From Caulobacter zeae (GTDB taxonomy: Bacteria > Pseudomonadota > Alphaproteobacteria > Caulobacterales > Caulobacteraceae): 64,000 bases of DNA. The translations under genes were made by a program, and so were the position numbers. The stretch spans positions 62,001 through 126,000 of the forward strand of contig NZ_PJRS01000010.1 in NCBI RefSeq assembly GCF_002858925.1, given 5' to 3'. The notes under the pieces are model-generated. The model was not told where the DNA came from. It saw nothing but the letters and a program-made list of their open reading frames with translations, and made no database searches. Numbering within the stretch: the first letter of the stretch is position 1; every line of letters starts with the position of its first letter. Of this stretch, positions 1 to 64,000 are shown piece after piece.

Positions 1-62
1 CCCGCACGCGCAGATTTTTTCCCGGGCTCACAAAATAGGAGGGTGCGTACAGGTACGCGCCG

Positions 63-644
63 ATGCTCATGGCCGATCGAAAACAAGCGATCGACTGGGC
101 GGCGATCGAGCACGATTTCCGTAACGGATCCATGTCGTTGCGTGAAATGGCGAAGTGGTACGGTGTGTCCGATGGCGCCATTCGCAAGAGGGCCAAGTCT
201 GGCGGGTGGGAGCGCGCGGCCCGGCCCGAAAGTACGCACCGCGCACCGGCGTCAACCAATGCGGCTGGGGGCTCACCGCGAACCGCCCTGACGGCGGCTG
301 CGGCTAGCCCGGTGGCGATCATCGGGCGCGGCCGAAACCTGGTTCTTCGCCTGCTCGACGAGCTCGAGGCCACGACCTGCAATATCGGTGAACTCGATGC
401 CTTCATCGTTCAGGCTACTGGCGGGGATCAGGCCAAGCAGTGCGAGGCGCTCCGGCAGGCCACGTCGCTGAAGCAGCGGTCGGACGTGCTGCGTGCACTT
501 GCCCTCGCGGCGAAGACGCTCTCGGAAGCCGGTCCCCAGGTGGGTAAAAAGGAGGAACGGAACCAAGCCGCCCAGGAGGTTGTCGAAGCAGGCGGAATCT
601 ACGCGCCGCGTCGAGGACCTCGCCTTGCGGTGGACAATAGCTGA
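63..644 (+). CDS. Terminase small subunit-like DNA-binding protein
   Basis: This 193-residue protein sits directly before the large terminase, as small packaging subunits do. The N-terminal 60 residues look like a helix-turn-helix of the phage terminase/resolvase sort: an acidic helix, then [20 protein letters not shown], then a GGW turn. The middle is a low-complexity Ala/Pro linker and the C-terminal half is helical, fitting an oligomerisation region. Its TGA stop overlaps the ATG of the next gene, so the two are probably translationally coupled. The ATG at 63 is the first in-frame start; a second ATG lies at 69. The only purine-rich ribosome-binding-like stretch (around 37-43) is too far upstream to decide between them. 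The family call rests on position plus the HTH, not on a recognised full-length match. Confidence 0.72.
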
Positions 645-2329
645 TGGCCTTCGACACCGCGTGTGTCGACTGGGAGCAGCGAATAGTCGGACGCCGCTCG
701 CTGATTCCCGCTCCGCTCTTCGCCAATGAGGCCGAAGAGGCACTGGCAGTCTTCAAGTCACTACGGATCGTTGATGCTCCAGGTCAGCCGACCTTCGGCG
801 AAGCTTGTGAACAGTGGGTGTTCGACTTCGTCGGCGCCATCTTCGGCGCCTACGATGCCGACGCGGGACGCCAGCTCATCCGCGAATTCTTCCTGCTCAT
901 CAGCAAGAAGAACAGCAAGTCGACGATCGCTGCCGGGATCATGCTCACCGCGCTGATCCGAAACTGGCGACACTCGGCCCTGCTGCTGATCCTGGCGCCA
1001 ACCCTTGAGGTGGCGAACAACGCATTTACGCCCGCCCGGGATATGGTGCGCGCCGACAACGCGCTGGCGGCGCTGCTCCATGTCCAGGAGCACACCCGCA
1101 CCATCACGCACCGGCAGACCAAAGCTATCCTGAAGGTCATCGCGGCCGATTCCGACACGGTGTCAGGCGTCAAATCGTCATTCGTCCTGGTCGACGAGCT
1201 TTGGATTTTCGGCAAGCGGCCCAAGGCCGACGCCATGCTGCGGGAAGCGACCGGCGGCCTGGTCTCAAGGCCGGAAGGCTTCGTTATCTGGTTGACGACG
1301 CAGGCCGACGAAGAGCCGGCGGGCGTGTTCAAGGCGAAGCTCGACTACGCCCGCGACGTCCGCGACGGCGAGATCGACGATCCTCGCTTCCTGCCGGTGC
1401 TCTACGAGTTCCCCGAAAGCATGATCGCCTCCAAGGCGTATCTGCTGCCGAAGAACTTCTACGTCACCAACCCGAACATCGGCCGGTCGGTCGACGTCGA
1501 GTGGCTGACCGACGAGCTGCGAAAGGTGATCAACGCCACCGGCGGTGAGTTGCAGGTCTTCTTGGCCAAGCACCTCAACGTCGAGATCGGCCTGCGCCTG
1601 GCGCATAACCGCTGGCGCGGCGCCGACTACTGGGAAGCGACGGCCGACACGACGCTGACGCTCGACGAGCTGATGCGCCGCTCCGAGGTCTGCACCGTCG
1701 GCATCGACGGCGGCGGCCTGGACGACCTGTTCGGCTTCGCCGTGATGGGTCGCTGTCGCGAGACCCGCGACTTCCTGCTGTGGAACCGGGCCTGGGCGCA
1801 GACGGACGTTTTCGAACGTCGAAAGGACATCGTCACCCAACTCCGAGAGTTCGAGGCCGATAAGGACCTCGTCGCGTGCGAAACCCCTGGTGACGACATC
1901 GCCGACATCGTGGCCATCTGCATTCGCCTGCGCGATGCGGGCCTGCTGCCGGAGACCGGGGCCGTCGGGCTCGACCCGGCGGGCGTCGCCGACTTGGTTG
2001 ACGCCTTGGACCTGGCCGGCATCTCGGCCGGCGGTCAGGCGGTCTCTATCCCGCAGGGCTACCGGCTGTCGGGCAGCGTGTGGGGCATGGAGCGCAAGCT
2101 GAAGGCTCTAGCGCTGTTTCACAGCGGCTCGCGGCTGATGAACTGGTGCGTAGGCAACGCCAAGGGCGAGAAGCGGGGCAACGCCTTGCTGATCACCAAG
2201 CAGGTGTCGGGCTCGGCCAAGATCGACCCGCTCATCGCCAGCTTTAACGCCTTCGACCTGATGAGCCGCAACCCCGTCGCGGCTAACGGCCGCTCGGTCT
2301 ACGAGGACCGCGGCATTCGCAAAATCTGA
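644..2329 (+). CDS. Phage terminase large subunit (ATPase-nuclease)
   Basis: This 561-residue packaging motor has a length typical of HK97-like TerL proteins. The N-terminal ATPase shows a degenerate Walker A (SKKNSKST, residues 87-94) following hydrophobic FFLLI, a Walker B (VLVDELW, about 181-187) and a coupling-type LTTQ segment. The C-terminal nuclease begins near residue 350 with [11 protein letters not shown], where the Asp is a likely metal ligand of the RNase H-like fold. The protein would cut concatemeric phage DNA and translocate it through the portal encoded next. The start overlaps the stop of the small-subunit gene, and the end is followed after 9 bases, including a GGAGG, by the portal gene. 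Confidence 0.95.
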
Positions 2330-2338
2330 GGAGGGCGA

Positions 2339-3643
2339 ATGGCCATCCCCCGTCCCCTCGTTCTCTCCGAGGGCGAAACCGTTTCGCTGCGCTCGCGACC
2401 GTCCAGCGGCAGCGCCGCGGGCCTTCTAGCGCTGTCCTTGTCCGATCCCCTGATCGCCGAGTTCTTCCGTGGCGGCTACGCCTCGGCTTCGGGCGCGACG
2501 GTGAACGTCGAGACCGCGCTGCGTAACCCGGCGATGTTCCGGGCGCTGAGCCTGATTTCCTACGCGATCGGGATGCTGCCTTTCCAGGTGATCGACGAGA
2601 CCACCAAGGAGAAGGCGACGGGCCATGCGCTCTATCGGCTCCTGCACAGGGAGCCCAACGGCTGGCAGACGGCGTTCGACTTCCGGTCGCTGATGCAGCT
2701 CCGAGCGCTGGTCTACGGCGATGCCTACGCCCTGATCGTCCGCAGCTATCAGGTGCGCAGCCGTCGAAGCGAGCCGGTGCGGCTGATCCCGCTCAATCCA
2801 GATTGGGTGAAGCCAGTGCAGGCCGACGACTGGTCGGTTACCTACGAGTACTCCCCGCCGAAAGGCGGACGCCGCGTCTTCGCCGCCAGCGAAATCTTCC
2901 ACCTGCGAGGTCTGTCGCTCGACGGCTTCCGCGGCCTTTCGCTGGTCCGGCAGGCGCGCGAGGCGATCGGCCTGGCGATCAGCGCCGAGCTGGCCTCCGC
3001 TCGACTGTTCAAGAACGGCGCGTTCGTTTCGGGGGTGCTGGAGCATCCAGGATCGCTGTCGGAGACGGCTTACGGCCGCCTGAAGGAGAGCCTTTCCGAG
3101 AAGGAAGGCGCCGACAACGCCTGGCAAAGCATGATCCTCGAGGAGGGGATGAAGTGGGGTGCGGTCGGCTCCACCGCTCGCGACGCCGAGCTGGCCGCCT
3201 TCCGCAAGATGCAGGTCGAGGAAATCGCCCGGGTCACGGGCGTACCGCGCCCGCTGCTGATGGTGGATGAGACGTCGTGGGGCTCGGGCGTCACGGCGCT
3301 TGGCCAGTTCTTCGTCCAGTACGCCCTGAACCCCTGGTTCGAGGCCTGGCAGCAGGCCGCTGAGCGCTCGATGCTGGCAGACGCCGAGAAGGATCGCTTC
3401 TCCATCAAGTTCAACCCGAACGCCCTGCTGCGGGGCTCGGTGAAGGATCAGGGCGAGTTCTTCGCCAAGGCCCTCGGGGCCGGCGGCGCCCCCGGCTGGA
3501 TGACGCAAAACGAGGTTCGCGACCTCAACGACCTACCCGCCCGCGACGGCGGCGACAAGCTCAACCCGGGCTCTCAAGCCAAGCCCGCCAGCCAACCGCA
3601 AGAGGACGCCGATGAGCCGCCTGCCGCTGCGAATTCACGCTAG
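2339..3643 (+). CDS. Phage portal protein (HK97 type)
   Basis: This 434-residue protein has the hallmarks of HK97-family portals. There is an N-terminal segment on aromatic/Ala-rich sequence, the conserved VETALRNPAMFRALSLIS region, and HALYRLLHREPNGWQTAFDF. In the second half comes the ARVTGVPRPLLMVDETSWGS motif followed by the FNPNALLRG stretch near the C-terminus. Portals form the dodecameric ring at one capsid vertex that docks terminase and the head-tail connector. A GAGG ribosome-binding site lies 6-9 bases before the ATG. The last 32 bases overlap the start of the prohead protease gene, which is common in this gene order. Confidence 0.95.
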   Translation: MAIPRPLVLSEGETVSLRSRPSSGSAAGLLALSLSDPLIAEFFRGGYASASGATVNVETALRNPAMFRALSLISYAIGMLPFQVIDETTKEKATGHALYRLLHREPNGWQTAFDFRSLMQLRALVYGDAYALIVRSYQVRSRRSEPVRLIPLNPDWVKPVQADDWSVTYEYSPPKGGRRVFAASEIFHLRGLSLDGFRGLSLVRQAREAIGLAISAELASARLFKNGAFVSGVLEHPGSLSETAYGRLKESLSEKEGADNAWQSMILEEGMKWGAVGSTARDAELAAFRKMQVEEIARVTGVPRPLLMVDETSWGSGVTALGQFFVQYALNPWFEAWQQAAERSMLADAEKDRFSIKFNPNALLRGSVKDQGEFFAKALGAGGAPGWMTQNEVRDLNDLPARDGGDKLNPGSQAKPASQPQEDADEPPAAANSR

Positions 3644-4496
3644 CGCCCGACCGGGCGCGCTGCCCGTTCCCGCCCGCCGCGACGTGCAGGCCTTCACCAC
3701 GCCGAGCGTGCTGGACCGTTGGAGCGAGGACGCCGCAGGCGTCCGCGCCCTGGCCCAGGGCGACAACGTCATCACCATGTTCGAGACGATCGGCGAGGAT
3801 TGGTGGACGGGTGGCGGCGTCACGGCCAAGGGCGTCGCGGCCAAGCTGCGCGCCATCGGCGACCGCCCCGTCGAGGTTCAGATCAATTCGCCCGGCGGCG
3901 ACATGTTCGAAGGCATCGCCATCTACAATGTCCTGCGCGAGCATTCGCAGGAGATCACGGTCAAGGTCATGGGGATGGCGGCCTCGGCCGCGTCCATCAT
4001 CGCCATGGCCGGCGACAGGGTCGAGATCGGCGCGGCGTCCTTCATCATGATCCACAATTGCTGGGTGCTCGCCATGGGCAACCGGCACGACATGGCAGAG
4101 ACCGCCGAGTTCCTCGCCCCGTTCGATGCCGCCATGGCCGAGGTCTACGCCGCGCGCACCGGCCAGAAGGTGGCCGACATCGTCAAGTGGATGGACGCCG
4201 AGACCTTCATGTCCGGCTCGCAGGCCATCGAGCGCAAGTTCGCTGACGCCCTCCTGTCCGCCGACAAGCTGACGACCGACGAGAAGGCCAAGGCCAGCGA
4301 CCGTCAGATCAACGAGCTGCGGGCGATGGAGCTTCAGCTCGTGTCCGCCGGCCTTACCCGCACCCAAGCGCGCGAGCGCATCAACAAGATCAAGGGCACG
4401 CCTGGCGCTGCCCACGATGAGCCCCCCACGCCCGGCGCTGGGGACACCGACTGGCACGGCGATCTCGCCGCGCTGATTGCATCCTTCCAGGCCTGA
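3612..4496 (+). CDS. ClpP-like prohead protease
   Basis: This 294-residue serine protease of the ClpP/crotonase fold is expected to process the capsid protein during head maturation. The visible motifs are INSPGGDMFEGIAIYN (oxyanion region), GMAASAASIIAMAG with the likely nucleophile Ser125, and FIMIHN with His148. These are laid out as in phage-encoded ClpP-type prohead proteases. The C-terminal 70 residues are charged and helical, ending in an acidic Pro/Gly-rich tail, and may act as a scaffold-like extension. The gene overlaps the portal by 32 bases and is followed 11 bases later by the capsid gene. Confidence 0.93.
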   Translation: MSRLPLRIHASARPGALPVPARRDVQAFTTPSVLDRWSEDAAGVRALAQGDNVITMFETIGEDWWTGGGVTAKGVAAKLRAIGDRPVEVQINSPGGDMFEGIAIYNVLREHSQEITVKVMGMAASAASIIAMAGDRVEIGAASFIMIHNCWVLAMGNRHDMAETAEFLAPFDAAMAEVYAARTGQKVADIVKWMDAETFMSGSQAIERKFADALLSADKLTTDEKAKASDRQINELRAMELQLVSAGLTRTQARERINKIKGTPGAAHDEPPTPGAGDTDWHGDLAALIASFQA

Positions 4497-4507
4497 AAGG
4501 CACCCTC

Positions 4508-5821
4508 ATGAACAAGACCATCGTGACGCCGGCTACGGCCGGCGCGACTTCGCGCGCCCTCGCCGCGGCCGTGCCGCCCGCCATCCTGGCTGGCGCCATG
4601 GCGCACGCCTTCCCCCGCGCCATCATCGGTCAGCGCATCCGCGCCGACGTGAACGACCCCAAGGCCATGATCGGCCAGCTGCAAGCCGCGTTCGACGCCT
4701 TCAAGGCCGCGAACGACGAGAAGCTGAAAGGCAAGGCCGACGCCGTTCTCGACGAGAAGGTGCAGAAGATCGACGCCGCCGTCGGCGACTTCCAGAAGGC
4801 CATCGACGACCTGAACGCCAAGATGGCGGCGCAGCGGACGGGCGACATCTCCGACCGCCGCTCGCCCGAGCAGATCGAGTACGCCAGCGCCTTCAACGCC
4901 CACGTCCGTACCGGCGACATCCAGGCGGCCATGTCGCGCGGCAGCGACGCCGACGGCGGTTACACCGCCCCGGTCGAGTGGGATCGCACGATCAGCGATA
5001 AGCTCAAGCTGGTCTCGCCGATCCGCGAGCACGCCACTGTCCAGCCGATTTCCAAGGCCGGCTTCAAGAAGCTTTTCAACGACCGCGTGATCGGCTCGGG
5101 CTGGGTCGGCGAAACCGCCGCGCGCCCGGAAACCGGCACGCCGGGCCTGTCGATCCTCGATTTCCTGCCGGGCGAACTCTACGCCAACGCCTCGGCGACG
5201 CAGACCCTGCTCGACGATAGCGAGATCGACATCGAGGCCTGGCTGCAGAACGAAATCGAGCCCGAGTTCGCGCGCCAGGAGGCCATCGCCTTCCTTTCGG
5301 GCAACGGCACCAACAAGCCGTTCGGCGTCCTGACCTACGTGACCGGCGCCGCCAACGCGGCCAAGCACCCTTGGGGCGCCATCACCGTCGTGAACTCGGG
5401 GGCGGCCGCCGCCCTGACCGGCGACGGCATCATCTCGATCATCTACGACCTGCCCAAGGCGCACTCGGCCAACGCCAAGTTCTTCATGAACCGCCAGACG
5501 CAGTCGAAGGCGCGCCTGCTGAAGGACGGCCAGAACAACTACCTGTGGCAGCCGTCCTTCCAGGCCGGCCAGCCGGCGACGCTGGCGGGCGAGGCCGTGG
5601 TCGATACGCCCGACATGCCCAACGTCGCGGCCGACAACATCGCCGCCCTCTACGGCGACATGCGCGAAACCTATCTGGTCATCGACCGCATCGGCATCCG
5701 CGTCCTGCGCGACCCCTACACCAACAAGCCCTTCGTGATGTTCTACGTCACCAAGCGCGTCGGCGGCGGGGTGAAGAACCCGCAGTCGATGCGGGCGCTG
5801 AAGATCGCCGCCAACACCTGA
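4508..5821 (+). CDS. Major capsid protein (HK97 fold)
   Basis: This 437-residue capsid protein starts with a hydrophobic/Ala-rich segment and then a charged coiled coil (about residues 55-110) that corresponds to the delta/scaffold domain removed by the adjacent protease. From about 150 onward it matches the HK97 fold: DADGGYTAPVEWDRTI, the ARPETGTPGLSILDFLPGELYA region, and the E-loop/P-domain segment DIEAWLQNEIEPEFARQEA followed by GNGTNKPFGVL. The C-terminal part (DMPNVAADNIAALYGDMRETY, VLRDPYTNKPFVMFYVTKRV) is strongly diagnostic of the family. A purine-rich site precedes the ATG. Confidence 0.95.
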   Translation: MNKTIVTPATAGATSRALAAAVPPAILAGAMAHAFPRAIIGQRIRADVNDPKAMIGQLQAAFDAFKAANDEKLKGKADAVLDEKVQKIDAAVGDFQKAIDDLNAKMAAQRTGDISDRRSPEQIEYASAFNAHVRTGDIQAAMSRGSDADGGYTAPVEWDRTISDKLKLVSPIREHATVQPISKAGFKKLFNDRVIGSGWVGETAARPETGTPGLSILDFLPGELYANASATQTLLDDSEIDIEAWLQNEIEPEFARQEAIAFLSGNGTNKPFGVLTYVTGAANAAKHPWGAITVVNSGAAAALTGDGIISIIYDLPKAHSANAKFFMNRQTQSKARLLKDGQNNYLWQPSFQAGQPATLAGEAVVDTPDMPNVAADNIAALYGDMRETYLVIDRIGIRVLRDPYTNKPFVMFYVTKRVGGGVKNPQSMRALKIAANT

Positions 5822-5916
5822 CATCGGCATTCGTACCGGGTCGGCTCAGTGCCGACCCGGCTTTCCCAGGCGGGCGCTACCCGTCTCGGCAAGCCGGGCC
5901 AACAAAGGAGACCCCC

Positions 5917-6069
5917 ATGGCCAAGACCGCCGACAAGCAAGCCGATGCCCCTGACACCGACCTCGTCGAACTGAACGACCCGACCTTCTCGGGCGTCGAG
6001 GCCGTCAGCAAGGCCCTCGGCATGAAGCTGGCCGACGAGGTCACCCCTGAGCCGATCGCCGAGGCCTGA
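5917..6069 (+). CDS. Small acidic protein between capsid and connector genes
   Basis: This 50-residue acidic protein starts at an ATG preceded by a good AAAGGAG ribosome-binding site. It reads MAKTADKQADAPDTDLVELN and ends PEPIAEA. I do not recognise a family; short acidic proteins at this position in HK97-like phages sometimes decorate or stabilise heads. It ends two bases before the connector gene, so it belongs to the same transcript. The strong RBS and the tight spacing argue that it is real. Confidence 0.6.
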   Translation: MAKTADKQADAPDTDLVELNDPTFSGVEAVSKALGMKLADEVTPEPIAEA

Positions 6070-6071
6070 TC

Positions 6072-6377
6072 ATGTTGAACGTCGTCGTCACCGCCACGGG
6101 GCCTCTGTTCACGCTCGACGAAGCCAAGGTGCATCTCAACGTCCTGCACGCTGACGACGACACCAACATCGAGGTTCTCAGCAACGCTGCGGTCGCCGCG
6201 GTGCTTCAGCATTGCAACATCGCCACCGTGCCGGAGGGCGACATTCCCGAAGCGGCTTTCAAGGTCGCGTCGCTGATCGTGCTCAGCGTTCTCTACGGGG
6301 GTGGTCAGTTGGACGCGGCGCGGTTGCCGGCCTCGGCGCGAATGCTCGTCGACCCTTACCGGTGGCTAAGGGTCTAG
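6072..6377 (+). CDS. Head-tail connector protein (gp6-like)
   Basis: The 101-residue product has the layout of HK97 gp6-like connectors. These open with a beta segment then FTLDEAKVHLNV, acidic DADDDTNIE-type helices, a central AAVAAVLQHCNI helix and a C-terminal helix with LPASARMLVDPYRWLRV. Such proteins form a ring below the portal. The family similarity is visible by eye (LDEAKxHLNV plus LxxPYR), and the genomic position immediately after the capsid gene agrees. Confidence 0.8.
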   Translation: MLNVVVTATGPLFTLDEAKVHLNVLHADDDTNIEVLSNAAVAAVLQHCNIATVPEGDIPEAAFKVASLIVLSVLYGGGQLDAARLPASARMLVDPYRWLRV

Positions 6378-6379
6378 GC

Positions 6380-6574
6380 ATGGCCTGGGTTCGCTTCACC
6401 TCTGACCACGATTTCACCCCTGCCGCCGACCGGCGCAGGACGACGGCTTACAAGGCCGGCCAGGTGCGGCGGGTTACGCGCGAGTGTGCTGGCCAGGCTA
6501 TCGGCCTGGGGCGCGCCGTCACAGTGGCCACGCCCAACCGCGAGGACGCCAAGCGTCTGCTCGCTGAAAGATGA
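6380..6574 (+). CDS. Small phage protein, unknown function
   Basis: A 64-residue basic protein, MAWVRFTSDHDFTPAADRRR onward, starts two bases after the connector stop. It ends seven bases before the head-closure gene. It contains an FTSDHDFTP(A)ADRRRTTAYKAGQ segment of a type often seen in short proteins of phage head-joining modules: a beta hairpin with Lys/Arg, then a GRAVTVATP strand. I cannot assign a function. The tight packing in the structural operon is the main support. Confidence 0.6.
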   Translation: MAWVRFTSDHDFTPAADRRRTTAYKAGQVRRVTRECAGQAIGLGRAVTVATPNREDAKRLLAER

Positions 6575-6580
6575 TCGGCT

Positions 6581-6946
6581 ATGGCTTGGAAACCGCCCGG
6601 GCGCAGCGAGCTGCGCGAACGGGTTCGCTTCGAGGTGCGCCGCAAGGGTGAGCGCGTCGGGGGCGTCATCAAGGAAGAGTGGGTCACGTTCTGCCCGGAC
6701 CGGCGGGTGCGTCTGCTGCCGCAGCGCGGTGGCGAGAGCGTGATCGCCGACCGCGCCGCCGGGGTGTCGGTCTGGATCTTGGACGTTCCGGCCGACTCGG
6801 TCGTGCGCCAGATCACGGCGGCTATGCGTGTGGTCGACGCTCGCGATGAAGCGCGAACCTGGGACATCAAGAGCCCGCCGCTCGACCTTGCCGGCGATGA
6901 TCGCTGGCGCACCCTGACCTTGGAGATGGGCGGCAGCGATGGCTAG
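6581..6946 (+). CDS. Head closure / head-tail adaptor protein
   Basis: This 121-residue protein resembles the Phage_H_T_join family. It has an N-terminal GRSELRERVRFEVRRKGER strand pair, a WVTFCPDRRVRLLPQRGGES region and a C-terminal VVDARDEARTWDIKSPPLDLAG segment, which corresponds to the usual end-of-domain IxxPxxx-RW pattern. Members plug the connector and attach the tail. The start overlaps no gene, and the stop overlaps the next ATG by eight bases, in keeping with a coupled head-tail joining cassette. Confidence 0.78.
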   Translation: MAWKPPGRSELRERVRFEVRRKGERVGGVIKEEWVTFCPDRRVRLLPQRGGESVIADRAAGVSVWILDVPADSVVRQITAAMRVVDARDEARTWDIKSPPLDLAGDDRWRTLTLEMGGSDG

Positions 6947-7484
6947 CAAGGTCAAGGGCCTGGACCGCCTCACGCGGCAGCTCGCCGCGCTTCCGAACAG
7001 CGTCCGCATGGCCATTGCCGACGAACTGGAGATGAGTGCCGAAGACCTCGCCGACGCCATCCGCCGGGCAGCCCCGGCCGACAGCGGGGACCTGCGCACC
7101 TCGATCGGATCTTGCGAGGGCGAGCCGCCCAAGACCAGCGCCACCGGCGCTTTCGGCGCGAGCAGCAAGGGCCTGAGCCGTTGGGGCTCGGCCTTGAATC
7201 GGGCGGGCCTTCTGTTCTCGGTCTTCGCCGGCAACAACAAGGTTTTCTATCCCCGCTGGGTGGAGTTCGGCACGTCTGGCAGCGTTCGGACGCAGCGCGT
7301 GGGCGCCCGCGCCACTGACTACAAGCAGCACAAGACGCACGGCCGCAAGGCCCGGCGGACCCATCCCGGCACGCGGGCTCAACCCTTCTTTTTCCCCACC
7401 ATCCGTGCGTGGCGAAAGGTGCTGCGCACGCGGATGGTCAAGGCTGCCCGCAAGGCGGCGAAGGAAATCGCAGCGCTCCGATGA
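6939..7484 (+). CDS. HK97 gp10-like tail/neck component
   Basis: The 181-residue product fits the HK97-gp10 family of neck or tail-completion proteins. It has an N-terminal helix (MASKVKGLDRLTRQLAALP), ADAIRRAAPADSGDLRTSIG (the conserved AP-x-DTGxLRxSI-like motif), VFYPRWVEFGTSG (the YxxxvEfGT motif) and QPFFFPTIRAWRKV near the end (the PAxPFlrPA-type motif). The TGA stop is nested in the ATG of the next gene (ATGA), indicating translational coupling. Confidence 0.85.
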   Translation: MASKVKGLDRLTRQLAALPNSVRMAIADELEMSAEDLADAIRRAAPADSGDLRTSIGSCEGEPPKTSATGAFGASSKGLSRWGSALNRAGLLFSVFAGNNKVFYPRWVEFGTSGSVRTQRVGARATDYKQHKTHGRKARRTHPGTRAQPFFFPTIRAWRKVLRTRMVKAARKAAKEIAALR

Positions 7485-7906
7485 CCAGCCCAACCGTAGA
7501 AATCCAGATCGCGGCCGATGCCGCGTTGGTCGCGTCGGCCGACGTCCTGGCCATCGTCTTCGCGACGGCGGACGGGCCAGCGATCTACGCCCGGGGCCAG
7601 GACTTCGACGCCGTCTATCCGCGCATCACCTTCGGCGCGCCGGAGCGGGTTCCTCGCGGCCGGGGCTGCGGCGTGTCGGCCGACATCATCCTGACGGTCC
7701 ATTGCTGGGCGCAAGGCCCGGATTGCACCCTTAAGGCCGGGGCCTTGGCCGACGCCGTCATCAAGGAGCTGGTGCGTCCCCTACCGCTGAACGGCTGGCG
7801 CGTCAGCAGTTGGGAGGAAGTCAGGTCGCGCCCGGTTGGCGACCCTGACCCGACCGTCGAGCACTTCGTCACCGAAATTCGCTGGACCGTCCACGGGGCC
7901 GGCTAG
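7481..7906 (+). CDS. Tail terminator/completion protein (DUF3168-like)
   Basis: This 141-residue protein has the position and features of DUF3168 tail-terminator proteins. There is an N-terminal helix and two strands ending in a VYPRITFG-type motif, a central HCWAQGPDCTLKAGALADAV segment with the small helix seen in this family, and WTVHGAG at the end. The start was chosen as the ATG that overlaps the previous stop as ATGA. A terminator caps the tail tube at the neck. Confidence 0.75.
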   Translation: MTSPTVEIQIAADAALVASADVLAIVFATADGPAIYARGQDFDAVYPRITFGAPERVPRGRGCGVSADIILTVHCWAQGPDCTLKAGALADAVIKELVRPLPLNGWRVSSWEEVRSRPVGDPDPTVEHFVTEIRWTVHGAG

Positions 7907-7949
7907 CAACCCGCTGGCCCATCGGCCAGCACTAAGCGGAGAAAGCACT

Positions 7950-8408
7950 ATGAGCGATTACGTCGCTGGCGAGGCCGGCCACCAGCTGGGGTTCAAATTC
8001 CAAGACCCCGCAGTGCCGGCCAACTACAACCTGTCCTGCTCGATCAACACGAGCCGCAAGGTCGACCTGACCAACGAGCTGTCGACCAGCATGAGGAAGA
8101 AATGCACCGACCCTAAGGCCCCGGCGCGACCGGTGCGGAGGGTGAAGTCGCAGGACATCAAGTTCACCGGGGCCGGGACGGCGGACATCCCGTCGGCCAT
8201 GACCCTCGTGAAGCTCTGGCAGACCGGTACGGCCTTCTCGGGGAAGCTGATCGAGGATGCCGCGACGGGCTTCACCATCACCGGCATGTGGCAGATCGAG
8301 AGCATGAGCCTCGGCGGTGACTCGGAAGACGATCAGGTGTTCGATATCTCGCTCGCGATCGCCGATCCTGACTTCGAAATCACCTTCGCGGCCCCGGCCG
8401 GAGGCTGA
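7950..8408 (+). CDS. Major tail tube protein
   Basis: This 152-residue protein is encoded right after the terminator gene and before the tail assembly chaperone, where the tube protein is expected. Its sequence alternates short strands (LGFKFQDPA, YNLSCSIN, KVDLTNELST), a central KSQDIKFTGAGTADIPS block and a C-terminal FDISLAIADPDFEITFA strand. This is consistent with tube proteins of the tail_2/TP901 beta-barrel class. The ATG at 7950 is preceded by GCGGAGAAAG. The call rests on the order of genes as well as the sequence. Confidence 0.8.
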   Translation: MSDYVAGEAGHQLGFKFQDPAVPANYNLSCSINTSRKVDLTNELSTSMRKKCTDPKAPARPVRRVKSQDIKFTGAGTADIPSAMTLVKLWQTGTAFSGKLIEDAATGFTITGMWQIESMSLGGDSEDDQVFDISLAIADPDFEITFAAPAGG

Positions 8409-8410
8409 TC

Positions 8411-8878
8411 ATGAGCCGCGACGGTTCCGTTACGCTCGTCTGGGGCGATGACGAGTATCTGTTTCGCCTGGGGCTCGCCCAATGGCGTCGCATCCAAGAA
8501 AAATGCGATGCCGGCCCGGGCGAAATCTATCGGCGGCTCGTGACCATCGCCACGGTATTAGAGAAAGGCGTCACGCTGACCCAAGCGGCCGCGATGGGCG
8601 CCATCGGCGATTGGCGCATCGACGACGTGCGCGAGCCGATCCTGCAGGGTCTCGTCGGCGGCGGAATGTCGGAGATCGCGGCCGGCGCTCTGGTTCGCAC
8701 GCGGGTCGACCCGGTCGTCGACTTCAAGACGCACCTGGCCCTCGCCTTCGGCATCGTCAAGGCTGGCTTGGGAGAAGTGCCTGACGAGCCGCTGGGGGAG
8801 CCGGCGGGGGGCGCGAAGAAGCCGGCGCGCTCCCCAAGGGCAAGATCCGGTTCGCGTCGATCTACGGCAACGGCCTGA
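8411..8878 (+). CDS. Tail assembly chaperone, short form
   Basis: The 155-residue frame-0 product resembles gene-transfer-agent gp10-type chaperones (DGSVTLVWGDDEYLFRLGLAQW, then DAGPGEIYRRL and an Ala-rich helix). It would bind the tape measure protein and control tube growth. A canonical-looking slippery heptamer at 8806-8812, G GGG GGC in frame 0, would let a fraction of ribosomes shift -1. The longer product would be a 206-residue fusion ending at 9030 (see the separate entry). Past the slip site, frame 0 becomes a basic, low-complexity tail, as expected if the fusion reading is the one under selection there. Confidence 0.85.
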   Translation: MSRDGSVTLVWGDDEYLFRLGLAQWRRIQEKCDAGPGEIYRRLVTIATVLEKGVTLTQAAAMGAIGDWRIDDVREPILQGLVGGGMSEIAAGALVRTRVDPVVDFKTHLALAFGIVKAGLGEVPDEPLGEPAGGAKKPARSPRARSGSRRSTATA

Positions 8879-9030
8879 CCATGGGGCTTAAGCCGGACGA
8901 TGTAGACCGGCTGAGCCTTTGGCAGTTCGCGGCCCTCCTGCGGGCGCACAACATCGCCAACGGCGAAGCGCCCCGTGCGCGCGCTCCCAGCAGCGCCGAG
9001 CATCGGGAGCGTATGGCGCGCCTTGGTTGA
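8806..9030 (+). CDS. -1 frameshift extension of tail assembly chaperone
   Basis: A -1 shift at G GGG GGC would join residues 1-134 of the chaperone to 72 residues read from 8812 to the TGA at 9028-9030. The extension reads REEAGALPKGKIRF at its start and contains MGLKPDDVDRLSLWQFAALL, a helical segment like the small tail-assembly chaperone encoded after gp10 in gene transfer agents (xLxPxDxxRLTxxEl). A separate start at the ATG 8881 would also make this part alone. The G/GT fusion is well known for tail chaperones of lambda-like phages; its use here is inferred from the sequence. Confidence 0.65.
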   Translation, partial: GGREEAGALPKGKIRFASIYGNGLTMGLKPDDVDRLSLWQFAALLRAHNIANGEAPRARAPSSAEHRERMARLG

Positions 9031-9082
9031 CTCTGGAGCCCCCGTCGGGCGGTGCTTGGCGCGCCGTCTAGACGGGGGAATC

Positions 9083-9394
9083 ATGAAGCTCATTCAGATT
9101 ATGGCTGCGCTCCTATTCGTAGTGCTGGCGCTGGCCTTTTGCGGGCGGCAGTCGCGAGAGAAAGGCGAGCGCGAGTTGCAGGCGCGAGCCGAGGCGGCAG
9201 TGCGGGCGCACGGGCTTACACCTGCCGAAAGTCGCATCGTCCAGGGTGTTCACGAACCCGCCGTCTGTGGAACGGCCAGTGGGCAGCACTTCATCTTCCG
9301 TGGCGATCCCGCCCGGACCTCCAACGCCCTGATCGTGCAGGGCGACATGCCGTCCCAACAATTCGAGGCCTTGGTCAAGGCTTGGTGCGGATAG
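9083..9394 (+). CDS. Small membrane-anchored or secreted protein
   Basis: The 103-residue product begins MKLIQIMAALLFVVLALAFC, a hydrophobic signal or anchor ending in Cys21 (GRQSREKG follows). The rest is charged, with a central HGLTPAESRIVQ segment and two further Cys. A GGGGGAA ribosome-binding site precedes the ATG. It is placed between the chaperone and the tape measure, an odd position for a membrane protein. That suggests a moron-type gene, possibly involved in superinfection exclusion, but no family is recognised. Confidence 0.55.
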   Translation: MKLIQIMAALLFVVLALAFCGRQSREKGERELQARAEAAVRAHGLTPAESRIVQGVHEPAVCGTASGQHFIFRGDPARTSNALIVQGDMPSQQFEALVKAWCG

Positions 9395-9443
9395 CGCCGG
9401 GCTGAGCACCCGCGCGGCCTCGGTCATCTGACCGGAGGCCCCA

Positions 9444-12011
9444 ATGGCCCGCACCGACCTGGAACAACTCGTCTACCAGATGTCGGCGGATCTCCGCAGT
9501 CTGGAGAACGCCAACAAGCGGGCCTTGGTCAATGTGCGCCAGACGGCGCGCGATGCTCAACGCGAGTACGACAAGCTTGCGGCCGAGATGGGACAGGCCT
9601 TCGGGCGCGGTTCGCTCATGGCGGGCGTGGCGTTCGGGGCGGTGACGTCCTATGCGGTGAAGGCCGCGAGCGACGCCAGCGAAACCGCCAACGCCTTCGA
9701 GGTGGCGTTCGGCAAGATGGCGCCGGTCGCGCAGAAGTTTGCCGAGGCCTACAGCGGCCAGGTCGGGCGGGCGCTCGACGAAACCCAAGCCCAAATGGCG
9801 AAGACGCAGCTCATCCTGACAGGCGTTGGCCTCGCGGCGGACAAGGCGTTTGAAGCGACCCAAGCGATTCAGAAGCGATCAGTGGACATCGGCTCGCTCT
9901 GGAACGTGGATGACGCGGAGGCCTATCAGGCAATCCTCTCGGGTATCTCTGGCGAGGCCGAGCCACTTAAGCGGTTCGGCGTAGCGCTCAACGAAGCGGC
10001 GGTGAAGGCTGAGCTTCTGCGATTGGGCTTTAAGGGCAATGCAGAAGACGCGTCAGAAGCGGCGAAATCTGTCGCCCGCCTGAACCTAATCATGGCCGGC
10101 ACGATCAAAACCGACGGCGATGCGATCAAGACTAAAGACAGCCTGGCAAACCAGCTGAAGGCAATGCGGGCTGAATACCGCGATGCATCGGTCGAGTTGG
10201 GAAAGAACTTCCTCCCGGTGGCCACCGACGTGGCTCACGCCGCCAACGCCATGCTCGTCGAGTTCAACAAGCTGCCAAGCAGTGTGCAGATGGGCGGTTT
10301 AGCCTTGGTGGCGCTGGTAGCCGCCGGCGGGCCGATCGCCGCCGCGATCGAGGGTCTGACCAAGCTCATCAAGTACGCCCAGGCGGCGCGAACGGCGATG
10401 GCTGGCGTCGCGGCCGCCAACGCGGCAGCGGGCGCGGCCGGTGCGGGCGGCGCTGCTGCTGGCGCGGCTGGCGGCGGGGCGGGTGCTGCTCTGATGACAG
10501 GCGGCCTGGCGGCCGTCGGCGTCGGGTATGTCGCCACGGGTATCGCGGGCATGGCCAAGGCAGTCGAGGGTGGCAACCGCGTCACGGCGGTCAAGAACCT
10601 GCTGGCCGACCCGTCGCTCGTCCGCAAGATGAGCGACGCCGACATCGTCAAGCTGCAAGGCTTGCTGCGCAAGGACGCCAGCCGCAAGGGCGAGCAAGCC
10701 CAAACGATGTACGGCGACTTCGGCGCGAATACGACGCCGGCTAGGAACGCCCTTGGCATCCTGGCCGGCGAGCAGAACGCCCGCGCGAAGGCCAAAGCCG
10801 ACGCGGCGACCGGCAAGCCTGCCGATCCGGATGGCTTCAAGCTGACGCCGGACCTACTCAAGCCCGTCGGTGGCGGCAGCAGCGGTGCGAAGGGTGGCAA
10901 GTCGGAAGCCGAAAAGGCGGCCGACCTCGCCGCCCGTCAGGCCGACCGGTTCAACGCGGCGATGGCCTCGGCGCAGGACGCCGAGCTTGGCGCTCGCCAG
11001 CGCTTGGCCAACACCGCCGCCGAGCGGGCCAAGATCGAGTTGGACAGGATCGCCGCCGATGAGAAGGCTCGGGACGAAGACCTGCGCCTCGCCGTCAAAA
11101 AGGACGAGCTGACCCAAGCCCAGGCCGACCAGATCCGCGCGGCCGAGGGTAAAGCCAGGGCGGCAGAACGGGAGTTGATCGAGACTGAGCGCGACGAGGC
11201 GCAGCGCGCCGAAGCCTACCGTCTGTCGACGACGCTAGCCGGGTTCGAGGCCGACATTCTGGCCTCGCAAATCGAGATGGCGCAAACGTTCGCCGAGCGC
11301 TCCGCTCTCGAACGCAGGGCGCTCGAACTGCGGCAGGCGCAAGAGGCGGCCGGCCTGACAGACGAGATGGCGCGTAACCCGTCGCTTTCCGAAGAGGACA
11401 AGCAGAGGCTGCGCACTGGCCTCGCCAACGCCCAGGCTTCGGCGCGGGCGGCCCTCGCGAACGCCCAGAAGGAAGACCTCAAGGCCAACATTCTTGAGGC
11501 TTTCGACGCTGCCCGTGGTGGGGCCGGATCGCTGGCCGACTATTTCGGCGACCGGGTGAAGGCCAAGCTGCTCGACAGCCTGGCCGACAAGCTGGCGACC
11601 TGGCTGCAAAAGCTCGGCTCTGCCGGCGGCGGCTCGGGCGGCGGCTTCCTAAGTTCCGTGGCCAAGGTCGCAAGCAGCTTTGCGGGCATGTTCGACAGCG
11701 GCGGTTCGATCGGGGCCGGCGAGTGGGGCATCGCGGGCGAGCGCCGGCCGGAGATCGTCAAAGGACCGGCCACGGTCATCAGTAGCGGGGCAAGCCTCCG
11801 CGCGCTGAACGGCACAGCAGCGACGCCTTACGTCGGGCGCGACCGGGTCATCCATGTGGTCACCGAGGCCTCGGATTATTTCACCACCAAGGTTCGACAG
11901 GAGGCCACGCCCATCGCCGTCGGCGCGGGCATGGCCGCGTCTCAGACCGGGGCCGATCGCGCCATGAGCGCGGCTCGGAGCCAGAACCGTTACCGTATCG
12001 CGGGGGCCTAA
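9444..12011 (+). CDS. Tail tape measure protein
   Basis: At 855 residues this is the longest tail gene before the tip, as expected for the protein that sets tail length and enters the host membrane. The N-terminal part (LEQLVYQMSADLRSLENANK, then a tryptic helical region) is coiled-coil-like. The middle holds two hydrophobic stretches (MGGLALVALVAAGGPIAAAI about 285-305 and LMTGGLAAVGVGYVATGIAG about 350-372). Long Ala/Glu/Arg-rich helices follow, and a Gly/Ser-rich C-terminal region contains GGSIGAGEWGIAGERRPEIV, a motif seen at the end of lambda-type tape measures. It ends one base overlapping the next start. Confidence 0.92.
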   Translation: MARTDLEQLVYQMSADLRSLENANKRALVNVRQTARDAQREYDKLAAEMGQAFGRGSLMAGVAFGAVTSYAVKAASDASETANAFEVAFGKMAPVAQKFAEAYSGQVGRALDETQAQMAKTQLILTGVGLAADKAFEATQAIQKRSVDIGSLWNVDDAEAYQAILSGISGEAEPLKRFGVALNEAAVKAELLRLGFKGNAEDASEAAKSVARLNLIMAGTIKTDGDAIKTKDSLANQLKAMRAEYRDASVELGKNFLPVATDVAHAANAMLVEFNKLPSSVQMGGLALVALVAAGGPIAAAIEGLTKLIKYAQAARTAMAGVAAANAAAGAAGAGGAAAGAAGGGAGAALMTGGLAAVGVGYVATGIAGMAKAVEGGNRVTAVKNLLADPSLVRKMSDADIVKLQGLLRKDASRKGEQAQTMYGDFGANTTPARNALGILAGEQNARAKAKADAATGKPADPDGFKLTPDLLKPVGGGSSGAKGGKSEAEKAADLAARQADRFNAAMASAQDAELGARQRLANTAAERAKIELDRIAADEKARDEDLRLAVKKDELTQAQADQIRAAEGKARAAERELIETERDEAQRAEAYRLSTTLAGFEADILASQIEMAQTFAERSALERRALELRQAQEAAGLTDEMARNPSLSEEDKQRLRTGLANAQASARAALANAQKEDLKANILEAFDAARGGAGSLADYFGDRVKAKLLDSLADKLATWLQKLGSAGGGSGGGFLSSVAKVASSFAGMFDSGGSIGAGEWGIAGERRPEIVKGPATVISSGASLRALNGTAATPYVGRDRVIHVVTEASDYFTTKVRQEATPIAVGAGMAASQTGADRAMSAARSQNRYRIAGA

Positions 12012-12604
12012 TGGCCGTTCTTTTCCCTACGTGTCCCCTGCCGTTGTCGCCCAGGCCTCGCTTGGTCGACTACGGTGGCGACCTGACGCCTTACCTGGGC
12101 GGCCCGGTGCAGCGCATCGAGCGTTTGGGGTCGCGCTTCGCTCTCGCTGTCGAACTGCCCAAGCTCGATCAGGAAGAGGCCCGCGTTTGGGTCTCGCGGC
12201 TGTTGCAGGCAAAGCGGTCCAGCGGCGTGCTCGGTTGGCCGCAGCTCGGCAACGGCGTAGGCGACGAAGGCGCGCCGCGCGTCAACGGTGCGGGTCAAGG
12301 CGGAACGGTGCTTTCGCTGGACGGCCTGCCGCCGAACAAGGCGATCAAGGAAGGCTGGTTCTTCTCGCTGAACGCGGGCGGGCGGCGCTACCTCCACATG
12401 ATCACGGCCGACGCTGTCGCCTCGAACCTCGGGGCGGTCACGGTCACCATCGAGCCGATGCTGCGGATCGTCCCGCCGGACAATGCCGTGATCGAGCTGG
12501 CCGCCCCCAAGATCGAGGGGTTGGTGCAAGGCAACGAAGGCGCGTGGGAGCCGGATCTCGCGGAAGAGGTCGGCCTCTCCTTCACCCTGGTCGAGCGGGA
12601 GTAG
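12011..12604 (+). CDS. Distal tail protein
   Basis: This 197-residue protein follows the tape measure, where distal tail/hub proteins lie. It opens with LFPTCPLPLSPRPRLVDYGG, contains RIERLGSRFALAVELPKLDQ, and ends in GLSFTLVERE. The mix of strands and a DQEEARVWVSRLLQAKR helix resembles the small baseplate hub proteins of siphophages. The start overlaps the previous TAA (TAATG). I infer the role from gene order and sequence texture, not from a named domain. Confidence 0.65.
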   Translation: MAVLFPTCPLPLSPRPRLVDYGGDLTPYLGGPVQRIERLGSRFALAVELPKLDQEEARVWVSRLLQAKRSSGVLGWPQLGNGVGDEGAPRVNGAGQGGTVLSLDGLPPNKAIKEGWFFSLNAGGRRYLHMITADAVASNLGAVTVTIEPMLRIVPPDNAVIELAAPKIEGLVQGNEGAWEPDLAEEVGLSFTLVERE

Positions 12605-12606
12605 CC

Positions 12607-13269
12607 ATGAGCGAGCTACACCCGCAACTCGCCGCCGAGCTGGAGAAAGCCAACGTCGCCCTTTTCGGGGCGATGCTGGTGGAGTTTCCCGACCGGGACA
12701 TGTGCCTGCTCGACGGCGCTGGAAGCCTGCTTATCGGCAACCGGTGGTTCGCCGGGCGCGACGACGTCTATGGCGTCTGCTCGGGGATCAGCGAGTTTTC
12801 CGACGGCGACCCTACGCAGGCGCCGCACCTGACCCTGACGTTCCAGCCGCCGACCAACACGGCGGCGGCGGCGCTGACCTCGGCGCTGAACCAAGGGTCG
12901 CCCACGACGCTGATGGTCGGCGCGATCGACCGGACAACGGGCCTGGTCATCCCCAACCCTTACGAGCTGTTCGTCGGGGAATGGGACGTGGCGACCATCA
13001 ACATCGACAAGGGCGAGCGGTCGGTCGACGTCGAAATCGTCTCGATCTTCGAGCGCCTATTCGAGCAGGACGAAGGGGTTCGCCTGACGTCGTCCTGGCT
13101 GCAATCGGTCTGGCCCAATCACAAAGGCCTCGACTTCCACACCGCTGACCCGACGAACCTGCCCTGGGGCAAGGAAGGCTCGCGCGCCGTTGCCGGCGGG
13201 GCGAGCAGCTACGTCGTCAGCGACGCGCAGAAGGCCATCCTGCGCCGCGTAGGGGTTTCCATCCTGTGA
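12607..13269 (+). CDS. Minor tail protein (tail hub region)
   Basis: The 220-residue product starts at the ATG after GTAGCC, two bases after the previous stop. It contains LFGAMLVEFPDRDMCLLDGA, a FSDGDPTQAPHLTLTFQPP strand region, ELFVGEWDVATINIDKGE, and a late YHxxD-like HTADPTNLPWGKEGS segment. The position (distal tail gene, this gene, peptidase-like gene, tip protein) is that of the GTA gp12-gp15 module, where a DUF2163-like protein is found. I cannot confirm that family by eye. The TGA stop overlaps the GTG start of the next gene. Confidence 0.62.
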   Translation: MSELHPQLAAELEKANVALFGAMLVEFPDRDMCLLDGAGSLLIGNRWFAGRDDVYGVCSGISEFSDGDPTQAPHLTLTFQPPTNTAAAALTSALNQGSPTTLMVGAIDRTTGLVIPNPYELFVGEWDVATINIDKGERSVDVEIVSIFERLFEQDEGVRLTSSWLQSVWPNHKGLDFHTADPTNLPWGKEGSRAVAGGASSYVVSDAQKAILRRVGVSIL

Positions 13270-13688
13270 CCACCCTTCTTCGCCGCCACGCGGCGGCCGA
13301 CGCCGTTGTGCGTCGCTTCAAGGACCGCCCCTTGCGGGCCGGGACGAACGATTGCGTCCGCATGGCCTCGTTCGTCCTGCGCAAGCTGGGTTACGGCTCC
13401 AAGCTGCCGAAGTCGGGCGAATACCGCTCAATGGTCGGTGGCCTGCGCCGCTTGAACGCCTTGGGCTTCGACAGCGTCGAGGCCGCGCTCGACAGCATGG
13501 GCCTGGTGCGAACCACGCTGGCCCGCGCGCTGCCGGGCGACATCATCGCCGTCCCCGGCGAGGACGCCCTGCCGGCGCTGTGGATCGCGCTTCCCAACGG
13601 CCGAGCCCTGGGCTGGCACCAAGACAGCGACTGCTGCGCGATCATTCAACCGACCCTGACCGACGCCATCGTGTGGAGCGTCATCTAA
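13266..13688 (+). CDS. Tail-associated NlpC/P60-like (DUF6950-type) protein
   Basis: The 140-residue protein uses a GTG start overlapping the previous stop (GTGA). A Cys in GTNDCVRMASFVLRKLGY and a His in GRALGWHQDSD are placed as in the Cys/His pair of small NlpC/P60-like papain-fold proteins. The gene lies where tail-tip cell-wall hydrolases are encoded, between the hub and the tip protein. Its likely role is local peptidoglycan opening during DNA injection, or it may be a structural relative without activity. The next gene starts in the overlap TAATG. Confidence 0.65.
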   Translation: MTTLLRRHAAADAVVRRFKDRPLRAGTNDCVRMASFVLRKLGYGSKLPKSGEYRSMVGGLRRLNALGFDSVEAALDSMGLVRTTLARALPGDIIAVPGEDALPALWIALPNGRALGWHQDSDCCAIIQPTLTDAIVWSVI

Positions 13689-16600
13689 TGGCCAAAGCCC
13701 TCAAGACCGCCGGCATGGTGATCGCAGGCGCCGCCCTGATCGCCACCGGCATTGGCGCGGCGGCGGGCGTCGGCCTCCTCGGCGCCTCGGCTTCCGCTGT
13801 CGCCAGCTTGGGCGGCGGCTGGACGCTCTTTGGCGCTTCGCTTTCCACCCTGTCCAGCGTCGGCGCTGGTCTGACCGCCGTGGGCACGCTGTTGACCAAG
13901 CGTCCCGGCGTCGCCACCGGCGGCAGCCCCGTCCAGCAGGCCTATGACCCGTCGTCAGGCCTGCCCTATCCGTTCGGCCGGACGGCTGTCGCTGGACGCA
14001 TCGTCTATGGAACCGTCACCGGCCCGCTCAAGGAAGGCAACAAGTACCGCCTATTCTATTCGGTGCTCTCTGGTGTCCGCATCGATGGGTTCGAGAGCTT
14101 CTCGACCAACGACGAAACCGTTTCGTTCACGTCGGACGCGGGCGAAGGTGCCAGCGGGACCTACAAGAACCGCATGTGGCAGGTGCGCCGCACGGGCGCG
14201 CCCGACAGCCGCAGCTATCTGCGCTTCACCGCCACCGGCACCAAGGACACCCCGGCCGACCACGGCGGCAATCCGCCCGAATGGACTGCGCAACACACGC
14301 TCGGAGAAATGGCCGTCAGCCTGACGGCCTGCGAGTACGACCAGAAGGTCTACGCCAGCGACGTCAAGCCCTTGTACGTCATCCGGGCCGCCAGGGTGTA
14401 CGACCCCCGTCTAGACAGCACCTACCCCGGCGGCGCTGGGGCCTGCCGGGCGAACGACGAGAACACCTTCGTCTGGTCGGAGAACCCGTGGCTGCACGCC
14501 CTGACCTGGGCGATGGGGCGCTATCAGAACGGCGCCCGGGTTCTCGGCATCGGCGCGGCCCTGGCCTTCCTGCCCGTCGCCCAGTTCGTCGAGGCCGCCA
14601 ATATCGCCGACGCCAACGGCTGGAAGATCGGCGGCACGGCCTGGTCGACGGATGACAAGTGGGCGGTGCTCCGCTCCATGGCGCAGGCCGGCGGCGGCGA
14701 GTGCTTCCCCCTGGGCGGCAAGATCGGCTGCATGGTCAACGCGCCGCGTGTGTCGCTGGCGACGGTCGAGGCCCGCGACATCGTCGGCCCGTGCTCGGCG
14801 GCCGGCACGCGGGGCCGCCGCGACCGGATCAATGGCGCGGTTCCACGCTATCGCTCCGAGGCGCACGGCTGGGAAATCGTCGCCGCAGATCCGATCATCG
14901 TGGCCGCGCACGTGGCCGAGGATCGCAACCAGCAGCGCACGCGCGAGATCGACTATCCCTACGTCCAGGATCTCGCCCAGGCGGGCCAGCTCGCCCGCTA
15001 CGACATCGAGAACAGCCGCGAGTTCGGGCCGATCACCCTTCGGCTTGGGCCGAAGTGGAAGGGCTTCGTTCCTGGCGACGCCCTGACGCTGAACGTCCCC
15101 GACCTGGGCTTGAACGGCCAGCTCGCCGTCATCACCAAGCGGGCGTTCGATCCGTCGACCTTCTCGGTGACGCTGGAACTGCGGTCGGAAACGACGGCCA
15201 AGCACGCCTTCGCGCTAGGCCAAACGACCACGGCGCCGCCGATCCCGACCTTGACCGGCAACGACGCCCTGATGCCAGGCGCGCCGCCGGCCGAGGACGT
15301 GAGCGTTGAGGGCGGCACGACCGCTGGTCCCGACGGCGCGCTGCCGGTGATCGTCTACAAGGTGGTGCTGGCCAACCAGCACGCCACCCACGTCATCGTC
15401 GACTACCGGCAGATCGCGCCGACCGTCGGCGAATGGCGCTCGCGGGAATGGCCGGTGTCTTCCCTGGCTGTCGACGGTGACGACAACCCGACCGTGAGCC
15501 TGCCGCTCGATGGTCTGGCGGCTGGCGCGACCTATCAATCGCGCATCCGCTACCGGACGGTTCGCGGTGTCGAAGACCCCGCGACCGCGACCCCGCTGCC
15601 CGACGCCACGACAGGCGGCCTCGACGCGGGGACGGTCGAGGGCAAGACCCCGGCCCAGATCGTCGCTGACGCCGGCGCGTCGGTGCAGCCGGCTATCGCC
15701 GCCGTCGAAGCTGCCGCGCAGGCCGCGTCGATAGAGTCGGGCCAGGCCCTGGCTCTGCTTCAGACGCCAGGAACCGGCGTGATCCAGCGCCTGGCCGACG
15801 TCGAGGTCCAGGCGGACGGCGCGGATGCGCGACTGACCGACGAGGTCGCCCTGCGAACGGCCGAGAATGCCGCAGCGGTGGCCCGCATCGGCGACCTCGA
15901 GGCCAGCCGCCGCGTCGTCGCCAACGCGCTGAGGAACGGCAATGCCGCCGATCCTCAGGCCCTGCGGTACTGGACCGCGCCATCGGGCGGCTTCGTGGTG
16001 GGCAACGATCCGCAATACGGCCCGTACTTCGGCGCGGTGGCGAACACCAGCGGGGCCACGCGGGTCCTGCTTTCGGAGATCCACGGGACCAGCCCCGGCG
16101 ACGTGTGGAGCCTTGGCCTGCAAGGCGACCCGGGCGGCAGCTCCGGCTCGGCCAGGGCGTTCGTGTTCTTCACCTGGATGCGCGGCGGCGTTCAGCTGGG
16201 CAACAGCGCGGCGGTGTTCCTCGACAACGGCGTGATGAGCTGGGCCAAGCGCGCCGAACTCAGGGGCGTCACCGTGCCGGCGACCGTGGCGGGTCAGGTC
16301 CCTGACGGCTTCCAAATCTGCTATGCCGTGCCCAACGGCCACCTGAACTCGACCTTCTCGTATGTGATGGTCAACCAGGGTGCGGTGGCCCTGCCGTTCA
16401 ACGACCTGTCGACGGCCAAAAGCAGTCTGGCCCGGACGGCGAGCCTGGAACTGGCGCAGGCGGCGAGCGACAGCAGCCTGGCCGTGCTGACCGACCGCGT
16501 CGGCGTCTCCATGCAGCAGGGAGACTCCATCGTCGCGAACGCTCGGTTCGGGGCGTACACGGCGGCGGCGGGCATTCCCGACGGCTGGAGCGAGTACCTG

Positions 16601-18094
16601 AACGGCTCGGCCGCCACACGCCAGCCCGCGCCCGGCGGGCGCTACGCCCCGCGCTGGTCGACGACGGCGACCCAGATGTATGGGATCGTGCAGAGCGTCG
16701 TCCTGACGCCGGGTGATTGGATCCTGGAGTTCCAGGCCATGGTCACGTCAGGCGACTGGCGCGGCTGCGGCCTCCTGGCCTCGTATCCCGGCGGCGAGAT
16801 CGGACGGATCGACTGCGGCGTCGATCCCGACAACGGCGGTGTGATCGGCGCGGGCGGCCCGGGGTATCGACGGTTCACCAAGAAGGTCACCGTGCCTTCG
16901 CCGGTCGTCGTGACCTTCTATGCCATGGCCACCTGGGACGGCTACGCCAGCGGTCGTTCGGCCAAGACGATCGATATCCAAGTGGCTGACGTCTATCCGG
17001 TTGACGCCGCTGTTCGCGCCGCCCAGGCCGACGCCTCCACGGCGCTAACGGCGTACTCGACCTTGTCGGCCTCGTTCGCGTCGTACCAGACGACGACCGA
17101 CGCCCGCTTCACCAGCCCGACTGGAGAAGTGCAGGTGGCCAAGAGCCAGGCCATCGCCCAAAGCCTGGCCGACGCGAACCAGGCGATCAGCACTTATGAC
17201 GCCTCGACCACGGCCAGCTTCGGCGGCCTACGCGCCGCGACCGGGTTGCTGCAATCGGCGATGACGACCGTGCAGGGGCGCGTCGTGGCCTGGCTTAAGC
17301 TGACCGCATCCAGCGGATCGGAAGAGGCCAAGGTCGAGGTCGTCGCCGACGAGGGCGGTTCGCTGATCCGCATGGTCGCCAAGGCGATTTCGCTGGCCAA
17401 CACGGTCGGCGGGGTTGTGATCGACGTGTTGAAGATCGTCGGCGGCGAAGTGTTCTTCGGCGCTCCGGTCTCCATCGACGTGGCGGGCAAGCGCCTGACG
17501 CTGGGACCGGGATTCGGGTCGTCGAGTGACCTGGTTTGGTGGTTTGGGCCAAGCGCCATCAGCGTGGCGGCCATGACCAAGATCAACGGCCATTTCGCGC
17601 TCGCGACAGACGGCAAGGTCTACTACGGCACGGCCGAGCTGGGGACGGGGTCGGGCAATCCTGACGCCGTCACGGGCCGCTATGGGCAACAGTCCAACCT
17701 GGCCCCGAACACCGGCGCGCATGCGCTCGCGGTTCAGCTCGACCTGTCGGGCGTCGCGGCCAGCGATCTCGTGGAGGCCAAGTTCCTGATCACTCAGGAA
17801 GTGGCCGGCGCCCTGTCGACGACCGGCACCTGGTCGGGCGGCTGGGAAATCGTCGAGCAGACGACCGCCGGCGGGTCCACGGCCGTGCGCGCATCAGGCC
17901 TGCTGACCATCGAAGACAGCGGCGGTGGACTTCTCGACATCCAGTCGAGCGAGCCGATGGACGCATTCATGCGACTGCCTGATCGGACCCTCAATGGAAC
18001 GGTCCGCTACGCGCTGCGCCTGTGGCGCAGCAGCGGACCGACCATCACCGGCAACGGCATTCACGCCGAGCTGCGCGTGCAGCGCACTCCCTGA
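13688..18094 (+). CDS. Tail tip / host-specificity protein (J-like)
   Basis: At 1468 residues this is the largest phage protein. A hydrophobic N-terminus (MVIAGAALIATGIGAAAGVG) is followed by VQQAYDPSSGLPYPFGRTAV, the conserved start of TipJ-like tail-tip proteins. The PLYVIRAARVYDPRLD and WSENPWLHALTWAMGRY motifs are diagnostic of the hub-binding domain. A fibronectin-type III-like region around 535-640 (YKVVLANQHATHVIVDYRQ) comes before coiled-coil stretches, two carbohydrate-binding-looking beta domains (about 750-870 and 940-1100), and a C-terminal beta-rich receptor end. It would contact the host surface. Confidence 0.88.
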   Translation: MAKALKTAGMVIAGAALIATGIGAAAGVGLLGASASAVASLGGGWTLFGASLSTLSSVGAGLTAVGTLLTKRPGVATGGSPVQQAYDPSSGLPYPFGRTAVAGRIVYGTVTGPLKEGNKYRLFYSVLSGVRIDGFESFSTNDETVSFTSDAGEGASGTYKNRMWQVRRTGAPDSRSYLRFTATGTKDTPADHGGNPPEWTAQHTLGEMAVSLTACEYDQKVYASDVKPLYVIRAARVYDPRLDSTYPGGAGACRANDENTFVWSENPWLHALTWAMGRYQNGARVLGIGAALAFLPVAQFVEAANIADANGWKIGGTAWSTDDKWAVLRSMAQAGGGECFPLGGKIGCMVNAPRVSLATVEARDIVGPCSAAGTRGRRDRINGAVPRYRSEAHGWEIVAADPIIVAAHVAEDRNQQRTREIDYPYVQDLAQAGQLARYDIENSREFGPITLRLGPKWKGFVPGDALTLNVPDLGLNGQLAVITKRAFDPSTFSVTLELRSETTAKHAFALGQTTTAPPIPTLTGNDALMPGAPPAEDVSVEGGTTAGPDGALPVIVYKVVLANQHATHVIVDYRQIAPTVGEWRSREWPVSSLAVDGDDNPTVSLPLDGLAAGATYQSRIRYRTVRGVEDPATATPLPDATTGGLDAGTVEGKTPAQIVADAGASVQPAIAAVEAAAQAASIESGQALALLQTPGTGVIQRLADVEVQADGADARLTDEVALRTAENAAAVARIGDLEASRRVVANALRNGNAADPQALRYWTAPSGGFVVGNDPQYGPYFGAVANTSGATRVLLSEIHGTSPGDVWSLGLQGDPGGSSGSARAFVFFTWMRGGVQLGNSAAVFLDNGVMSWAKRAELRGVTVPATVAGQVPDGFQICYAVPNGHLNSTFSYVMVNQGAVALPFNDLSTAKSSLARTASLELAQAASDSSLAVLTDRVGVSMQQGDSIVANARFGAYTAAAGIPDGWSEYLNGSAATRQPAPGGRYAPRWSTTATQMYGIVQSVVLTPGDWILEFQAMVTSGDWRGCGLLASYPGGEIGRIDCGVDPDNGGVIGAGGPGYRRFTKKVTVPSPVVVTFYAMATWDGYASGRSAKTIDIQVADVYPVDAAVRAAQADASTALTAYSTLSASFASYQTTTDARFTSPTGEVQVAKSQAIAQSLADANQAISTYDASTTASFGGLRAATGLLQSAMTTVQGRVVAWLKLTASSGSEEAKVEVVADEGGSLIRMVAKAISLANTVGGVVIDVLKIVGGEVFFGAPVSIDVAGKRLTLGPGFGSSSDLVWWFGPSAISVAAMTKINGHFALATDGKVYYGTAELGTGSGNPDAVTGRYGQQSNLAPNTGAHALAVQLDLSGVAASDLVEAKFLITQEVAGALSTTGTWSGGWEIVEQTTAGGSTAVRASGLLTIEDSGGGLLDIQSSEPMDAFMRLPDRTLNGTVRYALRLWRSSGPTITGNGIHAELRVQRTP

Positions 18095-18111
18095 CAACAA
18101 GGAACAATCGG

Positions 18112-18435
18112 ATGACCGATCTATCGACCGTGCCGCAAGAGGACCTTGCGGCCGAACTGGCGCGGCGCGCCGCAGCCCAGGCGCTGGAGGCGGCGCAAGC
18201 CGTCGCCCTGCGCTACGGCGCCGCCCGGCCCATCTTCGAGGGCGGGTCATACACCCTGCCGGCCCTGTCAGAGGCGCTGAAGGCTGTGGTTGTGACCTGG
18301 CCGTCGGGCCGCCTGTCCGTGAACGCCGACGTCCTCGCGCGCCAGATCGACGCCGTCGTCAGCGTCTGGGCCGCCGACGTGGCGCCGCAGCTAGCGTTGG
18401 CGGACGCGGCCGATAGCCCGACAGAGGAGGCTTGA
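18112..18435 (+). CDS. Small phage protein between tip and fibre genes
   Basis: This 107-residue helical protein, with an Ala-rich LAAELARRAAAQALEAAQAV segment and a VVTWPSGRLSVNADVLARQI region, is preceded by a CAAGGAAC ribosome-binding site. It ends three bases before the GTG of the tail fibre gene. It may be a fibre assembly factor or chaperone, because small proteins beside fibre genes often are. No family is recognised, so this remains a position-based guess. Confidence 0.6.
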   Translation: MTDLSTVPQEDLAAELARRAAAQALEAAQAVALRYGAARPIFEGGSYTLPALSEALKAVVVTWPSGRLSVNADVLARQIDAVVSVWAADVAPQLALADAADSPTEEA

Positions 18436-18438
18436 TCG

Positions 18439-20784
18439 GTGCGGATCACGACGCCCCTGGCGGCTGTGCGCACTGGCGCGCGCTGGTCGCAGGATTTCGT
18501 TCTGCAAAACGCCGACGGCACGCCGCGAACCGGCCTTGCCGGCATGTCGCCGCGTGTCGCCCTCGTGCCGCAGTCGCAGCCGCGTAGGGCGGCCGACAGC
18601 TTCGCGCTGCCGGCCGAGCACCTGTCGTTCTGGCCTGACGAGGCCCGCATCGGCATCCGCGCCCCGGCCGAGGCGACGCGCGATTATCCGCTCGGCGACT
18701 TCGCTTTCGAGGTGCAGCTCGTCGACGGCGACGACATCGAGAGCATCGCCGTCGGGGTGGTCGCCATCGAGCTGGGCCTCGCGCTGGTGGTCGACGGCCA
18801 GGACAGCGACGCCCCGGTGCTGGCCAGCTCGGGCGGGACTGTCGGGACCGTGGTCATGAAAGCCGCGAAGTCGTTGACGGTGACGAGCCAGGGGCCGAAG
18901 GGGAATGACGGCCACACGCCGACCGACGCCGAACTCGACGCCCTGGTCGCGCCTCGCGTCGCTGCGGCGCTGGCGGCGGCCATCCCGACCATCCCCGACC
19001 CGGTGCTCGACGGCCGCTCGTTCTCGGTCAACGTCGCGGCCGACGCCGTCCTGCTGACCATCACCGACGGTATCCAGCCCGGCGCGCTGGTCTCCATCTC
19101 GCCCAACGACGGCCGGGTGAAGCTGGTGGGCAACCAGCAGGACGGCTTTCGGATCGTGCGCGGGGCCTCGGCGTTCAAGGCCGGCGACTTCGCCCTGACC
19201 ATCCGGCAGAAGTTCGCGCCCGCCACCAACCCGAACCACGCCAAGACCTTCCAGACCATGGCGATGGCGGCCGACCGCTACATGTTCGCTTTCACCCGCA
19301 ACCGGTGGAACAGCGGGTTCGTCATGCCGGCGACGGCGGGCGTCAACTACCTGGCCAGCCGCATCAAGTTCTGCTCGCCGCAGTACGCCATCAACGACAT
19401 CCTGCTTCACTTCTCGGGCTTCGCCCTGGCCGAGGGCAACACCTCGCCGGCCGAGTCGGTGCTGCCCGGCAACGACATCGTCATCGACGAGGTCGTGCTG
19501 CGCGTCGGTGGCGTCGACTACCCGGCGCGCTTTGGCGTCAACCCGGGCCTGACGATCGCCTCGGGGGCCAAGGGCGGGTTCGCTCGCGTGGTGCTGCCGG
19601 AAAACATGCCGCGCGACAGCGACGTCGAGGTCATCACCTATTGGCACGTCGAGGCCGGGCAGAACTACCTCGGGGCCTATCGCATCCAGAAGCATCGCGG
19701 CGAAAAGGTCTGGCAGGCCGCCAGCCTGGCCGGCGTCAAGGCCATGGTCGCGGCCGATGCGCCGATCTCGGCCGCCTACGACGCCTTCTACAATACCGTA
19801 GGCAACGCCACGAACTCGCAGCTCCTCGCCTACGGCCCTGACCTCATGGTCGCCAAGGGCTGGGACGGCCGCGAGGTGGTGCTGATGCCGGCCGACAGCA
19901 TCGGCGACGGCCGCCAGGGCATCGCCGCCACGGCCGACGCGCGCGGGAACATGGGAAGTTTCCGGCGTCTGCTCGACCGCAACGACACGACGCGCGGGCG
20001 CACCCCGCATTTCGTGATGGGCGTGCCGGGCGCCGCGGCCTATCGCGACCTGACCGGGGCCGGCGCGACCATCGCCACCATGCGCTGGGACGTCATGGAC
20101 GAGGTCAAGGCCATGAACGGTGGGGCCAATCCCTGGACAGCCTGTTGGATGCAGCACGGCCGTAACGACCAGCAGACCACGTCAGCGGCGTGGATCGCCC
20201 GCCTTAATGGCTGGGCTGACCGCTTCCTGGCCCGGTATCCTGGGGCTCGACTGGTGGGCTGTACGATCCCGGCGACGCCGACCTCGGCCGATCGCTGGAC
20301 CACCACCGAGGGCCAGACGATCGCCGCGCCCTGGACCACGGCGCTGCAAGAGACGAACGCCCATATCCGGGCGCTGATGGGCGGGCGTTTGACGGCCGTG
20401 GTCGACTTTTTCGCCTACCGGTCTGGCGATGCGGCCGGGAAGGTGCGGCCGGGCAATCTCAAGCCGGCCGGCCAGGTGGTGACGGCGGTGGGCGACGGGG
20501 TGACGAACTTCACCCAGTTCGTGACGAGCGAGCTGCTGAAGGTTGGCTACCAGTATGCCGTCAAGAACCCCGACGGCACTTACACTGGCGCGACCGTGGC
20601 TAAGGTCGAGGGTGCGGGGCCTTACACGATCACCCGTCAGGAGAGCGCCGCGGTGCCGATGCTGGCCGGCGCGCTGATCTACGAGCAGTCGACCCCGGAC
20701 GGCACGCACGACAACGACGGCTATGCTATCGACACCGTCGCGCTGATCCCCATGGACGTCGAGAAGGCCAAGTTCGCGGCCTGA
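18439..20784 (+). CDS. Tail fibre with SGNH/GDSL-hydrolase-like domain
   Basis: This 781-residue protein starts at GTG. The N-terminal 130 residues are a beta domain (QDFVLQNADGTPRTGL...) that probably attaches to the tail. A short GPKGNDG element marks the linker typical of fibres. From about residue 470 the order fits an SGNH fold: PADSIGDG with Ser487 (block I, but Ala-Asp in place of Gly-Asp), HGRND with Asn576 (block III GxND), and DGTHDND with Asp754/His757 (block V DxxH). These imply a surface polysaccharide deacetylase or esterase. The gene ends three bases from the convergent HNH-like gene. Confidence 0.75.
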   Translation: MRITTPLAAVRTGARWSQDFVLQNADGTPRTGLAGMSPRVALVPQSQPRRAADSFALPAEHLSFWPDEARIGIRAPAEATRDYPLGDFAFEVQLVDGDDIESIAVGVVAIELGLALVVDGQDSDAPVLASSGGTVGTVVMKAAKSLTVTSQGPKGNDGHTPTDAELDALVAPRVAAALAAAIPTIPDPVLDGRSFSVNVAADAVLLTITDGIQPGALVSISPNDGRVKLVGNQQDGFRIVRGASAFKAGDFALTIRQKFAPATNPNHAKTFQTMAMAADRYMFAFTRNRWNSGFVMPATAGVNYLASRIKFCSPQYAINDILLHFSGFALAEGNTSPAESVLPGNDIVIDEVVLRVGGVDYPARFGVNPGLTIASGAKGGFARVVLPENMPRDSDVEVITYWHVEAGQNYLGAYRIQKHRGEKVWQAASLAGVKAMVAADAPISAAYDAFYNTVGNATNSQLLAYGPDLMVAKGWDGREVVLMPADSIGDGRQGIAATADARGNMGSFRRLLDRNDTTRGRTPHFVMGVPGAAAYRDLTGAGATIATMRWDVMDEVKAMNGGANPWTACWMQHGRNDQQTTSAAWIARLNGWADRFLARYPGARLVGCTIPATPTSADRWTTTEGQTIAAPWTTALQETNAHIRALMGGRLTAVVDFFAYRSGDAAGKVRPGNLKPAGQVVTAVGDGVTNFTQFVTSELLKVGYQYAVKNPDGTYTGATVAKVEGAGPYTITRQESAAVPMLAGALIYEQSTPDGTHDNDGYAIDTVALIPMDVEKAKFAA

Positions 20785-20786
20785 CG

Positions 20787-21653
20787 CTATTCAGCCATAG
20801 GGAGCAGCAGGTTTTCTACCGCCCAGATTTGAGCGTTGCTGCGGTAGCTCGCGATTAGGCTTGCCAGAAAATCCTTGATCACGTGCATGGCGACGCCGTC
20901 CTGCACTTGAAGATCGCAAAAGATCACATCCTCACCATGCGAGGGGAAGATCTGAACCAATCCCATGAACTCAAACACGCCGTTAAGATCGGGCGGCGGG
21001 TCGTAGAACGACATGACGAGGAACACTGCACGCCCTAGGGCGAAGAGCGTGTTACTCACCGATGATACGTGTGTGCCCTGGTTCGAGAGATTCAGGTTCA
21101 TGCACTGATACTTGGCGTTCCAATCGTCGCCAGTGTGCCTTCCGATGAACACGCGCCAGTCAGGATCGACTGGGCGTCGACGATCATCGGGGTTTCCCCG
21201 AAACAGGTGACGCTCTTCATCGGTCACGGCGGCGGTCCCCTGACGTGTGTCAATCGTCATTGCCGTCATGATCGCCCACTGAGCGATCAGGTCCTGCTCG
21301 TCGGGAAAAATCTCTGACTTGTCGCCGAAGAGTAGGGGTTCAAGCACGACCCGCGCGTCGTTGGTGAGGCGCGACATCCATTTAACATTGCAGTCCTGGC
21401 ACACGCGCGGAGAGGTGTCATCGAACCTGCGACGGTTGGAGATGCGCGTGACCGCCGGAACAGCGCGCAGGGGCTGGCCGAGCCGCAGATGCGAACCTCC
21501 ACCCTGGGACGGAGTAATTCTCTTGGGCAGATGGTCTAGATACTGGTGCATCCATTCAGGGAAATAGTGCTCCCGTGAGGATTTGCCCGGCCCGCCGCAG
21601 TAGGCGCAGACGCGCGGAGGCTGTCGCGCACCCTTTCCCCTCCCTCGGCCCAT
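20787..21653 (-). CDS. HNH-like endonuclease-family protein (cargo gene)
   Basis: The 288-residue protein has two CxxC pairs: CAYCGGPGKSSREHYFPEWM near residue 16 and RVCQDCNVKWMSRL near residue 83. An H-Y-F-P motif and a CNxxW after the second pair are the layout of HNH/zinc-finger nucleases. The rest is helix-rich and unassigned. It is on the minus strand between the fibre and lysis genes and has lower GC than its neighbours, which suggests later acquisition. It may be a homing-type or defence nuclease carried as a moron. A His-Asn-His core is plausible but not clearly complete, so function is tentative. Confidence 0.55.
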   Translation of the reverse strand: MGRGRGKGARQPPRVCAYCGGPGKSSREHYFPEWMHQYLDHLPKRITPSQGGGSHLRLGQPLRAVPAVTRISNRRRFDDTSPRVCQDCNVKWMSRLTNDARVVLEPLLFGDKSEIFPDEQDLIAQWAIMTAMTIDTRQGTAAVTDEERHLFRGNPDDRRRPVDPDWRVFIGRHTGDDWNAKYQCMNLNLSNQGTHVSSVSNTLFALGRAVFLVMSFYDPPPDLNGVFEFMGLVQIFPSHGEDVIFCDLQVQDGVAMHVIKDFLASLIASYRSNAQIWAVENLLLPMAE

Positions 21654-21751
21654 TCACATCCCCCTTCCACTCGCCGGTTGGGCCAGTGGGATTCTGAACG
21701 CTGAGCTGCGCAGCAGTTCCGCCGTGACGTTTGACATTGAAGGAGAGGCCA

Positions 21752-22114
21752 ATGGCCGACAACCCGGGCGAGCCGCAGATCGTGGCCGTCCTGACCAAAC
21801 TCGCCCCTCTCGCGCCGGGCGCGGCGGGTGCCGTGCTGAGCCTAGCGTTCGGCGAGAAGCTGACCGTGCGCGGCAAGGCTCTCAGCGTGGGCGTCGGTCT
21901 GGCGTGCGCCTGCTGGCTTGCTCCGGCGCTCGTCTGGGCGTTGAGCAAGCTCTCGCCCTGGGGCGCGCCGCCGGCGGAGGTTGGCCAAGCCGTGGGGTTC
22001 CTCACGGGCCTATTCGGGATGATCGTGCTCGCGGGCCTGGCGCCCTGGCTCGCGAAGGTGGCGGGCGACCCGCTCTCGCTGCTGAAGGTTCGGATCAGCA
22101 CGGGGGAGGCCTGA
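21752..22114 (+). CDS. Putative holin (membrane protein)
   Basis: This 120-residue protein has hydrophobic segments at about 20-40 (APGAAGAVLSLAFG), 45-70 (VGVGLACACWLAPALVWAL) and 80-105 (AVGFLTGLFGMIVLAGLAPW), typical of three-helix class I holins. A GGAGAGG ribosome-binding site precedes the ATG. It lies just before a second small membrane protein and the GH19 endolysin, so a role in making the inner-membrane lesion for lysis is likely. Assignment rests on hydropathy and context. Confidence 0.7.
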   Translation: MADNPGEPQIVAVLTKLAPLAPGAAGAVLSLAFGEKLTVRGKALSVGVGLACACWLAPALVWALSKLSPWGAPPAEVGQAVGFLTGLFGMIVLAGLAPWLAKVAGDPLSLLKVRISTGEA

Positions 22115-22116
22115 AT

Positions 22117-22389
22117 ATGGTGCTCATCCTCTCCTGCGCCCTGGGCGCGCTCATCGTCACTGTCATCGTTGTCGTGGCGCTGCTGGGCTGGGGTGGGTCG
22201 CTGTCGATGTCGCAGCGGCTCGGGCTGGCCGCCATCGCCGCGGGTATCGTTTGGGCCGGCCCTGGCCGCGCCCTGGGCCGGGAGCCGGGCCTCGGTGACG
22301 CTCTCCTGCTCCTTGGCCTGCTCGTTTACCTGCTGGCCTCCTATGGCGGCGCGCTGCTGCGCCGGCTCGACACTCTCGGCGCCGACTAG
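22117..22389 (+). CDS. Second lysis-cassette membrane protein
   Basis: This 90-residue protein, with two or three hydrophobic helices (LILSCALGALIVTVIVVVAL, LGLAAIAAGIVWAG, LLLLGLLVYLLASYGGALL), starts two bases after the holin-like stop. It is probably an antiholin, a co-holin or an additional holin. An RBS-like GGGGGAGG is present in the overlap region before the ATG. The following 56 bases to the endolysin start carry no gene. Confidence 0.62.
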   Translation: MVLILSCALGALIVTVIVVVALLGWGGSLSMSQRLGLAAIAAGIVWAGPGRALGREPGLGDALLLLGLLVYLLASYGGALLRRLDTLGAD

Positions 22390-22445
22390 GCCAAGCACAG
22401 CCTCCCGGCCCCTCCTTCCTCTTTTTCATCGATGAAAGGTGATCC

Positions 22446-23084
22446 GTGATCATCACCCAGGACCGTTTTCGGGCCTTCGCGCCCGGCTGCACGCTCTCCA
22501 ATGCCCTGGCCATCGTGCCGGCGCTCGAAGCTGGCCGCGTGGCGGCCGGCCTGACGACTCCGCAGCGGGTCTGCCATTTCCTCGCGCAAGCGGCTCACGA
22601 GTCGAAGGGCTTCACCCGGTTCGAGGAGGATCTCTCCTATTCCGCCGAGCGCATGGCGCAGGTCTGGCCCGGCCGCTATGCGGTCGATCCGAAGGCGAAG
22701 GTCAAAGTTCCGAATGCCCTCGCCAAAACGCTGGCCAGGAAGCCCGAGGCGCTCGCGAACAACGCCTATGGCGGCCGCTTCGGCAACGTGAGGCCGGGGG
22801 ACGGCTGGAAGTACCGCGGGCGCGGGATCTTCATGATCACCTTCGAGGCGAACTACGGCCTGGCCGAAGGTTGGTCGGGACTGCCGCTGCGCGCCGAGCC
22901 GGAGCTGGCTGCAATCCCCGAGACGGCGGTCAGGATCGCGCTCGCCTACTGGAAGCACAAGGCGCTGAACGACGAGGCCGACCGGAACGACATCGAGGCC
23001 ATCACCCGCGCCGTCCAGGGCGCGCAGGAGGGGCTGGATCAACGCTCGGCCTGGCTTGCGAAGGGCGTGAGGATCTTCCGATGA
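22446..23084 (+). CDS. Endolysin, glycoside hydrolase family 19 type
   Basis: This 212-residue lysozyme-like enzyme shows the GH19 pattern. There is a helix with AHESKGFTRFEEDLSYSAER carrying the likely catalytic Glu52 and Glu61, AQVWPGRY, a NNAYGGRFGN loop, and GDGWKYRGRGIFMITFEANY that matches the family's substrate-cleft strand. It would hydrolyse the glycan of peptidoglycan during lysis. The start is a GTG with an AAGGTGATCC upstream. No signal peptide is visible, in line with holin-dependent release. The stop overlaps the ATG of the i-spanin gene (ATGA). Confidence 0.85.
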   Translation: MIITQDRFRAFAPGCTLSNALAIVPALEAGRVAAGLTTPQRVCHFLAQAAHESKGFTRFEEDLSYSAERMAQVWPGRYAVDPKAKVKVPNALAKTLARKPEALANNAYGGRFGNVRPGDGWKYRGRGIFMITFEANYGLAEGWSGLPLRAEPELAAIPETAVRIALAYWKHKALNDEADRNDIEAITRAVQGAQEGLDQRSAWLAKGVRIFR

Positions 23085-23419
23085 AGGTGCCCACGATCTC
23101 GTTCGTGGACGGGCTCCTCGTGACGCTGGTGCTGGCGGTTCTCGTGGCGCTGGCCTGGAACTTCGATCCCTTCGGCCGGCGGCAGGCCGCGGAAGTGCGC
23201 GCCGGCGCCGCCGAGGTCCAGGCCGACATCAGCACGGCCGCGGCCGGCGTCGCCGGCTCTACCGCCGTCCAGACCCTATCCATCAACCGCAGAGCTGAAG
23301 AGGCCCAAGATGCGCTCGATGCTTCGACCGATCCTGACGACGACCTGGCTGCTTGGAGCGCTGGCATTGACCGCGTGCGCGACGCCGGCGGCGCGGCCGA
23401 CCATTCCGGTCCCCGCTAA
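23081..23419 (+). CDS. Rz-like i-spanin
   Basis: The 112-residue protein begins with a short cytoplasmic end and a transmembrane anchor (VDGLLVTLVLAVLVALAWNF). A charged, Ala/Glu-rich helical periplasmic domain (RRQAAEVRAGAAEVQADIST) of the spanin kind follows. Its start overlaps the endolysin stop. A second lipoprotein gene is nested in a different frame within its 3' part, as in the Rz/Rz1 pair of lambda. The two would fuse inner and outer membranes at lysis. Confidence 0.75.
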   Translation: MKVPTISFVDGLLVTLVLAVLVALAWNFDPFGRRQAAEVRAGAAEVQADISTAAAGVAGSTAVQTLSINRRAEEAQDALDASTDPDDDLAAWSAGIDRVRDAGGAADHSGPR

Positions 23420-23675
23420 CCTCCGCGAGCCGCTGCAAGATCGGCCCAAGCCGGACCTGCCGGCGCCCAGTGCCCTGCCGCTCGCCGCGTCGGCGGCCGA
23501 GGAGCGTCGGATGATCTGGGAGGTCTACGTCAAGCCCCTGATGCGCTTCTCTATCGAGCAAGAGGCGGTCAAGGAGGCGGAGCGGGCGCGCGCCGGCGGC
23601 GCGATCTCGTTGATCGACGAGGTCAACGCGGCGCAGCGGCCGCGATCCTGGCTTAAGCGCGCAGGGTGGCGATAG
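23310..23675 (+). CDS. Rz1-like o-spanin lipoprotein
   Basis: The 121-residue product has a signal sequence with lipobox LALTAC, so the mature protein would carry an acylated Cys. It then becomes Pro-rich (RPTIPVPANLREPLQDRPKP), as Rz1-type outer-membrane spanins are. Its first 110 bases lie in another frame inside the i-spanin gene, the classic nested arrangement. The remaining part is charged and helical, longer than usual for Rz1. Confidence 0.75.
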   Translation: MRSMLRPILTTTWLLGALALTACATPAARPTIPVPANLREPLQDRPKPDLPAPSALPLAASAAEERRMIWEVYVKPLMRFSIEQEAVKEAERARAGGAISLIDEVNAAQRPRSWLKRAGWR

Positions 23676-23755
23676 CCCGGCAGCCGGCCGGACCGAACCG
23701 GCAGCCGACCACGGCCTACGGGCCGCCGCTCCCTTTGGGTCGAGCGACCAACATG

Positions 23756-23784
23756 GCCCCGCTTGTCCTTCGGGCCGGCGGGGC
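23756..23784 (+). terminator. Possible terminator after lysis genes
   Basis: GCCCCGC and GCGGGGC flank a 15-base loop in the 144-base gap between the o-spanin gene and the next gene. There is only a short T-poor tail, so it would be a weak intrinsic terminator. A role in ending the lysis transcript is inferred from placement only. Confidence 0.3.
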
Positions 23785-23819
23785 TTGCTGCGTTCAGGAA
23801 TCGCCGTAGACGCCGCGCG

Positions 23820-24113
23820 ATGACCAAGGAAGAGATCGACGCGCTTCTCGACGACATGGCCGCCGAGGCGGCCACCAGCGGCGACGAGGGCCTGAAGCCC
23901 GGGCTGCTGTACCTTCGGGCCAGCCTCTACGGCACGGAGATCCGCACCGAAACGACTTCAGCCGTGCGCGGCCAGCGCTATCGCGGCGTCCGGGTGCGGG
24001 TTCTGAGGGAGGTGGAGACTGAGGTGCTGACCAGGGCTGATGTCGTGGCCAAGGGCCTCGATATCGGCGATTTCGAGGATCTGACAGATGCTCCGCCCCG
24101 CGTGGTGATCTAG
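23820..24113 (+). CDS. Conserved-looking small prophage protein
   Basis: This 97-residue acidic protein starts MTKEEIDALLDDMAAEAATS and has a beta-strand-rich centre (YLRASLYGTEIRT, RYRGVRVRVLREVETEVL). The ATG at 23820 is preceded by no strong RBS. I do not recognise a family. It is the last plus-strand gene of the lysis region and faces two minus-strand genes, with which it shares a short overlap at its 3' end (24110-24113). Confidence 0.5.
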   Translation: MTKEEIDALLDDMAAEAATSGDEGLKPGLLYLRASLYGTEIRTETTSAVRGQRYRGVRVRVLREVETEVLTRADVVAKGLDIGDFEDLTDAPPRVVI

Positions 24114-24313
24114 AGTTGTCGGCGCACCCAAGCATGGACAAGTTCTGTCAGAGCTTCCTGCGCCACTTTGGCAGGGTCCTTCCGCCCCAGCGCGCGCGAC
24201 GCTGAGCCATAGGCGCTTGAGATGGAGACGTCGCGCCCCTCCACCTTCCAGGTCCCGCGCCATTTCTGACCACGCACCTCAACGGTGAAGGTGTAGCCAT
24301 GGGGCGTGAGCAC
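24110..24313 (-). CDS. Small basic prophage protein
   Basis: A 67-residue protein from a GTG start reads VLTPHGYTFTVEVRGQKWRG and later VAQEALTELVHAWVRRQL. It lies eight bases after the DUF3606 gene and shares four bases with the convergent plus-strand gene at its end. Short beta then helix layout suggests a small DNA- or protein-binding fold. The start is uncertain: a longer reading frame upstream is basic and repetitive and unlikely to be coding. Confidence 0.42.
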   Translation of the reverse strand: MLTPHGYTFTVEVRGQKWRGTWKVEGRDVSISSAYGSASRALGRKDPAKVAQEALTELVHAWVRRQL

Positions 24314-24321
24314 GGCTGGGC

Positions 24322-24507
24322 CTAGTAAGATCCGCGCTGCAGGTGCGCGGCTACGGCGTCGGCGCTGACTCCAACGGCTTCGACAGCTTGGGCCAGCTGA
24401 TCTTCCGTGACGTTGAACTTTTCGGTCCAATAACGGACTTCATGCGGTTCGTTGATGTTGATGCGCGCGCGGTCCTGCGGGCCGCGGTCTGCGAGATTGT
24501 CGGCCAT
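24322..24507 (-). CDS. DUF3606 small protein
   Basis: The 61-residue product matches DUF3606. It starts with MADNLADRGPQDRARININE and includes EPHEVRYWTEKFNVTEDQL and AVEAVGVSADAVAAHL, the family's conserved helix pattern. DUF3606 proteins are short, of unknown function, and frequent in alphaproteobacteria. An AAGGAGACGG ribosome-binding site precedes the ATG at 24507, which decides the start; a longer reading frame upstream is therefore not used. Confidence 0.75.
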   Translation of the reverse strand: MADNLADRGPQDRARININEPHEVRYWTEKFNVTEDQLAQAVEAVGVSADAVAAHLQRGSY

Positions 24508-24760
24508 GACCGTCTCCTTGGTTTCCCTGGGATCAAGGCCTAGCGCGCTCAATACGTTCCGCTTTCCGTCGTCGCAACGCCGTCTATCGGCCGCGACACC
24601 CAAGACCGCCCTCGACCCTAGTCGGACATCATGATGGTTCGGTCTCTGGCAAACGACGCTGGGTCAGCCGTCATCGTCAACGTGGGAAGACCGATCTTGG
24701 AGATTGGGACAGTCGACTTACAGGTGTATGTCGCTCTGTGGTCGTGGATTGGGGCGCCTC

Positions 24761-25147
24761 ATGCTTCGGATTGTCTTGATCGCGGGCGCTGCGATCGTGC
24801 TTGCTGGTTGCTCAGGAAAGACCACCTCGCTCGTTTGCAAGGGCACAGTTCAGCAGGTCAACCGACCTGACACATCCGCTCCGATCGACAATGTTGCGGC
24901 GAGCGTCACGAAATACCCCGTGTATGTGCAAGCTTGGAACAAAACATATGGGAATTTCAAACTGAGCGATCCCGTCGCGCAGTATTACTCCAACCTTGAT
25001 GATATCGGTGATCAGTTGCTTATCGCGGAGAGCGGAGCGGCAGAGGTACTTGGCATGTTCAACAAGATTAATGGACGACTGAGACTGCGCGTCGGTTCCG
25101 AACTCTACGACGTTTCATGTCGTGACGCTGCTCGCTTGACACCCTGA
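24761..25147 (+). CDS. Small lipoprotein
   Basis: This 128-residue protein has a signal peptide with lipobox LAGC (Cys17, MLRIVLIAGAAIVLAGCSG). A globular domain with two further Cys (VCKGTV, VSCRDAA) and an aromatic-rich YVQAWNKTYGNF region follow. GC is lower than in the flanks, hinting at recent acquisition. It stands alone in the prophage right arm, a typical place for surface-exclusion or lysogenic-conversion lipoproteins, but no named family is seen. Confidence 0.6.
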   Translation: MLRIVLIAGAAIVLAGCSGKTTSLVCKGTVQQVNRPDTSAPIDNVAASVTKYPVYVQAWNKTYGNFKLSDPVAQYYSNLDDIGDQLLIAESGAAEVLGMFNKINGRLRLRVGSELYDVSCRDAARLTP

Positions 25148-25326
25148 TCGACCTAGCGCCTGGGCGACGCAGGCGGTCTGCGACCTGTCATATTAAGGAT
25201 AGGTGCGGAGGGCGATTTTCCACCCCTAGCTGACGTTCCCAACTGCCGCCCTGGGCGGCCATCGGCCGCTGCGGCGACGCCAACGGGACAGTGTGACGTG
25301 CTTGTCAGATCCCGAGAAGGGAGCGG

Positions 25327-25683
25327 TCACTCTTCGTGTGGATACGCTAGGCTCTCCAGGCGACGCGGCGGATCGTCCGCCACCTCAGCCCATAGGCAGG
25401 CCGTCAGCAGGTCTTGATAGGCGGCAAGCTCGCGGGCGGCGGAACTGACTTCCAAAGCCGCTGCCAGCCGTCGGCGCGCCGCATGGACCAGCGTGCCGGT
25501 CTCGACGCCGGCCAGTTTGTGCATCTCGATCGTCGCGTATGCGGCGCGAAGCATCAGCCCCTCCTGGGGCTGGACCAGCTCGGCGGCTAGGATCGGCTCG
25601 CCGACCGTCCTCTGTAGCGAGTAGCCAACCGCTAGCACGCCACGACGGACGATCTCACGCCAGTAGTCGATGGGCTCGCTCAT
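25327..25683 (-). CDS. Helical protein next to SRAP gene
   Basis: The 118-residue helical protein (MSEPIDYWREIVRRGVLAV...) starts at an ATG that overlaps the TGA of the SRAP gene (ATGA), so both are co-translated. It contains RRRLAAALEVSSAARELAAY and CLWAEVADD. No family is recognised. Its consistent coupling to the repair gene hints at a shared operon, and it ends 179 bases before the lipoprotein gene on the other strand. Confidence 0.55.
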   Translation of the reverse strand: MSEPIDYWREIVRRGVLAVGYSLQRTVGEPILAAELVQPQEGLMLRAAYATIEMHKLAGVETGTLVHAARRRLAAALEVSSAARELAAYQDLLTACLWAEVADDPPRRLESLAYPHEE

Positions 25684-26270
25684 GCGGTGAAAAGGTCCAC
25701 GGCTGGCGGTGGAAAGTCCCTCTCGACGGCAAGGGTACCGGCCGGCAAGGCCTGAAGGATTTCGGCGGGCGGCCGGGCGAGGTCGAGCCAGTCGCGGCCC
25801 TGTTTGCCTGCCAAGACCACGACTTGCCGATCATGGTAGGGCGCAACATCCGGCCCCGGGTCTGTGGTCAGCATCGTCCACGCGCCATTCTTCACGATAC
25901 CGGCGACCCAGAACAGCGGACTACTGGGCATCGTGAAGCGCCAGCGCGTCTTTCGCTTCTGGCCTGGTTGAGGCGCGGTGAACTCATAGAAGGCGTCGGC
26001 TGGGATCAGCACGCGGTCGCTGCCGGAGAAATCGCGGCCTTCGCTGACGAAGTTGAAGACCGGCCCCCGAGGCCCCGGCCATCCCCAAGGGGTCATGGAC
26101 ACCGCCGCCTGGCCGCCGACGTGCCGCACGATCGGCGCGGCCTCGGTCATGCGGATTTCAGGCCGTGGCTCGAAGTTGCTGGCCTGGCCTTCCCACACGA
26201 CCGGCAGACGCAGGACCTTGGCCCAAGTCTCGAACAGGTCGGCGGTCTTGAGGCTGTAGAGATTACACAT
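25680..26270 (-). CDS. SRAP-family (HMCES/YedK-type) abasic-site protein
   Basis: This 196-residue protein fits the SOS response-associated peptidase family. Cys2 directly follows Met (MCNLYS), giving the nucleophile that forms a thiazolidine crosslink to abasic sites in single-stranded DNA. Asn73, Glu96 in ADAFYEF and His146 in PYHDRQVVVL match the active site. In the cell it shields abasic lesions at stalled forks. In a prophage it could protect phage DNA or alter restriction and SOS outcomes. It overlaps the following gene and the 65-residue gene before it by short stretches. Confidence 0.9.
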   Translation of the reverse strand: MCNLYSLKTADLFETWAKVLRLPVVWEGQASNFEPRPEIRMTEAAPIVRHVGGQAAVSMTPWGWPGPRGPVFNFVSEGRDFSGSDRVLIPADAFYEFTAPQPGQKRKTRWRFTMPSSPLFWVAGIVKNGAWTMLTTDPGPDVAPYHDRQVVVLAGKQGRDWLDLARPPAEILQALPAGTLAVERDFPPPAVDLFTA

Positions 26271-26460
26271 CGTCCGGCCGCCGATCCCAGCGGCGCAGCA
26301 TCCACCACCCGCGCGGGGCGTGCTCTGGATCGCCCATGTCGACGAACAGCTCGTAGTGATGTCGTGCGTCGCTTTCGACCTGTCTCACCGCGTCGGGCGG
26401 CGGACCTTCCTCGAATTGCTCGTGGTCAGGCGCGCGATCGGGCTTCTTCCACTGGCTCAT
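26263..26460 (-). CDS. Small acidic prophage protein
   Basis: This 65-residue protein, MSQWKKPDRAPDHEQFEEGP onward with RHHYELFVDMGDPEHAPRGW, ends within the first codons of the SRAP gene (eight-base overlap). The Trp-rich end (WWMLRRWDRRPDD) is distinctive, but I know no family for it. Co-transcription with the SRAP gene is likely from the overlap. Confidence 0.5.
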   Translation of the reverse strand: MSQWKKPDRAPDHEQFEEGPPPDAVRQVESDARHHYELFVDMGDPEHAPRGWWMLRRWDRRPDDV

Positions 26461-26512
26461 GTACGAACGCTACATCCGGGCGCCGACATCGACCAGAGGC
26501 TGAAAGGCTTGA

Positions 26513-26917
26513 TCAGCGGCCGGCCCAGTGGCCCCGACCCGTAGACTTGGCCTCGGCTTCGGCCTTTGCGTAGGCACCCTTGCTGTAGCGACGATATTCG
26601 GTGGCGTAGCCCGACCGGATGACGGCCGCGTTGATGTCGGGGCTGGCGTTCGACCAGCATTTTCCCACGAACCGCTTGTAGCGGTCGCGCTCTACGAAGC
26701 GGCACGCAACATGACCACGGGTTAGGCGGATCAGCTCGTCGCGGGCCTCGTAGGCGAAGGGGGCGGCCGGTGTTTTGCCACGCTTGACCTCCGGAGCGTC
26801 GACACCAAAGAGGCGTACCCGCTCGGGCCCGCAGCGAAGGGTGTCGCCGTCATGCACCTTGGGAGCGTCGCAGGTTATGACGGGCAGAGCGTTAGCGAGA
26901 GCGAGGGCAGCGAGCAT
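26513..26917 (-). CDS. SNase-like thermonuclease, secreted
   Basis: The 134-residue protein has the staphylococcal-nuclease fold signatures: KVHDGDTLRCG (Ca-binding DGDT), RVRLFGVDAPEV, AYEARDELIRL and ERDRYKRFVGKCW. An N-terminal hydrophobic segment (MLAALALANALPVITC) suggests export. It cleaves DNA and RNA when active, and the key acidic and arginine positions appear present. A second close relative is carried by the island at 55509-55904. The gene follows a 52-base gap and lies upstream of the SRAP operon. Confidence 0.85.
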   Translation of the reverse strand: MLAALALANALPVITCDAPKVHDGDTLRCGPERVRLFGVDAPEVKRGKTPAAPFAYEARDELIRLTRGHVACRFVERDRYKRFVGKCWSNASPDINAAVIRSGYATEYRRYSKGAYAKAEAEAKSTGRGHWAGR

Positions 26918-27029
26918 CTGCGCTCAGTAGGCCGGTTCGCGGACCTGGTCACCACTCGGGCTCGCGATTGTCGCTTCTCCGGAGTGCCCCTATAGGTTGC
27001 TTTAGCGAAGGCCAGGGGCGCTGGAAAGC

Positions 27030-27242
27030 ATGGCTCACAACTATCCGGATCCCGACATTCCGCCCATGGGAAATGGCAGGCTGTGGGCCTGGGTTGGCTG
27101 GGTATTGGTCGCCTCGTGTTTGGCCGCCGGCCTTGTGATCGCCATGGCGATGGCTGGACACTCCTCCAAATGGGTGTTGGGCGGCGCTGGCCTCGTCGGC
27201 GTCGCGGTCAGCGCCTGGTGGGTTCAGCCATGGCGCTACTAA
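27030..27242 (+). CDS. Small two-helix membrane protein
   Basis: A 70-residue protein with two hydrophobic helices (LWAWVGWVLVASCLAAGLVI and WVLGGAGLVGVAVSAWWVQP) reads from an ATG after GCTGGAAAGC. It sits on the plus strand between two minus-strand operons. It may be a membrane toxin, an exclusion protein or a decoy ORF, although the composition is convincingly membrane-like. Confidence 0.45.
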   Translation: MAHNYPDPDIPPMGNGRLWAWVGWVLVASCLAAGLVIAMAMAGHSSKWVLGGAGLVGVAVSAWWVQPWRY

Positions 27243-27254
27243 GTCTGTTTGCGG

Positions 27255-27467
27255 CTACATCTGGGCGTCGACGTCGATAAGATCCTGGCAACCGCGAGCG
27301 CCGCAACGGCTGCACCGAAGCTTGCCGCGGATCTCGTGGGGCATGGTGTGTCCGCCCAGGTTCACGATCGCCTTCTCTCGGCTCCAAATAGCCCGGTTAC
27401 CGCAACGGAGGCAGCGGATCGTCAGCGCCGTCTTGATACGGCGTAGGGTCGGCCAGATCTGCGCCAT
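27255..27467 (-). CDS. Small zinc-ribbon protein
   Basis: The 70-residue protein has two CxxC pairs (IRCLRCGN and LRCSRCGARGC), which would form a zinc ribbon, so it probably binds nucleic acid or protein. It ends in QDLIDVDAQM. It starts three bases after the stop of the preceding 122-residue zinc protein, indicating one transcript. No specific family is recognised. Confidence 0.58.
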   Translation of the reverse strand: MAQIWPTLRRIKTALTIRCLRCGNRAIWSREKAIVNLGGHTMPHEIRGKLRCSRCGARGCQDLIDVDAQM

Positions 27468-27470
27468 ACG

Positions 27471-27839
27471 TCATCGGCCGCCATGGCCATAGCCGTAGTG
27501 CGCCGGGATCAGGCCCGCCTCAAGGAGGGCGTTCATTACGTCCCAGCGGGCCTTGGCCGGATTGGCGGGGTAGAGCACACCATTGAAAGTCATGATCGGC
27601 ATCCGGCCCGGGCAACGAGGGCAGACCGCTTTGGCCTGGATCTCGGTCATGGTGCAGTTCAGCAGCCCGCGCGCGCGGCCGAGCATGACGTCACGCCGCC
27701 AGGTCTTGCCATGGCCGCAGAACTGGCAACGAAAGCCAATCTCCCAGCCTCGCTCCAGCGCCTCAACGAGGCGCACGTTGGCGAAGGTCTCGCTGAGTTG
27801 GGCGGCCTTGCGCCGATCGCTGTCGGACGGCTCAGGCAT
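27471..27839 (-). CDS. Zinc-ribbon protein, prophage right arm
   Basis: The 122-residue protein carries CQFCGHGKTW (CxxC) and CPRCPGRMP (CxxC) pairs spaced for a zinc ribbon, together with a C-terminal helix ALLEAGLIPAHYGY. The ATG at 27839 overlaps the end of the upstream gene. It is the second gene of a small operon behind a LexA-like box. The fold suggests DNA or protein binding; the function is unknown. Confidence 0.6.
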   Translation of the reverse strand: MPEPSDSDRRKAAQLSETFANVRLVEALERGWEIGFRCQFCGHGKTWRRDVMLGRARGLLNCTMTEIQAKAVCPRCPGRMPIMTFNGVLYPANPAKARWDVMNALLEAGLIPAHYGYGHGGR

Positions 27840-28146
27840 CGGGCGGCTCCACCTGGCGGACGGCGCGCCAATAGGACCAGGGCTTGGCCTGAACCATCTC
27901 GACCTCAAACCACGCTTCGTCGCCCTCGAAAGGCGGCACGTGCTCGCGGTTCACGTGGGTCACCGATGATCGCGCACTCTTCGTCGAGCCGCGGAAGGTG
28001 AAGCACAGCGTGGCGCGCCGCGCGCCGATCAGCGCCGTCATGCGCTTCAGCTTCACCACGTCCCTGCGCAGGATGCGGGGCGGTCGATCAACAGGGGCGC
28101 GCAGGCGTGCGCCGTCGCGCGCTCCTGAGCGCGGAGGGGAAGGCAT
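27832..28146 (-). CDS. First gene of the LexA-box operon
   Basis: The 104-residue basic protein begins MPSPPRSGARDGARLRAPVD and has a beta-rich C-terminal half (ATLCFTFRGSTKSARSSVTH, WFEVEMVQAKPWSYWRAV). The true start may be later, for instance at GTG in VVKLKRMTAL. It overlaps the next gene by eight bases. Its promoter region holds a GTTC-N7-GTTC motif at 28162-28176, so it may be induced on DNA damage. I do not recognise the family. Confidence 0.5.
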   Translation of the reverse strand: MPSPPRSGARDGARLRAPVDRPPRILRRDVVKLKRMTALIGARRATLCFTFRGSTKSARSSVTHVNREHVPPFEGDEAWFEVEMVQAKPWSYWRAVRQVEPPDA

Positions 28147-28161
28147 TTGTCGGCTCCAGAT

Positions 28162-28176
28162 GTTCCGTAAATGTTC
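28162..28176 (+). promoter_or_regulatory. Candidate LexA (SOS) box, GTTC-N7-GTTC
   Basis: GTTCCGTAAATGTTC at this position is a perfect match to the direct-repeat SOS box known from alphaproteobacteria. It lies 16 bases upstream of the start of the minus-strand gene at 28146, within the expected promoter zone. The nearby right-arm genes include a repair protein, but only the 27255-28146 operon is directly downstream of the box. Confidence 0.6.
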
Positions 28177-28388
28177 TCATCCTGCGCGGCGGAAGAGTCA
28201 ATCGACCGGAGGACGAAACCGTTTCGCGGTCAGAACGAGCGGTGAACCTTCGTGCGCTCGTTGTGCGCTCGGAGCTGAGGGGAAAGCTGGGAAAACGTCG
28301 GAAAAGTTAGGAAAATCAATGCGCTTCACGAAGCGCACAAAGTCGCCCTTCTGGGGAGGGGGATTTCACCTAAGCCATTGAAATCGTT

Positions 28389-28475
28389 TGGTGCGGGCAG
28401 CCGGGGTCGAACCGGCAAGGCCTTGCGGCCGGCGGATTTTAAGTCCGCTGCGTCTACCAGTTTCGCCATGCCCGC
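28389..28475 (-). tRNA. tRNA-Leu(UAA)
   Basis: The reverse strand folds as a class II tRNA. The acceptor is GCGGGCA/TGCCCGC, the discriminator is A and CCA is encoded. A long variable arm and the anticodon loop CTTAAAA (anticodon TAA) are visible. Length is 87 with CCA. Its 3' end points toward the prophage, so it is the natural candidate for the attachment site. Confidence 0.95.
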
Positions 28476-28520
28476 ACTGGTAAGCGAGGCCTAGCCTAGC
28501 TCGCGGGAGGCGTCGAGCCC

Positions 28521-29285
28521 TCAGTCGGCCGTCCAGCCGCCGTCGACGACCAGGGAACTGCCGGTCATCAGCGCCGACGCGTCCGACGCCAGGAACACCA
28601 CCGCGCCCATCAGGTCCTCGACCTGGCCCAGGCGCCCCAGCTTGATCTTGGAAAGCACGCTGTCGAGGAACGCCTGATCCTCGAAGAACGGCTTGGTCAG
28701 CGGGGTCTCGATGAAGGTCGGGGCGATGGTGTTGACCCTGACCCCGTGCGGCGCCAGGTCTAGCGCCATGGCCTTGGACAGGCCCTCCAGCCCCCATTTC
28801 GATGCGCAGTAGAGGCTGCGCCGCGCGCCGCCCACATGGCCCATCTGCGAGGTCAGGTTGACGATCGAGCCCTTCGCCCCGGCCTCGACCATGCGCGCCG
28901 CCACGGCCTGGGCCACGAAGAAGGCGGCCTTGAGATTGAGGTCGAGCACGGCGTCGTAGTCGTCTTCCGTGACCTCGACAAAGGGCTTGGGACGGTTGGT
29001 GCCGGCGTTGTTGACCAGCACGTCGAAGGCCGGCGCCGTCGCGATCGCGGCCTTGACCGCCGAAAGGTCGCCGGCGTCGAGGACGAGGGCCTGCGCCTGC
29101 CCGCCCTCCGCGCGGATCGCCTGGGCGGCCGCCTCGATCTCGCCCGCCGAGCGCGCCGCCAGGGTCACCTCGGCCCCGGCCTGGGCCAGGGCGGCGGCGG
29201 CGGCGAGACCGATGCCCCTGCCCGCCCCCGTCACCAGGGCCCGGCGGCCGTCGAGGCGAAACGAGGGCGTGCGCGGCAGCTGCAC
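28521..29285 (-). CDS. Short-chain dehydrogenase/reductase
   Basis: This 254-residue SDR has the NAD(P) Rossmann motif TGAGRGIG near the N-terminus, NNAG, the catalytic Ser of NLTSQMG and YxxxK in YCASK. The C-terminal GVRVNTIAPTFIETPL region is typical of the classical subfamily. The GTG start is five bases after the stop of the HisD-like gene, so both are one operon. It likely oxidises a secondary alcohol next to the dehydrogenase partner. The substrate is unknown; a small hydroxy acid or diol would fit the context. Confidence 0.88.
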   Translation of the reverse strand: MQLPRTPSFRLDGRRALVTGAGRGIGLAAAAALAQAGAEVTLAARSAGEIEAAAQAIRAEGGQAQALVLDAGDLSAVKAAIATAPAFDVLVNNAGTNRPKPFVEVTEDDYDAVLDLNLKAAFFVAQAVAARMVEAGAKGSIVNLTSQMGHVGGARRSLYCASKWGLEGLSKAMALDLAPHGVRVNTIAPTFIETPLTKPFFEDQAFLDSVLSKIKLGRLGQVEDLMGAVVFLASDASALMTGSSLVVDGGWTAD

Positions 29286-29290
29286 CGTCC

Positions 29291-30616
29291 CTACTCCGCC
29301 GCCAGCACCGGCGAGGCCGCGCTCGCATAGGGCACCTCGCGGCCGCCGTAGCGGCGCACGCGGATGTTGGCCTGCTCGCCGTGGCCGGCGAAGCCTTCCA
29401 GGGCGCACAAGCGCGAGCAGTATTCGCCGACCAGGGCCGAGGCCTCGTCGGTCAGCACCTTCTGGTAGGTGCAGGTCTTGAGGAACTTGCCCACCCAAAG
29501 GCCGCCGGTGTAGCGGGCCGCCAGCTTGGTCGGCAGGGTATGGTTAGTGCCGATCACCTTGTCCCCGTACGAGACGTTGGTCCGCTCCCCTAAGAACAGC
29601 GCGCCGTAGTTGGTCATGTTGCGCAGGAAATAGTCCGGGTCGGCGGTCATCACCTGCACGTGCTCGGAGGCGATGCGGTCGGCGATCTCGACCATCTCGG
29701 CGTCGCTGTCGGCGAGGATCACCTGGCCGAAGCTCTCCCAGGCGCGGCGGGCAATGGCGGCGGTGGGCAGCACCTGCAGCAACTTCTCGACCCAGGCGAT
29801 GGTGTCCTCGGCCAGCTTGCGCGAGGTGGTCAGCAGGATGGCCGGACTGTCGGGGCCGTGCTCGGCCTGGCCCAGCAGGTCGGTGGCGCACAGCTCGCCG
29901 TCCACCGTGTCGTCGGCGATGACCAGGGTCTCGGTCGGGCCGGCGAAGAGGTCGATGCCCACGCGGCCGAACAGCTGGCGCTTGGCCTCGGCCACATAGG
30001 CGTTGCCGGGGCCGACCAGCATGTCGACCGGCGCGATGGTCTGGGTGCCCAACGCCATGGCCGCCACGGCCTGCACGCCGCCCAGGCAGTAGATCTCGTC
30101 GGCGCCGGCCAGGGCCTGGGCAGCGACGATGGCCGGGGCGGGCTTGCCGCCGAACGGCGGGGCGCAGGTGACCACGCGCGGCACGCCGGCCACCTTGGCC
30201 GTCAGCACCGACATGTGGGCCGAGGCCAGCAGCGGATACTTGCCGCCGGGCACGTAGCAGCCGGCCGCGCCCACGGGGATATGCTTGTGGCCCAGCACCA
30301 CGCCCGGCAGGGTCTCGACCTCGAGGTCGAGCAGGGTCTCGCGCTGTTTCTGGGCGAAGTTCTTGACCTGGGCCTGGGCGAACTCGATGTCGGCCAGGTC
30401 GCGGTCGGAGAGTTGCTCGACGCAGGCCTGGATCTCGGCGTTCGACAGGCGATAGCTCTCGCGATCCCAGCCGTCGAACTTCACCGACAGGTCGCGCACC
30501 GCCGCGTCGCCGCGCGCGGCCACGTCGGCGAGGATGCCCTCCACCGTCTCGCGCACCGCCCGGTCCGCATTCGCCACCGCCGTCACGTCCGCGCCGGTCT
30601 TCAACCACCTGGCCAT
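29291..30616 (-). CDS. Histidinol dehydrogenase-family enzyme (HpsN-like)
   Basis: The 441-residue protein belongs to the HisD superfamily. It shows [27 protein letters not shown], a QAEHGPDS zinc-ligand region, SEHVQVM with the catalytic His, and [13 protein letters not shown] and [10 protein letters not shown] with further likely zinc ligands. Together with an SDR and an AraC regulator it resembles the sulfopropanediol 3-dehydrogenase (HpsN) branch rather than biosynthetic HisD, which is normally in the his operon. The reaction would be two-step NAD-dependent oxidation of an alcohol to an acid. The start is set by an AGGAGGACAAG RBS. Confidence 0.82.
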
Positions 30617-30714
30617 GGTCTTGTCCTCCTGGGATCTCCCGGAAGGACGTGTGGCCCGGATCGGCCGGGCCGGCGCGCGGTTCGGCCGGAACGGTCGCTG
30701 GGTGGAGACGCGCC

Positions 30715-31275
30715 TCAGGCCGCCATGCGGTTGGCCCGGCGCCAGGCCTGCGGCGCCACGCCGGCCGAGCGGCGGAACAGGCGGCACAGGTGCGACTGGT
30801 CGGCGAAGCCGCACTGGTAGGCGATCTGGCTCAGCGGGTCGCGGGTGGCCAGCATCAGGTCCTTGGCCGCCTCCAGCCGGCGGCGGGTGATGTAGGCGTG
30901 CGGCGTCTCGCCGAAGGTGGCCTTGAAGGCCCGGCCGAAATAGCTGGCGCTCAGCGCCACCAGTTCGCCCAGCGCGGCCGTGGTCAGAGTCCCGTCGAGG
31001 TTCTCGTCGATGTGCTTGCGCAGCTTGCGGGCCTGCCAGGGGGCCAGGCCGCCCTGGATCGGCGCGGTCGCTCGCGCATCCACGCCGATGACGATGGCCG
31101 AGGCCCGGGCGACCAGGGCGCGGGCTGCCTGGGCGTCCGGCTCCAGCGAGCGCTCCAGCGCCGCCAGCACCTCGCGCAGGTCCTCGAAGGTGCGGGGCTC
31201 GCCCGCCAGGTCGCCGGCCATCCGAAGACGCGCGACGGGGGTGGCGGAAACGGTGTCGACGGCGAGGAAGGACAT
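30715..31275 (-). CDS. AraC-family transcriptional regulator
   Basis: This 186-residue regulator has a double helix-turn-helix in its C-terminal 100 residues: [20 protein letters not shown], then [10 protein letters not shown]-type [20 protein letters not shown] and the conserved P near the end (GVAPQAWRR). The N-terminal 80 residues are short for an effector domain. It is encoded upstream of, and likely controls, the HisD-like/SDR operon, and an inverted repeat lies 110-140 bases upstream of its start. Confidence 0.85.
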
Positions 31276-31384
31276 GGTTTCGATCCCTGGCTGGAGCGCC
31301 CCCCAAGGGCTCTCTCTTTTCGAGGATCATTGTTCTTCCTGCGACCGCCGCGCCGCCATCGCACCTGGGCTTATCGTCGCGCTC

Positions 31385-31414
31385 CCTGGGTGTGGCGGCC
31401 CCATACCCAGGTAT
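31385..31414. promoter_or_regulatory. Inverted repeats upstream of AraC gene
   Basis: CCTGGGT (31385-31391) and ACCCAGG (31405-31411) form a hairpin, and overlapping ATACCCAGGTAT (31403-31414) is a 5+2+5 palindrome. They lie in the 198-base gap between the alcohol dehydrogenase stop and the AraC start. Either a weak terminator for the upstream gene or an operator for the regulator is possible; I cannot tell which. Confidence 0.3.
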
Positions 31415-31473
31415 GAGAACCGCGTCGCCAGGGATGACCCGCGCGCCCTCGACGGACGCGCGGGTTGCGGGTC

Positions 31474-32529
31474 TTACGCCTTGGCCAGCGAGGCGCTGTC
31501 GATCACGAAGCGGTACTTCACGTCGCTCTTCTGCATGCGCTCGTAGGCGGTCTCGATCTCCTGGATGTCGATCTTCTCGATCTCCGAGACGATGCCGTGC
31601 TGGGCGCAGAAATCGAGCATCTCCTGCGTCTCGGCGATGCCGCCGATCAGCGAGCCGGCGATGGCGCGGCGCTTGAAGATCAGGGCGGCGACGTCGGGGC
31701 TCGGGTGAGCATGTTCCGGCACGCCGACCAGGCACAGGGTCCCGTCGCGCTTCAAGAGGGCGGTGAAGGCGTCGAGGCTGTGGCTGGCCGAGACGGTGTT
31801 GAGGATGAAGTCGAACGAGTTGGCGTGGGCCGCCATCTCACCTTCGTTGCGCGACACCACGACCTCGTCGGCGCCCAGGTCCAGGGCGTCCTGGCGCTTG
31901 GCTTCCGAGGTGGTGAAGGCCACGACGTGCGCGCCCAGGGCGTGGGCTAGCTTCACGCCCATGTGGCCAAGGCCGCCGATGCCGACGACGCCGACCTTCT
32001 TGCCCGGACCGACGTTCCAGTGGCGCAGCGGCGACCAGGTGGTGATGCCGGCGCACAGCAGCGGGGCCACCGCGGCCAGCTGTTCCTCGGGGTGGCTGAT
32101 CTTCAGCACGAAGTCGTCCTTGACGACGATCTGTTGCGAGTAGCCGCCCAGGGTGTGGCCGGGAGCGTCGTTGGTGGGGCCGTTATAGGTGCCGACGAAA
32201 CCGTTCTCGCAGAACTGCTCCAGGCCCTCGTCGCACGAGTGGCAGTGCTTGCAGCTGTCGACCATGCAGCCGACGCCGACGACGTCGCCTTCCTTGAAGC
32301 GGCTGACCTGGCCGCCGACGGCCGAGACTCGGCCGACGATCTCGTGGCCGGGCACGCAGGGGAACAGGGTGCCGGCCCATTCCGAACGCACGGTGTGCAG
32401 GTCGGAGTGGCAGACGCCGCAATAGGCGATCTCGATCTGGACGTCGTGCGGGCCGACGTCGCGGCGCGTGATGTCCATCGCTTCCAGCGGCTTGTCGGCG
32501 GCGAAGGCGCCATAGGCTTTGATGGCCAT
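31474..32529 (-). CDS. Zinc-dependent alcohol dehydrogenase (YahK/CAD type)
   Basis: The 351-residue medium-chain dehydrogenase carries CGVCHSDLH (catalytic zinc Cys), GHEIVGRV (catalytic zinc His/Glu), a four-Cys structural zinc loop [15 protein letters not shown]-like cluster, and the Rossmann [13 protein letters not shown]. The pattern and length match the cinnamyl-alcohol/YahK aldehyde reductase group, generally NADPH-dependent. It is a single gene preceded by a promoter-sized gap, so it probably has its own transcript and a detoxification role. Confidence 0.9.
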
Positions 32530-32658
32530 GTGCAGGATATTCCGATTGGCTTTTTGGGGAGGCGGAGACCCGGTGAGGAGTCTCGCGAGGCCAAACTAGC
32601 GCGAGCGCGACCGTAAAATTAGCCGCTCAGATTTGCACGGTCTGATGAGTGATTTTCA

Positions 32659-34269
32659 TCAATCAGCCTCTTGCAGGTCCCCGGCGCAAGGCAGTTTCAG
32701 CACGAAGGTCGCGCCCTCTCCAGGCGCGGACGCCACGGCGATCTCGCCGCCGTGGGCCTGGACGATCGTCTTGCAGATCGACAGCCCCATGCCCATCCCG
32801 CCCGCCTTGGTGGTGTAGAAGGCGTTGAACAGTTGAGCCTGCCGCTCTGCCGGCACGCCGGGCCCGGTGTCGGCGACCGACAGGACCACCGCCTCGCCCT
32901 GGGCCGACCCGCGGATCGTCAGCACGCGCTCTTGCGCCTCGGCCATGGCCTGGGCGGCGTTGACCAGCAGATTGACCAGCACCTGCTGCAACTGGACCCG
33001 ATCGCCCTCGACCTGCGGCAGGTCGGCGGGAACCTGCACCCGCAGCGCCACGTCGTGGGAGGTCAGTTCACGCCGCACCAGCAGCAGCGAATCCTCGACC
33101 ATTCCGGCCAGCGAAAGCCGCGCCTTCTCCGGTTCGCCTTTCACGGCCATGGTGCGGATGCGGCCGATGACGCCCGAAGCGCGGTTGGCCTCGCCGATCA
33201 TCCGGTCGAAGGCGCGGCTCACCTCCTCCAGGTCCGGCGTCGCGCGCCGCAGCCAGCGCAGCCCCGCTTCACCGTTGGTGACGATGGCCGACAGCGGCTG
33301 GTTGACCTCGTGGGCGATCGAGGCGGTCAGTTCGCCCAGGGTCGAGATCCGCGCCGCATGGGCCAGCTCGGCCTGCACCCGGGCAAGGTCTTCCTGCGCC
33401 CGCAGGCGGTCGGTGATGTCTATGACGCCCACCAGGGTCGCGCCCTGCGGCAGATACTCGCGCGGATAGCAGCAGGTGAACAGGCCGTCGAACTCGCGGC
33501 CGTCGAAGGTGCGAAAACGCGCCTCGCTCTCGTAGTGGGGCTTCTTCTCCAGCGCGGCGATGACGCTGGCGGCGAAGACGTGCTCGCTGCACGGCGGCCA
33601 GAAGCGGTCGACCGGCCCCAGCAGCTGCTCGCGCGTGGCCTCGAACAGTTGCAGCGACTTGTCGTTGACGTCGACGACCTGGCTGGCCTCCATCATCTGC
33701 CGCACGAAGCGCGGGTTCTCGGCGATGTGAGTTCGCAGGCTGGTGACGCCCTTGGCGCGCAGGGCCCCGAACATGCCGGCCAGGGCCGAGAAATCCAGCT
33801 CCCAGAACGACACGCTCATGGCGTGGAAGACATTGCGGAAGCGGTACTCGCTGCGGCGCAAAGCCTCCTCGGCCTTGCGGGCCTCGGTGACGTCGCGCCC
33901 CGTCTCCAGCACCTGGGCGGGCGCGCCGGACGCATCATGGCGCAGCGACCAGCGCAGGGCGATCACCGCCTCGCGACCGTCGGCCAGGCGGCGCGTGACC
34001 TCGCCCTCCCAGCGTCCTTCGGCCAGCAGGCGGGCGGTGATCTGGTCCAGCGGCGCGGGAAACACCGTGTTCAGCAGATCCGGCGCCAGCGCCCCTCGGG
34101 CGACGTCGCGCCCATGGCCGTACAAGGCCTCGCAGCCCTGGTTCCAGAACAGGATCCGCCCATCCAGGTCGCGCACGAGGATCGGCTCGTGGGCCGCGTC
34201 CAGCAGCCCGGCCAAGCTATTGGCCGATATGTCCAAGACATCGCCCGTACGGTCGTGCATCGAGCTCAC
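32659..34269 (-). CDS. PAS-domain sensor histidine kinase
   Basis: This 536-residue cytoplasmic kinase has a PAS domain (residues 17-130, EPILVRDLDGRILFWNQGCE), a second diverged PAS-like region (about 140-290), and a HisKA domain with the phospho-acceptor His320 in TASIAHEVNQPLSAIV. The ATPase domain has the N-box VLVNLLVNAAQAM, G1 ADTGPGVP and G2 GMGMGLSI. The HEVNQPL H-box places it in the FixL/DctB-like subfamily. No transmembrane helices are seen. It is divergent from a FixJ-like regulator, a likely partner; a heme ligand for oxygen sensing is not evident. Confidence 0.9.
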   Translation of the reverse strand: MSSMHDRTGDVLDISANSLAGLLDAAHEPILVRDLDGRILFWNQGCEALYGHGRDVARGALAPDLLNTVFPAPLDQITARLLAEGRWEGEVTRRLADGREAVIALRWSLRHDASGAPAQVLETGRDVTEARKAEEALRRSEYRFRNVFHAMSVSFWELDFSALAGMFGALRAKGVTSLRTHIAENPRFVRQMMEASQVVDVNDKSLQLFEATREQLLGPVDRFWPPCSEHVFAASVIAALEKKPHYESEARFRTFDGREFDGLFTCCYPREYLPQGATLVGVIDITDRLRAQEDLARVQAELAHAARISTLGELTASIAHEVNQPLSAIVTNGEAGLRWLRRATPDLEEVSRAFDRMIGEANRASGVIGRIRTMAVKGEPEKARLSLAGMVEDSLLLVRRELTSHDVALRVQVPADLPQVEGDRVQLQQVLVNLLVNAAQAMAEAQERVLTIRGSAQGEAVVLSVADTGPGVPAERQAQLFNAFYTTKAGGMGMGLSICKTIVQAHGGEIAVASAPGEGATFVLKLPCAGDLQEAD

Positions 34270-34328
34270 CGAAGGAAGCGCTCCCCCATTGTTGACGCCG
34301 CGCCGGCGGCGGGTCCAGCTATTCGTCC

Positions 34329-34943
34329 ATGTCCAGTCCGACGGTGCACATTGTCGACGACGACGGTCCCCTGCGGGAGGCCCTCGACAGCCTGTTCCGG
34401 TCCGTTGGCCTGGAGACGCGCCTGTTCGGCAACGCCCAGGACTTCTTCCGCTCGGGACATGCGCATGACGCCGGGTGCCTTGTCTTGGACGTTCGTCTCC
34501 CCGGGGTCAGCGGCCTCGACTTCCAGGCCCAGCTGAACGCCGCCGACATCCGCATGCCGGTGGTGCTGATGACCGGCCACGGCGACATCCCTATGACCGT
34601 GCGCGGCATGAAGGCCGGAGCCGTCGACTTCCTGGCCAAGCCGTTCCGCGACCAGGACATGCTCGACGCGGTGATGGCCGCCATCGACCGCGACCACGCC
34701 CAGCGCGCCGAACGCTCGGGCCTCGACGAACTTCGCCGCCGCTACGAGACCCTGACCACGCGCGAGCGCCAGGTCATGGGCCTGGTCGCCGAGGGCCTGA
34801 TGAACAAGCAGATCGCCTTCGAGATCGGCCTGTCGGAGATCACCGTGAAGATCCATCGCGGCGCGGCCATGCGGAAGATGCAGGCCCGCTCGGTGGTCGA
34901 GTTCGTGCGCATGGCCGAACAGCTGGGCGCCGCCGCGACCTGA
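34329..34943 (+). CDS. FixJ-family response regulator
   Basis: The 204-residue protein has an N-terminal receiver domain (HIVDDDGPLR, phospho-acceptor Asp54 in LVLDVRLPG, the GAVDFLAKPF Lys) and a C-terminal LuxR-type HTH (LTTRERQVMGLVAEGLMNKQ ... SEITVKIHRGAAMRKM). It is separated by only 59 bases from the divergent sensor kinase. Signal transfer from that kinase is the natural reading. A second receiver gene follows 107 bases downstream. Confidence 0.92.
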   Translation: MSSPTVHIVDDDGPLREALDSLFRSVGLETRLFGNAQDFFRSGHAHDAGCLVLDVRLPGVSGLDFQAQLNAADIRMPVVLMTGHGDIPMTVRGMKAGAVDFLAKPFRDQDMLDAVMAAIDRDHAQRAERSGLDELRRRYETLTTRERQVMGLVAEGLMNKQIAFEIGLSEITVKIHRGAAMRKMQARSVVEFVRMAEQLGAAAT

Positions 34944-35050
34944 CGCCACACACCCGAGTATAGTTCCGTCCGCTGGCCGCTTGCGGCAGATAGGAGGCTG
35001 GTCGCCGCCGCCCGCCCGTGCGGGCCGCCGGGACCGAAAGGGACGAGTTG

Positions 35051-35440
35051 GTGTCGCAAGCCCCGTTGATCGCCGTCGTGGACGACGACGAAGCCGTCCG
35101 GACCTCTCTGGAGGCCCTGATCCGCTCGCTGGGCCACCGCGTCGCCAGCTTCGATTCCGCCGCCGCCTTCCTGGCCTCCGAGGTCTCGGACGGCGCCGAC
35201 TGCCTGATCAGCGACGTGCAGATGCCCGGCCTTTCGGGCTTCGACATCCAGCAGGCGCTGGGCGAACGCGGCGTGCCCACGCCCGTGATCCTGATCACCG
35301 CCTTCGACGACGACCGCGCCCGCGCCCGGGGCCTGGACCTGGGCGCCACCTGCTTCCTCAAGAAGCCCTTCAGCGGCGACAGCATCATCGGCTGCCTGGA
35401 AACCGCCCTGGGCCCGCGCACGAAATCGCCCGGCGCCTGA
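35051..35440 (+). CDS. Single-domain response regulator
   Basis: The 129-residue receiver has IAVVDDDEAVR, Asp55 in LISDVQMPG, TAFDDD and the Lys of CFLKKPF, and no output domain. A GTG start at 35051 with AGGGACGAG upstream is preferred to the ATG 33 bases earlier. Stand-alone receivers in such loci usually act as phosphate sinks or CheY-like adaptors for the same kinase. Confidence 0.85.
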   Translation: MSQAPLIAVVDDDEAVRTSLEALIRSLGHRVASFDSAAAFLASEVSDGADCLISDVQMPGLSGFDIQQALGERGVPTPVILITAFDDDRARARGLDLGATCFLKKPFSGDSIIGCLETALGPRTKSPGA

Positions 35441-35534
35441 GGCGCGCGCCTATCCCGGCCCGGCCAGGCCCAGTGCGTGGCCCTCGCCCCTCGACGAACT
35501 GGGGGGTGAGGACCAGTTACAGGCCCAAGCGATA

Positions 35535-35573
35535 GAAAACCCCATCCTGAGCTTGTCGAAGGATGAGGTTTTC
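35535..35573. terminator. Palindromic repeat / bidirectional terminator
   Basis: The sequence GAAAACCCCATCCT pairs with AGGATGAGGTTTTC around a GAGCTTGTCGA loop. The same CTTCGACAAGCTCAGGAT core occurs again at 63050-63092. It lies between the convergent ends of the regulator gene (35440) and the nuclease-fusion gene (35601), which suits a bidirectional terminator built from an interspersed repeat. Confidence 0.6.
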
Positions 35574-35600
35574 GTCTCATTCGGTGACTGTCGGTACGGC

Positions 35601-37613
35601 CTAAAGCACCAGGTCCTCAGGCTCGGCCAACGGGATGAACAGCGGCAGGCCGTCGTTGATCGCCTCCGTCCCGGCCCTGGTGGCGGCCAGGGGGTCGTGG
35701 TCCCGCAGACCATGGAAGTTCATGCCCGTCGCCTCCTCCAGATCCTTGATCGCGATCTGGAAGGTCCGATAGGCGCCGAGGCTGAAGCCCTCCACCGCCT
35801 CGCTGCGGTTGCGATCCTCCAGCAGCTTGCGGATCAGCTGGCCCTGGCTGAGCAGGTAGGCCGTCGCATGAAGGCGCCAGCCGTTCCCGACCTTGACGGG
35901 CATGACCGCGACCTTCCAGAACTCGAGCGGCACGCGGACGCCGCCCTCCTCGTCCAGATACTCGTAGTCGCCGTTGAGGACCGGGCCGGTGAAGACGCAG
36001 GCCCGGAAGCCCTCGCTGCGGCTGCTGTCGAGGATGTAGTTCTCCAGCCCCTGCCACAAGGTCTTGCCCTGGTTCAGCAGCGAGTGCTGCGGCGCCGAGT
36101 TCGTGTAGTGGAAGGTGTCGAAATTGGCCTGGGTCGCATCGGGCCCCCAGTTGGGGTCCTCGCGGCGGACCATGTGACCCCGGTCGATGGCCCGGTCTGC
36201 ATAGTGCTTGGCGGTGTACTGCGAGGCGGGATCGATGCGCGCATCGACGTACCACTTGTCGTCGCCGCGCTTGATGCGAACGGCTTTCCCGCCGTCGATA
36301 TTGACCGCGGTGGCGGCCGGCAGCTTCAGCGCCTCGGAGAACAGCACGCCGAAATGGGTGTAGCGCAGCTCGTGCGGCCGATCCGCCAGCGCGTCGTCGG
36401 GCTTCGCCAGCCCCGCGGCGACCGTGGCTTCGAGCTCGGGCCAGGGGACATCAAGCTCCGCGCCGACATCAAGCTCCGCCCCGAGGAAGTGCGGATCGTA
36501 GCCTCCCCGGTCCTTCAGGTCCGCCTTCCTGTGGACGCCGTCCGGCGCTTCGTCCCTGTTCTCCTTCAGCACCGCGCCGGCGACGGTGGTGCGAGCGCCG
36601 AACGCCAGGCGGCGCAGGGTGCCGGCCGAGACCGCGCTGTTGGCCACGCCGTACTCGCCGGCGAAGTGCAGGCCCACCACCGCCCGGCTTTCCAGGCTGA
36701 TCAGGGCCGAGCCCGACGCGCCGCCCGTCGAGGTGCAGTCGTGGCTGATGATGATGCCCGCGCTTGCCGGATGGGTGATCTGGCCGGGCGAGAAGCGCTT
36801 CACGTCGTAGAGACCGCGGAAGTACTGCTCCATGGCGGTAAGGTCGTTGCGCGTGTCGTAGGCGGGGTACCCGATCAGGGCCACCAGTTCGCCATGGACG
36901 GCTTCGTGATCGGCCAGTTCCAGGCGATCGGGCCACGACCAGTCGACGCCTTCCGGCCGCCCCACGCGCAGCAGGGCGACATCGGCCTCGGTGTCGTCCG
37001 CGAGGTACTCGATGGCGGTGACCGACGCATTGCGGGCGTCGTTGATCCTGGCGTCCACCTCTTCGTTGAAGTCGATGCTCGCGCCATAGCGGGCGCCCGT
37101 GTAGGGCGACCGGGTGAAGACGGCCTTGCCGTCGAGGTTGCGCTTGGCGACCAGCTTGGCGACGTGGCGGTTGGTGACGACCAGGGCGTCGTCCCTGTTG
37201 CGATCCACGATCCAGCCCGTGCCGCCCCAGGCCATCTCGTGGTTCACGAACTCGATCCGGCCCACGGAGGGGATGGAGGGTTCGACACTCTTGATCTGAC
37301 CGACGATCGTGTTCGGAAACTCCTTCAACAGCTCCGGCTCGATGACCACGGCGTTGTTGCGCACGACCAGCGGCGGGCGGCCCGTCATACGCACGATCGC
37401 CTCCAGCGCCAGGCTGTTGACGCCAATGCCCTCGAGCCTGCCCGGCCCGACCTCCAGGGCGCGCGCCAGTGTCTGGGTATCGAGAATCGGGGCGTTCAGG
37501 CCCAGATTGTGCAGATGCTGGCCGCCGCCGTTGGCCAGGGTTTCGATCGTCCTGCTCCGGCGCGGCAGCAGGCTCGCCAGCCTGTTCCGGCTTTCTTCCA
37601 ACTTGGTGCTCAT
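35601..37613 (-). CDS. Trypsin-like protease fused to DRGH nuclease
   Basis: The 670-residue protein combines three parts. The N-terminal region (1-115) is helical and unassigned. A trypsin-like domain (about 120-340) has the triad His150 (TNRHV), Asp211 (EADVALLRV) and Ser300 (GGASGSALI), with GLHFAG after it. The C-terminal part (about 410-640) is a DNA/RNA non-specific endonuclease: DRGH with His480, TNSAPQHSLLNQG with Asn505 and Asn514, and Glu524. Its start overlaps the STAND gene stop (ATGA). No signal peptide is seen. I infer that activation of the protease, or of its NTPase partner, licenses the nuclease. Confidence 0.88.
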   Translation of the reverse strand: MSTKLEESRNRLASLLPRRSRTIETLANGGGQHLHNLGLNAPILDTQTLARALEVGPGRLEGIGVNSLALEAIVRMTGRPPLVVRNNAVVIEPELLKEFPNTIVGQIKSVEPSIPSVGRIEFVNHEMAWGGTGWIVDRNRDDALVVTNRHVAKLVAKRNLDGKAVFTRSPYTGARYGASIDFNEEVDARINDARNASVTAIEYLADDTEADVALLRVGRPEGVDWSWPDRLELADHEAVHGELVALIGYPAYDTRNDLTAMEQYFRGLYDVKRFSPGQITHPASAGIIISHDCTSTGGASGSALISLESRAVVGLHFAGEYGVANSAVSAGTLRRLAFGARTTVAGAVLKENRDEAPDGVHRKADLKDRGGYDPHFLGAELDVGAELDVPWPELEATVAAGLAKPDDALADRPHELRYTHFGVLFSEALKLPAATAVNIDGGKAVRIKRGDDKWYVDARIDPASQYTAKHYADRAIDRGHMVRREDPNWGPDATQANFDTFHYTNSAPQHSLLNQGKTLWQGLENYILDSSRSEGFRACVFTGPVLNGDYEYLDEEGGVRVPLEFWKVAVMPVKVGNGWRLHATAYLLSQGQLIRKLLEDRNRSEAVEGFSLGAYRTFQIAIKDLEEATGMNFHGLRDHDPLAATRAGTEAINDGLPLFIPLAEPEDLVL
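36447..36482. repeat. Tandem 18-bp duplication in the protease-nuclease linker
   Basis: Two copies of an 18-bp unit (GACATCAAGCTCCGCGCC, second copy with one mismatch) lie back to back in the linker between protease and nuclease domains. They encode the repeated GAELDV GAELDV (residues 378-389). It looks like a recent in-frame duplication and does not disturb the catalytic motifs. Confidence 0.7.
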
Positions 37614-40600
37614 GACCTGTCCGTCCCTTGGGGTTCGATTGCCAGGATCGCCAAAGCGGGCACGAAAGCGGCGGGGATCCAGCGCCGCGAAAGCTTGGAG
37701 GCCGCGCGCTGGGCCTGCTCGCGAGGCTCCTTCGGCGACGCTTGAGCGAGATCTTCCCTCAGCCGATCGAGCTTGGCGGCGCGCAGGATCCGCGCCATTC
37801 CGACCTCGCCGCCGGCCCAAGCCGCCAGTTGGGCGCGCGCGGCCTCGCCGGGCGAAGCGCCGCCAGACAGGTCCTCGAGGCGGTCCTCGGTGACGACGTC
37901 GAGACCGGTCTCCACGCCCTGCCAGTTGCGCGGCGGTCGCCCATAGCGCCACCAGCCCGCGGCGGTGCTGCGCCAGCGCTCGGCGCTGCGGCCGATGCTC
38001 CGCAGGTCCTGGTCGCCTAGCAGAAAGCCGGCCGCCGACAGCCATTCGGCCGTGAGCCCCAGCGCCGACAAGGTAGCGGCCGGCGCGGCGGGGTCGTGGC
38101 GCAGGGCCGCGAACTCCGGAAAGGCCGCGACCCGGGCGTTCAGCATGTCGTGGAGGCGTCCGTCACGCCGGTCGCGCAGCAGCCACTCGCCGAGATCGTC
38201 ATACGGCGACAGGATGGCCATCGCCTGGGCGTCCCTCGCCTGGGAAAAGAAGGAACGCGCCTCGGCCGCCGGCGCCGGGTCTATGCGCCGCCGCCGCTCC
38301 TCGGCGATCAGGAGCGCGCTCTGCAGATCCTCGCGGGGCGCATCGAGCGACCAGAGCGCCTGGACCGCGGCGACGGTGTCGGTGCGTTCCGGCAGTAGGC
38401 GTTGAGGCGCCGCGGCGAACCCCAAGGCGCCGGCGGCCAGGTTGGCCTTGGAGGCCATGATCAGCCGCGTCGTTCGATCGCGCCTGTCCTCGTTCCCCGC
38501 CTCGCCGAACCAGCGCCGCAGATCGGCGAACTTGAATTCGGCCCGCATCTCCAGCCGAACCAGCGCCGCTTCCGGCCAGGCGTCGAACAGGGCTTCGTCC
38601 CATGGACGAGACCAGGCCCGCTCGTCCGCCAACCGCCGGGCTTCACGCCAGCGACCGGTCCGCCAGAGCAGGACCAGCGCCGCCTCGGCCGCTTCGCCGA
38701 CGGGATCGATGGAGGCGGGACGAAAGACGTTCTCGTAGAAGGAAATCGCCTCGGTCAGGTCGCCCCTGCCGATCAGCATCCGCAGCTCCCCGGCCGCTTC
38801 GGCCGAGACCGGGCCCGCCGCTGCGGCGGCGTAGCCGCGCCCCTCGTAGCTTCGCTCGCCCCTGGCTCTCAGCACCGCGTCGCGGGCGGGCGCGGGTAGA
38901 TCGTCCAGGTCGTTCTGCTCGAAGGCGATGCCCGCTTCCAGGTTCATGCCCTTCAGCGCGTCGTCCTCCTCCCAGCGCGTGGCCTGGAGCCGGTGGTAAA
39001 GGCTCTCGGCGGCCGCCCAGGGCGCGGCCTGGCGCGAAAACCATCGGGCCGCGCGCCTATGCAGCTTGTGGGCGAGGTCGGACCCCTCTTCGTAAAGCTT
39101 GCCCGCCAGCCGTCGACGGATGTCGCGGTGAGGCTCCAGCCAGCCGGCGGCGGACTGCCCTCCGATCAGCCAGGTCTGCTCCTTGAGACCCGCCCACAGG
39201 TCGGCGGCATCGACCGCGCTCAGCCGCCTGCGAACAACGACTGGCGCGATGACCTCGCCCAGCAGCCTGCTGTCGAAGCGGCGAAACAAGGGGACGAAGC
39301 GCGCTATCTTGCCGTGACGGCCGCCCAGGCGCGATTCCAGGCTTCGATAGAGGGTGACGGTCGCGCCTTCATCCCTTTCCAGGCCGGCCGCGCCCTCGCG
39401 CCGGGCGACCGCGCCCAGCAGGCGCAGCCGCATGGGGTCGCCGTCGGCGCGCTGGATGATCGCGCCCCACAGCTGCGGCGGCGTCTGGGACTGCGCCAGC
39501 AGGGCCGCGGCGTCCGTCTCCGTCAGACTGTCGAGGGCCAGCGGCACGGCCACCCGGTCCTGGACCGGCTCCAAGGCGTCTCCTCGACCGGCCGCGACAA
39601 CCACCAACGGACCCAAGCCGGCCCTGCGCAGTTGGTCGAGCCATTCGAACAGCTGGCCCGGATGGGTTTCACCGCGGCCGCGCAGCACCTCCAGCGTATC
39701 CAGCACGATCACCAGCCTGCGCTTGGAATCGCGCAGATAGTCGGAGAGCGCTTCGATCAGGGCGTACGGCAGAAAGCCTCGGCCTCTGCCGCCCTTGACC
39801 CTGGCTTCCCGCGTGGAGACCGCCTCGAGGCGCGCCGCGCGCAGTTCGGCGGCGATTTCCGGCGCCTGGCTGGCGACTTGACGCGCCAGTTCGAGGCTGA
39901 GTCCCAGGCGATCCAGCACGTCCAGGCTGGCTCGATCGAAATCCAGCCTCGCCACGACGACATTCACGCCAAGCCCGGCCACCTGCCGCAAGGCATGCTC
40001 CAGAAGCGTCGACTTGCCGATCGCGGGCAGGCCGCTGACATAGAGCGCACGGACCCGGCCTTGCCTGTCCTCCGGCGCCCGGATCCAATCGACCAGCGCC
40101 TGGGACAGGTCCTCGCGCCCATGGAAGCCGTCCTCGAGCAGCAGGTCGCCGCGGCGCTTCTGGTCGGCGCGGCTCAGGGCCGCCTGCACGCGCGCCAGCA
40201 GGGAAGCCGCCGGTGCGAACCCTCCGCTCCATTCCAGCGCCGCCGCCAGCCTGGGCAGATCGGGCAGGGCCCCGTCCCTTCCCGCCTCCGTCGCCTCCAG
40301 CGCGGCCGCCACCGCGGCGCTCGAGAAATCGCCCCTGCCGTCCAACGCGTCGAGCAGATCGTTCGTCGCCGGATCCATGCCCTGTTTGCGGCGCCAGAGC
40401 TTGGCGACCTCGAGCAGGCCCTGATCGGACAGCCGCTTCAGGTCCCAGGCGCGTTCGCTGGCGCGCAGCAGCCACGCCCCCGCCTTTCCGACGCCGGTGT
40501 CGCAGGCCGCCGCCAGCGCCGCGGACACCGAGACGGCCAGGTCCAGCGGCTGGTCCGCGCCGAACGCGCCCGCCGCGCGCAGCGCGTCGCCCGGCGCGAA

Positions 40601-40744
40601 GGGACCTGAAAGGGCCGCGTACTCACGCGCGAACCCGATCGCCTCCTCGGCGCCGGCCTCCATCACCGTCAGCGAAGGCGCCGCAGCATCCAGTTCGGGA
40701 AGCGGCGGTTCCAGCTCCGGCGGCGGGGGATCGGAAACATTCAC
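37610..40744 (-). CDS. STAND-type P-loop NTPase (conflict-system switch)
   Basis: The 1044-residue protein starts at a GTG whose GTGA overlaps the upstream protease stop. The first 190 residues are Pro-rich and then helical. A FHGREDLSQALVDWI pre-motif (207-221) leads to Walker A GLPAIGKST (238-246) and Walker B LVIVLDTLEVL (344-354; Asp349, Glu352). The AAGRGD after it fits a sensor/arginine position, and a winged-helix-like region follows. The C-terminal 500 residues are helical repeats, likely the sensor or TPR-like arm. Such STAND NTPases act as ligand-triggered oligomeric switches. Its stop overlaps the nuclease-fusion start. Confidence 0.85.
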   Translation of the reverse strand: MNVSDPPPPELEPPLPELDAAAPSLTVMEAGAEEAIGFAREYAALSGPFAPGDALRAAGAFGADQPLDLAVSVSAALAAACDTGVGKAGAWLLRASERAWDLKRLSDQGLLEVAKLWRRKQGMDPATNDLLDALDGRGDFSSAAVAAALEATEAGRDGALPDLPRLAAALEWSGGFAPAASLLARVQAALSRADQKRRGDLLLEDGFHGREDLSQALVDWIRAPEDRQGRVRALYVSGLPAIGKSTLLEHALRQVAGLGVNVVVARLDFDRASLDVLDRLGLSLELARQVASQAPEIAAELRAARLEAVSTREARVKGGRGRGFLPYALIEALSDYLRDSKRRLVIVLDTLEVLRGRGETHPGQLFEWLDQLRRAGLGPLVVVAAGRGDALEPVQDRVAVPLALDSLTETDAAALLAQSQTPPQLWGAIIQRADGDPMRLRLLGAVARREGAAGLERDEGATVTLYRSLESRLGGRHGKIARFVPLFRRFDSRLLGEVIAPVVVRRRLSAVDAADLWAGLKEQTWLIGGQSAAGWLEPHRDIRRRLAGKLYEEGSDLAHKLHRRAARWFSRQAAPWAAAESLYHRLQATRWEEDDALKGMNLEAGIAFEQNDLDDLPAPARDAVLRARGERSYEGRGYAAAAAGPVSAEAAGELRMLIGRGDLTEAISFYENVFRPASIDPVGEAAEAALVLLWRTGRWREARRLADERAWSRPWDEALFDAWPEAALVRLEMRAEFKFADLRRWFGEAGNEDRRDRTTRLIMASKANLAAGALGFAAAPQRLLPERTDTVAAVQALWSLDAPREDLQSALLIAEERRRRIDPAPAAEARSFFSQARDAQAMAILSPYDDLGEWLLRDRRDGRLHDMLNARVAAFPEFAALRHDPAAPAATLSALGLTAEWLSAAGFLLGDQDLRSIGRSAERWRSTAAGWWRYGRPPRNWQGVETGLDVVTEDRLEDLSGGASPGEAARAQLAAWAGGEVGMARILRAAKLDRLREDLAQASPKEPREQAQRAASKLSRRWIPAAFVPALAILAIEPQGTDRS

Positions 40745-42492
40745 GACCGGTCCTCCTGGTCGTCGAGCCACTCGGCCAGCCTCTCGCGCACGACGGCCAC
40801 GATCTCGACGCTGTGGACGATGTCGAAGACGCCGTTCTGCTGAGGCAAGTTCTTGAGCGCCCGGTTCGTGATCTGCCGAACGCCGACGTCCCCCAGGTCC
40901 AGCTGCAAGGCGCGCCCCGCGCGCTCGACAAGGATCTCGACCTCGCGGCGCTTGATATGGCCTACATAGTCCACGACCAGGCCGGCCGGCCCCTCGCCAA
41001 CGCCCGCCCCAGCGTCGGCGAACTCCGCGCCCGGGGTGCTGATAGTCTCGAAGCCGGCAATCACCATCCGCAGTCGCGGTTGCTTGAGCGCCGCGCCCAC
41101 GAACGCCTCGAAAGCGATCCGCTCGCCTTCGGTCAGCCCCGCGGCCGGGTTCTCGAAAAAGAACCACAGGAGTCGGTCGGGACCTTTCGCCAGAACCGCA
41201 GCGTCCAGCGCCTGCGCCAGCCGCCGAGCCTCGTCGCCAGCGGCCGCCTCGGGCGTCGTGTCGCCGGCCCGCGCCCCCTCCGGCGCCACATCGGGCTCCA
41301 GCGTCAGGCCGGCCTCGGCGGCGCGCCGGCGAACCTGCCCCAGCAGGTCCTGCAGGGGTTGGTCGAAGCCCAGGCGGATCAGGACGTGACGGCCCGGGTC
41401 ACGCTCCAGCACGTTCTCCAGCAGCGCCGCCGAAAAGGCCAAGCCCGCGGTTCCCGCCTTGACGTCCAGGCGACTGACCCGCAGGCCGCGAACGCGTGCG
41501 CCGGGGCGCGAGGCCTCCGCCACCCCTTCGAAGAAGAGATCGCGGCCGATGACCAACTGGCCATCGAGCGTATCGGTCAGGGACCACAGGAACCTGGGCG
41601 CGACGTCGGTCCGCACCTGCTCCATGACCGGCCCATGGAAGCGGGCCAACGGCACAAGCCGGCGCGCCAGGGCCCACCGCCCCTGGTGGATGCCCACCAG
41701 TTCGTAGCGTGTATTGACGCAGGCCGCCCCGGACGAACCGCCGTCGGTGGCGCTGTCATGCGGAACACGAGCCTCGAAGCCGACGATGGGGTCGACGCGG
41801 CCGACGCCCCAGCCCATTGGACGCCCCTTCGGGAAGTCGAGGACGAACACGTTGGCCTGCGACGGCAGCCTGGGCGCGACGTCCGGCACGCGCAGGAAGT
41901 TCAGCCGCATGCCGTCCGGGCGGCTCAACCGCAACAACGCCACGTCGTGACAGTCGACGAAGTCGGCGTCGTTGGCCGGAAACTGGTTGGCGAACTCCGC
42001 GATCGTGCAGGGCGACAGGTAATGGCTGACCTTGAGCACGCTGCGCCGCGTCTGGTCGGCGAGCAGCACGCTGATCGGCTCGCGGATTGGATCGACGCTG
42101 CCGGGCGCTCCGCTGGCGATCACGTGCCAAGCCGTCAGCACCAGGCTGGGCCCGATCAGGCAGCCCGATCCGGTGATGTTGTCGCCCAGCACGATCCGGC
42201 AGGCCGCCGCCTTTCCGACCCGCTCGAAGGCGCTGAAATCGACGACGCGCCGGTCCATGGGCGCTGCGGTCTCGCGCCCGGCCAGCGCCTCGCCATACGC
42301 TTCGAGCAGCCCCTGCTTCTCCAGCCGGTCAGCCAGCATGCTCTCCAACGACATGCCGCGTTCCTCGGCCACGGGCCTCAGCGCTTCTAGGGTCACGGGA
42401 GGCTGAGCGCCCCCCTGGATGGCCTTCAGAGCCTGCTCGGCGCGCACGAGATCGTCCCGTATGGCGTCCTCGATATCCGTCCTGCTGACCAT
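40741..42492 (-). CDS. Trypsin-like protease with possible inactive-STAND core
   Basis: The 583-residue protein has an N-terminal helical segment (1-85). A trypsin-like domain with triad His123 (TAWHV), Asp183 (HDVALLRL) and Ser254 (GGSSGAAC) comes next. From about 385, the sequence HVLIRLGFDQPLQDLLGQV, then WFFFENPAAGLTEGERIAF and PRLRMVIAGFE, resembles a P-loop-less STAND core (iSTAND) as described in bacterial conflict systems. That match is by eye only. The start at 42492 follows TTGGGGGATGCG; the RBS decides it against a longer frame. A 20-bp palindrome lies just upstream of the start. Confidence 0.8.
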   Translation of the reverse strand: MVSRTDIEDAIRDDLVRAEQALKAIQGGAQPPVTLEALRPVAEERGMSLESMLADRLEKQGLLEAYGEALAGRETAAPMDRRVVDFSAFERVGKAAACRIVLGDNITGSGCLIGPSLVLTAWHVIASGAPGSVDPIREPISVLLADQTRRSVLKVSHYLSPCTIAEFANQFPANDADFVDCHDVALLRLSRPDGMRLNFLRVPDVAPRLPSQANVFVLDFPKGRPMGWGVGRVDPIVGFEARVPHDSATDGGSSGAACVNTRYELVGIHQGRWALARRLVPLARFHGPVMEQVRTDVAPRFLWSLTDTLDGQLVIGRDLFFEGVAEASRPGARVRGLRVSRLDVKAGTAGLAFSAALLENVLERDPGRHVLIRLGFDQPLQDLLGQVRRRAAEAGLTLEPDVAPEGARAGDTTPEAAAGDEARRLAQALDAAVLAKGPDRLLWFFFENPAAGLTEGERIAFEAFVGAALKQPRLRMVIAGFETISTPGAEFADAGAGVGEGPAGLVVDYVGHIKRREVEILVERAGRALQLDLGDVGVRQITNRALKNLPQQNGVFDIVHSVEIVAVVRERLAEWLDDQEDRS

Positions 42493-42501
42493 CGCATCCC
42501 C

Positions 42502-42521
42502 CAAGCTCAAGATTGAGCTTG
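42502..42521. promoter_or_regulatory. Perfect palindrome upstream of protease operon
   Basis: CAAGCTCAAGATTGAGCTTG has 9-bp arms around GA and sits 10 bases before the ATG at 42492, inside the leader or promoter of the three-gene operon. The form fits an operator for a dimeric repressor. No regulator gene is obvious in the locus, so an autoregulatory component or host factor is possible. Confidence 0.5.
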
Positions 42522-42626
42522 AAATGACCGTTACACAACTATGAAGCGCCCGACAAAATCGACACACGCAAAGGGCGCGCACCCTTCGTCCGGGACACGC
42601 CCTGGCCGCGGCCGAGGAGATCCGCC

Positions 42627-43184
42627 ATGCCCTTCGTGACCCTCCAGCCCCCTCTGGAGAAAGGCCTGGAGGCCTATCCCCAGGTCATGCCCAAGCCGCT
42701 GGTGGTGGCCATCCTGGACAGTGAGGACGAGAAGGAGGGGCGCACCTGCGCCATCGTGACCTTCGCCTTCCGCTACATTCACCCGGCCTCAGGCGCGCAG
42801 GTCGACGTCCCCGAAGGCTATGTCACCGACTTCGCTTCGATCCCGGCGGCCGCGCGAGGCGTGTTCCCGCCGTTCGGCAGGCACGCCAAGGCCGCGGTCC
42901 TGCACGACTGGCTCTACCTGATCGGCGAACCTGGGAAGCGTCCCTTCGCCGACCGCATCTTCCTGGACGCGATGGACGACCTGGGCGTCAGCCTTCCGCG
43001 CCGCACGATCATGTACCAGACGGTGCGCGTGGCGGGCGGCGGGGCCTACGCCAAGGAGGCCGACACCTGGTCGAAGGCCTTCGGCGACTGGCGCACCGGC
43101 GAGCGGCGCACGCCGTCGTTCACGGCGGACGCCCACTACCAGCAGCACTGGCCCGTCCCGCCGCGCCCGGACTACCGCCCCTAG
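42627..43184 (+). CDS. DUF1353 family protein
   Basis: The 185-residue protein has the DUF1353 core VPEGYVTDFASIPAAARGVF followed by GRHAKAAVLHDWLY, with conserved Asp and His residues. DUF1353 is best known from phage genomes and has no established enzymatic role. Here it lies on the plus strand between the two protease operons, divergent from one, and shares its stop sequence (CTAG) with the convergent membrane-protein gene. It may be a part of the system or a phage remnant. GAGGAG precedes the ATG. Confidence 0.8.
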   Translation: MPFVTLQPPLEKGLEAYPQVMPKPLVVAILDSEDEKEGRTCAIVTFAFRYIHPASGAQVDVPEGYVTDFASIPAAARGVFPPFGRHAKAAVLHDWLYLIGEPGKRPFADRIFLDAMDDLGVSLPRRTIMYQTVRVAGGGAYAKEADTWSKAFGDWRTGERRTPSFTADAHYQQHWPVPPRPDYRP

Positions 43185-44723
43185 GCGCAGGGCCGGACCG
43201 GCGACGCCGTGGGCTTGGCGGTGAAGTCGACCCAGACCTCCAGCACATAGGTCCGATCGGGCTGCATGCCGGCGATACGCTGGCAGGACGGGCTCGCCGC
43301 CGAGCGCCCCGGCCAGGTCGCCCCTCAACCGCGTCGCGAAAGGCGTTTCCTCGTCTCGGAAATAGCGGACCTGAGCGATGGGGATCCGATTATCGCTGCG
43401 GTTCTCGGGCTCCGGCACGTCGTAGTCCAGGTCGAGCAGCCGCCGCCGCAGGGCGGCCGCCTGTTCCGGCCGCCCCCGGTACTGGATGTAGACCGTGATC
43501 GCCTGCCGTACGTGCAGCCAGTATTGCGGGCCCGAAGGCCGCGCGATCGCGAACGGGGCGTCGAGAGCCGTCAGCAAGGCGCCGTCGCCGACCACCCCCG
43601 TACGCGGCGCAGAGTTGTAGTTCTCGTCCGGATAGCCTTGCCGAAGCGCGATATTGGCCCGCGCCCGATAGACGCCGTCCTTGACTACGCCTCCCGGCGT
43701 CACCCGCTCGCCGTCCGGATAGCCCGCCAGCAGCGCCTGCGACTGCCCGCCGATCCAGATGTAGCCCTCGACGCCGGGCGGCTCGCCGGCCTTGGCGACC
43801 TCGGCCTTCGCCTGGGTCGTGTCCGAGGGCTGGATGAGTTCATCGACGGTGTTTTTCAGCGTGGTGTTGTTCTTCTCGAGGGTGACGTTGCTGCGTTCCG
43901 TGGCTTTCAGCTCGCGGTTCAGGAAAAGCGTCGTCCAGACGAAGCCGCCGATCACCAGGGCCGCGCCGGCCACGGCGCCGGCCAGCCCGACGCGACGGGC
44001 GGCCCGGCGCCGGAGGCTGGCGTCGATATAGTCGGCGATGCCGGGCGAATGCTCGCGATAGGGCAAGGCCTGCGAAAGCGCGCGCCCCCGCAGAAGGTCG
44101 TCCACCCGCCCGTAGCGCGCCCACAGGACGCCCGACTTCTCCAGCTTCAGGACCATCGCCTCGTCGAGCGCGCGATCGGCGCTCCAGCCGTCGAGCTGCG
44201 GCCAGTTGGCGATCAGCAGCGCCCTGTGGGCGATGACCAGCCCCTCGTCGCCCGGCCCCTCGACGATGACGCCCTCGTCCTGAAAGCGTCGCCGGACTCG
44301 ATCGAGATCGGGATCGCCTCGCGCGTCGTCCGGCCCGACCGGCCCTCCCAGCAGTCGCAGGAACAGCTTGCGCGCCTGGTCCTGCTCGTCCGGGGCCAGG
44401 CCGTCATAGACCGTGCGCGCCCGCTCCTCGACGGCCGCCCCCGCCTCGGGATCGGGCGCGTCCAGGCGCAGCAGGTCCGGGAACGCCTGGCCCGGCAAGC
44501 CGGCCAGGGCGCTGGTCCAGTAGTCGACGACGCCCTGGGCCGCGTCGCGCTCCGCCGGATCCTGCAGCCATTTGCCGAGCGCCGACGCCGTGTGGCGCAG
44601 CTCCGTGGCCTGCTGCCGCCGCTCTTCGTCGCCCATGTCGCTCCAGCCCTGCATCAGGCGCAGGTGCCGGGCCCGGACAGCGGGCAGCGACAGGGTCGCG
44701 GAGTATCGCAAGGCGCTCGCCAT
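43181..44723 (-). CDS. nSTAND-like winged-helix membrane protein, apparent frameshift
   Basis: The main frame gives a long nonsense tail over the DUF1353 gene. Omitting one C in the CCC near 43290 restores a 513-residue product ending VWVDFTAKPTASPVRPCA at a TAG (43181-43183). Residues 95-240 resemble the winged-helix region after an nSTAND1 NTPase (LFLRLLGGP, IVEGPGDEGLVIAHRALL, WPQLDGWSADRA), but no P-loop is present. One TM helix (246-268), a coiled coil (269-296) and SH3b- and LytR_C-like regions follow. Annotation is on the repaired frame; whether the indel is biological or a sequence error is open. Confidence 0.68.
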
Positions 44724-46043
44724 CTACGTCTCCTTCAACAGCTCTTCGATGGGGCGGCGCAGCGCGCTGATGCGGTTGCACTGGTCGAGAACGGCCTTGT
44801 CGACGCCGAAGAACTGCAGGCGGCCGATGCGCACGAAGGTCCGCAGGGCGCTGACGGCGGCCCCGGGCGCAGCCCCGGCCAGGCTCTCGTCGACATACAG
44901 GCGGGCGCCGTCCATGTTGGCGTCCCACATGTCAGGCGCGGTGCGGCGCAGGGTGTCCAGCGCGCGCGACAGCGTGCTCCAGTGCGCCTTGAGCATGGCC
45001 CGGCTCGGCTCGCTCGCCTCCAGTTCCCGCTCGAGCAGCCACAGCTCGGCGTCGACGCCCTGCCAGTAGCGGTGCAGCGACAGGGTCTGGCGCAGCACCA
45101 GATCGAGATTGACCAGCTCGTGGGACGCCGCGTCCAGCGCCTGCAACGCCGCCGGCGAGGAGAAGATCTCCAGCTTGGCGTTGTCCTGCAGGAACTTCAA
45201 CACGTCGTTGAACGGAATGCGATCGGCCGCCGCGACGATCTGCTGGTCGTAGGCGATCAGCTGCATCCGCAGGATGCCCCGCAGCGTGAACAGCCCCTCG
45301 CGCAGCGCGTCGGGATCGGCCTGCCCCTGTTCGATCTGGCCGATCGCCGCCTTGAAGTCATCGACCCAGGCCCGGTCGACATCGACCGTGTCGGCGAGAT
45401 GCTCTTCCAGCTGCCCCAGCGCCTGCTTGAGGGACCAGACGTGCATCTTGACGGTCGAGACGGTCTCGAAAGTCAGCGCCGCGCCCGACGCCAGCAACGG
45501 TCCGAGCTCGGCATAGGAGCTGGTCTGCACGGTGTGCAGGATGTCGTGCACCCGCTTGGCGAAGCTCAGGCGCCGCAGGTTCTGGTCGACCAGCCCCAGG
45601 TCATCGCGCGCCAGCTGGCCGATCTTCTGCGACAGGCCCCTTTCCCTGATGCCGTCGAGCACGTTGGAGATCACGGCCACCCGCTCCCCTTGCGCCGCCC
45701 GCTCGGCGGCCAGGAAGTCGGCCTCCGTGACCAGGGCCAGGACTTCGGGGCTGCGGCCCCCCACCCAGAGGCGCAGGTCGCGGTTGCCGGGCAGGGCCAG
45801 GAACAGCGCCGCCACGATCTTGAGGACGGCGTCGGGCCCTTCAGCCTCGACCAGCCTGAACGCCCCGTCGACGAGAACGAGCATCGGCTCGTCGTCGCCG
45901 CCGACCAGCATGCCCAGGCTCGCCTGCATGACGCCCTCGAACACGGCGTTGAAGGCCAGGTAGTCCTGGCGCCGACCACCGCCATAGGCGCGCGCCACGA
46001 TCGTCTGCAACGCCTCGTCCTGCAGCGAGGGGGGCGAGGCCAC
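44724..46043 (-). CDS. Helical protein of the protease locus, unknown family
   Basis: The 439-residue protein starts at GTG (TAGTG overlap with the EAD-protease stop) and ends directly before the next ATG, so the three genes of this operon are coupled. It opens with LQDEALQTIVARAYGGGRRQ, has a MLVLVDGAFRLVEAEGP strand-helix that could be a Walker B-like remnant, and becomes a long helical bundle (about 200-420). No P-loop, protease or nuclease motif is seen. A role as sensor or adaptor of the neighbouring winged-helix protein is inferred from coupling only. Confidence 0.62.
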   Translation of the reverse strand: MASPPSLQDEALQTIVARAYGGGRRQDYLAFNAVFEGVMQASLGMLVGGDDEPMLVLVDGAFRLVEAEGPDAVLKIVAALFLALPGNRDLRLWVGGRSPEVLALVTEADFLAAERAAQGERVAVISNVLDGIRERGLSQKIGQLARDDLGLVDQNLRRLSFAKRVHDILHTVQTSSYAELGPLLASGAALTFETVSTVKMHVWSLKQALGQLEEHLADTVDVDRAWVDDFKAAIGQIEQGQADPDALREGLFTLRGILRMQLIAYDQQIVAAADRIPFNDVLKFLQDNAKLEIFSSPAALQALDAASHELVNLDLVLRQTLSLHRYWQGVDAELWLLERELEASEPSRAMLKAHWSTLSRALDTLRRTAPDMWDANMDGARLYVDESLAGAAPGAAVSALRTFVRIGRLQFFGVDKAVLDQCNRISALRRPIEELLKET

Positions 46044-47128
46044 TACAGCGCCGCCAGGTCATGCCGCTCGGCGATCGCCCGGGCGACGAGGTGCAGAGGC
46101 ACGGCCTGGTTGAAGCGTGGAACCTGGGCTGTATCGGCGGCGTGGTGCAGGCCGATGACGTCCAGGTCGGCGCTGAGCACGGGCGAGCCCGAAGCCCCCG
46201 GTTCGGTCGTGACATTGTAGCGATAGCGCAGGCCATTGGCCGGAAACGCCGTCACCACGCCGTAGGCGACCGACAACGGATCCCCGCCCGGGTGCTGCGC
46301 CACAAGCGCCACGTCGCCCGGGACCACGACCGGGGGCGTACTGGCAAGATCAAGCGACTGGCGCTCGACCGGGATGGGCCCGGCCAGTTTCAGAAGCGCG
46401 AAATCCAGCTCCCCCGCGGCCGGATCTCCGGTCCCGGTCACGTCGCTCTGCGAATACGGCCGGCTGTCCACATGCCAGTCCTCGGCCAGGCGCGCCTCGA
46501 CGCCCGCCGTCGTGCTCCGGTCGGCGTTCCGGCGGTAGTCGAACCGGCAGACGAGGCCCGCGCCCAGGGACGGGTCGGCGATGGCGGCCGAAACCACATG
46601 GTGGTTGGTCAGCACATGCCGGCGGCCGACCAGGAAGCCCGTGCCCCGCGGTCCGCCCGCATCCTCGATCCGGCAGATCGCGCCCGCCAGTCGCGTCAGC
46701 CTGGCCTGGAATTGCGTGAAGTCGACGATCCTGGAGCGTTTCGCGACCAGGGCCTCGAGACGGTCCTGGGGCAGCGGCGCGAGGCTCACCCCCGCGACGT
46801 ACGGCGCCCCGGCCGCCTCCAGGTCGGGCAAAAGGCGCTCGGCGGCGGCGCGCAGATAGGGATTGCCGGGCTTGCCCGTCCAGGCCAGCGCCAGCAGGTC
46901 CCGCGCCCGGCCGGCCTCCTCCGCCCAGTCCAGCAGCCTCCCGAACACCTTCTTGCTGCCGCCGGCAACGCCGACTTCCTGCTCGATCCGCGCACCCCAG
47001 CTGAAGCCCAGGCGCCGGTCCAGCGTCTCGATGTCATAGGCGCGCCAGAGGGATTCGTGGATCTGCGCCAGATCGCCCGGCTGCAAAGGCCCCTGCTCGA
47101 GCCCCGCCGGCAAGTCCAGATCACTCAT
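46043..47128 (-). CDS. EAD1-like adaptor plus trypsin-like protease
   Basis: The 361-residue protein has an N-terminal helical domain (LQPGDLAQIHESLWRAYDIE, LDRRLGFSWG, then FGRLLDWAEEAGRARDLLAL) with the pattern of effector-associated domain 1, a death-like adaptor that recruits effectors to NTPase sensors. The trypsin-like domain (about 140-355) has His177 (TNHHV), Asp242 (LDFALLKL) and Ser313 (GASGSPV). The start at 47128 is preferred to 47152 because GGGGGGCGC precedes it. It leads a coupled operon that also encodes a TM winged-helix protein. Confidence 0.85.
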   Translation of the reverse strand: MSDLDLPAGLEQGPLQPGDLAQIHESLWRAYDIETLDRRLGFSWGARIEQEVGVAGGSKKVFGRLLDWAEEAGRARDLLALAWTGKPGNPYLRAAAERLLPDLEAAGAPYVAGVSLAPLPQDRLEALVAKRSRIVDFTQFQARLTRLAGAICRIEDAGGPRGTGFLVGRRHVLTNHHVVSAAIADPSLGAGLVCRFDYRRNADRSTTAGVEARLAEDWHVDSRPYSQSDVTGTGDPAAGELDFALLKLAGPIPVERQSLDLASTPPVVVPGDVALVAQHPGGDPLSVAYGVVTAFPANGLRYRYNVTTEPGASGSPVLSADLDVIGLHHAADTAQVPRFNQAVPLHLVARAIAERHDLAAL

Positions 47129-47189
47129 GCGCCCCCCGGACCGCGTGACCATTTCCGGCCGCCGAGCCTATCAGGAGGCGCCACCTCGC

Positions 47190-47202
47190 AAAACGACGTT
47201 TT
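47190..47202. promoter_or_regulatory. 13-bp palindrome upstream of EAD-protease operon
   Basis: AAAACGACGTTTT is a perfect palindrome 62 bases upstream of the 47128 start, between that gene and tRNA-Arg. It may be an operator for the operon. AT-rich palindromes near tRNAs can be fortuitous, so the call is weak. Confidence 0.3.
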
Positions 47203-47319
47203 CTATCTTTGGGTGCAAACCCGAAAAGACGCGCCCGGCGCGCGATACGACGGCGCGCCGGCGATCAGAACCGCGCGCTTCAATCTGTCGAAAACCGAAA
47301 AATCTCTAGGGGAGAAGAA

Positions 47320-47396
47320 TGGCGCGCCCGGAACGATTCGAACGTCCGACCCTCAGATTCGTAGTCTGATGCTCTATCCAGCTGAGCTACGGGCGC
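47320..47396 (-). tRNA. tRNA-Arg(ACG), minus-strand copy
   Basis: The reverse strand gives acceptor GCGCCCG/CGGGCGC, discriminator G, encoded CCA and anticodon loop CTACGAA (anticodon ACG). The 77-base sequence is identical to the plus-strand copy at 55252-55328. Its 3' end faces the protease/nuclease locus, as for a tRNA used as an integration site, though no second copy of the 3' end is seen at the far side of that locus. Confidence 0.96.
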
Positions 47397-47674
47397 GCAC
47401 TGCCTTGCGGCGAGGCGGGGGAGATACCCCGTACCCCTGGGGTGTGCAAGCGTCTTGTCGCAAGAAAGTCGCCGAGTTCGGTGGATAACTGCGCGAACCC
47501 TTGGCGCATAAGGATTTGTGGGCGTGAAAAAGATGTCGCAGGGGCGTGCGGCGGCGATTTTTCGCGAGCGTGGTGGCGGCGTCGGGGGCATGGTTCGTCG
47601 AATCTCCGCTGTCCGAGTCGGATTTCCGACGCGCCGGGCGGCCTGTTCCGCGCCCTCGCCCGAAGGATCCGCCC

Positions 47675-49429
47675 ATGCGCCTGCCCGTTCTCGCCGCCCT
47701 CGCCGTCCTGACCGCTTGCGGAGGGATCGCCGGCTGCGCGACCGCGATGGGGCCGCAGGCGGCGGCGACCGTCCCCAGAACCGCCCCGGCCACCGCCGGC
47801 GCAGCCGCCGCGTACAGCCCGCGCGGCATGGTGGCCTCGGCCAATCCGCTGGCGACGGAAGCGGGCCTGCGGGTGCTGCGCGAGGGCGGCTCTGCCGTCG
47901 ACGCCGCCGTGGCCGTGCAGGCGGTGCTGGGCCTGGTCGAGCCGCAGAGCTCGGGCCTGGGCGGCGGTTCCTTCATGGTCTTCTACGACGCCAAGACCGG
48001 CAAGGTGACGGCCTATGACGGCCGCGAGACCGCTCCGGCTGGCGCGACGCCTGCCCTGTTCTTGGGCGAGGACGGCAAGCCGGTGTCGTTCATCTCAGCG
48101 GTGCTGTCGGGCCGCTCGACCGGCGTGCCGGGCGCGGTGGCCATGCTGGCCCAGGCCCAGAAGGAGCATGGCGCCATCGGCTGGGATCGCCTGTTCCTCG
48201 ACGCCGAAAAGCTGGCCGACCAGGGCTTTGTCGTCAGCCCGCGCCTGGCCTCGATGATCAACGGCCGTTCGCCCCAGGGCCAGACGCCGGACGCGGCGGC
48301 CTATTTCACCAAGCCGGACGGCCAGCGCTACCAGGCCGGCGAGGCCCTGAAGAACCCGGCCTACGCCGCCACCGTGCGCCGCCTGGCCGCCGAGGGCCCC
48401 TCGGCGCTGTATGAAGGCCCGCTGGCGGAAGCCATCGTCGCCAAGCTGCACGAGGGCGAGCGTCCCTCGGCCATGACCCTGGCCGACCTGAAGGCCTATA
48501 AGCCACGCAGCGCCGACGCCCTGTGCCGGCCGTGGAAGGTCTACAGCGTCTGCGTGCCCAACCCGTCGTCGAGCGGCGTCTCCTTGTTGCAGGCGCTGCT
48601 GATGCTCGAGCACACCGACATTTCCAAGCGCAACCAGAACGACCCGATCGCCTGGACCCAGATCGCCGAGGCCGAGCGGGTGATGTACGCCGACCGCGAC
48701 CGCTATGTCGGCGATCCGGGCAAGGTGAGCGTGCCGGTCGAGGGCCTGCTGGAGCCGGCCTATGTGAAGGAACGCGCCAAGCTGATCGGCGAGACGGCCG
48801 GCCCGGCCCCGAGCTTCGGCCTGCCCAAGGGCGCGCCCAAGGTCGGCCCGGACTCGACGATCGAGCCGGGCGGCACGACCCACTTCGTCATCGTCGATGC
48901 GGCGGGCAACGTGGTGTCGATGACCACCACGGTCGAGAGCATCTTCGGCTCGGGTCGGATGGTCGGCGGCTTCTTCCTCAACAACCAACTGACCGACTTC
49001 AACTTCGCGCCGATCGACAAGGACGGCCTGCCCGGCGCCAACGCCGTGGCCGGCGGCAAGCGCCCGCGCTCGTCGATGTCGCCGGTGGTGGTGCTGGACA
49101 ACAAGGGCAAGTTCCTGGCCGCGGTCGGCTCGCCGGGCGGCTCGGCCATCCTGTCCTATAACCTCAAGGCCATGGTCGGAGTGTTCGACTGGGGCCTGTC
49201 GATGCAGGACGCCGTGGCGCTGCCGAACCTGGTGGCGCGGGGGGATACGTTCTCGGGGGAAGTGAACCGCTTCGGCCCCGAGCTGACCGCCGCCCTGCAG
49301 GCGCGCGGCGTGATGGTCAAAGAAGGCCAGAACGAGAATTCGGGTCTGCACGGCGTGATCGTCCGCGCCGGCGGCAAGCTGGAGGGCGGCGCGGATCCGC
49401 GTCGCGAGGGCGTGGCCAAGGGCCTGTAA
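47675..49429 (+). CDS. ggt: Gamma-glutamyltransferase (GGT)
   Basis: The 584-residue protein begins with a signal peptide and a lipobox-like LTAC (MRLPVLAALAVLTACGG), so it is exported and probably lipidated. It matches GGT by SANPLATEAGLRVLREGGSA, GLGGGSFMVFYD and the small-subunit catalytic Thr in GGTTHFVIVD (residues about 405-415). GRMVGGFFLNNQLTDF and GGKRPRSSMSP are the glutamate-binding loops. GGT cleaves itself into two subunits at that Thr and hydrolyses extracellular glutathione. Confidence 0.95.
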   Translation: MRLPVLAALAVLTACGGIAGCATAMGPQAAATVPRTAPATAGAAAAYSPRGMVASANPLATEAGLRVLREGGSAVDAAVAVQAVLGLVEPQSSGLGGGSFMVFYDAKTGKVTAYDGRETAPAGATPALFLGEDGKPVSFISAVLSGRSTGVPGAVAMLAQAQKEHGAIGWDRLFLDAEKLADQGFVVSPRLASMINGRSPQGQTPDAAAYFTKPDGQRYQAGEALKNPAYAATVRRLAAEGPSALYEGPLAEAIVAKLHEGERPSAMTLADLKAYKPRSADALCRPWKVYSVCVPNPSSSGVSLLQALLMLEHTDISKRNQNDPIAWTQIAEAERVMYADRDRYVGDPGKVSVPVEGLLEPAYVKERAKLIGETAGPAPSFGLPKGAPKVGPDSTIEPGGTTHFVIVDAAGNVVSMTTTVESIFGSGRMVGGFFLNNQLTDFNFAPIDKDGLPGANAVAGGKRPRSSMSPVVVLDNKGKFLAAVGSPGGSAILSYNLKAMVGVFDWGLSMQDAVALPNLVARGDTFSGEVNRFGPELTAALQARGVMVKEGQNENSGLHGVIVRAGGKLEGGADPRREGVAKGL

Positions 49430-49452
49430 CTCAGATTGCGAAAAAGCTCGTC

Positions 49453-49484
49453 ATCCCGGAAAGCGCGCAGCGCTTATCCGGGAT
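49453..49484. repeat. Interspersed palindromic repeat
   Basis: ATCCCGGAAAGCGCG pairs with CGCTTATCCGGGAT, forming an imperfect hairpin just after the ggt stop. It is of the type widespread in this group's intergenic regions. It may serve as a terminator. Another hairpin-rich stretch, CCCCCTTCGGGGG, follows at about 49660. Confidence 0.5.
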
Positions 49485-49678
49485 CCAAGGGCGGCCGCAA
49501 TGCGCCGGCCAGCGCTCGGGTGATGGCTTCAGCCCGAGCGCCCAGTCTCCTGGGGCCCGGCCCTACCGCCCGCTGACGCGAGCGTCCGGCCGGAATGACG
49601 ATGTTGGGAATAGGGGATGCGTTGCGTCCCCCTCAGTCGGCTTCGCCGACAGCTCCCCCTTCGGGGGAGCGTCTTGAA

Positions 49679-50110
49679 TTACGGCAGCGGACGCGGCTTG
49701 CGATCTTCGCCGATGGCGACGAACGTGAACACGCCCTGCGTCACCTTGTGGGCCTTTTCGCCGTCGCGGCGGCGGCGCCAGGCCTCGACCTCGACCTTCA
49801 GCGAGGTGCGTCCCGTATGGATGATACGGGCGAACAGGCTGACCTCGTCGCCGACGAACACCGGGCTGATGAACACCATGCCGTCGACGGCGATGGTCGC
49901 GCAGCGGCCGGCCGCCCGGTGGAAGGCGATCGAGGCCGCGGCCAGGTCCATCTGCGACAGCAGCCAGCCGCCGAAGATGTCGCCTTCGGGGTTGGTGTCG
50001 GACGGCATGGCGATGGCGCGCAGGACCGGCGGGTCGTGCGGCCACTCGGCGGCTTCCCACGCCTTGGCGAGGGTCTCGGCCCGGGGGCCGGTCAGCGAGG
50101 AATCGTCCAT
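49679..50110 (-). CDS. YciA-like acyl-CoA thioesterase (hotdog)
   Basis: The 143-residue hotdog protein carries AIAMPSDTNPEGDIFGGWLL (NPEGDIFGG containing the catalytic Asp), QMDLAAASIAFHRA and the VDGMVFISPVFVGDEV strand-helix of YciA-type thioesterases. It hydrolyses acyl-CoA of broad chain length. It is a single minus-strand gene 15 bases after the zinc-finger gene, so the two may form an operon. Confidence 0.9.
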   Translation of the reverse strand: MDDSSLTGPRAETLAKAWEAAEWPHDPPVLRAIAMPSDTNPEGDIFGGWLLSQMDLAAASIAFHRAAGRCATIAVDGMVFISPVFVGDEVSLFARIIHTGRTSLKVEVEAWRRRRDGEKAHKVTQGVFTFVAIGEDRKPRPLP

Positions 50111-50125
50111 CTTGGCTAGCCGGCC

Positions 50126-50407
50126 CTAGTGGCCGCTCGGGCCTTCGTAGACGCCGGGAGCCAGGCGCTCGTCCTCGTCGTGGCCGGCATGCTCGGCGGC
50201 GATGAAGCGGCGGTCGCAATAGGGGCAGTCGACCGAGCCGGCCGCGCCCATCTCCAGCCACACGCGCGGGTGGCCCAGCGCGCCGCCGACGCCGTCGCAG
50301 GCGATGCGGTGCGAATGGACGTGGACGATCTCCGGCGCCGGACCGGCGTTGACGGCGACGTCCATGGCGGTGGGGGCGGTCGGAGCTTCGGACTTGGCCT
50401 TGGCCAT
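50126..50407 (-). CDS. CHCC zinc-finger protein
   Basis: This 93-residue protein has VHSHRIACDGVGGALGHPRV and VDCPYCDRRF, the C-x-H...CxxC zinc-binding pattern of the zf-CHCC family related to NDUFS6/complex I subunits. The first 25 residues are disordered. In alphaproteobacteria the domain is associated with NADH dehydrogenase assembly or structure. It is encoded 15 bases before the thioesterase gene. Confidence 0.85.
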   Translation of the reverse strand: MAKAKSEAPTAPTAMDVAVNAGPAPEIVHVHSHRIACDGVGGALGHPRVWLEMGAAGSVDCPYCDRRFIAAEHAGHDEDERLAPGVYEGPSGH

Positions 50408-50551
50408 GGGGGAACTACCTTCGAATTCTGAGCGCGGCCTTGGCTAGGCGGCGAACGAGGCATACCTATGCGACGCGTCGGCGCCGCGTCAATTCGACGA
50501 AGCCGCGCACGCCTCTGTTTTCAAAGCCTTCCGCCCCCGATTGGACGCTTC

Positions 50552-51514
50552 ATGGACCTGCCTGCCTACGCGATCGAAGCCGAGGGCCTGTTCAAGACCT
50601 ATCCCGCCACCAAGACGGCGCCGGAAAAGCGCGCCCTGAACGGCATCGACCTGAAGGTGCCGCGCGGCTCGATCTTCGGGCTCCTTGGTCCTAATGGGGC
50701 GGGCAAGTCGACCTTCATCAACATCCTGGCCGGCCTGACCCGCAAGTCGAGCGGCACGGTGAAGATCTGGGGCCGCGACATCGACGAGCGGCCGCGCGAC
50801 GCCCGCGCCGCCATCGGCGTGGTGCCGCAGGAACTGGCCGCCGACGTCTTCTTCACCCCGCGCGAGTCGCTTGAGGTGCAGGCCGGCTATTACGGCGTGC
50901 CCAAGAGCGAGCGCCGCACCGACGAGCTGCTGAACGCCCTGGGCCTGGGCGACAAGGCCAATGCTTACGTCCGCCAGCTGTCGGGCGGCATGAAGCGGCG
51001 CCTGATGGTGGCGAAAGCCATGGTCCACCAGCCGCCGGTGCTGATCCTCGACGAGCCGACCGCCGGCGTCGACGTCGAGTTGCGCCGCCAGCTGTGGGAA
51101 TATGTGAAGGGCCTGCACGAGTTGGGCGTGACCATCGTGCTGACCACCCACTACCTGGAAGAAGCCCAGGAGCTGTGCGACCAGATCGCCATCGTCAACC
51201 GCGGCGAGGTGGTGGTGTGCGAGCCGACCCCGACGCTGCTGGGCCGCATGGACATCCGCAACGTGGTGGTGACGCCGGAGAGCCCGCTGGCGACGCCGCC
51301 GGCGCTGGAAGGCTTCGACACCAAGGGCCGGGCGGGCGGCGCCTTCTCGGTCAGCTACCGCACCGGCCAGTCCAGCGTCGAGCACGTGCTGGCCGCCGTG
51401 CGCGCGGCCGGCGTGTCGATCAAGGACATCGCGACGGAAGATCCCGACCTGGAGGATGTGTTCGTGTCGCTGACCTACGGCGATCCGAACGCCAAGGATC
51501 CGCTGAAGACCTGA
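50552..51514 (+). CDS. ABC transporter ATPase
   Basis: This 320-residue ATPase shows Walker A GLLGPNGAGKST, signature LSGGMKRRLM, Walker B LILDEPTAGVD, and the H-loop THYLEEAQELCD. A C-terminal region with about 80 extra residues, typical of CcmA/NatA-type exporters, follows. It lacks a permease partner in the window; ATPases of this type often pair with an ABC-2 permease encoded downstream or elsewhere. The ATG is set by the first Met before LPAYAIEAEGLFKTY. Confidence 0.9.
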   Translation: MDLPAYAIEAEGLFKTYPATKTAPEKRALNGIDLKVPRGSIFGLLGPNGAGKSTFINILAGLTRKSSGTVKIWGRDIDERPRDARAAIGVVPQELAADVFFTPRESLEVQAGYYGVPKSERRTDELLNALGLGDKANAYVRQLSGGMKRRLMVAKAMVHQPPVLILDEPTAGVDVELRRQLWEYVKGLHELGVTIVLTTHYLEEAQELCDQIAIVNRGEVVVCEPTPTLLGRMDIRNVVVTPESPLATPPALEGFDTKGRAGGAFSVSYRTGQSSVEHVLAAVRAAGVSIKDIATEDPDLEDVFVSLTYGDPNAKDPLKT

Positions 51515-51578
51515 TCCCTCTCCCCTTGCGGGAGAGGGTGGCCCGCGAAGCGGGTCGGGTGAGGGGTCGCACAAACAG

Positions 51579-51614
51579 AAACGCCGCGACAGCCGATCAG
51601 CTGTCGCGGCGTTT
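51579..51614. terminator. Strong intrinsic terminator
   Basis: AAACGCCGCGACAGC pairs with GCTGTCGCGGCGTTTT around CGAT, and the T-run follows on either strand. It lies between the convergent ABC and nucleosidase genes, flanked by the paired GGGAGAGG/CTCTCCC repeats. It likely ends both transcripts. Confidence 0.8.
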
Positions 51615-51679
51615 TGTGTCTGAGAGACCCCTCATCCGTCGGCTACCGCCGACACCTTCTCCCGCAAGGGGAGAAGGAT

Positions 51680-52585
51680 TCAGGGCAACGCCTTCACGAA
51701 CGCCCGCACCACGGTGGCCGAGTTATCCGCCGCCAGGCGCAGGAAAACCGGGAACTGGTTCGTGGCCGGATCGCCGCCGGCGAGGTCCGACAGGCTGCGG
51801 AAGGCGATGAACGGGGTCTTGTTGACGTAGGCGACCTGGGCCACGGCGGCGCTTTCCATGTCGAGCACGCGGGCGCCGAAGGTCTTGTGGGCGTAGTCGC
51901 GGAAGGCGGCGTTGTCGACGAACACGGGCCCCGAGCCGCCGGCCCCGCCGACCACCACCTTGGGCGGCTTGGTCAGGCACTGGTCGGCTGCGCAGCGCTT
52001 GAGCGCCAGGCCTTCGACGCTCTTGCGGGCCAGCGCGATCAGTTCGGGATCGGCGGCGAACGACAGCCGGTCTTCCGCCTTGGCCGGGTCCTGGTTCACC
52101 GTCACCGCGCGCGGATGCATCATGCCGAAATTGGGCAGGTCGCTGACCAGGCCCGGCGTGGGGGCGAAGCCGCCCGGAACCTCGCGGGCATAGGCCATTT
52201 CCGAGGTCTGGGCCCAGGTCTCCGGCGCCACTACGTCGCCGACTTCCAGCTCTGGATCCGCGCCGCCGGCCACGCCGGAGAACACGATGCGGGTGACGTG
52301 GAAGCGGTCGAGCGCGGCCTGGGTGGTCATGGCCGCGTTGACCATGCTGATCCCCGACAGGAACAGCACCACCGGCTTGCCCTCCAGCGTGCCCGTGACG
52401 AAGCGGGCGCCGGCGGCCGTGAACTCCTGCTTGCCCGAGGTCGCCGCCTCCAGCGCCGCCATCTCCGGCGGGAAGGCGCTGACCACGGCCGTGCGCGGCG
52501 CGGCGTCCAGGCGTTCGGCGGCCTGGCTCGCCAGGGGCGCCAGCAGGGCCGCGCAGGTCAGGGCGAAGGTCGGGACGATACGCAT
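51680..52585 (-). CDS. Periplasmic MTA/SAH-nucleosidase-like protein
   Basis: This 301-residue protein has a signal peptide (MRIVPTFALTCAALLAPLAS) and then a nucleoside phosphorylase/nucleosidase fold. GVAGGADPELEVGDVV, GGSGPVFVDNAAF, and LDMESAAVAQVAY with SLSDLAGG match the purine nucleosidase branch, the Glu of DMES being the ribose-binding catalytic residue. Being exported, it would act on external nucleosides or related compounds. It is divergent from a purine nucleoside permease-like gene, so a salvage role is likely. Confidence 0.85.
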   Translation of the reverse strand: MRIVPTFALTCAALLAPLASQAAERLDAAPRTAVVSAFPPEMAALEAATSGKQEFTAAGARFVTGTLEGKPVVLFLSGISMVNAAMTTQAALDRFHVTRIVFSGVAGGADPELEVGDVVAPETWAQTSEMAYAREVPGGFAPTPGLVSDLPNFGMMHPRAVTVNQDPAKAEDRLSFAADPELIALARKSVEGLALKRCAADQCLTKPPKVVVGGAGGSGPVFVDNAAFRDYAHKTFGARVLDMESAAVAQVAYVNKTPFIAFRSLSDLAGGDPATNQFPVFLRLAADNSATVVRAFVKALP

Positions 52586-52722
52586 GGAGAGGGCTTTCCG
52601 TGGTCGATTCGCGCGCACCCTAGCCCCGCGCGCGCCGACGCAGGAAGGCCCGGCGGCGAAGCTGTTGCATCCCCCGCCGCTTCCGACGATTTTCGCGCCG
52701 TTTTTGACGTAGCGGGGCAGGC

Positions 52723-53775
52723 ATGCGGGCTTGGATCTTGAGAACATTGGTCGCTCTGGCGGCGCTATTTGGAGCGGCTGCTCCGACCCTGGCGGCCGCC
52801 AAGCCGATCCCGATCAAGGTGGTGGTCGTCACCACCTTCGAGATCGGCGCCGACACCGGCGACGTGGCCGGCGAGTTCCAGCCCTGGGTCGAGGGCTGGC
52901 CCCTCAAGCGGCAGATCAAGGTGCCGGGCATCCGCCACGTCGCGCGCTATTCCGACGACGGCGTGCTGGCCATCGTCAGCGACATGCGCGGACGCACCCG
53001 TGAAAGCGTCGCGGCCCTGATCCTGTCCAACCAGTTCGATCTGTCGAAAGCCTACTGGATCGTCAGCGGCATCGCCGGCGTCGATCCTGCGTCCGCCTCT
53101 GTCGGCAGCGCCGCCTGGGCCCGCTACGTCGTCGACGCCGACCCGATCTACGAGGTCGACGACCGCGAGATCCCCGCCGACTGGCCCTACGGCCTCTATT
53201 CCAACGACGCCGACCGCCCCAACGTGAAGGGCAGGGCCGAGGGCTCCAGCGCCATGGTCTGGACCCTGGATCGCGACCTGGTCGACTGGGCCTACGACCT
53301 GACCAAGGCCGTCGCGCTGCCCGACAATCCCGACCTCGTGAAACTACGCGCCGGCTACGTTAAGGAGCCCAACGCCGCCCGTCCGCCGTTCGTGCTGCAA
53401 GGCGACGCCCTGGGCGCGGTGCGCTTCTGGCACGGTACGCATCGCACCCAGTGGGCCCGCGACTGGGTCAAGCTCTGGACCGACGGCGCGGGGACCTTCA
53501 CCATGAGCGACTGCGAAGACCAGGGGATCCTCGACGTGCTCGACGCCCATGCCGATAGCGGCCGCATCGACCGGCGCCGGGTTCTGGTGCTGCGCACCGC
53601 CAGCAACTACACGCGCCCGCCGCTGGGCGAGCCGACCTTCCCGCGCGTGCTGCACGACGATGGGGCCAAGGCCGCCTTCGAAGCCGAATTCCTCGTCGGG
53701 GGCGTCGTCGCCCGCGATCTCGTCAAGAACTGGGACCGCCGCGCGCTGGCCCTGCCCAAGGTCGGAGCCCGCTAA
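52723..53775 (+). CDS. Purine nucleoside permease-like (NUP) protein
   Basis: The 350-residue protein has an N-terminal signal (MRAWILRTLVALAALFGAA) and belongs to the NUP family: PIKVVVVTTFEIGADTGDVA, EFQPWVEGWPL, and the TMSDCEDQG motif with RTASNYTRPP. These were once called permeases but the fold is of a nucleoside phosphorylase type, so a soluble periplasmic role is also possible. It is followed three bases later by an NCS2 permease gene. Confidence 0.88.
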   Translation: MRAWILRTLVALAALFGAAAPTLAAAKPIPIKVVVVTTFEIGADTGDVAGEFQPWVEGWPLKRQIKVPGIRHVARYSDDGVLAIVSDMRGRTRESVAALILSNQFDLSKAYWIVSGIAGVDPASASVGSAAWARYVVDADPIYEVDDREIPADWPYGLYSNDADRPNVKGRAEGSSAMVWTLDRDLVDWAYDLTKAVALPDNPDLVKLRAGYVKEPNAARPPFVLQGDALGAVRFWHGTHRTQWARDWVKLWTDGAGTFTMSDCEDQGILDVLDAHADSGRIDRRRVLVLRTASNYTRPPLGEPTFPRVLHDDGAKAAFEAEFLVGGVVARDLVKNWDRRALALPKVGAR

Positions 53776-53778
53776 GCC

Positions 53779-55095
53779 ATGCTCGAACGCCTCTTCAAGC
53801 TGCAGGCCCTGGGGACCAACGTCCGCACCGAGGTGCTGGCCGGCTTCACCACCTTCATGACCATGGCCTACATTGTCGTGGTCAATCCGGCGATCCTCGG
53901 CGAGACCGGCATGCCGATCGCCGCCGTGGCCGCCGCCACTTGCCTGGCGGCCGGCCTGGGCTCGATCCTGATGGGCCTGATCGCCAACTATCCGCTGGCG
54001 CTCGCGCCCGGCATGGGCCTCAACGCCTACTTCACCTACACCGTGGTCAAGGGCATGGGCGTGCCGTGGGAAACCGCGCTGGGCTGCGTGTTCATCTCGG
54101 GCGTGGCCTTCCTCATCCTGACCGTGGCAGGCATTCGCCAGATGATCGTGGCGGCCATCCCCCGGCCGCTGTTCTCGGCGGTCGCCGCGGGCGTTGGCCT
54201 GTTCATCGCCTTCATCGGCCTGAAGAGCGCCGGCGTCATCGTCGCCAACCCGGCCACGGCCGTGGCCCTGGGCGACCTGACCACGCCCTCGGCCGCCCTG
54301 GCCCTGATCGGCCTCGTCCTCATCGCCGCCCTCCAGGCCTGGCGGGTGAAGGGCGCGATCCTGATCGGCATCCTGCTGGCCGCGATCGCCGGCTGGCTCC
54401 TGGGCCTGTCGAAGTTCACGCCTGGCGCCTACAGCCTGTCGGACCTGTCGGCGACCTTCTTCAAGATGGACGTCGGCGCGGCCCTGCACCTGCAAGGCGG
54501 CATGGGCGTCGCCCTGCTCGAGATCATCTTCGTCTTCCTGTTCGTCGATTTGTTCGACAATGTCGGCACCCTGGTGGCCGTCACCAAGAAGGCGGGCCTT
54601 GTCGAACCGGACGGCACGATCCCGCGCCTCAACCGCATCCTCACCGCCGACTCCGCCGCCACCATGATCGGCGCGGCGGCCGGCACCAGCACCGTCTGCA
54701 GCTACATCGAGAGCGCCTCGGGCGTCACCGCCGGCGGCCGCACCGGCCTGACCGCCGTGGTGGTCGGGATCCTCTTCCTGATCACCCTGTTTTTCGCCCC
54801 GCTGGTCCAGGCCATCCCGGCCGCCGCCACCGCCCCGGCCCTGGTGCTGGTGGGCGCGCTGATGATCGGGTCGCTGGCGGAAGTGGACTGGGCCGACCCG
54901 ACGGTGGCCATCCCGGCCTTCCTGACGGTGATCATCATCCCGCTGACCTTCTCGATCGCCAACGGCCTGGCGTTCGGCATCACCAGCTACGCCGTGCTGA
55001 AGGCCGTGACCGGCAAGCTGCGCAAGGGCGACTGGCTGCTCGTGGTCCTGGCGGCGCTGTTCGTGATCCGCTTCGTCTATCTGGCGAAAGGCTGA
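53779..55095 (+). CDS. NCS2-family nucleobase permease (AzgA/GhxP-like)
   Basis: The 438-residue membrane protein has the NCS2 start TNVRTEVLAGFTTFMTMAYI and the substrate-binding motif NYPLALAPGMGLNAYFTYTV. About 12-14 hydrophobic helices, AAGTSTVCSYIESASGVTAGGRTG and a C-terminal IVIRFVYLAKG-like end follow. It resembles guanine/hypoxanthine or adenine importers. Together with the nucleosidase and the NUP protein it completes a periplasmic cleavage plus inner-membrane uptake route. Confidence 0.92.
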   Translation: MLERLFKLQALGTNVRTEVLAGFTTFMTMAYIVVVNPAILGETGMPIAAVAAATCLAAGLGSILMGLIANYPLALAPGMGLNAYFTYTVVKGMGVPWETALGCVFISGVAFLILTVAGIRQMIVAAIPRPLFSAVAAGVGLFIAFIGLKSAGVIVANPATAVALGDLTTPSAALALIGLVLIAALQAWRVKGAILIGILLAAIAGWLLGLSKFTPGAYSLSDLSATFFKMDVGAALHLQGGMGVALLEIIFVFLFVDLFDNVGTLVAVTKKAGLVEPDGTIPRLNRILTADSAATMIGAAAGTSTVCSYIESASGVTAGGRTGLTAVVVGILFLITLFFAPLVQAIPAAATAPALVLVGALMIGSLAEVDWADPTVAIPAFLTVIIIPLTFSIANGLAFGITSYAVLKAVTGKLRKGDWLLVVLAALFVIRFVYLAKG

Positions 55096-55153
55096 CCAAA
55101 ACCCTTTGCGCGAGCGCGGCTTTCAGCTAAGACCGCGCTTCCGCAAGGCGGAT

Positions 55154-55230
55154 GCACCCGTAGCTCAGCTGGATAGAGCGTTGCCCTCCGAAGGCAAAGG
55201 TCACACGTTCGAATCGTGTCGGGTGCGCCA
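55154..55230 (+). tRNA. tRNA-Arg(CCG)
   Basis: Acceptor GCACCCG/CGGGTGC, discriminator G and encoded CCA frame a 77-base tRNA with anticodon loop CTCCGAA (CCG). It is 21 bases upstream of the next tRNA-Arg, so the two form a small tRNA cluster. Confidence 0.96.
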
Positions 55231-55251
55231 GTCCTACTTGCCAAGAAATGC

Positions 55252-55328
55252 GCGCCCGTAGCTCAGCTGGATAGAGCATCAGACTACGAATCTGAGGGTC
55301 GGACGTTCGAATCGTTCCGGGCGCGCCA
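55252..55328 (+). tRNA. tRNA-Arg(ACG), plus-strand copy (island attachment site)
   Basis: Acceptor GCGCCCG/CGGGCGC, discriminator G, encoded CCA and anticodon loop CTACGAA (ACG) define this 77-base tRNA. It is identical to the minus-strand copy at 47320-47396. Its 3' half is repeated at 60073-60120, at the far end of the island, so this tRNA is the integration target. Confidence 0.96.
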
Positions 55329-55330
55329 TT
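55283..55330. repeat. attL: tRNA 3' end and flanking TT
   Basis: Bases 55283-55330 match 60073-60120 over 48 positions with a single mismatch (G at 55298 versus A at 60088). The last 32 bases are identical. This is the left end of the integrase-encoding island. Confidence 0.85.
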
Positions 55331-55392
55331 TTCTCCAGGAAAATCAATAACTTGCCCACCTCCCTGGGGCGTGGCCCGTTCTAAATCCGCGA

Positions 55393-55402
55393 TTAGTACG
55401 GG
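55393..55402 (+). repeat. TTAGTACGGG repeat, possible integrase arm site (left)
   Basis: The 10-mer TTAGTACGGG near the left end recurs in the same orientation at 59911-59920 near the right end. Short repeats inside both ends are typical integrase arm-binding sites, but the match could be chance. Confidence 0.25.
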
Positions 55403-55508
55403 TTTTAGTCCGGGGCGACGATCCTGCACGCGCCATCCCGCCGCCACCGCATCCCATCCTCCGCACTCCGACAGGTTGTCGCTCGGCCCTGTCCGAATCG
55501 AAATCCTC

Positions 55509-55904
55509 CTATGGAGCCGGTGCCCAGTGGCCTCTCTTGGCAGAGCGGGCCTCGGCTTCTTCCCTGGCATATGCGCCCTTACTGTAGCGGCGGTACTCTG
55601 TCGCAAGGCCGGATCGGATGAGCGCGGCGTTTACGTCGGGCGTTGCATCGGACCAGCAGCGGCCGACGAACCGGCCATATCGATCTCGATCGACAAAGCG
55701 GCAGCCCACCCGTCCACGCGTTAGTCGCAATAGTTCGTCCCGTGCTTCATAGGCCAAGGGCTCGGCGGGTTTCGCGCCTCGCCTGACCTCCGGCGCATCG
55801 ACGCCGAAGAGCCGGACACGTTCCTGGCCGCATCGCAGCGTATCTCCGTCGTGCACGGCTGGAGACGTACAGGCGATGATTGCAGCGGCGAGCTGGACGA
55901 GCAT
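55509..55904 (-). CDS. SNase-like thermonuclease, island copy
   Basis: This 131-residue protein repeats the motifs of the prophage nuclease: VHDGDTLRCGQERVRLFGVD, AYEARDELLRLTRG, DRDRYGRFVGRCW and YRRYSKGAYAREEAEA. It starts with a short hydrophobic segment (MLVQLAAAIIAC). The two proteins are highly similar across most of their length, so this cargo is shared between two unrelated mobile elements at distant sites. Its stop faces the tRNA end of the island. Confidence 0.85.
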   Translation of the reverse strand: MLVQLAAAIIACTSPAVHDGDTLRCGQERVRLFGVDAPEVRRGAKPAEPLAYEARDELLRLTRGRVGCRFVDRDRYGRFVGRCWSDATPDVNAALIRSGLATEYRRYSKGAYAREEAEARSAKRGHWAPAP

Positions 55905-56075
55905 GGCCGCTTGTCGCGGGGCCCACGTTTCAACGCAAGCCTCTAGCCTAGCCCAGGCCGCTCCAGCACGCGGGTTACTCCTACTATAGTAACGTTTGAG
56001 TGGACAGTTGCGGTCGATACAGCTTCAAGAAGGTTATGAAGCCGCACGACGATACAGCTCTACGCCTCGCCGCCC

Positions 56076-56588
56076 TTGAAGCCAACCTTCTCCAACGTCA
56101 GTGCGTTCGACAATTGCATTGCCGCGGTCAAGGCATGCGATCTCTTCCTAGGCATCATCACGCCCAAGTATGGCTCGGGCCGCGACGGGGACGGGATCTC
56201 GATCACGCATCAGGAACTGCTGACGGCGATCGAGGAGAACAAGCCGCGCTGGCTTCTGGCTCACGACCACGTTGTCTTCGCCCGCAAGCTGCTGGCCAGG
56301 ATGGGCTATGATACAGCCGAGAAGCGCGCGCAGTCGCCCTTCAAGCCGGGCGGGTCGGTGATGGACGACCTGCGCGTCATCGACATGTACGAGGCCGCCA
56401 CGCGCGAGGACATCCAATTGAAGGACCGCACGGGCAACTGGGTGCAGAAGTTCGTCAACGGCGAGGACGCGCTGCGCTACGCCACCGCTCAGTTCTACCG
56501 CTTCCAGGAGGTCCGTAGGTTCCTTGACGAACACCTCGCCGATGTAGACCGCGTCCGGGCCCGCGTGCAGGAGGACCTGCAGCGATGA
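56076..56588 (+). CDS. DUF4062-type protein, N-terminally truncated
   Basis: From a TTG start the 170-residue frame shows NVSAFDNCIAAVKACDLFLG and a KYGSG motif, then SITHQELLTAI and RWLLAHDHVVFARKL, the DUF4062 pattern. The family normally has a further N-terminal part with a VFISS-like strand, which is missing. An in-frame stop lies at 56037-56039, so either the gene is broken or a nearby upstream start was lost. The stop overlaps the next ATG (ATGA). DUF4062 proteins are often found in bacterial conflict contexts, but their exact role is unknown. Confidence 0.65.
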   Translation: MKPTFSNVSAFDNCIAAVKACDLFLGIITPKYGSGRDGDGISITHQELLTAIEENKPRWLLAHDHVVFARKLLARMGYDTAEKRAQSPFKPGGSVMDDLRVIDMYEAATREDIQLKDRTGNWVQKFVNGEDALRYATAQFYRFQEVRRFLDEHLADVDRVRARVQEDLQR

Positions 56589-58021
56589 TCTTCGCCGATA
56601 TCCGAGCCCAGATCGACGAGGGAGAAGGCCCGCTGGCGGCCTTCGCGCCCCATGCGGCCGACAAGGCCGGCCTTGCGGCCTTGGTCTGCGGCTTTCTCAA
56701 CACGCGCGGCGGCGTCGTCTTCGTCGGCGTCGACGCCGACGGCTCGATCCTGGGCGTGCCTAGCGCCAACATCATGCGCGCTGAGCTGGAGACCTACCTT
56801 CAGAACGCCATCACGCCGACGGCGCTTTTCACCCTGAGTGTCGATGTCGAAGGCGATGTCTCGATCATCACCATCGAGGCCCCGCAAGGACGCGACAAGC
56901 CCTATGTCGTTGACGGCAAGATCTGGGTGCGATCGGGCCGCCGCACGCTCCCGGCCACGTCGGACGCTCTTCGCGAGCTGGCTCAGGTCCGCTCCGTCGA
57001 AGCTGCGCGCTGGGAGCGGCGTCCCTCGGTCGGGCTGGAGGACGAGGACCTCGTCGAGCGGGAAATCCGCGCCACGGTCGAAGACGCCCGCAGCTCGGAC
57101 CGCTACGCCTTCACGGGGGAGGAAGACACCTTCACGGTCCTGCGCCAGTTGGGCATGGTGGTTTCAGGCGGCCTGACCCAGGCCTGCGACGTGGTCTTCG
57201 CCGCAAAGCCCGCCATGCGCCATCCCCAATGCCGCGTGCGGTTCGTCCAGTACGCCTCGGACAAGACCGGCGCGGCCTTTCTGGACAACCAGGTGTTCGA
57301 AGGCCCGCTCGTCCAGGTCTTTAACCGCCTGTTCGACAAGGTCGGCGCTCACGTGCGAATCCAGGCCCGCTTCGGCGGGGACGGCCACGGCCGCGAGGAT
57401 CGTCCCAACTATTCCCAGGACGCCCTGCGCGAAGGCCTGGTCAACGCTCTGGCCCACCGCGACTATGCGAGCTTCTCCGGCGGCGTGGCGGTTTCGGTCT
57501 ATCCGGACCGCATCGAGATCTGGAACTCTGGTCAGCTTCCGGCGGGGCTCAAGGTCGCCGACCTCTTAAGGCCTCACCCCTCAATCCCCACCAATCCGGA
57601 CATAGCCCACGTTCTCTATCTTCGCCGGCTGATGGAACGGATCGGTCGCGGCACCCAGAAGATCCTGGCGGCCTGCACCGAGCTTGGGGCACCAGCCCCG
57701 AGCTGGAAGGTCGCCTCGACGGGCGTGACCCTAACGATTTTCGCCGCCGACGCGCCGAGGAAGGCGTCTCAGCCAAAGCCGACTCTGGCCAAGCCGATCG
57801 GGGCTGCGGCGACCGCGACGGCGCTTAATGAGCGCCAGGGCGCGACCCTGGCCCAGCTTCGGCCGGGCGACTCCATTCGCTTGCCCGAGTACATGGATCA
57901 GCATGGCGTGTCCGAGCGCCAGGCTCGTCGCGACCTTGCCGGGCTGACCGAGCGTGGTTTCCTTGTCCGCAAGGGCAAGGGACCGGCCACCGACTACCAG
58001 CGCAGCGACAAGACGATCTAG
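56585..58021 (+). CDS. AlbA_2/HATPase-like regulator (Schlafen-type ATPase)
   Basis: The 478-residue protein has an N-terminal AlbA_2 domain (NTRGGVVFVGVDADGSILGV, VRSGRRTLPA), a middle HATPase-like section (EGLVNALAHRDYASFSGGVA, YPDRIEIWNSGQLP, IGRGTQKI) and a C-terminal winged-helix end (HGVSERQARRDLAGLTERGF). This matches the ATP-binding regulators related to Schlafen that often pair with an upstream partner gene. Start coupling with the DUF4062 gene suggests a two-gene unit, possibly defence or plasticity related. The nine TCCGGCCA repeats lie right after it. Confidence 0.8.
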   Translation: MIFADIRAQIDEGEGPLAAFAPHAADKAGLAALVCGFLNTRGGVVFVGVDADGSILGVPSANIMRAELETYLQNAITPTALFTLSVDVEGDVSIITIEAPQGRDKPYVVDGKIWVRSGRRTLPATSDALRELAQVRSVEAARWERRPSVGLEDEDLVEREIRATVEDARSSDRYAFTGEEDTFTVLRQLGMVVSGGLTQACDVVFAAKPAMRHPQCRVRFVQYASDKTGAAFLDNQVFEGPLVQVFNRLFDKVGAHVRIQARFGGDGHGREDRPNYSQDALREGLVNALAHRDYASFSGGVAVSVYPDRIEIWNSGQLPAGLKVADLLRPHPSIPTNPDIAHVLYLRRLMERIGRGTQKILAACTELGAPAPSWKVASTGVTLTIFAADAPRKASQPKPTLAKPIGAAATATALNERQGATLAQLRPGDSIRLPEYMDQHGVSERQARRDLAGLTERGFLVRKGKGPATDYQRSDKTI

Positions 58022-58330
58022 GAATCCGGCCAAGGCCCGCGAATCCGGCCACGGGTACTGGATTGGGTTGTGGCCGGATTAGTCTTAGGCGCGTGCTGGT
58101 CCCAAAACTCATAAACTGTTGTGCGCACAAAGAGATTCGAGTCTCGGGCTATCGCGGATCCGGCCAAAACTGAGAATCCGGCCAAATCCGGCCAAATCCG
58201 GCCAGCAACATGCAAACGCGTCTGTTCACTGCTTCGGGCGAAATGTTTGCGGCTGTAAGTCTCAGTTTTTCCTAGTATTCCCGCAAATTTGTCTAGCTGC
58301 CCGTCAGCAAGTCCGGCCAGATCCGGCCAT
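58022..58330. repeat. Cluster of nine TCCGGCCA repeats
   Basis: Eight direct copies occur at 58025, 58044, 58159, 58177, 58187, 58197, 58312 and 58322, plus one inverted copy at 58071 (TGGCCGGA). Several are spaced exactly 10 bases apart (58177, 58187, 58197 and 58312, 58322), one helical turn. The array fills much of the 381-base gene-free gap between the two convergent genes. It may be a binding platform for an island-encoded protein, for example for control of excision or replication. No gene lies here. Confidence 0.75.
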
Positions 58331-58402
58331 CGGCGCGGATAGGGAAGTGGCCAGGATGGCCGGGCGGGCGCGCCGGCCTTGGCGCGTGAGGGCCTGGACC
58401 AC

Positions 58403-59869
58403 TCAGCCCAAGGCGTGCGCCGCCTCCCTCGCCCACACCGCATCGACGAGGAGGCTGGTGCCGGCGCGGTTCTTCGTCGGCGGCCGGCCAACGCGCCGCC
58501 GAGGCTTGCCTTCCACTGTGAGCGGGTTGGTCTCGCAGTAGGTCTTGGTTCGCCGATCCGGCGGCGTGGGGTCGCGCAGCGGGTCGCCGATCTTCCGCGA
58601 CGGCAGCGTAGGCCAGCGCGCGCCGTCGCCACCCGACTGGGCGATGACGAGCCGGGAAATCTCCTCCTGAGCCTTGCGCAGGTGGCCGACGAGGAGCTTG
58701 GCGCGGGTGATGTAGCCGGCGTTCACGCCTGGCAGGCTGTGGTTCATCAGCAGGTGGCAGTCCAATTCGGAGAGGCCCGCCGCCTGCCCGACGGTCCGAT
58801 AGGTCTGGCGAAGGTCATTGCCGAACTTGCAGAGAACCTGGCGCTGTTCGCGGTGCACGGTCATGTGCCCCTCGCGGCTTTCGCCAGCGAAGATCCAGGT
58901 CGCCGCTTGGTCGGGAAGCAAGAAACGGCTGGCGCGCATGGCGCGGACCAGGCACCGGACCATCGCCCGCGATAGGGGGATGTCGAAGGCGCGGTCCTCG
59001 CCGCCCTTCGGGCGTGGCATGTGCAGGACGCGTTCGCGCAGGTTCAGGTGCTCGACTCGAGCCCTGAGAAGGGCGGCCGGCCGACTGCCCGACAGCAGAG
59101 TGAACAGGTGGAATTCGCGCCGGATTGGGTGGCGAAGGCGCCTGGCCTGCTCGATCCATGCTGGCAGGTCCTCCACGCCCATGGCCGTGTCCCGGCGTTT
59201 GACCACGTTCCAGTCGACCGCGAGTGTAGGGTTCTCGGGCGGCAGGTCCCGGTTGCGCTTGCGGGCGTGGTTGTAGATCGCCCGTAGCGTCCGCATCGCC
59301 CCGTTGGCGATGCCGGGTCCATTGTCGTGCGTGATCTTGTCGTGGCGGTCGGCGACCATGCCTGGGCTCTCGCCCAATTCGCTTAGCGGCTTGTCGAGCC
59401 AGTCGGAGAACAGACGCTCGACGTGGTCGCCATAGCCTTCGATGGTCGCCTCGCTACGACCCTTCCGTTCCATATGCGACGACCGGTAGCGCGCCCAGGC
59501 CTGCCTCAAGGTCACGCCCTTGCCGCCTTCGGCTCCGCCGACGGCGGGGGCAGCTGCGGCCTCCGCGGCTACCTTGGCCTTGGACTCTTCGCGGTGTAAC
59601 TCGCCGCTGAGGATCCTGGCCAGCGTTCCCTTGGCGGCGATCCTGGCCTCGCGCACGGACATCTCGTCGACGGCGCCAATCGCTAGGCGCTTTCCCTTCC
59701 GCTGGCCGTCCTGCCAGAACTCGGCCTGGACGACGTATGTCTTCTTGCGGACGCCCACGACGACGAAGAAGCCGCGAAGGTCGCGGTCGCGGACCATGTA
59801 CTGGCCCTTGTGGGCCAGGGGGAGCTGGGCGAGCGCCCGGTCCGAGAACGAAAACGTTTGGCTGCTCAT
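58403..59869 (-). CDS. int: Tyrosine-type integrase of the island
   Basis: The 488-residue integrase has an arm-binding DUF4102-like N-terminus (MVRDRDLRGFFVVVGVRKKT, SVREARIAAKGTLARI), a SAM-like core-binding region (about 120-210) and a catalytic domain. Arg263 (SGSRPAALLR), Lys288 (RPKGG), Arg354 (NDLRQTY), His377 (LLMNH) and Tyr386 (NAGYIT) make the active set. The N in NDLRQTY replaces the usual His of box II, a common variant. It would recombine attL and attR at the tRNA-Arg 3' end. The C-terminal 60 residues are Arg/Pro-rich and less conserved. Confidence 0.9.
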   Translation of the reverse strand: MSSQTFSFSDRALAQLPLAHKGQYMVRDRDLRGFFVVVGVRKKTYVVQAEFWQDGQRKGKRLAIGAVDEMSVREARIAAKGTLARILSGELHREESKAKVAAEAAAAPAVGGAEGGKGVTLRQAWARYRSSHMERKGRSEATIEGYGDHVERLFSDWLDKPLSELGESPGMVADRHDKITHDNGPGIANGAMRTLRAIYNHARKRNRDLPPENPTLAVDWNVVKRRDTAMGVEDLPAWIEQARRLRHPIRREFHLFTLLSGSRPAALLRARVEHLNLRERVLHMPRPKGGEDRAFDIPLSRAMVRCLVRAMRASRFLLPDQAATWIFAGESREGHMTVHREQRQVLCKFGNDLRQTYRTVGQAAGLSELDCHLLMNHSLPGVNAGYITRAKLLVGHLRKAQEEISRLVIAQSGGDGARWPTLPSRKIGDPLRDPTPPDRRTKTYCETNPLTVEGKPRRRVGRPPTKNRAGTSLLVDAVWAREAAHALG

Positions 59870-59910
59870 GTTCGAAATCTAACGGTCAGCTGCATCGGAT
59901 GTGGCGGGAT

Positions 59911-59920
59911 TTAGTACGGG
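59911..59920 (+). repeat. TTAGTACGGG repeat, possible integrase arm site (right)
   Basis: This is the second copy of the 10-mer in the same orientation as at 55393-55402. It lies about 150 bases inside attR. Additional TGTGGCG copies are scattered in 59870-60072, the gene-free gap between integrase and attR, which otherwise shows no gene. Confidence 0.25.
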
Positions 59921-60072
59921 CGCTACTACGGGGTGGCGGCCATAAAAGTCTAAATCTCGACCTGCGCAGCTATCCTATCACATCCGATGCTCCGGATGGA
60001 ATATACAACAAGTACAATATGTTTCGGGATGTGGCGTACTGTGGCGTAAATCGAAGACGAATACTTAATGAT

Positions 60073-60120
60073 ACTACGAATCTGAGGATCGGACGTTCGA
60101 ATCGTTCCGGGCGCGCCATT
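60073..60120. repeat. attR: copy of tRNA-Arg 3' end
   Basis: This 48-base block repeats the tRNA-Arg(ACG) 3' half and CCA plus TT. The gap from 59870 to 60192 (about 320 bases) contains no gene; it is AT-richer and holds the attachment repeat and possible arm sites. The integrase start lies 203 bases inside this end. Confidence 0.85.
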
Positions 60121-60192
60121 CTTCTTCTCCTTGAAGATACTCCTGAAAATTCAGAGTTGTCGGCGCGGCGGGTTTGGCCGTAGCGCTGGGGC

Positions 60193-60660
60193 ATGACCGT
60201 TTCCGTACTCTTCGTCTGCCTGGGCAACATCTGTCGCTCGCCGCTGGCCGAGGCCGCGTTCCGGTTGGAGGCGCAGCGGCTGGGGCTGGATGTCGTGGCG
60301 GATTCGGCCGGCACCGGCGGCTGGCATGCGGGCGATCCGCCGGATCGGCGGGCGCAGGCCACGGCGCGACGGCACGGGGTGGAGATCGGGCATTACGCGG
60401 CGCGGCAGGTGACGGCGGCCGACTTCAAGCGCTTCGACCACGTGGTGGCGCTGGATCTGGACAATCTGCGCAACCTGAAGCGCCTGGCGCCGGCTGGGAG
60501 CCGGGCGCAGCTAAGCCTGCTGCTCGATCACGTCGACGGGCGGGCCGGAGAGGCCGTGGCCGATCCCTATTACGGCGACGACGCCGGGTTCGAGGTCACC
60601 TGGGCCGACGCGATGGCAGGGGCGCGCGGGCTGGCGGCTAAACTGAGACCCACTCCCTGA
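60193..60660 (+). CDS. Low-molecular-weight protein-tyrosine phosphatase
   Basis: The 155-residue protein has the P-loop CLGNICRS with Cys9 and Arg15, AGTGGWHAGDPPDRRA, and the DPYYGDD motif carrying the general-acid Asp. This matches Wzb/Ptp-type low-molecular-weight phosphatases. In bacteria they often act on tyrosine kinases of capsule synthesis or stress pathways; no kinase is seen nearby. The start follows a gap after attR, so it is a chromosomal gene just outside the island. Confidence 0.92.
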   Translation: MTVSVLFVCLGNICRSPLAEAAFRLEAQRLGLDVVADSAGTGGWHAGDPPDRRAQATARRHGVEIGHYAARQVTAADFKRFDHVVALDLDNLRNLKRLAPAGSRAQLSLLLDHVDGRAGEAVADPYYGDDAGFEVTWADAMAGARGLAAKLRPTP

Positions 60661-60774
60661 AGGGAGAGGTGTCGCCGGAGAGGGAAGAAACGACGACTTC
60701 AACAAAAGCTGAAAACGCCCCCCCTCCGGCCCTCCGGGCCATCTCCCCCAGAGGGCGAGGATCTTTGAGCGCGA

Positions 60775-61422
60775 CTACCGCTCGCCCAGGTGCACGCGGA
60801 TCAGGCTGCGGGCGGCGCGGGCGACCGAGCGGGCGGGGCCGTCGGCGCCGAGGGTGACGCGGGCGGTGTAGGCGCCCTCCATCAGCAGCATCAGGGCGTC
60901 GGCCAGTTCGTCGTCGGTGGTCCCGCCACGACGGCACAGGTCGATCAGACGGCCGTGCAGCGAGCGCTTGTAGTTCACCGACACCTGCTGGGCCGGGTGG
61001 TTCTCCTCGTGCAACTCGATGGCGGCGTTCGACAGCGGGCAGCCGTGGACGTTCATGTCGCAGGCCTTGGTCTCGAAGGCGTCGAAGATCGCCTCCAGCT
61101 GGGCGCGCGGATCGGTGCAGCAGCAGGCCGTGACGCCGTCCCACCAGGCCCAGTATTCGCGCTCCTGCTCTCGCAGGACCTCTGCGACCAGTTCGTCCTT
61201 GGAGGGAAAGTTCCGGTACAGCGTCATCTTGGTCGCCTCGGCCTCGGCCGCGATGGCCTCGACGCCGACGGCCCGGATGCCGTGCTGGTAGAAGAGCTCG
61301 CGGGCCGTCTCGAAGATCCGGTCGCGGGCGGGCCTCTTGGACGCCGGCGGGCCGTCCGGCGCGCACGCCGTCCCGGCTCCCAGCTCCCCCGAGCCGACCT
61401 CCCCAGATTTTCTCGCAGCCAT
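60775..61422 (-). CDS. TetR-family transcriptional regulator
   Basis: This 215-residue regulator has a TetR HTH (RDRIFETARELFYQHGIRAV, VEAIAAEAEATKMTLYRNFP) at residues about 33-80 and a helical ligand domain with many Cys (ACCCTDPRA, CDMNVHGCPLS). It is divergent from the small protein and the RND operon. The intergenic palindromes at 61451-61497 are its probable operators, so it most likely represses the efflux pump. Confidence 0.92.
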   Translation of the reverse strand: MAARKSGEVGSGELGAGTACAPDGPPASKRPARDRIFETARELFYQHGIRAVGVEAIAAEAEATKMTLYRNFPSKDELVAEVLREQEREYWAWWDGVTACCCTDPRAQLEAIFDAFETKACDMNVHGCPLSNAAIELHEENHPAQQVSVNYKRSLHGRLIDLCRRGGTTDDELADALMLLMEGAYTARVTLGADGPARSVARAARSLIRVHLGER

Positions 61423-61450
61423 TTTCGTAGCACCTCGCCTTGACGTGAGA

Positions 61451-61466
61451 GTTACCGGTCAGTATC
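61451..61466. promoter_or_regulatory. TetR operator candidate 1
   Basis: GTTACCGGTCAGTATC matches 13 of 16 positions of the reverse complement of the second site. Its centre is 31 bases from that of the second site, about three helical turns, as expected for two dimers on one DNA face. Confidence 0.55.
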
Positions 61467-61481
61467 TCTCCACCAGGGAGT

Positions 61482-61497
61482 GATACCGAACGGTATC
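61482..61497. promoter_or_regulatory. TetR operator candidate 2
   Basis: GATACCGAACGGTATC has perfect 7-base arms around AA. It lies in the 168-base divergent region between the TetR gene and the small protein/RND operon. The TACCG-N-CGGTA layout is typical for TetR-family operators. Confidence 0.7.
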
Positions 61498-61590
61498 GTC
61501 ACATCCTAAATCGTCATTCCGCCGAGCCAAGTCAAGCAACAGACCCTGCGACATTTCTCACCCTCTTACCCCTTGAACGGAGCGCAAGCC

Positions 61591-61770
61591 ATGCCGAACG
61601 CGAGCGACATCACCGCCGCCCCCGAAGCCGCCGCGGCCTGCCTCTCCACCGGGTGGCTGGCCAGCGCGGCCCGTCACGGCCGGTCGATCCAACGCTGGAT
61701 CGGCAAGGCCGCCGCGCCCAAGCCCCGCACCCGATCGTCGCGGCCCTATCGCCCGCCGACCTGGGAATAG
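61591..61770 (+). CDS. Small protein upstream of RND operon
   Basis: A 59-residue protein begins MPNASDITAAPEAAAACLST and ends in a basic, Pro/Arg-rich stretch KAAAPKPRTRSSRPYRPPTW. The start at 61591 follows CGGAGCGCAAGCC. It may be a leader or an unassigned small protein of the efflux operon; coding is uncertain. Confidence 0.4.
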   Translation: MPNASDITAAPEAAAACLSTGWLASAARHGRSIQRWIGKAAAPKPRTRSSRPYRPPTWE

Positions 61771-61864
61771 TCGTCCCAAGCGTCCCTCCCCAGGCGGGCC
61801 TCCCCGTCCGCTCTCCTTTCTTGTCCGCTCGCCTCCCCGGGCGTCTCTTTCGACAGGTCTTCCG

Positions 61865-63040
61865 ATGCGCCAAGCCATCAACACCTTCGCCGGCCTCGCC
61901 GCGCTGGCGGTCCTTACCGCCTGCAGCGCCCAGGCCAAGCCCGAACAGGGCCCCGCCCCCGCCGTGCAGGTCACCGTCGCCGACGTGGCCTTCAAGTCGC
62001 TGCGCCAGTGGGACGACTTCACCGGCCGCCTCGAGGCGGTCGACACCGTCGACATCCGCCCCCGGGTCGGCGGCTATGTGAACGCCGTGCGCTTTGCCGA
62101 AGGCGCCTATGTCCGCAAGGGCCAGGTGCTGTTCGAGATCGACCCGCGCCCGTTCCAGGCCGAAGCCGCCCGCGCCGGCGCCGAAGTGGCCCGCGCCAAG
62201 GCCGGCCTTGATCTGGCCGTCGTCAACCGCGAGCGCGGCCAGCGGCTGATCGACCAGAACGCCCTGGCCCGCAGCGAATTCGACCGCCTGGCCTCGGAAG
62301 AAAAGGCCGCCCAGGCCAACCTCGCCGCCGCCCAGGCCGCCCTGCAGACCGCCCGCCTGAACCTGGAATGGACCAAGGTGACCTCGCCGATCGACGGCCG
62401 CGTCTCCAAGGCCCTGATCACCCGCGGCAACCTGGTCACCCAGGCCGACATGCTGACCACGGTGGTCTCGGACGCGCCGATCTACGCGGCCTTCAGCGCC
62501 GACGAGCAGACCTTCCTGAAGTACGCCGCCGCCGAGCGCGGCAAGGAAAGCCCAGTCTATATGGGCCTGATGACCGAGGACGGCTATCCGCACGAGGGCA
62601 AGCTGTCGTTCATCGACAACGCCCTGGACGCCAAGAGCGGCACGATCAGCGGCCGGGCGATCTTCGCCAACGCCGACGGCAAGTTCACGCCGGGCCTGTT
62701 CGCCCGCATCCGCCTGGTCAGCGCCGCCAGCCAGACGGTGGCCCTGGCCCCCGACCGCGCCATCGCGACCGATCTGGGCAAGCGCTACGTGATCGTCGTC
62801 GACCAGGCCAACAAGGCCCAGTACCGCCCGGTCGAGGTGGGTCCGCTGGCCGGCAACCTGCGCGTCGTCCGCCAGGGCCTCAAGCCCGGCGACCGGGTGA
62901 TCGTCGGCGGCCTGCAGAAGGTCAAGCCCGGCGACACCGTCGCCCCGGTGGCGGTTAAGACGCAGGCGGCCGATCTGGGCCAGCTGGAAGTCGGCCCGCA
63001 GAAGGTGGCCTCGGTCGCGACGAGCACGAGCCAGAACTAA
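61865..63040 (+). CDS. RND efflux membrane-fusion protein (AcrA/MexE-like)
   Basis: The 391-residue periplasmic adaptor has a lipobox LTAC (Cys21). Its lipoyl-type DIRPRVGGYVNAVRFAEGAYVRKGQVLFEIDP region (residues about 62-95) is followed by a coiled-coil hairpin around 100-160. LEWTKVTSPIDGRVSKALITRGNLV and the beta-barrel and membrane-proximal domains come next. It pairs with the RND pump encoded downstream and an outer-membrane channel not in the window. Confidence 0.93.
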   Translation: MRQAINTFAGLAALAVLTACSAQAKPEQGPAPAVQVTVADVAFKSLRQWDDFTGRLEAVDTVDIRPRVGGYVNAVRFAEGAYVRKGQVLFEIDPRPFQAEAARAGAEVARAKAGLDLAVVNRERGQRLIDQNALARSEFDRLASEEKAAQANLAAAQAALQTARLNLEWTKVTSPIDGRVSKALITRGNLVTQADMLTTVVSDAPIYAAFSADEQTFLKYAAAERGKESPVYMGLMTEDGYPHEGKLSFIDNALDAKSGTISGRAIFANADGKFTPGLFARIRLVSAASQTVALAPDRAIATDLGKRYVIVVDQANKAQYRPVEVGPLAGNLRVVRQGLKPGDRVIVGGLQKVKPGDTVAPVAVKTQAADLGQLEVGPQKVASVATSTSQN

Positions 63041-63049
63041 CGGCAGAGC

Positions 63050-63150
63050 GCGAAACCCTCGTCCTTCGACAAGCTCAGGATGAGGGTTTCGCCTGACCCG
63101 CCCCTCGCAAAAGTAGCCCTCTTCCTGAGCCTGTCGAAGGACGAGGGCGG
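63050..63150. repeat. Two interspersed palindromic repeats in the RND operon
   Basis: GCGAAACCCTCGTCCT with AGGATGAGGGTTTCGC forms one hairpin at 63050-63092. CCTCTTCCTGAGCCTGTCGA followed by AGGACGAGGG gives another at 63117-63150. Both share the CTTCGACAAGCTCAGGA core with the repeat at 35535. They interrupt the operon between adaptor and pump genes and may tune expression. Confidence 0.5.
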
Positions 63151-63227
63151 CCCCTCTGAACGCTCCCCTCTCCCGCAAAGGCCGAGGGGGTCTCCAAACT
63201 CGTCCCTCTCCTCCCCGGACGCTCCCC

Positions 63228-64000
63228 ATGAACTTCGCAAAATTCTTCGTCGGACGACCGCGGTTCGCCGCCGTGCTGTCCATCGTCATCTTCATCGCGG
63301 GGCTTGTCGCCCTGCCCAACCTGCCGATCAGCGAGTACCCCGAGGTGGTGCCGCCGACGGTCGTGGTGCGCGCGGCCTATCCCGGCGCCAACCCGTCGGT
63401 GATCGGCGAGACCGTCGCCGCCCCGCTGGAGCAGGCCATCAACGGCGTCGAGGGGATGATCTACCAGTCGTCCCAGTCGGCCTCGGACGGGGCCATGATC
63501 CTGACCGTGACCTTCGCGCTCGGCACCGACCTGGATAAGGCCCAGGTGCAGGTGCAGAACCGCGTCGCCCAGGCCCTGCCGAAACTGCCCCAGGAGGTGC
63601 AGCGCATCGGCGTGACCACCAACAAGGCCTCGCCCGACCTGACCCTGGTCGTGCACATGGTCTCGCCCAACAACCGCTACGACATGCTGTACCTCAGCAA
63701 CTACGCGCAGCTGAACGTGCGGGACCGCCTCAAGCGCATCGACGGCGTGGGCGACGTGCAGATCTTCGGCGCCGGCGCCTATTCCATGCGGGTGTGGCTG
63801 GATCCGGAGAAGGTGGCCGCTCTGGGCATGACCGCCGGCGACGTCGTGCGGGCCCTGCGCGAGCAGAACGTCCAGGTGGCCGCCGGCCAGCTGGGCGCGC
63901 CGCCCAACGCCGGCTCGGGCGCGGAATTCCAGCTGTCGATCAACGCCCCCGGGCGCCTGACCGACGAGGACCAGTTCCGCGACGTCATCATCCGCTCGGG
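63228..64000 (+). CDS. RND efflux pump (MexF-like), partial
   Basis: The first 257 codons of an RND transporter are visible: MNFAKFFVGRPRFAAVLSIV with the first TM helix, PISEYPEVVPPTVVVRAAYP, NGVEGMIYQSSQSASDGAMI, LPQEVQRIGVTTNKASPDL and IDGVGDVQIFGAGAYSMRVW. These are hallmarks of inner-membrane pumps of the HAE1 class. The gene continues past the right edge, so substrate range cannot be judged. Confidence 0.95.
   Translation, partial: MNFAKFFVGRPRFAAVLSIVIFIAGLVALPNLPISEYPEVVPPTVVVRAAYPGANPSVIGETVAAPLEQAINGVEGMIYQSSQSASDGAMILTVTFALGTDLDKAQVQVQNRVAQALPKLPQEVQRIGVTTNKASPDLTLVVHMVSPNNRYDMLYLSNYAQLNVRDRLKRIDGVGDVQIFGAGAYSMRVWLDPEKVAALGMTAGDVVRALREQNVQVAAGQLGAPPNAGSGAEFQLSINAPGRLTDEDQFRDVIIRS

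Follow-up and report, generated by a model that had tools for sequence, protein, structure and literature searches.

LypC of Caulobacter zeae, a trypsin-like protease fused to an intact endonuclease domain, belongs to a LypABC operon linked to a predicted phospholipase gene

The gene studied here lies in a stretch of 64,000 nucleotides of C. zeae DNA (hereafter the window; contig NZ_PJRS01000010.1, positions 62,001 to 126,000) and, as judged from its sequence and surroundings, is lypC of a chromosomal LypABC operon (Table 1). LypABC has been described as a CARD-NLR-like system that lyses Caulobacter crescentus to release gene transfer agents (GTAs) (Banks et al., April 2026; PMC13236601). We consider it likely, with a probability of about three in four, that LypA and LypB act in sensing and licensing, that the LypC protease triggers lysis, that the product of a linked DUF1353 gene is the most plausible effector, and that the LypC nuclease is a second arm of defence. 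The identification of the gene is in itself ordinary, as its product has a closely related orthologue in the literature and the operon adds one member to a system already described. Added here are a linked gene of the phospholipase A2 (PLA2) family, a homologue that has lost its nuclease site, and the occurrence of LypABC independently of GTAs.

Table 1. Coordinates of the features in the window
Feature	Position	Strand	Description	Evidence
lypC	37613..35601	-	670 aa: N-terminal helical region, trypsin-like protease, linker, Endonuclease_NS	Pfam, alignment
LypC trypsin-like protease	36669..37223	-	residues 131-315; H150, D211, S300	Trypsin_2 E 3.3e-14
LypC Endonuclease_NS	35712..36392	-	residues 408-634; DRGH 477-480, N505, N514, E524	Pfam E 2.2e-45
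LypC linker duplication	36447..36482	-	18-bp tandem duplication GAELDVGAELDV, private to window genome	
lypB	40744..37610	-	NLR/STAND NTPase, 1044 aa, GTG start overlapping lypA stop	AAA_16 E 2.5e-11
lypA	42492..40741	-	583 aa: N-terminal helical (putatively CARD-like) domain, trypsin-like protease, degenerate ATPase domain	
Palindrome	42503..42520	.	perfect, AAGCTCAATCTTGAGCTT, 10 bp before lypA start; candidate operator	
DUF1353 gene	42627..43184	+	predicted phospholipase A2, 185 aa	PF07087 E 1e-29; PHROG 1158
TM protein	42789-44723	-	nSTAND1 C-terminal match	
439-aa protein	44724-46043	-		
EAD1-trypsin	46043-47152	-		

Both domain matches of LypC lie well past the Pfam cut-offs, and the seven catalytic residues H150, D211, S300, H480, N505, N514 and E524 were confirmed at these positions. 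Translation of the plus strand over the interval 35601..37613 yielded no comparable protein. When 14 homologues from Caulobacter, Rhizobium, Paracoccus, Rhodovulum, Nocardioides, Paenibacillus, Metabacillus and Peptoniphilus were aligned, all seven residues proved invariant; the set covers Alphaproteobacteria, Actinobacteria and Firmicutes. Because they are exactly placed and invariant in this set, the fused active sites are not due to chance, and the claim of an earlier note on this DNA that one chain carries both a protease triad and the full nuclease signature was confirmed. The predicted structure (mean pLDDT 67) shows two folded domains after a low-confidence N-terminal stretch of 100 residues. 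The modelled protease has a DegS/DegP/HtrA-type fold (VIA Z about 22), and the His-Asp-Ser triad within this HtrA/DegS double-barrel fold identifies it as a trypsin-like S1 peptidase. The protease alone fills the VIA-align matches listed, and the missing nuclease matches are no evidence regarding that domain. For the nuclease, Foldseek returned EXOG and the nuclease-like domain of autotaxin, while a profile comparison against the PDB returned EndoG/NucA. The fold check that the earlier note had proposed for this region thus succeeded in part, the predicted fold being that of the NUC/EXOG family. The active-site set of Endonuclease_NS (the DRGH histidine, the metal-ligand asparagine, the second asparagine and the glutamate) is complete in LypC. 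No signal peptide was seen in LypC upon inspection by eye.

The genes lypA, lypB and lypC are arranged in this order on the minus strand with a 4 bp overlap at each junction. LypB contains an intact P-loop (GLPAIGKST) and an intact Walker B motif (LVIVLDT) and gives AAA_16 and NACHT-related matches. The trypsin domain of LypA (Trypsin_2, E 2.6e-11) possesses an invariant triad (H123, D183, S254), and the best PDB match of the C-terminal part is a Walker-type ATPase. Residues 4-70 of LypA are predicted to be helical (pLDDT 60-81), although the whole model is poor (mean pLDDT 45); comparison of this N-terminus with known folds gave no specific match, the best PDB match being limited to the ATPase part. 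PADLOC and NCBIfam provided no specific model for LypABC. The palindrome in front of lypA is the sole site with zero or one mismatch in the whole window genome; it is kept in C. radicis, and one half of it is degenerate in C. vibrioides. In C. crescentus, lypABC is repressed by CdxB, and one half of the published CdxB consensus is poorly conserved (PMC13236601). The palindrome is a candidate operator, with CdxB perhaps as its ligand.

Banks et al. named C. crescentus, C. radicis, C. zeae and C. endophyticus as carriers of lypABC, described LypC of C. crescentus as a trypsin-endonuclease fusion and found that all three genes are needed for GTA-mediated lysis (PMC13236601). In our genome scan, the full-length identity of LypC was 82% with C. 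radicis and 74% with C. vibrioides, followed by Nocardioides agariphilus with 49%. The corresponding values for LypA and LypB, which are syntenic, are 92 and 90% in C. radicis, 65 and 63% in C. vibrioides and 38 and 35% in Nocardioides; for C. vibrioides, the identities of all three proteins hold over nearly their full length. C. vibrioides, the species in which LypABC was described, includes strain NA1000. Allowing for small numbering differences, S300, H480 and N514 of the window LypC are the counterparts of S296, H471 and N505 in the paper. The window genome also contains a GTA tail gene with a GTA_TIM match (PF13547, E 7.5e-137). We read the operon as orthologous to LypABC because of the three-gene synteny, the matching domain order and active sites, the invariant triad and the presence of the GTA gene. 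The two systems have gene order, domain layout, active sites, genus and a GTA-bearing host in common, whereas the linker duplication of LypC and the adjoining EAD1-protease/STAND cluster set the window apart. The earlier suggestion that the fusion is encoded together with a STAND NTPase as part of a cell-death type system proved correct.

By analogy with C. crescentus, the NLR-type ATPase LypB and the putatively CARD-like protease LypA would form a sensor and licensing complex that senses the trigger, with the requirement for all three genes carried over from that species. Proteolysis by LypA and LypC, which has been shown to be needed for lysis in C. crescentus, would by orthology be needed here as well. 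LypC would act as the second protease, and proteolysis would activate a downstream effector, most plausibly the divergently encoded, phospholipase-like DUF1353 protein. The LypC nuclease is probably not what bursts the cell; this intact domain would probably destroy nucleic acid, of the phage or of the host, in a second arm serving phage defence and not GTA release. Gating by the STAND protein is part of the published model and is a proposal there, and two-hybrid assays showed no interaction of LypC with LypA or with LypB (PMC13236601).

The earlier note had regarded the fusion as a suicide effector if gated by the STAND NTPase; in this reading, the activated protease would free or license the nuclease, leading to degradation of DNA and RNA and to cell death. 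The intact and strongly conserved nuclease site is compatible with such a function, as are the proposal that trypsin deploys NucA (Kaur et al., 2020; PMC7159879) and the related nuclease-protease logic shown for another nuclease fold in Hachiman/AVAST (Tuck et al., 2025; PMC12799240). However, the protease mutation S296A abolishes lysis in C. crescentus, whereas the nuclease mutants H471A and N505A and the double mutant lyse normally, and LypC of C. endophyticus has no nuclease at all (PMC13236601). Likewise, the LypC homologue of Paracoccus sp. MA (43% identity; plasmid, L054 13078-15054) has kept the protease triad but lost D477, R478, G479, H480, N505 and N514, leaving the glutamate as the sole catalytic residue of the nuclease; this strain has the whole lypABC operon, in which an S8 peptidase gene precedes lypA. 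The linker, moreover, contains no conserved cleavage site. Since the protease serine is essential and the nuclease residues are dispensable in C. crescentus, the suicide reading is upheld only in part and appears doubtful, and the nuclease as the killing activity is not supported in view of these mutants and natural variants. A distant cluster of two trypsins and an NLR protein is present in another GTA-bearing Caulobacter genome (G020), and searches of this cluster detected neither the nuclease nor DUF1353. Protease activity is constant across these systems, and the nuclease is an optional module.

Alternatively, the nuclease domain could be a non-catalytic, structural or scaffold part of LypC, with only the protease being of importance. 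The silence of the point mutants with respect to lysis and the destabilisation of C. crescentus LypC upon deletion of the domain (PMC13236601) would agree with this, and the Paracoccus sp. MA homologue indeed keeps the domain with a dead site. A mere scaffold is, however, difficult to reconcile with the invariance of H480, N505, N514 and E524 in 14 homologues across phyla and with the constraint on the nuclease, which is stronger than on any other domain of LypC. Its NG86 dN between the window and C. radicis is 0.052, and 0.106 between the window and C. vibrioides, compared with 0.086 and 0.153 for the protease; the ranges within Caulobacter are 0.05-0.11 and 0.09-0.16, respectively, and the values for the N-terminus and the linker lie far above both. 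The nuclease, having the lowest dN, is therefore constrained, although it is dispensable for GTA lysis in the laboratory, and we consider a purely structural role unlikely. It is highly improbable that LypC is a stand-alone nuclease toxin or a housekeeping nuclease without a functional tie to lypA and lypB. Paracoccus liaowanqingii and a plasmid of Pseudomonas aeruginosa, for example, do harbour LypC-like fusions with no lypA or lypB annotated nearby, but such independence is at odds with the 4-bp gene overlap, with the conservation of the operon in Caulobacter, Nocardioides and Paraburkholderia, and with the genetics of C. crescentus, where all three genes are required (PMC13236601).

The tandem repeat in the LypC linker is real, with 17/18 bases identical (36482-36447), but the suggestion that it marks a cleavage region could not be sustained. 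In the alignment, LypC has the duplication neither in C. radicis nor in C. vibrioides; the linker evolves fast, and no conserved cleavage site was found in it among the homologues. As a conserved cleavage site, the duplication was ruled out on the grounds that the two nearest orthologues do not have it.

In our preferred reading, with lysis triggered by the LypC protease, the most plausible effector is encoded divergently from lypA at a distance of 134 bp. The DUF1353 protein of the window keeps the His-Asp motif (H93, D94), followed by an ADxIF helix. For TtaP, a member of the DUF1353 family, phospholipase A2 activity has been proven, and the authors of that work expect it in further members as well (PMC11525133); by this analogy, the window protein is a predicted phospholipase A2. 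At the nucleotide level, the window and C. vibrioides are homologous from 43184 to 35627, i.e., from the stop of the DUF1353 gene through the end of lypC, and no homology was found outside these bounds within the stretch compared. The best match of a 3-kb stretch of the right flank in C. vibrioides is on a different contig of the window genome. The four genes therefore reside at different chromosomal sites in the two lineages and behave as one 7.5-kb unit. In addition, purifying selection acts on the DUF1353 gene (dN/dS about 0.2). In a survey of 75 genomes of the genus, all five close orthologues (71% or more) adjoin an operon with trypsin and NLR genes. Four of them lie next to lypABC; the fifth is on a plasmid of C. 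rhizosphaerae, where it adjoins a different operon, of a serine protease and an AAA ATPase. For none of 20 more distant DUF1353 genes were trypsin or NLR genes detected nearby (about 7 kb on each side, contig permitting), and none of six phage-type relatives from a viral scan adjoins such genes. The four cases beside lypABC include two near-identical species and two that share a locus, which leaves about three independent contexts. It speaks against an effector role that DUF1353 is absent beside lypABC in a further Caulobacter genome (G019) and in Paraburkholderia as well as from the cluster of G020, and that in the window it is not co-directional with lypABC. On a Bradyrhizobium barranii plasmid (L055 3743-8205), a DUF1353 gene with an apparent export signal adjoins a caspase-family gene.

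Banks et al. did not name the downstream lytic effector, but observed that the inner membrane of ghost cells had collapsed, and stated that phospholipases are employed by related CARD-NLR systems (PMC13236601). On these three grounds, DUF1353 fits the effector vacancy. We tentatively propose a four-gene system in which LypA/LypC proteolysis activates a cytosolic DUF1353 PLA2, and in which the inner membrane is ruptured by this enzyme and not by the nuclease of LypC; this is possible but falls short of being probable. The transposon screen in C. crescentus might have caught the DUF1353 gene if it were essential, and the text of that paper does not name it as a hit (PMC13236601). Nor does the text mention the gene in connection with LypABC, though it lies beside lypA in C. 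vibrioides too. If the proposal is true, DUF1353 would be the lytic effector missing from the work on C. crescentus. We know of no earlier protease-gated PLA2 of a bacterial NLR system, and DUF1353 would be the first. The published LypABC has no known executor, and the comparison of the window with C. vibrioides exposes a linked, constrained PLA2-family gene, a link that makes the mechanism of cell rupture by LypABC testable.

LypABC is not tied to GTAs, since the operon was found in a GTA_TIM-less Caulobacter, in Nocardioides and on a Paraburkholderia plasmid. The first of these genomes (G019, complete on a single contig; C1:586000-604000) has a complete lypABC with an intact nuclease site and no GTA_TIM match. 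The actinobacterium Nocardioides and the conjugative plasmid of Paraburkholderia also carry lypABC with an intact nuclease site. In the 75-genome survey, GTA_TIM was present in 56 genomes and a full-length or nearly full-length LypC in 5, while a search of 385 genomes of the class revealed no additional full-length LypA. This separability suggests an original, older role in defence, and the finding of lypABC and its intact nuclease site in an actinobacterium and in a Caulobacter that lacks the GTA marker bears on the view of GTA release as a secondary use of a defence system.

The CARD-NLR anti-phage family, of the type found in Lysobacter enzymogenes and equipped with gasdermin or another effector, includes variants with endonuclease and phospholipase effectors (PMC13236601). 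The window shares with it a putatively CARD-like protease, an NLR ATPase and a second protease, but has no gasdermin, a nuclease fused to the second protease, and a linked DUF1353 gene. The combination of trypsin and NucA has been catalogued as 'System 3', in which the partners are of the EAD1 or STAND/Death-like kind (Kaur et al., 2020; PMC7159879). Common to both are a fused trypsin-NucA of alphaproteobacterial origin and a STAND NTPase and an EAD1-trypsin nearby; in 'System 3', however, the STAND NTPase is fused to trypsin and a Death-like domain, whereas in the window LypA has a degenerate ATPase and LypB is a separate NLR protein. Hachiman/AVAST/canu are immune systems with protease-activated gated nucleases (Tuck et al., 2025; PMC12799240). 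They likewise pair a trypsin-like protease with a nuclease, which in their case is a separate proenzyme of the metallo-beta-lactamase fold and not a fused Endonuclease_NS domain as in the window.

A second protease-STAND cluster on the minus strand (42789-47152) adjoins lypABC. The TM protein in this cluster shows an apparent frame change near 43290, possibly a frameshift or an assembly error. Compared with C. radicis, the segment from 43206 to 55332, between lypABC and the tRNA-Arg genes (47320-47396, minus strand; 55252-55328, plus strand), appears to have been rearranged (inverted). The breakpoints of the apparent inversion lie close to one tRNA-Arg copy and to where the DUF1353 gene ends. 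In Paracoccus sanguinis (L005 8445-11797), a LypC-like fusion is divergent from a trypsin protein that is 36% identical to the EAD1-trypsin of the window, and the same pair of modules thus lies near each other in both.

Follow-up and report, generated by a model that had tools for sequence, protein, structure and literature searches.

The window, i.e. the whole stretch of 64,000 nucleotides of Caulobacter zeae DNA analysed here, carries a small island integrated at a tRNA-Arg(ACG) gene (Table 1). Between the two attachment repeats, its cargo consists of genes encoding a staphylococcal-nuclease homologue, a DUF4062 protein, a protein combining AlbA_2, HATPase_c_4 and winged-helix domains (hereafter the ATPase gene) and a tyrosine integrase. 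Pairs of TAGTACGGG-like repeats (55394/55406 and 59912/59924), which are candidate arm-type sites, flank both island cores. Compared at the nucleotide level with plasmids and phages, the island as a whole gave short matches only. As the earlier note had stated, the ATPase gene and the integrase gene, which are convergent, border a gap that contains an array of short repeats.

Table 1. Features of the island and of the repeat array (positions in the window)
Feature	Position	Strand	Basis
tRNA-Arg(ACG), integration target of the island	55252..55328	+	53-nt repeat of tRNA 3' end
Attachment repeat, left copy	55278..55330	+	53-nt copy of tRNA-Arg(ACG) 3' end
Candidate integrase arm-type direct repeats, left end	55394..55414	+	repeat search
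SNase (PF00565), staphylococcal-nuclease homologue	55509..55904	-	Pfam
DUF4062 gene, truncated: no codons for ortholog residues 1-46	56076..56588	+	comparison with L047
AlbA_2 + HATPase_c_4 + winged-helix protein, 478 aa	56585..58021	+	Pfam, model, Foldseek match 3lmm
C-terminal winged helix (residues 416-473), proposed array reader	57830..58003	+	model blocks, pLDDT 74-90
Array part 1: two direct units and one inverted	58023..58080	.	unit scan
Array part 2: four direct units, three at 10-bp spacing	58157..58204	+	unit scan
Spacer, 107 nt, GC 0.50 (gene 0.67)	58205..58311	.	no RNA-fold or sigma-70 signal
Array part 3: two direct units at 10-bp spacing	58310..58329	+	unit scan
Tyrosine integrase with arm DNA-binding domain, apparently not the partner of the array	58403..59869	-	Pfam, sister comparison
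Candidate integrase arm-type direct repeats, right end	59912..59932	+	repeat search
Attachment repeat, right copy, 94%	60068..60120	+	recurrence of left 53-nt repeat

A scan of the window located all nine exact TCCGGCCA sites previously claimed, eight direct and one inverted, at 58025-58329; they start at 58025, 58044, 58071 (minus strand), 58159, 58177, 58187, 58197, 58312 and 58322. The exact 10-base spacing reported for some of them was also recovered, in two runs (58177/58187/58197 and 58312/58322). The whole window contains 16 copies of TCCGGCCA, compared with a mean of 5.1 and a maximum of 13 in 100 shuffles, and the seven copies found outside the array, over about 63.7 kb, correspond to 0.03 expected copies per 309 bases. 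The earlier note had named an equal density of TCCGGCCA throughout the chromosome as an observation that would speak against the array; the density in the array greatly exceeds that in the rest of the window. The tandem pair TCCGGCCANNTCCGGCCA has three matches in the 5.39-Mb genome, all of them inside the array, and AATCCGGCCA has 24, including six inside the array. An Rfam search of the array gave no match.

In the protein encoded by the ATPase gene, AlbA_2 and HATPase_c_4 exceed the Pfam cut-offs and a C-terminal winged helix-turn-helix (wHTH) is present; PF08220 (HTH_DeoR) is weak and below cut-off, and exceeds it in the Mesorhizobium relative L047 described below. The ATPase is of the GHKL type. 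The AlphaFold model (mean pLDDT 79.9) places the winged helix at residues 416-473, i.e. at the end of the protein whose codons are nearest to the array. The best solved relative retrieved by Foldseek, 3lmm, matches nearly the full length of the protein (E 2e-21), although with a TM-score of only 0.43, and is followed by Schlafen N-domains and histidine-kinase ATPases. We take 3lmm (DIP2311) to be a predicted regulator of the COG2865 type, a group for which we know of no DNA site. As modelled, the protein fits the role of a putative DNA reader.

Fourteen relatives of the ATPase gene were identified among the 84,980 species genomes searched. The closest one, from Mesorhizobium camelthorni (L047, 58% identical), has AATCCGGCCAAATCCGGCCA directly 3' of its stop codon, with a second occurrence some 120 bases further on, the unit being as in the window. 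Variant units spaced by 8-12 bp are found 3' of the stop codon in Betaproteobacteria, Planctomycetota, Dehalococcoidia, Bacteroidota and a genome from the same family as the host. The position is conserved and the units are specific to lineages: CCGGACAT-like in betaproteobacterial and related loci, CCGGACA in a planctomycete locus, ATCCGGCA in a Dehalococcoidia bacterium, TGCAGGTT in a Saprospiraceae bacterium, ATCTCGACAT in the same-family genome (L069, 40% identity), GGGCTCA at 11 bp on a Hymenobacter plasmid and a CCCGGAAGA-like unit on an Acinetobacter plasmid. In many loci, a first pair of units, spaced by 10-11 bp, lies near the stop codon and a second pair follows about 110-120 bases further on, and a unit pair, a spacer of about 104 nt and another unit pair is the usual layout; the array of the window has more exact units than the other loci of the CCGG type. 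Wherever there is enough upstream DNA and the pair is intact, a DUF4062 gene lies directly upstream of the ATPase gene, and inspection of ten loci revealed no comparable array on the upstream side of DUF4062. A protein search for close relatives at 1e-60 in 385 genomes of the class and 398 of the phylum retrieved only the host genome, and a profile search detected relatives in 8 of the 398 phylum genomes. Globally, these comparisons indicate that the array travels with the AlbA_2/HATPase_c_4/winged-helix gene, and not with the integrase, into unrelated genomes.

Tandem repeats with a period of 8-14 were scored in the 400 bases starting 20 before the stop codon, the 400 bases upstream of the ORF being used as a control. 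This score replaced an earlier k-mer score that was weak for AT-rich loci, and was applied to 96 of 119 loci, the other 23 being duplicates, truncated or too short. Among the loci in which DUF4062 was detected, seven of which are closely related betaproteobacterial ones, 14 of 15 reach p<0.05 downstream of the stop codon (8 of 15 reach p<0.01) and none of 15 reaches p<0.05 in the upstream control; in L050 and L071, which account for two of the 14 positive scores, the signal comes from other repeats than the listed unit, and L058 is not significant (p 0.096). The profile used to recognize DUF4062 missed two Legionella loci, one of them annotated as DUF4062 in its record. Among the loci without DUF4062, p<0.01 is reached by 13 of 81 downstream versus 5 of 70 upstream, the remaining 68 of the 81 scoring p>=0.01 downstream; three of the 13 (L054, L055 and L059) belong to the DUF4062-type subfamily, the partner being lost or off the contig. 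The strongest arrays in this group are 16 copies on a Streptococcus plasmid and four copies in each of L095, L086 and L140. Arrays located after the stop codon thus appear to extend beyond DUF4062 pairs.

The best reading of the array remains the phased binding array that the earlier note had proposed, whereas the two roles that it had suggested for such an array, in recombination and in replication, are not supported (see below). More precisely, the adjoining protein would recognize the array, as double-stranded DNA, through its C-terminal winged helix, a reading to which we give a probability of about 0.7. Binding by the AlbA/wHTH protein, another possibility raised by the earlier note, is strongly favoured, since in unrelated genomes the array accompanies the ATPase gene rather than the integrase; this binding, like its effect, is what we infer from the comparisons. 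At a distance of 10-11 bp, units are on the same face of the helix, which would allow several protomers to bind next to one another. The conserved spacing, together with the spacer lengths and spacer GC reported below, also speaks for this reading, as does the absence of the array beside the sister integrases. The units are more similar where the winged helices are more identical (r 0.69), and the identity of the protein core gives an equal correlation (r 0.70), the partial correlation with the winged helix being weak (0.15, p 0.012), and the HTH is therefore not singled out. If the DNA-site reading is correct, the main alternative for its function is control of the operon's own expression. 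No unit arrays were seen at the promoter of the operon itself, and ordinary autorepression would therefore lack a visible operator. Our literature search found no described binding site for the family of Schlafen-like bacterial ATPases; the array would provide this large family with a concrete DNA target and, if binding is true, the sequence downstream of each such gene would suffice for predicting sites.

The array could instead be the operator of a promoter located inside the spacer and repressed by the winged-helix protein, this promoter driving a small RNA, an antisense RNA or a downstream gene. The constant length and AT-rich composition of the spacer are in favour of this doubtful explanation. 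Indeed, despite their differing sequences, spacers measure 101-108 nt in 11 of the 17 measured loci (67-113 in the others), a count that leans towards the favoured reading because the analyst chose which gap to count as the spacer where a locus, like that of the window, has more than one; furthermore, spacer GC is lower than gene GC in 15 of 17 loci. However, none of the 17 spacers is enriched in sigma-70 promoters at p<0.05, sigma-70 being the only promoter class scored, and the spacers give no signal of RNA structure (mean z -0.60 and -0.33).

It is improbable that the array acts as an RNA element of the 3' untranslated region to which the AlbA-like domain binds. In many loci, the array begins at or inside the stop codon, as might be expected for such an element, and Schlafen-type domains can bind RNA. 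However, one unit of the window is inverted, the units display helical spacing and none of eight pairs shows RNA covariation. Furthermore, ATCCGGCA is read in the direction of the gene in L056 and as its reverse complement in L073, and the occurrence of the unit in opposite gene directions fits duplex DNA and not RNA. The RNA element was rejected on these grounds.

Even less probable is a replication origin or a partition site, i.e. iterons associated with an AT-rich region or a centromere-like site. Iterons and parC-like centromeres are made of direct repeats at 10-11 bp in two groups, an organization shared by arrays of the type found in the window, with their helical phasing and AT-richer spacer, and some relatives of the ATPase gene are carried by plasmids. 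However, most homologs are found on chromosomal or draft contigs beside varied genes, and Pfam revealed no Rep family among the island ORFs scanned, so that the iteron origin, suggested by the earlier note, was rejected for want of an adjacent replication initiator. The array also differs from parC-like sites by its lack of a ParM or ParA partner (the ATPase being of the GHKL type), by the lack of promoter signal between the repeat groups and by its location downstream of its gene, far from any identified promoter. On two Legionella plasmids (L109 and L110), the ATPase gene adjoins a ParB gene; one of the two records annotates a DUF4062 gene before the ATPase gene, and the other has one long ORF across the region.

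The link with the integrase, i.e. arm-type or enhancer sites shaping the excision of the island, was abandoned and is now highly improbable. Like arm-type sites, the array consists of short direct repeats near an integrase, here one with an arm-binding domain. Relatives of this integrase at E<=1e-40 were found in 8 of 75 genomes of the genus, including the host genome, and in all seven sister elements the same end of the tRNA lies close to the start of the integrase gene. However, the search for the array in members of the same integrase family, which the earlier note had proposed, found a TCCGGCCA array beside none of the seven sister integrases, two of which are 90-91% identical to that of the window; such an absence was what the earlier note had given as grounds for refutation. 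In these two closest sisters, homology ends at the integrase stop codon. Furthermore, the array is wrongly placed, 2.7 kb from one attachment core and 1.7 kb from the other (the right one), and it is the other direct pairs, the candidate arm repeats, that lie near the cores at both island ends. Both right-hand arm-type repeats occur in genome G154 and one of them, within one mismatch, in G206; more distant sisters carry, as judged by eye, other short direct repeats in the arm-repeat zone at the island end. On the evidence of these comparisons, the array is not an integrase feature. The seven sister islands (L040-L046) occupy the same tRNA-Arg site and have no cargo in common with the window island by nucleotide match; several of them carry different arm-like repeats, and L044 carries a different repeat with a period of about 9 bp, left of the integrase gene.

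Finally, simple tandem-repeat noise or a dispersed genomic repeat has a negligible chance of being correct: short units can expand by slippage, as the 16 copies (14 exact) of L117 may illustrate, but the position of the array is conserved across lineages, and a dispersed (REP-like) repeat was rejected since the tandem pair is restricted to the array within the genome.

What a DNA-bound ATPase protein would do may be considered in the light of its DUF4062 partner. A 2026 preprint reports DUF4062 as a TIR-like NADase involved in phage defence, Swarozyc, and describes it as one protein with a C-terminal auxiliary domain; the words 'AlbA' and 'Schlafen' are absent from its main text (PMC13174449). 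Compared with Swarozyc as described there, the loci examined here share the DUF4062 domain and, in some cases, the proximity of defence-associated genes, but DUF4062 is encoded by a separate gene beside the AlbA_2/ATPase/wHTH gene, which is followed by a DNA array. PF13271 is detected in homologs and in part in the window, where homology to the L047 ortholog starts at residue 47 (position 56082). According to this comparison, the window copy lacks a complete TIR-like domain and, because of this truncation, is probably devoid of a working effector.

Two groups of units separated by about 100 nt, with an AT-richer spacer between them, would give rise to a nucleoprotein complex, looped or wrapped, on the 3' side of the gene itself. 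Our best guess is that this locus-bound complex would store or control the protein and its DUF4062 partner, the effector being kept quiet until infection disturbs the complex. Such a role of the array as a switch is a guess. It is likewise conceivable, though unlikely, that the cis array is a required third component of widespread AlbA_2/GHKL-ATPase/wHTH systems, in which a DNA-tethered assembly would hold the TIR-like NADase inactive and fire it upon disturbance of the host DNA, or of the complex, by a phage. The array would then possibly add a cis element to the newly described DUF4062 defence and, if binding is true, the sensing step would become testable.

PADLOC and NCBIfam provided no useful model, the PADLOC matches being pAgo-type profiles. 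A search of viral contigs for the tandem-unit pattern retrieved six contigs, and the DNA examined from them contains no ATPase relative; clustered AATCCGGCCA-like repeats are present on L063 (12075-12166), L065 (4393-4421) and L066 (101-138), where no AlbA_2/ATPase relative was seen. A SIR2/STALD gene lies near L047, and type I restriction-like genes, identified by eye, lie near L053 and L059. On the Streptococcus respiraculi plasmid (L117), the tandem copies of a 10-bp unit (3423-3579) directly follow the AlbA_2/ATPase gene, with a CI/LexA-like gene upstream and an integrase gene downstream. In Lamprocystis purpurea (L059, 4695-5546), the 3' half of the ATPase gene is fused in frame to a sequence encoding an HsdR-like N-terminus, assigned by eye to type I restriction, and the array is kept.
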